Shown piece after piece: positions 1 to 25,241 of a stretch of DNA of 25,241 nucleotides. The stretch's first letter is position 1. Each line of letters begins with the position of its first letter. The stretch covers positions 1 through 25,241 of IMG/VR virus record IMGVR_UViG_3300010318_002693. One strand, 5' to 3'. This DNA is from a virus. Below the pieces are notes generated by a model that did no database searches, had not been told where the DNA came from, and saw nothing but the letters and a program-made list of their open reading frames with translations. A program made the translations under genes and the position numbers.

Positions 1-408
1 CCTTGCATATCAGTACCAAAAAAACCGCTTGCTGCTATGAATGCAACTGCGATGTGGATGCCATTTGCACAACTGCCTCTGAATATTATGCAAGCAGTTG
101 TGAATGTGGTTGTTAATGGTCAAATACCAATCACGGATCAAGATCTCTTAGTAAATCACCCATCACCAAAATGCACACAATTAGTGGTATTCAGTTGTAA
201 TGAGCCACCAAAACCAAAACCTTGCCCAGTCTCAACTTTATGTGCTGAAGATGCTGCAGGCGGCGGCGCACATATCCGAAAAGCAACTGCTACTACAAAA
301 TCTGTTTTCATAAATGGTAAAAGAGTTTGTCGGACGGCGGATCCTTTGGGTCCACCATGTTTATCTTTAATTGCTACTGGAGCAGTAAACGTACTTATTG
401 GAGTTTAA
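1..408 (+). CDS. PAAR-like tail spike tip protein, 5' end probably outside the window
   Basis: The frame is open from base 1 to the stop at 406-408, so the gene probably begins upstream. In-frame ATGs at 37, 52 and 58 are alternatives, but none has a clear ribosome binding site. The C-terminal half has the PAAR-type signature: VFINGKRVCRTADPLG, then a conserved-looking proline-cysteine, then TGAVNVLIGV. An earlier VVVNGQIPI segment looks like a first, weaker copy. PAAR proteins form the sharp metal-stabilised cone that caps the central spike of contractile tails; in T4 the equivalent (gp5.4) is encoded between gene 5 and gene 6, and here the gene likewise lies just upstream of gp25 and gp6. 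The protein is cysteine-rich (seven cysteines in the open stretch), which fits a metal-binding tip, although I cannot assign ligands. It could instead belong to a PAAR-like cousin family. Confidence 0.72.
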   Translation, partial: PCISVPKKPLAAMNATAMWMPFAQLPLNIMQAVVNVVVNGQIPITDQDLLVNHPSPKCTQLVVFSCNEPPKPKPCPVSTLCAEDAAGGGAHIRKATATTKSVFINGKRVCRTADPLGPPCLSLIATGAVNVLIGV

Positions 409-410
409 TT

Positions 411-557
411 ATGGCAAAAGCAAAAGTTGGTCTTAGCGGTAAGAAGATCATTGAGTCGAAACCCAAAACTACTCGACAGGGATCTAGCAAGAATACAAAG
501 TATTCTGCTACTAGTCGCAATTGTGCAAAGAAGCGTTATCGTGGTCAAGGGCGATAA
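411..557 (+). CDS. Small very basic protein of unknown function, 48 aa
   Basis: The protein starts MAKAKVGLSGKKIIESKP and ends KKRYRGQGR. It is about one third Lys plus Arg, with almost no acidic or hydrophobic residues, so it is unlikely to fold alone and could bind nucleic acid or an acidic partner. The frame is also open upstream to an ATG at 327, but I chose ATG 411 because it begins 3 bases after the PAAR stop and because the extension would lie wholly inside the PAAR gene in another frame. From memory, a short protein of this type with a TRQG...NTKYSATSRN-like core sits in the same place in other marine T4-like phages; that is recall, not a search. Its function is unknown. Tight coupling to the PAAR gene suggests co-expression with the tail genes. 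Confidence 0.7.
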   Translation: MAKAKVGLSGKKIIESKPKTTRQGSSKNTKYSATSRNCAKKRYRGQGR

Positions 558-560
558 ATA
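553..560 (+). promoter_or_regulatory. Late-promoter-like motif GATAAATA
   Basis: The octamer GATAAATA overlaps the stop codon of the small basic protein gene. T4 late promoters use TATAAATA as their -10 element, recognised by the gp55 sigma-like factor, and T4-like cyanophages use close variants. It lies about 54 bases upstream of the gene starting at 614 and would serve it, gp25, gp6 and the giant gene. No -35 is expected for this class. AT-rich DNA yields this motif by chance, so its position is the main support. Confidence 0.45.
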
Positions 561-580
561 ATACTGGGATAGCAACCCCA

Positions 581-610
581 TTAAAAGTTCTGGTTATCTA
601 GCACTTTTAA
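581..610 (+). promoter_or_regulatory. Perfect 8-bp inverted repeat in the leader of the 614 gene
   Basis: TTAAAAGT (581-588) and ACTTTTAA (603-610) are perfect reverse complements around a 14-base loop, ending 3 bases before the ATG at 614. A smaller TGGG/CCCA hairpin (565-568 with 577-580) precedes it. It is followed by A's rather than T's, so it is not a classical intrinsic terminator for + transcription. It could hide the translation start, mark an RNA processing site, or stabilise the transcript 5' end made from the motif at 553-560. The stem is AT-rich and therefore weak. Confidence 0.4.
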
Positions 611-613
611 AAA

Positions 614-799
614 ATGGCAAATTCCCCGATCCCAGATCAAAGTGACGACTTTATTAAGTCGGGAATGACATTAATAACTGATCCCAGATCAGACATCTAT
701 CTCAACAGGGTAAATAAATCTTTACCACCAAAAGATAGAAATTCAAGATGGTGTGGTGGTAAAGGCGGTTTTGACGATTATGTTGAAAGATGGCACTAA
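614..799 (+). CDS. Small conserved-position protein of unknown function, 61 aa
   Basis: The protein reads MANSPIPDQSDDF at the start and ends GGFDDYVERWH. I do not recognise a domain. It is polar with mixed charge, has one cysteine in a WCGGKGG turn, and has no signal peptide or membrane segment. The last 10 bases overlap the ATG of gp25 at 790, a typical sign of translational coupling, which supports this being a real gene rather than leader sequence. No Shine-Dalgarno sequence is visible before its start, and the start lies immediately after the hairpin at 581-610. The repeated CCCAGATCA bases at 640 and 682 are short and probably chance. A small virion or assembly protein linked to the baseplate is a guess from position only. 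Confidence 0.6.
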   Translation: MANSPIPDQSDDFIKSGMTLITDPRSDIYLNRVNKSLPPKDRNSRWCGGKGGFDDYVERWH

Positions 800-1206
800 A
801 AGACATTTCAAATAAAGATTTTAAGAAATCTAGAAGTTTCAGGGATATTTCTACTAATCTGGTAAGAAATCCCTTTACGAAGGATGTCAGTGTCGTAAAA
901 GATGCCGATGCTATCAAACAAGCAATTAAAAATTTAGTGCTCACCGCTCCTGGTGAAAAACTTTTTAATTATCGATATGGATCTAAGGTGTATCAACTTT
1001 TGTTTGAGCCCTTAGATCCATTTTTAATTGATGCAATTCAGACGGAGATACTAAATACAATCAAGAATTATGAGAAGCGTGTAATTGTGACAGATTTGGA
1101 TTGTTTACCAGATTATGATAGTAACTCTATTAATGTGACGTTGGAATATCAAATTATCGGACTGCCTATCACGCAAACTGTCCAATTTGTCTTACAGAGA
1201 CCCTAA
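790..1206 (+). CDS. gp25: Baseplate wedge protein, gp25-like
   Basis: This 138-residue protein matches the GPW/gp25 family (T4 gp25 is 132 aa). It has the expected order: an N-terminal NPFTKDV segment, the helix DADAIKQAIKNLVLT (about residues 38-53), the signature PGEKLFNYRYGS (about 54-66), LLFEPLD, and a C-terminal beta region ending in VTLEYQIIGL. gp25 joins gp6 and gp53 in the core of the baseplate wedge and helps start sheath assembly; relatives include TssE of type VI secretion. Many family members carry a Glu-Pro-Arg motif after the second helix; here the same place reads YEKRV (codons 1072-1080), with Lys replacing Pro. The start overlaps the previous gene by 10 bases, and gp6 follows after 5 bases, so the genes are almost certainly co-transcribed. 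Confidence 0.93.
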   Translation: MALKDISNKDFKKSRSFRDISTNLVRNPFTKDVSVVKDADAIKQAIKNLVLTAPGEKLFNYRYGSKVYQLLFEPLDPFLIDAIQTEILNTIKNYEKRVIVTDLDCLPDYDSNSINVTLEYQIIGLPITQTVQFVLQRP

Positions 1207-1211
1207 TACTA

Positions 1212-3230
1212 ATGCAACCCAATAATTTAACAGCACTAGATTTTGAGGATATTAAAGCCTCAATCAAGTCATATCTGAGGACTCGCACTGAGTTTACAGA
1301 TTATGACTTTGAGGGCTCTAGTTTGTCGTATATGGTGGACCTGTTAGCATATAACAGTTACTACAGTGCATTCATGGCAAACATGTCTATGAATGAGGCA
1401 TTTATCTCGTCAGCAACAATTAGAGATAATGTTGTTAATGTCGCAAAACTTTTAAATTATACTCCCAGATCAACTACTGCTTCTACAGCATATTTTCACC
1501 TAGACATTCAGACAGAATTAACTGGTGGAGTATATCCAAATAATATTACACTTCCAGCAGGACCTATTGCAACTGGTGGTAATTATACTTGGAATTTGTT
1601 AGAGTCTAGAACCGCTGAAGTAAATCAAACAACTGGTATTGCACAATTTAGATGCGTTAAAGTCCAAGAAGGAAGTGTAATTAACTTTTCTTATGTTGTA
1701 AACAACTTTATTAAGCAAAAATTTATAATTCCATCTGAGGATGCAGATACATCCACTTTAACTGTTAGTGTAAGAGCAAACGAAAATACTACTGATTCCG
1801 ATACCTACAATCTAGTAGAAAATATTACGAATATTAAGTCTACAGATAGAATTTACTTTTTATCTGAAACAGAAGATATGCGTTATGAGTTGACTTTTGG
1901 TGATGGTGTTATTGGTAGAAAACTGGGTGATGGTGAAGTTATTGATCTTGAGTATTTGGTTACTGCTGGAGCAGAAGCAAATGGCGTTGCAACATTCACC
2001 TTCGTTGCAACTCTTACCGATAGTCTTGGGGTAAATTACGATCCTGAGGATGTCGATTTAACCGTAGCAGAAACATCTAAGTTTGGTGCTGCCGAAGAAA
2101 GCATTGAGTCGATCAAATTCCAAGCACCAAGATATTACTCCACTCAATACAGGGCAGTCACATCTTCGGACTATGAAGTTATTACAAAAAAACTATACGA
2201 CAATACTAAAACAGTCGTTGCATATGGTGGCGATGAATTATCACCACCCGTTTATGGTAAAGTTTACGTTGCAATCAAAACAAAGTCTGGATCTAAACTG
2301 AATGATACTACCAAAAAGAGTATTTCGCAGCAGTTGAAACCATATGCGATGGCATCTATTGAACCTGTGATTGTAGATGCAGATTCGATTTATATCTATC
2401 CGAAGGTTTTCATTACATATGACCCTGCTTGCTCAGCAAGAAGTGTCTCTGGTATTACTGCAAATGCTCAAAATGCAATTAATGAATGGGCATCGCAAAC
2501 GGGTATTAATAACTTTAATGGCAATTTCAGTCTTTCTAAATTTACAAAGGCAATTACCCTAGCAGATAGATGTATCGCTGATGTTACTACACAAATATCT
2601 CTAGTTAAGTATATCAATCCTGCTATTGCAGAAACAAACACATATTGCATTTCCACAGGATCTCCACTGTATAACAGTGCTCCAGGTAACGATGGTAGTG
2701 GTGGTGAAGATTGCTACAAAGAACCAGTTGTAAAATCATCCAGATTTAGGACTAAAGATAGACCAACTGTTGATCAGTATTTTGAAGACACTGGATTTGG
2801 TAAACTCTACACATATTACAATAGTGGTAATAGAAAGATCATTACAAATAACGATGCGGGCACAGTAAACTACGATACTGGTGAAATTTGTTTTGGTCCA
2901 ACTAACGTTATTGGATCGGGTGGCAATAATCTGCCTGTTGATGATTTAGGTAATGTTGATGATAGCGATCAAGCAAAAGCAGATCTTGGTGAAATCCGAA
3001 TTGCGGTCCAAATTATTCCCGCAAACTCCTCTACTATTGGAGTCCCAGATCCATCGACCGTATTGGAAATTGTTATCCCAACAATCTCCGTAAATCCAAT
3101 TGGGACAATACTTCCTTCCAGTATCCCACTAAATAGTCTTGCGCCTAGTGACTTTGAAGTTACACCAGTAACAATCGAAATTCCAGATATTACTGTCGGC
3201 GGTGACCTGTCCTTCTTAAACTGTTTCTGA
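1212..3230 (+). CDS. gp6: Baseplate wedge protein, gp6-like
   Basis: At 672 residues this is close to T4 gp6 (660 aa). The N-terminus has the pattern I associate with marine T4-like gp6: DFEGSSLSYMVDLLAYNSYY, then SMNEAFISSATIRDNVV and LLNYTPRS. The middle (about residues 210-420) contains RYELTFGDGVIGRKL, a common motif of the gp6/Baseplate J group, and YYSTQYRAVTSSDYEVI. The C-terminal third is less familiar: it holds four cysteines, a YYNSGNRKI segment and a long run rich in Val, Ile, Pro and Ser. In T4, gp6 dimers form the inner ring that holds the wedges together and responds to sheath contraction. The gene lies 5 bases after gp25, and the giant gene begins 5 bases after its stop, without a visible ribosome binding site in either gap. 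Confidence 0.93.
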   Translation: MQPNNLTALDFEDIKASIKSYLRTRTEFTDYDFEGSSLSYMVDLLAYNSYYSAFMANMSMNEAFISSATIRDNVVNVAKLLNYTPRSTTASTAYFHLDIQTELTGGVYPNNITLPAGPIATGGNYTWNLLESRTAEVNQTTGIAQFRCVKVQEGSVINFSYVVNNFIKQKFIIPSEDADTSTLTVSVRANENTTDSDTYNLVENITNIKSTDRIYFLSETEDMRYELTFGDGVIGRKLGDGEVIDLEYLVTAGAEANGVATFTFVATLTDSLGVNYDPEDVDLTVAETSKFGAAEESIESIKFQAPRYYSTQYRAVTSSDYEVITKKLYDNTKTVVAYGGDELSPPVYGKVYVAIKTKSGSKLNDTTKKSISQQLKPYAMASIEPVIVDADSIYIYPKVFITYDPACSARSVSGITANAQNAINEWASQTGINNFNGNFSLSKFTKAITLADRCIADVTTQISLVKYINPAIAETNTYCISTGSPLYNSAPGNDGSGGEDCYKEPVVKSSRFRTKDRPTVDQYFEDTGFGKLYTYYNSGNRKIITNNDAGTVNYDTGEICFGPTNVIGSGGNNLPVDDLGNVDDSDQAKADLGEIRIAVQIIPANSSTIGVPDPSTVLEIVIPTISVNPIGTILPSSIPLNSLAPSDFEVTPVTIEIPDITVGGDLSFLNCF

Positions 3231-3235
3231 AGTAG

Positions 3236-3640
3236 ATGACTATCAATAAGGTTTCTCAATCCGTTAAGTCGCTAACACCACAATTTATTGAGGACGATAA
3301 TCCTCTATTCAGTAAGTTTATTGAATATTATTATAGGTCTCAGGAAAAGACTGGTTATGGTCAGAATATCCTGAATCAGTTTTTGTCGTATATGGATATC
3401 GACAAACTGAATGTCGATATTTTAGATGGTGCTACAAAGGTTGTAGAATCTATTGATGCTTCTGCTGATACTATCATTGTTGAAAATATTGATAGTTTTC
3501 TAGAGAATGACGGCACGGTATTAATTGATGATGAAGTAATCTATTACGAAAAAGCAGTTGCATCCCCTAGTGTTGCACTAAGTCCTGGTATTTCGTACGA
3601 ACAAGTAAAATTAAAGTGGAATATTCTTTCCAATCCAATT
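3236..3640 (+). other. Baseplate-type module, first half (N-terminus of giant protein)
   Basis: Residues 1-135 contain TPQFIEDDNPLFSKFIEYYY followed by ILNQFLSYMDIDKL. In many tail proteins of large myoviruses I recall an acidic 'F-I-x-x-D-x-P-x-F-x-x-F-x-x-x-Y-Y' stretch leading to a 'DID' segment and then directly into the sequence that appears here only at 5192-5485. The segment VLIDDEVIYYE at about residues 97-107 resembles the short G-x-I-x-I-D-x-E-x-I-x-Y beta motif found again near 5750. Confidence 0.6.
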
Positions 3641-6600
3641 AATAATTTTGACGGTGTTACTCAGAGATTCCCACTTTTATCCCAAGATAATCCTGTAGCA
3701 CCTCCATCTGCAGCACACTTATTAATCAAACTTTACGGTAGATATTTAATTCCAGATATTGATTTTACTGTAGAGGGTGATGATGTTATCTTTACTGTTG
3801 CGCCAAGAGAAAAGTTGATCTCTGACGATGCGGTCGAGACATCAGTCATTTTTTATAATGGTTTTGTTGAAAATACCATCTATACACTAGATAATATTTC
3901 TAGTCAGTTTACTTCTGGTAAAAAATCGTTTTCCATCAGTCGTGGTGGTCAATCATATCAACCAATTGTTGATGAATATGTCATTGCTTATTATGATGGC
4001 ACATTACTAACACCAAAAACGGATTATTCCTTTGATGGTAATCTAATTACATTTTCGTTTGAGCCTATTCCTGGCAGATTGCTGCATCTATTCTCCATCG
4101 AAGCACCAATTCCTTCTTTTGGATCTGGTGCTGTTGGATATTCTCGTGTTAATGATGTAGGTCAAATTACTTCCATCGAAGTAAGTAATACTGGATCTGG
4201 TTATAAAATTGAATATCCACCGAAGATTACAATTAACTCTGAAAGGGGTCAGAATGCCTCTGCAAGACCTTTAATTAATGGTATTGAGAAAGTAACCCTT
4301 CTTGAGGGTGGAAGAGGTTACAGCAGCACCAACCCCCCAACTGTGTCTATTGAAGATCCAACAGAGGATGGGGCAGCATTACCTAAAATTGAAGCAGTCG
4401 TTGAAAATGGATCGGTAACTTCTCTAAACGTAATTAACTCTGGTAGTGGTTATACATTCACTCCACGTTTGTCCTTTGTACAACCAGGCGGTGCAGAGTT
4501 AAGAAAACCAACACTTATTGCAGGGTCTGTTGCTGGTCCTATCAATATCTTAAATCCTGGTCAGGGTTATACAACTGCACCAGCAATCTATGTTGATGAA
4601 CCAACTGGTGAGAATGGTATTAAGGCATCTTTACGAGCAGTTGTAACTGATGGTAAAATCACTTCGGTTGAGATTTTAAATGCTGGTCAAGGATATGAAA
4701 TTGAGCCTAGAATTGCTGTAATTGATCCTGTTGGTGCTCAAGTTTTAGAGACACGAGTTGATGGTAATGGCAGAGTAATTAATATTGAATTATTGAATGG
4801 TGGATCTGGATATGAGGATATCCCATCTGTTTATATTGTTGATAATAGAGTTGATCCTATCACTGGGGCATATGCTGGTGGTAGTGGTGCTACTGCAGCT
4901 GCTGCAATCTTTAATGGTCAGATCACAGATATTAACGTTACTAACTTTGGATCTGGGTATAGTGCAGATTTCCCACCAAAGGTAGTTATTCAGTCTCCGC
5001 CAAAAGCATCCGCTTCTGCAGAGATTGGTCTAGGAAAGGTAACAGGTTTCGCTATCATTCAAAGTGGTGAAGGATATGAGAAATGTAGATTGGAAGGTTG
5101 CGCGAGAGCAGCGAGTGGTATTAGTGGATATACTGAGGATGGCAATGTAAGATTTACTAACAACACGGTTGCTGCTGCACACTCCAAAGATTCTGAAGTT
5201 AAATGTTTAGATAGTCTTTTTGTAAAGAGACTTCTTGATAAATTTACAGAGCAGTATTTACCTGATGTCCCTCAGTTAGACTATAAGAGTATTGATGTTA
5301 GAAACGCAATTAAAAACATCAAAACTTTTTATTCTACAAAGGGCACATCTTTTAGTGTTGCATATCTATTCAAACTTCTTTATGGTGAGAATGTTTCTAT
5401 CTCATATCCTAGAGATCAAATTATCAAACCATCTGCGGCAACATGGTCTATTAATACAGTCTTAAGAGCAAAGCTTGTTTCTGGTAATCCAGTAGATATT
5501 CAAGATGGTCTTCTGCAACAACTTGAGGATATTGCAGATGCTAATGTTAAACCTGCTAGTGCGCTAGTAGAAAACTATATTTCTATCAAAACTTCTGAAT
5601 CTGAAATTTATGAATTGGTTTTATCGGAAGAAACTATTGATGGTAATTTTGTTGTTCCTTATAAGACGAAACTTGCTGAGCCACTGACTGAAACTACAGA
5701 TATTATCACGGTTGACTCAACTATTGGTTGGCCAGAAAGAAACGGCGAATTTATTATTGGTGGTAGTGAAGTTGTAAGATATAAGGAGAAGTCTTTAAAC
5801 CAATTTATTGAATGCACCAGAGCAATTAGCGGCGTTGCTCAGGTTTGGGACTCTGCAACTGAAGTTTCTTCAAACTTTAGAGTTTACATTAACAAAGATA
5901 CCGCTCAAGAAGTGGTTATGGACATTACTGGTATTGTTGATGCTCAACAAACCACTCTTACTGATACTGGATCTTATTACCTTCCTGGTGATAAACTTAG
6001 TATTTCCAAATTAGGTGGCACTTCACAGAGTCCACTATTAACAACTTGGTTGTATAATGTTAAAAAACTATTAGAAGTCGAAAGTATTACTTTTGGTGGT
6101 GTCAACAACCAATCTGCGACTGTAACTTGTGCTTCCCCACATGGTCTTTTGGTTGGGGATCAGGTTACAGTATATGGTGCTAATCCAATTCTCTATAACG
6201 GCACATTTTTGGTTACCTCTAGAGATTCCACAACCGTATTCCAGTATAGACTACCACAACCAGCGGCAGTAGAACCTCAGGGTAATATTCTGATCTCGGT
6301 TGACCTTAATAAAGGTAAATCGTTGAATAATGCAATTCAGAATACTATTAGTCCTTATACTACCAATATTCAGAATTCTTTCTTCAATGATAATTATGTT
6401 TATGTTGCTTCTACGGGTATTCCAAACTATAATATTGGACCTTTCCCTGGATCAGCACTTCTTCCTGGCAACCAAAGAAAATTAAATAGATTTTTCCAAT
6501 CACCAACAACAATTTCCACTAAAACTGAAATTGTGCCTGGATCTATGGGCACCTGGGTCAATGGTGTGTCTATGTGGTCTTACAAGTCCACTCAAACTAA

Positions 6601-9600
6601 AACCTTTGGTGCTGTAACTTCAATTAGTATCAACGAAAGGGGCGCTGGATATGATGCTGCAAATCCACCAAGAATTACCATTGAAGGTGGTGGTGGATCT
6701 GGAGCATCCGCAAATGTAGTTGTTGATGGATCTCTAGACTCTGTTGAAGTTACTAATGGTGGTAGTGGATACACTTCTTCTCCACTAGTTTCTATCGTTG
6801 GAGGAGGTGGATCAGGTGCTGCAGCAACTGCAATTATCACAAAGGGTCAAGTATCTAGAATTCTTGTAAATCAGGGTGGTAGTGGTTATACCTCTCAACC
6901 ACAAATTACCATTGTTGGTGGCGGTGGATCTGGCGCTGCTGGCACTGCTTCAGTTAGAGGTCCTATTAAAGAGGTATCTATTAATGTTGGCGGTGCATCA
7001 TATACATCCGAACCTAAAGTTGTATTGAGCTCTGGCGCGGGTGCTGTTGCTCAGGCGATTGTTAATAATGGTAGAATTATATCTATTGCAATCATTTCTG
7101 CTGGTAGTGGATATACAACCGCTCCAGAAGTTACTATTCAGGGTGATGGTTTTGGTGCAGTTGCAAGAGCAACCATTGATATTGATGGTGAAAACGCTGG
7201 TAAAGTTACTGGAATTGAAATCATTAACAAAGGTATTGGTTATAGTCAGGGAACTACTGTAATCAATTTGACTTCTGTTGGTCAAGGAGCAACATTTACA
7301 GCAAATGTATTCAAATGGACTTACAACCTCCAAGAAACCACTGAATTCGATTCTGCTAAAGGTGCAATTTTTGTAGGATTGAATAATCAGTATGGTGGTG
7401 AGTATGCACACCTATCCAATCCACAAAGATTGAGATATATTCTTGGTGATAATTTATTTGAAACTTCAACTGGTCTTATTCAAGAGCAAGAAGATCAACT
7501 AGATCACTCTCCAATCATCGGTTGGGCATATGATGGAAACCCTGTTTATGGTCCTTATGGATATGAAGATCCAACAAATCAGGGATCCAATATTGCTAGA
7601 ATGAGATCTTCTTATGGTCTTAAGACTAATTTAGTGTATGATGAGATTACCAATATTAGTCCCAGTAGAGTTGATGGACCTTCTCTAAATGATGAGCCTG
7701 CTGGTAGATTTGTTGAAGACTATGAGTATATCTTTAATGGTGGAGATCTAGACCAATATAACGGTAGATTCTGTAAGACTCCTGAATTTCCAGATGGAAG
7801 ATATTGCTATTTTGTTACTATTGATGCATCAGATGATGGCAATCCTGTTTTCCCATATGTTTTAGGATCCAGTTACAATTCTGTTGTTGACCAATGGAAT
7901 TTGGTTGATTCTGCTGTCCAACAAAATATCCCAACAGGTGTTATTCGTTATAGAGATCCATATGAAAACGTTGATATTGATGTTGAAAGGACTCCAAATG
8001 CATCCACAAATGCGTTAACCCTAGAGAATGGTGATTTCTTAACCTTTGACGTTGAGGATGAGAATAGAGATGGTGTAATCACTCAAGATGAAATTGACGA
8101 TCCCGATCAAATTTTTGAAGAAGCACCTTTACAACTATTTGATTATTTCCCCAAAGTTAAAATTGACTCTAAGGTTGATATTGAAGTTGAGACTATCTCT
8201 AAATTTGAAAATGCAGCAGTAACTGGATTTACTATTGAAAATGCAGGTCAAAATTATCAAATCAATGATAGATTGATTTTTGATAATACTGATACTGATG
8301 GACAAGGAGCATCTGCACGAGTTTCTAGAATCGTTGGTGAATCTATTACAAATTATACCTTTGAAACAGTTGAAGGTATTAATTATGGTGTATTAACTAC
8401 TCAACAACCCCATAACTTGATTGCAGGAGACAATATATTTGTAGACTATACCCCAATCATGAATAACACGAATAAAGAATTCGTGGTGCGTCAATATAAG
8501 GGTATTGAAGAGATCAAGATCACTCAAACTGGTAGTGGATATAACAGTGACATTCCTCCCACAATTGTTGTTGATGGTGATGGTGAATCTGGTCAAGTTG
8601 AAGCTGTAGTCAGTAGCGTTGGATCTATTTCCTCTTTTAATATTATTAATTCTGGTAATGGATATACCAGAAATCCTAGATTGATTTTGAGTCACCCTCA
8701 AATCTTTAAGAAAGCAGACTACTACATTTCTTTACTTGAAAATAATAATTATGTTAAAATTAATGACGTTGTAGTAAATGATGCTAAAGAGGTCTTTATT
8801 TGTGGTAAATCTACAGATGCTCAAGGAGACACTGTAGGATTTGTTGCTAAACTTTCTGCAACTGGTAATAAAGATTGGCAGAGGACACTTGAAGCAACCG
8901 CACCTTCTCCTGGACCAACATACATGGAGTTTAATAAACTCTATGTTGATGGTAATAATATTTGGGTGGTTGGTAATAGCAGACCAAATATTAGTGTATT
9001 AGATGCATACAATCCCGACGTAGTATTAGCAAAATATACTCAGGCAGGTAATGGTCTGAGTGCAACTATTGATTTCCAAAGGGCATATGCTGGTATTTCT
9101 GGATCCACCAGAGCGGATGTTGTTACATCTCTAGAGAAACTTAGTGACACCAGATTTATTATGGGTGGATACACTAATACCAACTCAGGATCTCCATATG
9201 ATGCTTTCCTCGCAGTTGTAGACACCTCTGGATCATTTGTTGCTAAGAGAAAACTTGCATCAAACAATAAGTCCGAAAAAATTACTTCTATCAAAAAAAC
9301 TGATAATGGTGTATATTTCTCTATTGAAACAGCATTGTCGGCAAATGGTGTAGATGTAAATACTGGTATCGGCAAAGTTAGTATTTCTACCAGTTTAATT
9401 TCTGTAGACTGGATCAAAGAGGTTTCAAACTCTACATATTCTTTCCTAGACTCTTCTTTAGATGCTGATGAGTTTGGTGAATTTTATTTGTCTGCAACTT
9501 TAAGAGAAAAGGCATCTGATACCACAAGAGATTCTTTCTGGGTTGGTAAATTTGATGCAGATGCATCTGCAATTTGGAATTATCGCTATCTTGCTGGAAA

Positions 9601-12600
9601 TAGTCAAATTTCTCTGGCACAGAAGTGTAAAGTTGATATTTTTGGCAATCTTAATGTTGCATATACTCAGCAAGATGCAGCAACAGATGATATCTTCGTT
9701 GGAAATGTAAAAATTAGATATGATGGTAAAATTGTCAAGCATACCGTAAATAATTTTGATACGGATGGCACCAAAGAAAACAATATTGAGGGATTGGTCG
9801 TCAATTCGATCGATGTTGATAATTCTGGTGATGTCCACATTTTTGGTCAAACTAAGTGGAATAGAAATGAAGTAATCACTGCATTTGATGGAAATGCAAA
9901 TGATATTACAACTCACCATACTATTGAGGTTGTTGGTGAGACCAACGGTGGTGCCGAATATGCTGATAATGTCTTAAAACTATTTGGTTATACTACAGGT
10001 AATCAAGCAGTCTGGGATAATTCTTATGTTAAAGTGCCTGCTGCAACTTTAGGTGAAAAATTCAATGGAGACTTCACTATTGAATTCCTTCTGTATAAAG
10101 AAGCAGCAAATTCTCAAACACTCTCTCAAACTGTCCAAACTCTAATCGGTATTGGTGGTGCTCGGGACACATCTGGTGGTTTGTGGATGGGTTATGATAT
10201 TGCTTCTGGTGAGTTGCAACTCGTTATCTCCAATAACACGACAGCATTAACTTCTGCTGGTGCTGGTCTGTCTTCCACTCAAGTAACAATGTTTGCCGAC
10301 AACACTTGGCAACTGATTGGTTTGAAGAAAGAGGGTGATGTTTTTACTGGATATGTAAATGGTATTCAAGTCTTTACTGGTAGTGTAAGTAATACTTCTC
10401 TTGGTGATAAAGATCTTTATATTGGTAACCAGATCGGTTGGGGTGCAACTGCAACTGATTTCTTGGCAACATATCAGGGTCAATATTATCTCAAGAATCT
10501 TAGAGTTAAAAATAGAGCAGTTACTCCAACTACTCCTAGCGACATCACAACAATTCCTAGCAATGGCGCATTTGGATTTGCTTATGATTGGACTGATGAT
10601 GCTTGGTTTACTGCATATCTCGCAAGATATGATTGGATTGACTATGTTGGATATGGTCTAAAAGTTGATAAGGACTCTGATGCGGAAAGAGTCGGATCTC
10701 TTGGAATCATTACTAATACTCAAATTGATCTTTCTAGATCTGTCGTCCCTCCTGTAACTGGTGTAGCACTGACAATCAATAATGTTGGTTATGCTTTAGG
10801 ATCTGCTGGTTTCCAGACCTTAGATTTTAATGACGCCACAATTACATATTCTCAAGATACATTAACAATTGCTTCTACTAGAGACGTTTGGTCTTCTAGG
10901 ACTGCAACTGTCCCTTCTCCTGGATCTCAGAAGGTTATTGCTGAGGCAATTGTAAGAGACAGATATTACTTTAAAGTTACTGATACCTTAAAGATTGATA
11001 ACGTCCAAGAATTGACAATTAATCAAGACTTTAAGTTTACTGTTGGTGCTAAGTTGACATTGAGCACGGATGGTGGATCATTTATCAATAGTGGTTACAT
11101 TGTCGATGTTGATTCCGAAAACAATAAAGTTTATCTTGCAGTTAATATTAATGAGTGGTCTAATGATTTGAATACAGGAAGACTTACTACATCTAGATTT
11201 GATGAGCAAGAAACTTTCGGTATTCGTGGACCAATTCCAAATGATGTGAATGAAATTACAAACTATGTATTTACTGATGTTGTTAATACCACTCCTGGCA
11301 CATTTGATATCGATTTAAACGATTATAATTTAGATCGCACCGAAAATCCTGGTGCTGGGGATTTGGATAGTTTTGCCGTATTTAAACCTTACGATGTTAA
11401 TGACTACAGCATCTTTATTGAAGAAGTTGCTGGTGGATCTGCATTTATTCCAGGATCGGTTGTTTCGGTTCCTTCTAATCAGGTAACATACAACGCAGAT
11501 TATAATACAATTCAAATTACTGGATTGACAGGTGTCCTTAGAATTACAGTTGCTACCAATTTAACCAAGATTCTACAAGCAACTGCAGTTGCAAATAGTG
11601 ATCTAGTTTATGTTGTAACAGACGGCACACATTACCTTTCTGTTGGTGAAAATATTTTTGTTGACGGCAATCCATCTCAAGAAATTAATAGTGTAGTATA
11701 TGACGAATATGATGGATCATTCTTTGTTGAGAGCGTAATTAGCATTAAGGAGTTTACATATAGACTTCCAGAAACAGCGGTAACGCTTCCTGCATCAACC
11801 GCATCTAATGTAAGTATCTTTATTAAGTCCCCAACACTGAAGATGTATTATGGTCACCAGTATATCTTCGATCTGAGTCATTCTAGTCTTGCTGGAAGCA
11901 ACCTTTCTTTCTCCAAAGATAGTCTGTATAAACTAGAATACTCCTTCAACTCTATTGAAAGAGTCGGCACGCCTGGCGTCCAAGGTGGTGGTGTAACTCC
12001 CACTGTCAAACTCAAAGTTGATAGAGGAATTCTTACAAATATTTCCTACTACTTCGATCCTTCTAGAACTGGAGAAGATTCTCCTGTCACTGAGGGTTCA
12101 TACCTTGATGTTGTTGATTCTCCATATGTCGGCACTTTTGAGGTTACTTCTACCTCTGGTGGCACAATCACTACAGGTGACAATACAATGAGATTCAAAC
12201 TTGTTAACGAGCCTGAGGGTGATGCTGATGTAGCACAAGCAAAATACACTACCAGCTCCGAAAAAGCAGTTGGTTCTATTGGTGATATTCGTATTGTTAA
12301 TGCTGGTGGATTCTATACAAGACTTCCAGTTGTTACTGGCATTCTATCAAATAGAAAAATTGAAAGAATTCAGATTAATGATCCTGGCACAGAATATGCT
12401 GTTGGGAGATATGATAGCGTCCCCATCGCAGGTGATGGAGAAGGTGGTTTAGTATCTATCATTGTTGAAGATACCACTGATGATGAAGGCAATACGATTC
12501 AGGGTCAGATTACCTCTGTAACTGTAACTGCAGCAGGTAAAGGATATACCACAGCATCTATCGATGTTGAATCTATTGATGGTATTCTTGGTCCTGGTCT

Positions 12601-15600
12601 GACTGGATCTGGCGCAGATCTTGAAGTTGTCATTCCTCCATTTGGCACAGGGGCATCTATCTTTACCAAGGGCACAAACGTTGGTAAGATCAAAAAACTC
12701 CAAAATAACAACTTCGGTTATGACTACACTCATGACTACACTCTGCGTCCCGAAATCACTTTCCCAATCAACGCACAGCTAACTTCCACAAGCATTCTTG
12801 CTAATATTACAGTAACCGATCCTGGATCTGGTTACTCTCAAGCACCTGCGGTTATTATTACTGGTGGTGGTGGATCTGGGGCAACTGCTGAAGCAACGAT
12901 TAAAAATGGTCGTCTTGATCAAATTATTGTTAAGGATCCTGGATCTGGATATTCTTCTACACCAACTGTAAGTCTAAGATCTTCCTTTAACTATGTTGTT
13001 AACCTTGACCTGGGCATTCTACAATTTGCTTTCCCACATGGCATTCAAAATGGTGCAGAGGTCACTCTGAATGTTGTTGATACTGGCGATGGCGCAGAAT
13101 TCCCACTAGCATCTGGTGCTCTTGGTAGATTAAATGGTAATACTACTTACTATGCGATTGCTGGTGCTGCACAGTCTCTAGAAGGCGATCAACTAAGATT
13201 GGCAATTACTCCAACAAACGCAGAATTGGGTGATGCAATCGCTTTTGCTAATGCTGGCACTGGCAGACAGCAAGTTTTGACTGAATCTTTCGGTGCAACT
13301 GCTGAAGCAAATGTTGTTACTTCTACCTTCCTTGAGGGTGAATTGGTTTATCAGGGCGCAACTTTTGAAACCGCAACTGCAACTGGTTATGTCTCTACAA
13401 ACAGTGGTTGGCAAGTTGGTCCAAGAATTCTCAAGATCGTTGACTATGATGGTGAATTCTTTGAGGGTGAGAGAATTACTGGTGTTATCTCTAAGTCTTC
13501 TGGTATTATTAGCGATTTGAATATTGCAACTGGTGTCCTTGAAATTGGTCCTATCACCAAGACCACAGGTCAGTTTATTGATGATGTGGGCAAACCTTCT
13601 GAAATTATTCAGAAGATTCAAGACTCCTATTACTATCAAGACTTCTCATATGCCATCGACTCTTCAGTATCGATTAGTGAATGGAAAGATATTGTCCTCA
13701 AGAATGTCCACCCAGCATCCTTCAAGGTGTTTGGTCAACTTAATGTCTCTGATTCTGGATTTATCCCTAATAAGGAATTGTCATTTGAATTAACTAAGTC
13801 TGTTGAGTTGGCAAGAGAAGCAATTGTCCCCAATATTCAAAACTTTGCTCTTGTTGAGCCAATCTATCAAGAGTTTAATAATACTGAAGTCTTATTCAGA
13901 CAAAAAAGATTGACTTCTTCGGAGAATATCTTGACCTCCGTTGTCCAGCGACTTGATGATATTTCTGAATTATTTGATGGTGTTAGAATTTCATTCCCAT
14001 TGACTATCAATGGTAATAATGTGGTCGCCAATGCAAATCAATTAATGATTGTCTTGAATGGTGTCATTCAAACTCCAAATGTTGCATTTGAAGTCCAATC
14101 CGACTCGATTGTCTTTAGTGAGCCACCCGCTCCGCCCGCTAGCGTTAAGTATGTTAATGTTACTGTTGAGCAAATTGATACTTTCTATTATGTTTTTCTT
14201 AATGAAAGTGGTTTTGATCCTCGTCCTGGTGATCAAATTGTTGGCATTACAACTGGAGCAAGAGCAACTGTAACTAAAGTTGATCCACTAGCGGTTTCAA
14301 CAACAGTTAATGGAGTAACCACGACAGTAAATTATACTAGATTTGCTGCATACCCAACTGAAGGTACATTTGATCTTGCGGGCAATGAGTTATGCACAAT
14401 TAGTGCCGTTGGATTCTCTGGTAATCTTGAGAGCATCACCGCTATTACAAACAATGGATTATTCCAATTTGGAGAAACTGTCCGTAATTTTGATGGTGAT
14501 ACTGCAAAGGTTGAGGAAATCAACCTCGCCAAGGGTCAGGAAACACCTCTTGCTAAGTTAAGATACACTGTCGGCACATCAACGTTAAATCTTGAAGTAA
14601 TTGCTTCTGATGGCACTTTGGGTCCAATCGCAGATGGTGTATTTGAGGTTGGTCAAAATTATCAGTTGGCATCGGAAATTTTCACTGTTAATGGAATCAC
14701 AAATAATAACGATTCTACAATCCTCGCAGTGAGTAGAGCGCAACTTGGCACAACTGCAATTGCACACCTCGAAAATACTCCTCTTTATGGCACGGATATT
14801 GAAATTACAGACAAGTTAATTCTTAGCAAGACAACGGGCACATATCAATCCACTCCTGGTTTGTATGATATTCAGTTGAATGATGTTATTATTGCTGCTG
14901 GATCTAACGTTGTTGCAAGAGTAACCGCAACTTCTCCATATCAAGATCCAACAACTCAGGAATTTATTCCTCAGGTTAACATTTCCGAAGGATCTTCTTT
15001 CTTTGGGTTCTTATTCAACAGAATCACCTCTACTACATATCCAAATATTGTCCTTGATGACCTTTCCCAGTCTCAGGTTTCTATTGTAAACTATACCGAC
15101 AATAGCACTGCATTTGATAATATTTTCCCTGCTAATGAAATTATTAGCAACTATGTAATTACAACAACCAATCAAACTGGTAATTTAAGCGAAAATGAGT
15201 TTATCCGAAACTATAAAATTGACTTTGGGTCGCCTAAGACTGGTTATGATTTTGGTCCTAGCCAACCAGCGGCGATTAGAAAACTAACCTTCAAGAATAG
15301 TGTTGGTGATGGATTCTTCTCTGCTGGTCAGGTCATCAGGACAGAAACCAGTAAAGCAGAAGTCATTGGTTATAACCAAGCAAGAAAGACTCTTTATCTT
15401 GGTAGACTTGGTAGATCTACTGGCACTGGTGAGGATGTCCATAAGTTTACTTTCTCTGGAAATGCTGCACTATCTACCGATCAGAAGAGATTTGGTCTAA
15501 CTTCCCTTTATCTGGATGGCACTGGTGATATCTTGGAGGAAGCGTCTTCTAGTGATTATGCAATTGGGTCTTCCAACTACACTTTAGAAATGTGGATTCG

Positions 15601-18600
15601 TGCAGATGCTGCTGCTCTAACTGGTACTGCAAACCTAATTGATATGAGAGCTGGCGGCGTTGACGTTGCTATGAGACTCTTTTTAGATAATGGTCAAGTT
15701 AGATTTAATGTTAATGGCACAGATCTTCTCAACTCTGGAACCACATTAATTAATAATGATACTTGGACTCATATTGCGGTTGTTAGGGATGGCACAGATA
15801 TTGAATTATTTGTTGGTGGTGTATCTGTAGGCACTAGCACTGATGGTAGCAACTATGCAGCAAAACCAATGAAGATTGGTGCGGCATTTAATTTGGGTAA
15901 TGAATACACTGGGTATATTGATGAGATCAGATTCTCTAACAATGCTCGTTATACCGCAGCGTTTACTCCCTTCAGCGGATTCTTCCAAGGTGATGCAAAC
16001 ACACTTCTGCTTCTTCACTTTGAAGGTGCTGATGGACAAACTTATGCTGATGACTGGTCTGGCACTGCTACCTGGACTAACGGTGATGAGTTTGCAAATG
16101 ATTCTATCCTTGCGACTACTCGCTCCAGCTCTGCAACTCCTTCTGGTTTCGCTGGTAAGTCCTTCCGATATCTCGACGCAGCAGATTTGATTCTTGCTAA
16201 CAAGGACTTTATTGCTGCTGAAGCAGTTTATCAACTGGAAAACTCTTCTCCATATGCACCATTTAGTGTTCCAGGTGGCACAGCAACATATGTTGGTTAT
16301 GTTGCCCAAATGTTAACCGAGATTGCAGATGACCTTCGCAATGGAAGCAACAGCAATATTTGGGATATTGCTGATCTATATGTTGATCGTGAAGCAAATC
16401 CAATCACTGTCCAACGTGTTGATGGTGAGGAAACTGAGGCAGTTTGGTTGTTTAACTTAGCATCTACTTTTGCTAAGAGTGCAATCAATAACCAAACGAT
16501 CACTGTAACTGGATCTCATGGTTTGACACAAACTGTTGATAATACCATCACCGATTCTGGTGATGATGGAAATGGTGCATATACCTCTGGTGATTGTGCA
16601 GATGTCCAAACTACCATTGATAACCTGACCGATATTCTTACGGATACAATCGACAATGCTGTTTTGGGTGTCCCTGTTGATCATCTTGCTAGTGTAACAA
16701 GAGTTACTCCTGCATATGAATTCCAAGGTGGATCTGTTGACGCATTCTTTGAAGTGCCCTTCACGATTACTCAGGTCGATAATCCTAATGAGTATGTTTA
16801 TACCAACCAAATTGATGCAGACACTCGTTATAGATTCTTCGATGGTGCAAATCTAATTCGTCTCAATAGAGGTGCAATTGTAGATAAGGCAGCATATGAT
16901 ATGCTACAACGCTATCCAGACCTTGCTACAGACATGCCTAGAAATGGCGATGGCACTGGATCTGGCACAACCAGATGTAAGACTGATTTGGGTCTCATCT
17001 TAGACAATCTTGTGAAAGATATTGAGGTTGGTGGTAACTTTAATACAATTACAGCAATCAAGAGTTATCTTGGTGCTAATGATGAAATTGAATATATCAG
17101 ATTGCAACTTCTCCAGTCGCTGTATGCACATACAAGACTTGGTTACTACATGAAGCAAGCAATCACTGGTGATTTGGATGATACAAATACCGATCAAATT
17201 ATCATTGGCGATTGGGGCATTACTAATGATCCTGGTGGTTGTGCAAATGTCAAGACAGCAATTGATACTCTAATTGATCTTGCTAACGATACTCTCGCTC
17301 CTACAGGACATCGTTTCAGGGATGGTGGAGATCTTCTCTACTTCAACAGAGACTTTATTGCTGATGAAGCATTGGGAATTACCGATGCCGAATTCCAATA
17401 TAGTCTTAACGGTGTTATTTACAATGGATTCCAATATCCAGATGGTATAAATGGCAGAAATCGTTGTAAGGTCGATATTTCCCTAACCTTAGATAGTGTT
17501 ATTAGTGATCTTCTGACTGGTGGTAACAGCAATACAATTAAGGCACTTGAATATTACATTAATGCTTCTGGTGGTATCGTATTCGTTGAGGATGAGCTTC
17601 TCGCAACAGTTTATGCATATCAGCAGGTTAAATTCTTGGGTGCTAAGGCAATTAATAATTTACTAGTCCCCAACCCAGGCACTTTGCCCGTTGGTGCTGG
17701 TGAATATTTTAGACAATATGCTACAGATGCCAATGGTAACATCATTGAGCCATATAGAGACACAACAATCACTGACTCTGGTGATGATTCTGATCCTGGA
17801 TATACCTCTGGAGATTGTGTAAACGTAGTCAATGCGTTTAACACTCTAATGGACATCTTGATCGATGGATTGACTCCTGCCGATACGGAAGGTAGAGCAT
17901 CACAAAGATTGGTCCTCTTTAACAGAAACTACTTTAGTGAAGAATTGACAAACCAAGTCAATACTCAATGGGGTGCAGGTTCTTGGACTAGTGAATATCA
18001 AACATTCCTCGATACTGTTGTTGATGATGTAATTCATGACTCGTTGATTACCGACACTTCTTCTAGTAATGTCTTAACGACAGCAGTAAATGTTGATTAC
18101 TCCATTCCTACTGGTAATGGTTTCTTTGCGGTGGGTGATGCAGTCAGTTGCTCTGTAAATGGTGTGGTGGTTGCTACTGCTACCGTATTAGAAGTTAAGT
18201 CTTCTAGAGAAATGGTAATCGGTTATATTACTGGTGGTTGGACAATCTTCAACGCTAGAATTCTAGGTCCAAACGTAACCTTCTTTGGTGGAGCATACTT
18301 TACTAGCAATGGACCTAATAATGGTCTCAGTCCTAGCTATGACTGGATTGATGAAGTTGCTAACGTCCAAACTCTATCTCACGCAAGAACAATCACATCT
18401 ACAATTACAGGTCAGGTTGCTGGCACTAATCTGTGGACAAATCCTGAGCAACTATTAAACAATTGGTCAACTTATTATTTTATCCCATATCAAGATGATC
18501 AATTCTCTCCCGATGGTATTCTGAATGCTGAAAGATACTCAGCATCAAACACTTACCAAAGACATTGGATTCAAAGAGGTTATACTCTGAATCCCCTGCA

Positions 18601-21316
18601 GACGTACGACACTACTTTTGTAAGGTTTGACTCCGACGTTGAAACTTTTGATACTGGTGCTCTTGAAGGCACCCAGCAATTCACTTTCTCTGTCTTTGTT
18701 AAGGGTTTTGGTAATTATAATTACGGAAAACTGCAACTTGAAGTAACTGGCACTAATCATGCTCCATTTACAGCATTTTTCAACTTCAATATGAATGATG
18801 GATCAATCGGATCTCTATTCCAAGATTATGCGGTTACAATCGATGATTTTGGAATGATTCCATCTGGTAATGATTGGTTTAGAGTATACATGACTATTAG
18901 CATTGGACAAGGTTTTAATACTCTACAAGTTAAACTCTTTAGCAGGAACAATTTTGGTCAAGAAGTCTATACTGGAAATAACTATGGTGGAATTTCTGCT
19001 TGGGGTGCAAAACTTGCTCAAGGCACTCTTGATCCATATCTATCTCAAAATAACATCACATATTACGCTGATGAGGACTACAATATTAAGTCTTTCATCT
19101 TAGATACTGTTGACACTTATATTGAAGATGCATTAGAGCAAACACTTCAAGAGCCCTCTCCAAATGCATCATTCTTTACATATACCAATTCCACTCTTGG
19201 TGCTCAATATAATGCTAATACATTCTCCAGAATGTCTAGAAGTCTAATTGATATTATTAGACAGCAAGTTAAACTGGATACTTATTATACAAATCTGAAT
19301 AATATCTCTGGCACGAGTATTCCTACCAGCACTTATGGCACTAGAAATATTCCAATACCTCTTGGTGGTGGAATAACTCAGGCAGATCATTTCTATGCTC
19401 TAAGCACAGACTCCTATGCTGAAGTCCAAAATGTCAGTGGAAATGAGGCTCGCGTAGTCAAGTCTTACACTAGATTCAGAATTGAAGGTGATATTACTGA
19501 TGGACCATTCACTATGAATGAAACTGTCCAGAAACAAGGTGATGCTGGTGTAACTGGCGTTGTCTATGGATTCTTTGAAGATGAAAACTTCTCTTATGTT
19601 GACATTGAAGTGACTGCTGGTACTTGGGCATTACTTGACACTATTGTTGGTGATGAAAATGGCACTACCGCACAAATTGGTGCCATCGAGACCAGAGTCC
19701 AAGTTAATGACTTGATTGGCAATTTTGAAACTAACATTGAGTGGAAGGGTTATACTTCTGGTGAAACTGGTGAAACAGTAACGTTCATTAAAGCAGAAGG
19801 TGCGGTAACGGATAACACTGGTGGTAAACTAAGTGTTGATACTGATAGTTTGGTTGGATCTTTTGAGACAACTAGTGTAGTTTATCCCGAAGCATCTAGA
19901 CAATACATCGATGTTATTCAATATGCTGGATTTGATCCTCAACTTGGCACCATCGTTTCTTCTCTTGGATATGAAAGATATCAACTATCTTACATTGGTA
20001 ATTTCCAGACGTTTGAAGTTAATAAGAGAGTATATAGAATTAATAATGGTATTTTGGATCCTAATGCTTATGGTGTAATTGTTGAAGTTGATACTCAAAA
20101 TAATTACATTTACGTCAATGTGATTTCTGGCACAATTTCTACTGGCAATATTGTTGGTGAATATGGAGATGGCACTACGGATCTTCGTGGATATGCAACT
20201 GTTGCTGCTAAGGTTACGACTACAGGCGCTGGTGCTGCAAGAATTCAGGATGTAAGGACCATTGGCATTTATAAGAGACTATATCTGACCGAATTGGTTG
20301 GTGTAATCAATAAGAGAGATGCAATTCAGGGTATTAATGGATTCCGCGCATCCATCTTTGCAAGTGGAGAATTGAAGGCTCGCGTGAAGAGATCCTTCAG
20401 AGGTTTTGATGGTGTCCAAACCACCTTCGATCTCACCACCAACAACGGTGATGCATACTTCCCCGATCCCGAAGGTCATATGTTGATCTTCGTCAACGGC
20501 ATTCTGCAACCTCCTGGTGCTGCCAATGCATATACAGCATTCTCCAACCAGATTCAGTTTACTGAGCCTCCTACCTCAGGATCTGTGTTTACTGGATTCT
20601 ACGTTGGTAAACTGAGACAGTTGGATGATATCTCCTTTGACTTCGACTCGCTTAGACAGTCCTTTAACCTCAAGCGTAACGGCGTTTTCTACTCGCTAAC
20701 GCTGACGGAAGGTGTCCAGTCCACCACGATCAGACCCGAAAATAATATTATCGTTTCTCTCAACGGTGTTATTCAGGAACCTGGAGTTGGTTTTGAGATT
20801 GTTGGTTCTAGAATTATCTTCTCTGAAATTCCTCGCGTGGGATCGACCTTTGTCGCATTCTCCTACGTTGGATCTGAAGCGGACGTTGATGCTGCTGAGG
20901 TTGTCCCACCAATCGAGCCTGGTGATCTTCTCCAGATTGATGGTGAAACCGAAGATCGTGAAGTTGCCGTTATTGAATCGTCCAACTCGCTAATTACCTT
21001 CGATTATCTTGGATCTGTCTTTGGTAAGGATGCTGCAGCAACTGCAGTATTAACAACTGGTGTCCTGGATAAAGTATTCGTTACCGCTCCTGGATCTGGT
21101 TACACTTCCAGACCAAACGTCAGAATCGACTCTATCTCTGGTTTTGATGCTCAAATCAAGGCACTAGTTGGTGTTGGTGGTGTAGTTGTTTCTAGTGCTG
21201 GTAGCGGTTATCAAGAAACTGCGATTGCGGTTGAAACGACAGTTGATGATGATTGGGTTGCACCCGATTTGAGCCTCTATGGCGAAGAGGTTATTGATCC
21301 TGAGATCATTCAGTAA
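3236..21316 (+). CDS. Giant modular baseplate/tail structural protein, 6026 aa
   Basis: A single intact frame of 18,081 bases encodes a protein of roughly 640-650 kDa. It begins 5 bases after gp6, where T4 has gene 7 (gp7 is 1032 aa), so a baseplate-attached role is inferred from position and from its N-terminal module. I see, in order: baseplate-type module half A, two beta units, eight G-x-G-Y repeats, module half B, YHYH-like half A, six more repeats, YHYH-like half B, an EF-hand-type loop, a propeller-like region, LamG-like domain 1, a cupredoxin-like remnant, more G-x-G-Y repeats, a YYQDFSY motif, a beta unit, LamG-like domain 2, four cysteine-bearing repeats, a carbohydrate-binding-like jelly roll, two beta units and two final repeats. 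The content suggests a long adhesin or periphery of the baseplate. Codon style is uniform apart from about 20380-20940. Proteolytic maturation is possible but not visible. Calling it gp7 would go beyond the sequence. Confidence 0.92.
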   Translation: MTINKVSQSVKSLTPQFIEDDNPLFSKFIEYYYRSQEKTGYGQNILNQFLSYMDIDKLNVDILDGATKVVESIDASADTIIVENIDSFLENDGTVLIDDEVIYYEKAVASPSVALSPGISYEQVKLKWNILSNPINNFDGVTQRFPLLSQDNPVAPPSAAHLLIKLYGRYLIPDIDFTVEGDDVIFTVAPREKLISDDAVETSVIFYNGFVENTIYTLDNISSQFTSGKKSFSISRGGQSYQPIVDEYVIAYYDGTLLTPKTDYSFDGNLITFSFEPIPGRLLHLFSIEAPIPSFGSGAVGYSRVNDVGQITSIEVSNTGSGYKIEYPPKITINSERGQNASARPLINGIEKVTLLEGGRGYSSTNPPTVSIEDPTEDGAALPKIEAVVENGSVTSLNVINSGSGYTFTPRLSFVQPGGAELRKPTLIAGSVAGPINILNPGQGYTTAPAIYVDEPTGENGIKASLRAVVTDGKITSVEILNAGQGYEIEPRIAVIDPVGAQVLETRVDGNGRVINIELLNGGSGYEDIPSVYIVDNRVDPITGAYAGGSGATAAAAIFNGQITDINVTNFGSGYSADFPPKVVIQSPPKASASAEIGLGKVTGFAIIQSGEGYEKCRLEGCARAASGISGYTEDGNVRFTNNTVAAAHSKDSEVKCLDSLFVKRLLDKFTEQYLPDVPQLDYKSIDVRNAIKNIKTFYSTKGTSFSVAYLFKLLYGENVSISYPRDQIIKPSAATWSINTVLRAKLVSGNPVDIQDGLLQQLEDIADANVKPASALVENYISIKTSESEIYELVLSEETIDGNFVVPYKTKLAEPLTETTDIITVDSTIGWPERNGEFIIGGSEVVRYKEKSLNQFIECTRAISGVAQVWDSATEVSSNFRVYINKDTAQEVVMDITGIVDAQQTTLTDTGSYYLPGDKLSISKLGGTSQSPLLTTWLYNVKKLLEVESITFGGVNNQSATVTCASPHGLLVGDQVTVYGANPILYNGTFLVTSRDSTTVFQYRLPQPAAVEPQGNILISVDLNKGKSLNNAIQNTISPYTTNIQNSFFNDNYVYVASTGIPNYNIGPFPGSALLPGNQRKLNRFFQSPTTISTKTEIVPGSMGTWVNGVSMWSYKSTQTKTFGAVTSISINERGAGYDAANPPRITIEGGGGSGASANVVVDGSLDSVEVTNGGSGYTSSPLVSIVGGGGSGAAATAIITKGQVSRILVNQGGSGYTSQPQITIVGGGGSGAAGTASVRGPIKEVSINVGGASYTSEPKVVLSSGAGAVAQAIVNNGRIISIAIISAGSGYTTAPEVTIQGDGFGAVARATIDIDGENAGKVTGIEIINKGIGYSQGTTVINLTSVGQGATFTANVFKWTYNLQETTEFDSAKGAIFVGLNNQYGGEYAHLSNPQRLRYILGDNLFETSTGLIQEQEDQLDHSPIIGWAYDGNPVYGPYGYEDPTNQGSNIARMRSSYGLKTNLVYDEITNISPSRVDGPSLNDEPAGRFVEDYEYIFNGGDLDQYNGRFCKTPEFPDGRYCYFVTIDASDDGNPVFPYVLGSSYNSVVDQWNLVDSAVQQNIPTGVIRYRDPYENVDIDVERTPNASTNALTLENGDFLTFDVEDENRDGVITQDEIDDPDQIFEEAPLQLFDYFPKVKIDSKVDIEVETISKFENAAVTGFTIENAGQNYQINDRLIFDNTDTDGQGASARVSRIVGESITNYTFETVEGINYGVLTTQQPHNLIAGDNIFVDYTPIMNNTNKEFVVRQYKGIEEIKITQTGSGYNSDIPPTIVVDGDGESGQVEAVVSSVGSISSFNIINSGNGYTRNPRLILSHPQIFKKADYYISLLENNNYVKINDVVVNDAKEVFICGKSTDAQGDTVGFVAKLSATGNKDWQRTLEATAPSPGPTYMEFNKLYVDGNNIWVVGNSRPNISVLDAYNPDVVLAKYTQAGNGLSATIDFQRAYAGISGSTRADVVTSLEKLSDTRFIMGGYTNTNSGSPYDAFLAVVDTSGSFVAKRKLASNNKSEKITSIKKTDNGVYFSIETALSANGVDVNTGIGKVSISTSLISVDWIKEVSNSTYSFLDSSLDADEFGEFYLSATLREKASDTTRDSFWVGKFDADASAIWNYRYLAGNSQISLAQKCKVDIFGNLNVAYTQQDAATDDIFVGNVKIRYDGKIVKHTVNNFDTDGTKENNIEGLVVNSIDVDNSGDVHIFGQTKWNRNEVITAFDGNANDITTHHTIEVVGETNGGAEYADNVLKLFGYTTGNQAVWDNSYVKVPAATLGEKFNGDFTIEFLLYKEAANSQTLSQTVQTLIGIGGARDTSGGLWMGYDIASGELQLVISNNTTALTSAGAGLSSTQVTMFADNTWQLIGLKKEGDVFTGYVNGIQVFTGSVSNTSLGDKDLYIGNQIGWGATATDFLATYQGQYYLKNLRVKNRAVTPTTPSDITTIPSNGAFGFAYDWTDDAWFTAYLARYDWIDYVGYGLKVDKDSDAERVGSLGIITNTQIDLSRSVVPPVTGVALTINNVGYALGSAGFQTLDFNDATITYSQDTLTIASTRDVWSSRTATVPSPGSQKVIAEAIVRDRYYFKVTDTLKIDNVQELTINQDFKFTVGAKLTLSTDGGSFINSGYIVDVDSENNKVYLAVNINEWSNDLNTGRLTTSRFDEQETFGIRGPIPNDVNEITNYVFTDVVNTTPGTFDIDLNDYNLDRTENPGAGDLDSFAVFKPYDVNDYSIFIEEVAGGSAFIPGSVVSVPSNQVTYNADYNTIQITGLTGVLRITVATNLTKILQATAVANSDLVYVVTDGTHYLSVGENIFVDGNPSQEINSVVYDEYDGSFFVESVISIKEFTYRLPETAVTLPASTASNVSIFIKSPTLKMYYGHQYIFDLSHSSLAGSNLSFSKDSLYKLEYSFNSIERVGTPGVQGGGVTPTVKLKVDRGILTNISYYFDPSRTGEDSPVTEGSYLDVVDSPYVGTFEVTSTSGGTITTGDNTMRFKLVNEPEGDADVAQAKYTTSSEKAVGSIGDIRIVNAGGFYTRLPVVTGILSNRKIERIQINDPGTEYAVGRYDSVPIAGDGEGGLVSIIVEDTTDDEGNTIQGQITSVTVTAAGKGYTTASIDVESIDGILGPGLTGSGADLEVVIPPFGTGASIFTKGTNVGKIKKLQNNNFGYDYTHDYTLRPEITFPINAQLTSTSILANITVTDPGSGYSQAPAVIITGGGGSGATAEATIKNGRLDQIIVKDPGSGYSSTPTVSLRSSFNYVVNLDLGILQFAFPHGIQNGAEVTLNVVDTGDGAEFPLASGALGRLNGNTTYYAIAGAAQSLEGDQLRLAITPTNAELGDAIAFANAGTGRQQVLTESFGATAEANVVTSTFLEGELVYQGATFETATATGYVSTNSGWQVGPRILKIVDYDGEFFEGERITGVISKSSGIISDLNIATGVLEIGPITKTTGQFIDDVGKPSEIIQKIQDSYYYQDFSYAIDSSVSISEWKDIVLKNVHPASFKVFGQLNVSDSGFIPNKELSFELTKSVELAREAIVPNIQNFALVEPIYQEFNNTEVLFRQKRLTSSENILTSVVQRLDDISELFDGVRISFPLTINGNNVVANANQLMIVLNGVIQTPNVAFEVQSDSIVFSEPPAPPASVKYVNVTVEQIDTFYYVFLNESGFDPRPGDQIVGITTGARATVTKVDPLAVSTTVNGVTTTVNYTRFAAYPTEGTFDLAGNELCTISAVGFSGNLESITAITNNGLFQFGETVRNFDGDTAKVEEINLAKGQETPLAKLRYTVGTSTLNLEVIASDGTLGPIADGVFEVGQNYQLASEIFTVNGITNNNDSTILAVSRAQLGTTAIAHLENTPLYGTDIEITDKLILSKTTGTYQSTPGLYDIQLNDVIIAAGSNVVARVTATSPYQDPTTQEFIPQVNISEGSSFFGFLFNRITSTTYPNIVLDDLSQSQVSIVNYTDNSTAFDNIFPANEIISNYVITTTNQTGNLSENEFIRNYKIDFGSPKTGYDFGPSQPAAIRKLTFKNSVGDGFFSAGQVIRTETSKAEVIGYNQARKTLYLGRLGRSTGTGEDVHKFTFSGNAALSTDQKRFGLTSLYLDGTGDILEEASSSDYAIGSSNYTLEMWIRADAAALTGTANLIDMRAGGVDVAMRLFLDNGQVRFNVNGTDLLNSGTTLINNDTWTHIAVVRDGTDIELFVGGVSVGTSTDGSNYAAKPMKIGAAFNLGNEYTGYIDEIRFSNNARYTAAFTPFSGFFQGDANTLLLLHFEGADGQTYADDWSGTATWTNGDEFANDSILATTRSSSATPSGFAGKSFRYLDAADLILANKDFIAAEAVYQLENSSPYAPFSVPGGTATYVGYVAQMLTEIADDLRNGSNSNIWDIADLYVDREANPITVQRVDGEETEAVWLFNLASTFAKSAINNQTITVTGSHGLTQTVDNTITDSGDDGNGAYTSGDCADVQTTIDNLTDILTDTIDNAVLGVPVDHLASVTRVTPAYEFQGGSVDAFFEVPFTITQVDNPNEYVYTNQIDADTRYRFFDGANLIRLNRGAIVDKAAYDMLQRYPDLATDMPRNGDGTGSGTTRCKTDLGLILDNLVKDIEVGGNFNTITAIKSYLGANDEIEYIRLQLLQSLYAHTRLGYYMKQAITGDLDDTNTDQIIIGDWGITNDPGGCANVKTAIDTLIDLANDTLAPTGHRFRDGGDLLYFNRDFIADEALGITDAEFQYSLNGVIYNGFQYPDGINGRNRCKVDISLTLDSVISDLLTGGNSNTIKALEYYINASGGIVFVEDELLATVYAYQQVKFLGAKAINNLLVPNPGTLPVGAGEYFRQYATDANGNIIEPYRDTTITDSGDDSDPGYTSGDCVNVVNAFNTLMDILIDGLTPADTEGRASQRLVLFNRNYFSEELTNQVNTQWGAGSWTSEYQTFLDTVVDDVIHDSLITDTSSSNVLTTAVNVDYSIPTGNGFFAVGDAVSCSVNGVVVATATVLEVKSSREMVIGYITGGWTIFNARILGPNVTFFGGAYFTSNGPNNGLSPSYDWIDEVANVQTLSHARTITSTITGQVAGTNLWTNPEQLLNNWSTYYFIPYQDDQFSPDGILNAERYSASNTYQRHWIQRGYTLNPLQTYDTTFVRFDSDVETFDTGALEGTQQFTFSVFVKGFGNYNYGKLQLEVTGTNHAPFTAFFNFNMNDGSIGSLFQDYAVTIDDFGMIPSGNDWFRVYMTISIGQGFNTLQVKLFSRNNFGQEVYTGNNYGGISAWGAKLAQGTLDPYLSQNNITYYADEDYNIKSFILDTVDTYIEDALEQTLQEPSPNASFFTYTNSTLGAQYNANTFSRMSRSLIDIIRQQVKLDTYYTNLNNISGTSIPTSTYGTRNIPIPLGGGITQADHFYALSTDSYAEVQNVSGNEARVVKSYTRFRIEGDITDGPFTMNETVQKQGDAGVTGVVYGFFEDENFSYVDIEVTAGTWALLDTIVGDENGTTAQIGAIETRVQVNDLIGNFETNIEWKGYTSGETGETVTFIKAEGAVTDNTGGKLSVDTDSLVGSFETTSVVYPEASRQYIDVIQYAGFDPQLGTIVSSLGYERYQLSYIGNFQTFEVNKRVYRINNGILDPNAYGVIVEVDTQNNYIYVNVISGTISTGNIVGEYGDGTTDLRGYATVAAKVTTTGAGAARIQDVRTIGIYKRLYLTELVGVINKRDAIQGINGFRASIFASGELKARVKRSFRGFDGVQTTFDLTTNNGDAYFPDPEGHMLIFVNGILQPPGAANAYTAFSNQIQFTEPPTSGSVFTGFYVGKLRQLDDISFDFDSLRQSFNLKRNGVFYSLTLTEGVQSTTIRPENNIIVSLNGVIQEPGVGFEIVGSRIIFSEIPRVGSTFVAFSYVGSEADVDAAEVVPPIEPGDLLQIDGETEDREVAVIESSNSLITFDYLGSVFGKDAAATAVLTTGVLDKVFVTAPGSGYTSRPNVRIDSISGFDAQIKALVGVGGVVVSSAGSGYQETAIAVETTVDDDWVAPDLSLYGEEVIDPEIIQ
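3638..4108 (+). repeat. Tandem pair of 'NGVIQ' beta units (copies 1 and 2 of 5)
   Basis: Two consecutive units of about 75-83 residues share the order: F-D-G-V or similar entry, a polar strand, a hydrophobic strand (LLIKLYGRYLIPDIDF; YVIAYYDGTLLTPKTDY), then a D-x-I-x-F-type strand (GDDVIFTVAP; GNLITFSFEPIPG). Later copies at 13949-14180 and 20384-20893 carry the clearer consensus 'VxLNGVIQxPxxxFxVxxSxIxFSExP'. These first two copies are the most diverged. Confidence 0.6.
4124..5092 (+). repeat. G-x-G-Y repeat array 1 (eight copies)
   Basis: Codons for the G-x-G-Y tetrad start at 4193, 4310, 4442, 4559, 4685, 4802, 4949 and 5066. Four of the seven spacings are exactly 117 bases (39 residues); the others are 126, 132 and 147. 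The unit consensus is roughly 'I-x-x-I-x-V-x-N-x-G-S-G-Y-x-x-x-P-x-I-x-I' then a Gly/Ala-rich turn and a short strand. The repetition is at protein level; the DNA copies have diverged, so this is an old array. Such units occur in large bacterial and phage surface proteins and probably stack as beta structure. Confidence 0.85.
5192..5485 (+). other. Baseplate-type module, second half
   Basis: The segment contains LFVKRLLDKFTEQYLPDVPQ, IKNIKTFYSTKGTSFSVAYL and LLYGENVSISYP. This matches the remembered pattern 'F-x-x-x-F-x-x-x-x-L-P-x-I-P ... I-x-x-F-Y-x-S-K-G-T-x-x-S-Y-x-F-L-F-x-x-L-x-x-x-x-V-x-I-x-Y-P' of tail proteins in large myoviruses, where it follows the DID segment immediately. Here about 590 residues separate the halves. 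A GWPERNGEFIIGGSEVVRY beta motif follows at about 5720-5785. Confidence 0.65.
6374..6607 (+). other. YHYH-like domain, first half
   Basis: The segment has YVYVASTGIPNYNIGPFPG, then NRFFQSP, then a GSMGTWVNGVSMWSY ending. The YHYH family pattern I know runs 'I-x-S-N-G-L-P-x-H-x-x-G-x-F-P', 'F-R-I-P' and 'G-x-x-G-V-x-V-N-G-V-P-x-x-N-P', so order and spacing agree. The family's role is unknown; it is frequent in marine phage and bacterial surface proteins. The second half resumes at 7361 after a repeat array. Confidence 0.6.
6608..7318 (+). repeat. G-x-G-Y repeat array 2 (six copies)
   Basis: Tetrad codons start at 6641, 6761, 6878, 6992, 7103 and 7232, with spacings of 120, 117, 114, 111 and 129 bases. 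The first three copies are followed by a perfect glycine-rich turn (G-G-G-G-S-G-A). These are the most regular copies in the protein and look younger than array 1. The array separates the two halves of the YHYH-like domain. Confidence 0.85.
7361..7900 (+). other. YHYH-like domain, second half
   Basis: It opens with GGEYAHLSNP, which sits where the His-rich YHYH stretch should be, then PIIGWAYDGNPVYGPYGY (motif core at 7532-7564), matching 'I-G-x-x-x-D-G-x-P-I-Y-G-P'. Downstream DQYNGRFCKTPEFPDGRYCY and PVFPYVLGSSY complete the form seen in marine phage proteins. Only one His remains in the eponymous stretch, so any metal or catalytic role is doubtful here. Confidence 0.68.
8057..8092 (+). other. 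EF-hand-type calcium-binding loop
   Basis: Residues 1608-1619 of the giant protein read DENRDGVITQDE. Positions 1 (Asp), 3 (Asn), 5 (Asp), 6 (Gly), 8 (Ile), 9 (Thr) and 12 (Glu) all fit the canonical EF-hand or dockerin loop. The flanks are acidic but not clearly helical, so it may be an isolated calcium loop that stiffens a linker. Confidence 0.7.
8216..8698 (+). repeat. Degenerate G-x-G-Y copies with a PHNL beta motif
   Basis: A weak copy (ENAGQNYQINDRLIF) is followed by PHNLIAGDNIFVDY, one of five 'P-H-G-L-x-x-G-D-x-V' type motifs, then two good copies, TGSGYNSDIPPTIVV and SGNGYTRNPRLIL. This block links the YHYH-like domain to the propeller-like region. Confidence 0.65.
8711..9940 (+). 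other. Beta-propeller-like region
   Basis: About 410 residues show repeated 'V-x-x-D-x-x-x-N-x-x-V-x-G' plus 'x-A-K-L-x-x-x-G' strands: VFICGKS with FVAKLSATGNKDWQRTL; IWVVGNS with VVLAKYTQAG; RFIMGGYTNT with FLAVVDTSGSFVAKRKL; FYLSATLRE with FWVGKFDADASAIWNYRY; LNVAYTQQD with VGNVKIRYDGKIVKH; and VHIFGQTKW. That makes about six blades of 60-70 residues, in the style of delta-60 or SBBP propellers. No catalytic residues stand out; a binding or spacer role is likely. Confidence 0.55.
9953..10540 (+). other. LamG/concanavalin-like domain 1
   Basis: The segment contains FNGDFTIEFLLYKE, a LIGIGG strand, GLWMGYDIASGELQLVI, WQLIGLKKEGDVFTGYVNGI and YLKNLRVKNRAV. This order is the LamG-like jelly-roll pattern of 'x-F-T-I-E-x-W', 'W-x-x-I-x-x-x-R-x-G-x-x-x-x-Y-V-N-G' and 'Y-x-x-x-x-R-I-x-x-x-A'. 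Such domains in phage tails usually bind carbohydrate or protein on the host surface. Confidence 0.7.
11840..12067 (+). other. Cupredoxin-like remnant without copper ligands
   Basis: MYYGHQYIFDLSHSSLAGSN followed by LSFSKDSLYKL resembles the 'R-G-x-T-Y-x-F-D-x-S-x-x-S-x-x-H-P-x-x-F-S' opening of the cupredoxin-like domains at 22258-22572 and 24248-24604. The strand that should hold the Cys-x-x-His pair reads NISYYFDPSRTG and lacks both. Assignment rests on this pattern only. Confidence 0.4.
12260..12990 (+). repeat. G-x-G-Y repeat array 3
   Basis: Degenerate copies (NAGGFYTRLPVV; PGTEYAVG; AGKGYTTASIDV) lead to two clean ones with tetrads at 12824 and 12941, again exactly 117 bases apart; the first carries the G-G-G-G-S-G-A turn. 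A Tyr/His stretch, NNFGYDYTHDYTLRP, interrupts the array at about 12710-12750. Confidence 0.78.
13628..13738 (+). other. YYQDFSY tail-protein motif
   Basis: YYYQDFSYAIDSSVSISEW followed by VHPASFKVFGQ matches a motif I recall from many marine phage tail proteins ('Y-Y-Q-x-x-S-Y-x-I ... W ... H-P-x-G-x-x-x-F-G'). No fold or role is known to me. It closes a run of 'G-E-x-I-x-G-x-x-S' beta hairpins from about 13330. Confidence 0.5.
13949..14180 (+). repeat. 'NGVIQ' beta unit (copy 3 of 5)
   Basis: It begins RLDDISELFDGVRISFPL, then has MIVLNGVIQTPNVAFEV and SIVFSEPPAPP. The LDDIS entry is shared with copy 5 at 20621, and LNGVIQ is shared exactly with that copy. It stands alone in the middle of the protein, whereas the other four occur as pairs near the ends. 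Confidence 0.7.
15434..16075 (+). other. LamG/concanavalin-like domain 2
   Basis: The segment contains FGLTSLYLDGTGDIL, NYTLEMWIRADAA, WTHIAVVRDGTDIELFVGG, MKIGAAF and GYIDEIRFSNNARYTAAFTP, then LLLLHFEGADGQ. This is a fuller match to the LamG-like jelly roll than domain 1, including the W-T-H-I-A-x-x-R-D-G strand and the I-D-E-I-R-x-S exit. A host-surface glycan or capsid-decoration role is inferred. Confidence 0.8.
16163..18062 (+). repeat. Four-copy helical repeat with paired cysteines
   Basis: Copies begin at 16163, 16829, 17309 and 17888 (the last is truncated). Each opens with 'R-x-x-D-x-x-D/N-L-I-x-x-N-R/K-x-x-I-x-x-E-A' (DAADLILANKDFIAAEA; FDGANLIRLNRGAIVDKAA; DGGDLLYFNRDFIADEA; LVLFNRNYFSEE). 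Copies 2 and 3 continue with R-C-K-x-D, a helix 'L-x-x-I-x-x-D-L-x-x-G-G-N-x-N-T-I-x-A', a second helix with an A-x-x-Y tail, and G-x-C-x-N-V leading to a leucine-rich helix. Copies 1 and 3 share TITDSGDD and YTSGDC almost exactly. I know of similar units in other cyanophage structural proteins but no named fold. Confidence 0.75.
18422..19057 (+). other. Carbohydrate-binding-like jelly-roll domain
   Basis: It starts GTNLWTNPEQLLNNWS, has PDGILNAERY, QFTFSVFVKGFG, a WFRVYMTISIG strand and ends GISAWGAKLAQGTLDPYL. Phage tail and fibre proteins often carry a domain with the same order: 'N-L-L-x-x-S-E-x-x-x-x-W', 'A-P-D-G-x-x-x-A', 'x-F-S-x-Y-x-K', 'W-x-R-x', 'W-G-A-Q-L-E-x-G-x-x-x-x-Y'. These are predicted carbohydrate-binding modules. 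Confidence 0.65.
20384..20893 (+). repeat. Tandem pair of 'NGVIQ' beta units (copies 4 and 5)
   Basis: Copy 4 has FRGFDGVQTTFDLTT, MLIFVNGILQPPG and IQFTEPPTSGS. Copy 5, from 20621, has LDDISFDFDSLRQSFNL, IIVSLNGVIQEPGVGFEIVG and IIFSEIPRVGS. The pair mirrors the one near the N-terminus. The DNA here uses more C-ending codons than the surrounding gene. Confidence 0.75.
21056..21250 (+). repeat. C-terminal G-x-G-Y repeats (two copies)
   Basis: Tetrads start at 21092 and 21200 (108 bases apart): APGSGYTSRPNVRI and SAGSGYQETAIAV. They close the giant protein, followed by an acidic tail ending EEVIDPEIIQ. Confidence 0.75.
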
Positions 21317-21319
21317 ACA

Positions 21320-21327
21320 CATAAATA
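21320..21327 (+). promoter_or_regulatory. Late-promoter-like motif CATAAATA
   Basis: CATAAATA lies in the 29-base gap between the giant gene and the tail-fibre gene, 18 bases before the ATG at 21346. It fits the T4-type late -10 element. A separate late promoter here would let the two downstream genes be expressed without the 18-kb upstream message. An AGGGAA purine run touches the start codon, too close for ideal Shine-Dalgarno spacing. Confidence 0.5.
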
Positions 21328-21345
21328 ACTAAAAATTCTAGGGAA

Positions 21346-22575
21346 ATGGCAAAACAACTGCTGGCTCTTGGTAATGCGCCTAATGACAATACGGGGGATA
21401 CCCTGAGGAATGGTGGTGACAAAATTAATGACAACTTTAATGAAATTTACAGTGCTCTTGGTAATGGCAATGCGATTTTAATTTCTGGTATTAGTAATGC
21501 TGGTAATGGTCAGGTATTAAAATATAATGGCACAAACGTTGTGCCATCTGACTTCAATCTATTGACAGATAATCTGGACGTTAACAGTAATACAATTGTT
21601 TCTTCATCCAATGGAAATATTGCTGTTGCTCCAAATGGCACAGGCAATATCACTCTTTCTCATGCCAGCGTCACAAATACTTTTGATGGCACATCTGGAG
21701 AAATTGATTTACCAACTAAAGTAAAATATAAAAACGAATTTACTACTCTTGCTGCAGCACCTGCAGCAGCAACTTATCCTGGTTACTTCTTCACTGTTGA
21801 TGGTGATGACAACCCATATGTAAACATCAACATTACTGCTGGTGGTGTTGGCGACGTTAGGGCAGCACTTCTAACTCAGTATTCTGGTATTGATGATTTA
21901 CTCGACGTTGATACAACCACATCTGCTCCTACAAATAATCAAGTTTTGAAGTGGAATTCCTCTTCATCTAAATGGGTGCCTGCAGATGACGAAGCAGGTG
22001 TTTCGTCTATTAATGTTTTTGCAACTGTTGCTGGTGATACAGGATCTACAAGTGCTGATAGTCAAACTGATACTCTAACGATCGCTGGTGGTAATAATAT
22101 TGTAACGGCGGTTAGTGGTGATACGGTAACGGTCAGTTTTAATGGCACTTTGACCACCACATTTGCTGCTCTTACCGATTCCGATGTTACGGGAATTACA
22201 CAGGGCGATTCGTTGTATTGGAATGGCACCGATTGGGTTGTTACCCGCAGTCCTATGACGTGGTGGGAATTGAATGTAAATGGCACAAGTGATTGGACAT
22301 TCAATGGTCCTGGATTTGCTGGTGCTACTAACGACCCAACAATTTATGTGCATCGTGGATTTACCTATGCATTTGACAATTCGATCAATGGGGGAGCACA
22401 CCCATTCCGAATTCAATCTACGCAGGGTCTAACAGGCACTCCATACACTGCAGGTCAGAGTGGTAGTGGCACCAGCGTATTGTATTGGACCGTCCCTATG
22501 GACGCTCCTACCACACTTTATTACCAATGCACTAACCATGCTCTGATGAATGGCACTATCAACGTAGTAAGTTAA
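21346..22575 (+). CDS. Tail-fibre-like protein with C-terminal cupredoxin-like domain, 409 aa
   Basis: The N-terminus has the attachment-type motif I associate with T4-like marine fibres and whiskers: ALGNAPNDNTGDTLRNG followed by KINDNFNEIYSALG (residues about 7-39). Three short fibre units follow with a 'G-x-x-L-x-W/Y-N-G-T-x-W' core: GQVLKYNGTNVVPSD (from about 21508), NQVLKWNSSSSKWVPADD and GDSLYWNGTDWVV (about 22204). The shaft is rich in Asn, Thr, Gly and Asp. The last 105 residues form a cupredoxin-like domain (separate entry). The likely role is a trimeric fibre or fibre tip reaching the cell surface. There is no signal peptide, as expected for a virion protein. The following gene begins 7 bases after the stop, so the two are probably co-expressed from the late-promoter-like motif at 21320. 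Confidence 0.8.
   Translation: MAKQLLALGNAPNDNTGDTLRNGGDKINDNFNEIYSALGNGNAILISGISNAGNGQVLKYNGTNVVPSDFNLLTDNLDVNSNTIVSSSNGNIAVAPNGTGNITLSHASVTNTFDGTSGEIDLPTKVKYKNEFTTLAAAPAAATYPGYFFTVDGDDNPYVNINITAGGVGDVRAALLTQYSGIDDLLDVDTTTSAPTNNQVLKWNSSSSKWVPADDEAGVSSINVFATVAGDTGSTSADSQTDTLTIAGGNNIVTAVSGDTVTVSFNGTLTTTFAALTDSDVTGITQGDSLYWNGTDWVVTRSPMTWWELNVNGTSDWTFNGPGFAGATNDPTIYVHRGFTYAFDNSINGGAHPFRIQSTQGLTGTPYTAGQSGSGTSVLYWTVPMDAPTTLYYQCTNHALMNGTINVVS
22258..22572 (+). other. Cupredoxin-like domain with full type-1 copper ligand pattern
   Basis: It begins WWELNVNGTSDWTFNGPGF, continues IYVHRGFTYAFDN, GGAHPFRI and a WTVPMDAPTTLYYQC strand. The ligand candidates are His352 (codon 22399), Cys395 (22528), His398 (22537) and Met401 (22546). 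The C-x2-H-x2-M spacing equals that of amicyanin, and the His lies 43 residues before the Cys, as cupredoxins require. Copper binding itself is inferred. Confidence 0.7.
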
Positions 22576-22582
22576 TTGATAA

Positions 22583-25241
22583 ATGGCAAGAGAAATTCCT
22601 GGATCTGGTGCTGTAATCAAACCGATCTTCAATGAAGTTTATGGTGTAAGAGCAGTAAAAGTTTTGGATGGTGGTGAGGGATATACCTCTTCCGATCCTC
22701 CAAAACTTACTGTGACTGGTTGCGGCACACCAGTTGTGGAAGCGTTGTTGTATCCAATCATTGATGATGATTCGGGTAGAATTGTCCACGTTAGAGTTTT
22801 AGAAAGTGGTAGCGGATACGATCCCCTCAGGTTATCGATTGTACCAGAGCAAGAAACTCCCAACGTTGTCACATCATTTGATATCAATCGAGTTTGGCAA
22901 AGAAACCCAAATTCCACAACTACAGGAACATTTTCAATAGTTGGTGGTGATGTCACCGATAGACTAAACATTGTTAGTGATAATCACCCCAAACCAGCAG
23001 AGATCACTGGCGAGAGAGTTTTTGAAGGTGGATCTATCAATGATAGAAACTTCAACCAAACTTTTATCTATCGTGGTGGTAAAGACGTGCCCTTTGCTGG
23101 CACCAGAGCAGATCAAAGAGATAAAGCAATTGGCATCATGGCAAATGGTGTCTTACTTCATACTCCAGAATGGGGAGTTGATGGCGGAGCACCAATAAAC
23201 TTTAATATTGACACGGTAAAATACTCATACATTAAGGGTAATGATGTATATGATGGCGTATTAGAATCAAATAATTATTTCTATCAGTCCTCTAGGTTAA
23301 TCAACCATTTTTCACCAAGATATAGTGTGTTTGAGAATGGTCTTCTCAAACAATATACTTGGAGAATGATCAGGGAGGCAGGCAATTTCAGAATTACTCC
23401 TTCGGATATTTCTCAATTGACAGGAAATATTGAGAGGGGTATTAATGTAGTTTCTACCACTGGTAATGGTGTTGCAACAGTTGCCAAAGTTGTTAGAAAC
23501 AACAGTGGAGATATAACCGATATTTATCTTAGGGCAGTAACTAATTCGTTTTCTGCTGGTGAGACACTTCTGGGATCGAATGGATTTACATTTACTATTA
23601 ATACTATTCTTCCTGTAAGAGTTTACTATATCAACTTTGGTGAGAATGCAGCAGAGTTTGGCAACTTTGAAAATAATGAGTGGTATTTGGAGCCTGGAGT
23701 CCAAGTAAAGGCAAATCAACAAATTATTATTGATCAGAGCGATCCATCAAATAATCCTCCAACAACATCTCATCCAGTCCAATTCAGCATAACACCTAAC
23801 GGTGCTTTTGCTGGTGGCGAATTATATTATGATGATCCTCAGGGAGCACCAGTTGTGGACTACTCGGATCAATTCCGTGTAACCTTTATCATGAGTCCTA
23901 ACGAGAATCGTAGGATTTATTATTACTGTAAAAATCATGGATCGTATCATCCAGAAGAAGCATATATTGAGTTATCCGCAGTAACAGATACTTCTCCCAG
24001 ACCAAATAATTATTATACTTCAACATATTATACTGACGGAAGCAGCATTGATTACTCTCGTCACGCTAATGGACACTCAAAGATTTTGGGTCTCTCTTTT
24101 GATGGATATCCAATTTACGGACCATATGGATATAATTCCAGCAATACTGTTGCTAGGATACAATCTTCGTATCGTCTCAAAGTTGGTGATGAAGTTGACG
24201 GCACAAGACCCAAACAAACAACTGCTGGGACGGTTACATATGCAGTAACTGTAGTTGGAGATAAGTTTTATATTGATGGAAGTTTATCTCTATTCCTTCA
24301 GTTAGACAGAGGTAAGACATACGTTTTTAATCAAAATGATGCTTCCAATGTCGGAAAATTTGCTCTTTTTAGTCAAACAGAAGATGGGTGGCATTCTGCC
24401 ATAGACATAGGTAATACTTCATATCTTTACGAGAATGGAGTAACTTATTATATTGATGGATCTGCGGTAACTTATCAGAATTATATTTCTGGATTCAATA
24501 GTGCTACTACGAGAGAAGTGAGAATTACTCCGAGAGTAGATTCGCCAAGACTTCTTTATATCTTTGCTTATAGCACTTCGGGTCTTGGGTTTAGAATGGT
24601 CCAAGATGGTTACATTCTTGGAGATTTAGTCCAAGACTATATTTTTGATTCTACTGTCGGTGATTTAGATGCATATAATGGTAAATTTGCGGTAACACCA
24701 GAATATCCAAATGGGACATATGCATATTTCATGACAGAAGACGGCAGTGGAGATCCTGTCTATCCTTATGTAATTGGTCCTCAATTCTACGGGAATCCAA
24801 TTTTTGAAGGAGATGTTATACCCGATCAAGTAACAGAATTCCCATCTGGTGCCGAAGGCGACATTATTTTGAATTCTGATGGATCAGTTAATTATGTTAA
24901 AATCACAAAAACTGGCGATGGTTATTTTGGACCAACACAAGCAAAAATTCTTGGTGGTGAAGGAAGTGGTGCTGTAATTAGTCCAATTGTCCAAACAATT
25001 ACTGGTCTAACCTTACTGAATGGTGGTAGAAATTTTGCAACTCCACCAACGTTGATTTTTGAAGGTGGTGGATCGGGTCAAGGCGCTCGTGGTGCTGCTG
25101 AAATTGATACTAATGGTAGAGTTACTAGAATTGATGTTGTGGATTCTGGTGAATTCTATGAAACTCCTCCATTTGTATTGATTACTGGCGGCGGCGGATC
25201 GGGCGCTAAAGCAGTTGCAAGAATTGATCAGGGAGAAGTCG
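22583..25241 (+). CDS. Large mosaic tail structural protein, 3' end outside the window
   Basis: From ATG 22583 the frame stays open to the window end, giving 886 residues of a longer protein. It starts MAREIPGSGAVIKPIF. Two G-x-G-Y copies come first (tetrads 22673 and 22808), then FDINRVWQRNP, a RVFEGGSINDRNFNQTFIY segment, YHYH-like first half (IGIMANGVLLHTPEWG, then YFYQSSRLINHF), a cupredoxin-like domain, YHYH-like second half interrupted by another cupredoxin-like segment, and at the end three more G-x-G-Y-type copies (tetrad positions 24914, 25025, 25148) with G-G-G-G-S-G-A turns. The parts list is the same as in the giant protein, so both probably descend from a common module pool. The start is 7 bases after the previous stop; TTGATAAATG at the start is one base off a late-promoter motif. 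A tail fibre or baseplate periphery role is inferred. Confidence 0.85.
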   Translation, partial: MAREIPGSGAVIKPIFNEVYGVRAVKVLDGGEGYTSSDPPKLTVTGCGTPVVEALLYPIIDDDSGRIVHVRVLESGSGYDPLRLSIVPEQETPNVVTSFDINRVWQRNPNSTTTGTFSIVGGDVTDRLNIVSDNHPKPAEITGERVFEGGSINDRNFNQTFIYRGGKDVPFAGTRADQRDKAIGIMANGVLLHTPEWGVDGGAPINFNIDTVKYSYIKGNDVYDGVLESNNYFYQSSRLINHFSPRYSVFENGLLKQYTWRMIREAGNFRITPSDISQLTGNIERGINVVSTTGNGVATVAKVVRNNSGDITDIYLRAVTNSFSAGETLLGSNGFTFTINTILPVRVYYINFGENAAEFGNFENNEWYLEPGVQVKANQQIIIDQSDPSNNPPTTSHPVQFSITPNGAFAGGELYYDDPQGAPVVDYSDQFRVTFIMSPNENRRIYYYCKNHGSYHPEEAYIELSAVTDTSPRPNNYYTSTYYTDGSSIDYSRHANGHSKILGLSFDGYPIYGPYGYNSSNTVARIQSSYRLKVGDEVDGTRPKQTTAGTVTYAVTVVGDKFYIDGSLSLFLQLDRGKTYVFNQNDASNVGKFALFSQTEDGWHSAIDIGNTSYLYENGVTYYIDGSAVTYQNYISGFNSATTREVRITPRVDSPRLLYIFAYSTSGLGFRMVQDGYILGDLVQDYIFDSTVGDLDAYNGKFAVTPEYPNGTYAYFMTEDGSGDPVYPYVIGPQFYGNPIFEGDVIPDQVTEFPSGAEGDIILNSDGSVNYVKITKTGDGYFGPTQAKILGGEGSGAVISPIVQTITGLTLLNGGRNFATPPTLIFEGGGSGQGARGAAEIDTNGRVTRIDVVDSGEFYETPPFVLITGGGGSGAKAVARIDQGEV
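23126..23310 (+). other. YHYH-like domain, first half (last gene)
   Basis: IGIMANGVLLHTPEWG corresponds to the 'G-V-x-x-N-G-V-P-x-x-N-P' step of the YHYH family, and DVYDGVLESNNYFYQSSRL to the 'G-x-Y-H-Y-H' step, with Phe-Tyr-Gln replacing the His residues. The second half begins about 740 bases later. Confidence 0.55.
23690..23982 (+). other. Cupredoxin-like domain with partial ligand set
   Basis: PGVQVKANQQIIIDQSDPSN leads to SHPVQFSI with His397 (codon 23771); later RIYYYCKNHGSYH holds Cys449 (23927), His452 (23936) and His456 (23948). The His, Cys and His of a type-1 site are present, but the axial Met is replaced, possibly by His456 at x3 spacing. This might bind copper in a type-2-like or altered site, or be structural only. 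Confidence 0.5.
24056..24781 (+). other. YHYH-like domain, second half (last gene), interrupted
   Basis: RHANGHSKILGLSFDGYPIY with GPYGY (core at 24098-24133) matches 'I-G-x-x-x-D-G-x-P-I-Y-G-P'. The closing part, DAYNGKFAVTPEYPNGTYAY then DPVYPYVIG, is very close to the closing part in the giant protein at about 7750-7870. Between them lies an inserted cupredoxin-like segment. Confidence 0.65.
24248..24604 (+). other. Cupredoxin-like segment with all ligands lost
   Basis: LFLQLDRGKTYVFNQNDASN then VGKFALFS aligns by eye with VHRGFTYAFDN...GGAHPFRI of the tail fibre. The first ligand His is Lys or Phe here, and the C-x2-H-x2-M strand reads LLYIFAYSTSGLGFRM without Cys or His. The fold may persist as a structural module. 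Confidence 0.45.

Follow-up and report, generated by a model that had tools for sequence, protein, structure and literature searches.

The C-terminal domain of a T4-like gp9 encoded in the window (the whole stretch of viral DNA analysed here, 25,241 nucleotides) is predicted to be a cupredoxin with an intact type-1 copper site. We propose, at a probability of roughly 0.45, that this domain is a virion module acting as a copper-locked docking head at the joint between the long tail fibre and the baseplate.

Gene identity and predicted fold of the gp9 domain

The window is closely related to the cyanophage S-RIM4 (MK493321), a Synechococcus phage of the Kyanoviridae, with 97.3% DNA identity over 15 kb. 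The gp9 reading frame matched the full-length phrog_677 profile across residues 1-408 (E 7e-196) and passed PF07880, T4_gp9_10_N (33.4 bits against a cut-off of 25); its counterpart in S-RIM4 and other phage records also carry the gp9 connector annotation. In a PDB sequence search, the N-terminus matched T4 gp10 (1.1e-6) and T4 gp9 (1.1e-4, residues 3-62), and sequence similarity to T4 gp9 was not detected beyond residues 3-62. The probable identity as gp9 rests on this N-terminal region, the PHROG profile and the gene order. The initial annotation had placed the domain at the tip of a tail fibre; given the homology to gp9, this position is replaced by the C-terminal end of the connector. In T4, the long fibre is attached coaxially to the C-terminal domain of gp9 (PMC3004832), and by analogy the C-terminal domain of cyanophage gp9 would lie at the same place. 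The features are listed in Table 1.

Table 1. Positions of the gp9 gene, its domain and putative ligands, and the neighbouring wedge protein in the window
Feature	Position	Strand	Basis
T4-like gp9, baseplate wedge / long-tail-fibre connector, 409 aa	21346..22575	+	phrog_677, PF07880, S-RIM4 annotation
N-terminal baseplate-binding region, residues 1-48 (putative)	21346..21489	+	T4 gp10 / T4 gp9 PDB sequence matches
Cupredoxin domain (predicted), residues 301-409, C-terminal	22246..22572	+	Model pLDDT 94.3; copper proteins in Foldseek and VIA-align; plastocyanin/amicyanin profile matches
His352 codon, putative Cu ligand	22399..22401	+	Invariant in 60/60 gp9; aligns with rusticyanin His85
Cys395 codon, putative Cu ligand, sole Cys of the protein	22528..22530	+	Aligns with amicyanin Cys92 and rusticyanin Cys138
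His398 codon, putative Cu ligand	22537..22539	+	Conservation; amicyanin and rusticyanin alignments
Met401 codon, putative axial Cu ligand	22546..22548	+	Conservation; amicyanin and rusticyanin alignments
Baseplate wedge protein phrog_708, cut by the window end	22583..25241	+	phrog_708 E 0; domain matches
Copy A of the domain, residues about 356-465	23648..23977	+	His397, Cys449 and His452 kept; Met lost
Copy B of the domain, residues about 546-690	24218..24652	+	Ligand set lost (LYIFAYSTSGLGFRM)

Elsewhere in the window, positions 3236-21316 encode a single structural protein of 6,026 aa, which would take up roughly 10% of a genome the size of S-RIM4's; its recognised parts are a YHYH domain, a laminin-G/concanavalin-like domain and glycine-rich repeats, and most of its length has no assigned family. 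A reading frame cut by the window start (1-408) matched phrog_281, 'PAAR motif' (2.4e-22), and gave a weak DddA-like Pfam match (0.038) that fell below the cut-off.

The domain of gp9 begins near residue 299-301, and residues 305-409 correspond to positions 22258-22572. A cupredoxin-type domain in a virion-type protein had been suggested by the initial annotation, which proposed structure prediction and superposition as a check, and the suggestion is borne out by the model. The AlphaFold2 prediction, computed with 26 aligned relatives, reached a pLDDT of 94.3 and contained nine strands arranged as the Greek-key beta sandwich of cupredoxins. All 15 Foldseek matches at E <0.001 were copper cupredoxins, and VIA-align superposed the model on the N-terminal cupredoxin domain of Hyphomicrobium nitrite reductase (Z 10.5, 2.4 A over 94 residues) and on rusticyanin (Z 9.3). 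By these calculations the C-terminus of gp9 is very probably a genuine cupredoxin domain.

Sequence comparison pointed in the same direction. Two profile alignments, A1 and A2, were built from the search matches; A1 had been filtered to retain sequences with C-x(2-4)-H or a named ligand-less case, and ligand conservation within A1 was therefore left out of the evidence. The profile of relatives matched plastocyanin (2.2e-6) and amicyanin (1.2e-5), and the profile of the second alignment again matched amicyanin (2.6e-5). When the single domain was searched against PDB sequences, the top match was a nitrite reductase with an engineered amicyanin loop, at a non-significant E of 0.16. The window domain gave no match above the gathering cut-off of PF00127 (Copper-bind), which one diverged phage relative passed (23.5 vs 21.2 bits); the nearest other Pfam family was PF25489 (At5g54830-like), for which a bacterial relative, at 26.1 bits, fell short of the cut-off (27). 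The domain also failed the amicyanin model TIGR02657 (13.5 vs 110.2 bits); the predicted site is of the same kind, but the protein is not an amicyanin.

Conservation and distribution of the copper ligands

The initial annotation had read His352, Cys395, His398 and Met401 as a ligand set with the amicyanin-type spacing C-x2-H-x2-M, and the translation agrees. Residues C395, H398 and M401 of gp9 were exactly in register with C92, H95 and M98 of amicyanin, and the upstream His was two residues out of register in the amicyanin profile alignment. This His aligned exactly with H85 of rusticyanin (H-P-F-R-I in gp9, H-S-F-D-I in rusticyanin), so that H85, C138, H143 and M148 of rusticyanin were the counterparts of the gp9 set; the two reference sequences of the rusticyanin-alignment step were checked by their known ligand numbering. 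When the domain sequence was shuffled 200,000 times, the pattern H-x(30-55)-C-x2-H-x2-M arose 28 times, showing that the pattern alone is only moderately unlikely and that conservation decides.

Among 60 full-length gp9 sequences, the four ligand positions had zero entropy, and the free variation of Cys395 or His352 that would have spoken against a copper site was absent (0/60). In the same sequences, positions 397, 400 and 402 varied at 1.2-1.6 bits. The ligand codons themselves varied silently across 33 distinct sequences (CAC/CAT 12/21 and 11/22 for the two His, TGC/TGT 8/25 for Cys), which argues for selection and not recent identity. C395 was the lone Cys in 58 of the 60 proteins and would thus have no disulfide partner inside the gp9 chain. 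The C-terminal domain was the most conserved region of gp9 (mean entropy 0.60 vs 0.84-0.95 in the middle). A conserved and complete type-1 ligand set in gp9 is, as calculated from these sequences, almost certain. Because the ligands are unchanged in every gp9 examined, the virus particle itself probably carries copper, and copper binding at the site is judged likely from ligand conservation.

In other contexts, the full ligand set was intact in 70 of 72 non-redundant copies, a tally in which the candidates were not ligand-filtered and the search profile was derived from A1. It comprised short proteins (20/20), fibre-type proteins (33/35) and genome contigs (17/17); one of the contig copies, L175, looks like a phage fibre that was binned with bacterial sequence. 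Variants with a longer loop, C-x4-H-x2-M, retained the ligands, and where ligands were lost, they were mostly lost as a whole set, as in copy B of the neighbouring protein and in the tail fibre of S-B05. In the latter (L090, 3001-3264), the domain is kept and the four ligand positions read F, A, V and M.

The neighbouring phrog_708 wedge protein contains two further copies of the domain, one on either side of a YHYH domain. A structure model of residues 353-702 from 12 sequences reached a pLDDT of only 50.8 and was discarded, so copies A and B are assigned from sequence alone. In copy A, His, Cys and His are kept in 52 of 53 distinct relatives, and the Met of the relatives is gone here via a short loop deletion. 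The ligand set of copy B is lost in this clade; C-x2-H-x2-M is kept in the S-RIM14 and ACG-2014d relatives. Copy B is a natural ligand-less counterpart of the gp9 domain and would be useful as a control.

The domain was matched by 361 phage records at E up to 10 and by 339 at 0.01, most of them Synechococcus or Prochlorococcus phages, including the podovirus-like P-SCSP2. Copies with complete ligands also occurred in phages of Pelagibacter (HTVC028P, Mosig), Methylophilales (Melnitz-3) and an actinobacterium. The initial annotation had listed recognition of a host plastocyanin among the possible functions; as a general role, host-plastocyanin docking is disfavoured by these copies. Viral structure matches in BFVD included proximal tail-fibre proteins of S-SCSM1 (52% identity) and P-SSM2 (42%), and the domain is also present in tail fibres from marine phages that differ in morphology. 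The domain was C-terminal in 138 of 153 carrier proteins. Exported bacterial proteins (L164, 5001-5312, and L165-L181) contain a domain 42-51% identical to a viral copy; the carriers belong to Flavobacteriaceae, Gammaproteobacteria and Myxococcota, and no Pfam family covers these bacterial copies.

Proposed role and competing explanations

In the proposed mechanism, the domain would fold without copper in the host cytoplasm and take up one Cu ion after release; the metal would then lock the ligand loop, thereby forming a rigid docking head at the meeting point of long tail fibre and baseplate. Phage assembly takes place in a cytoplasm with very little free copper, so copper loading on or after lysis is likely. 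Homologous domains were found at likely contact partners, namely the adjacent wedge protein and the proximal tail-fibre proteins. The docking role at this joint, taken from the anatomy of T4 gp9, is tentative, with the odds somewhat against it, and the C-terminal domain could alternatively be exposed and bind a host surface.

Such an exposed position would suit a role in host attachment, in which the metal-bearing domain would bind either a ligand on the cell surface or a receptor for metal uptake, comparable to the iron 'Trojan Horse' proposed for T4-type fibres. This somewhat unlikely reading agrees with the C-terminal place of the domain in most carriers and with its presence in tail fibres of varied marine phages; HxH motifs with iron, reported in tail fibres, provide a parallel, and siderophore receptors have been proposed to recognise the fibre-bound iron (PMC11705849). 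However, one intact ligand set is shared across phages of very different hosts, and conservation within gp9 is highest in this domain, unlike in a host-range tip; a hypervariable receptor tip is disfavoured on the same ground. The cupredoxin scaffold might instead be purely structural or adhesive, with the ligand residues kept for core packing and the virion free of metal. Copy B and the S-B05 fibre indicate that the scaffold can do without metal, and assembly in a cytoplasm with very low free copper would accord with a metal-free particle. We nevertheless consider this explanation unlikely, since gp9 never varies at any of the four ligand positions, its lone Cys among them, nearly all other copies keep the set, and losses are mostly joint; against the ligand-less copies, the full set kept in gp9 looks selected.

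Occupation of the site by another metal (Zn, or Cu(I) only) with a structural function alone appears highly doubtful. Type-1 sites are able to bind other soft or borderline metals, and the axial Met is missing from copy A of this phage, but an upstream His combined with C-x2-H-x2-M makes up the classic ligand set of type-1 copper, and Zn is not usually bound by Met. Redox sensing or electron transfer, in which a change of oxidation state at the site on contact with the host would help to trigger the tail, or electrons would be exchanged with host plastocyanin, is very improbable: the complete type-1 set resembles that of electron carriers, yet phages of non-photosynthetic hosts (those of Pelagibacter and Methylophilales named above) also have intact copies, no partner is known, and cyanophage plastocyanin is encoded by a separate petE gene (PMC3037559).

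An extension of the copper-locked docking head, in which each virion would have at least 18 blue-copper centres where fibre and baseplate join, filled with copper that the host releases on lysis, and the state of the metal would gate fibre deployment or tail triggering, is distinctly doubtful. The 18 sites follow the T4 stoichiometry of six gp9 trimers, and gp9 binds gp10 in T4 tail triggering (PMC3004832). A function of the virions as a copper reservoir was also considered; by a rough sum, 1e10 virions per litre with 18 sites each would hold 0.3 pM. The total copper of seawater is nanomolar, far above this amount, and the reservoir role was therefore rejected.

If copper is bound, the adsorption-controlling part of the virion in very common ocean phages would contain a metalloprotein conserved across genera, and the copper state would be a testable variable for cyanophage infectivity and stability. 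The domain also offers a handle on hundreds of unannotated structural proteins of marine phages, as copies of it turn up in fibres, wedge proteins and short proteins alike.

Comparison with known systems

Cupredoxins are already known, as is petE plastocyanin as a metabolic gene of cyanophages (PMC3037559); virion proteomes of cyanophages also exist (PMC3037559). In the open-access literature searched, no paper joined cupredoxins with phage tail fibres or virions; the new element is a conserved, complete type-1 site, as predicted, in a baseplate protein, unreported in the open-access papers covered.

The N-terminal 60 residues, gene family and gene order are common to the window protein and T4 gp9, the baseplate socket of the long tail fibre. 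The middle and C-terminal parts differ in sequence, and no C-terminal cupredoxin was detected in T4 gp9. PetE shows that the cupredoxin superfamily was already known in cyanophages; it is a separate host-derived photosynthesis gene of 108-123 codons (PMC3037559). The gp9 domain, unlike PetE, forms part of a baseplate protein and occurs in phages of photosynthetic and non-photosynthetic hosts alike. The iron-binding HxH fibres of T4-type phages share the idea of a metal-binding virion fibre (PMC11705849) and differ from the gp9 domain in metal, fold and ligand set. Bacterial carriers have the same domain, with the His-Cys-His-Met set complete in all 17 genome-contig copies (the phage-fibre-like L175 among them), but are either small exported proteins or lipoproteins of the cell that contain repeats, CHRD among them, and their function is unassigned; the domain often comes after such repeats. 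The type-1 domains of amicyanin, plastocyanin, rusticyanin and nitrite reductase share fold, strand order and ligand set with the predicted gp9 domain; amicyanin has the same C-x2-H-x2-M loop and rusticyanin the same H-x-F-x-I after the first His. Identity between the gp9 domain and these proteins is about 20%, and the gp9 domain belongs to a virion protein instead of being a free-standing periplasmic electron carrier.
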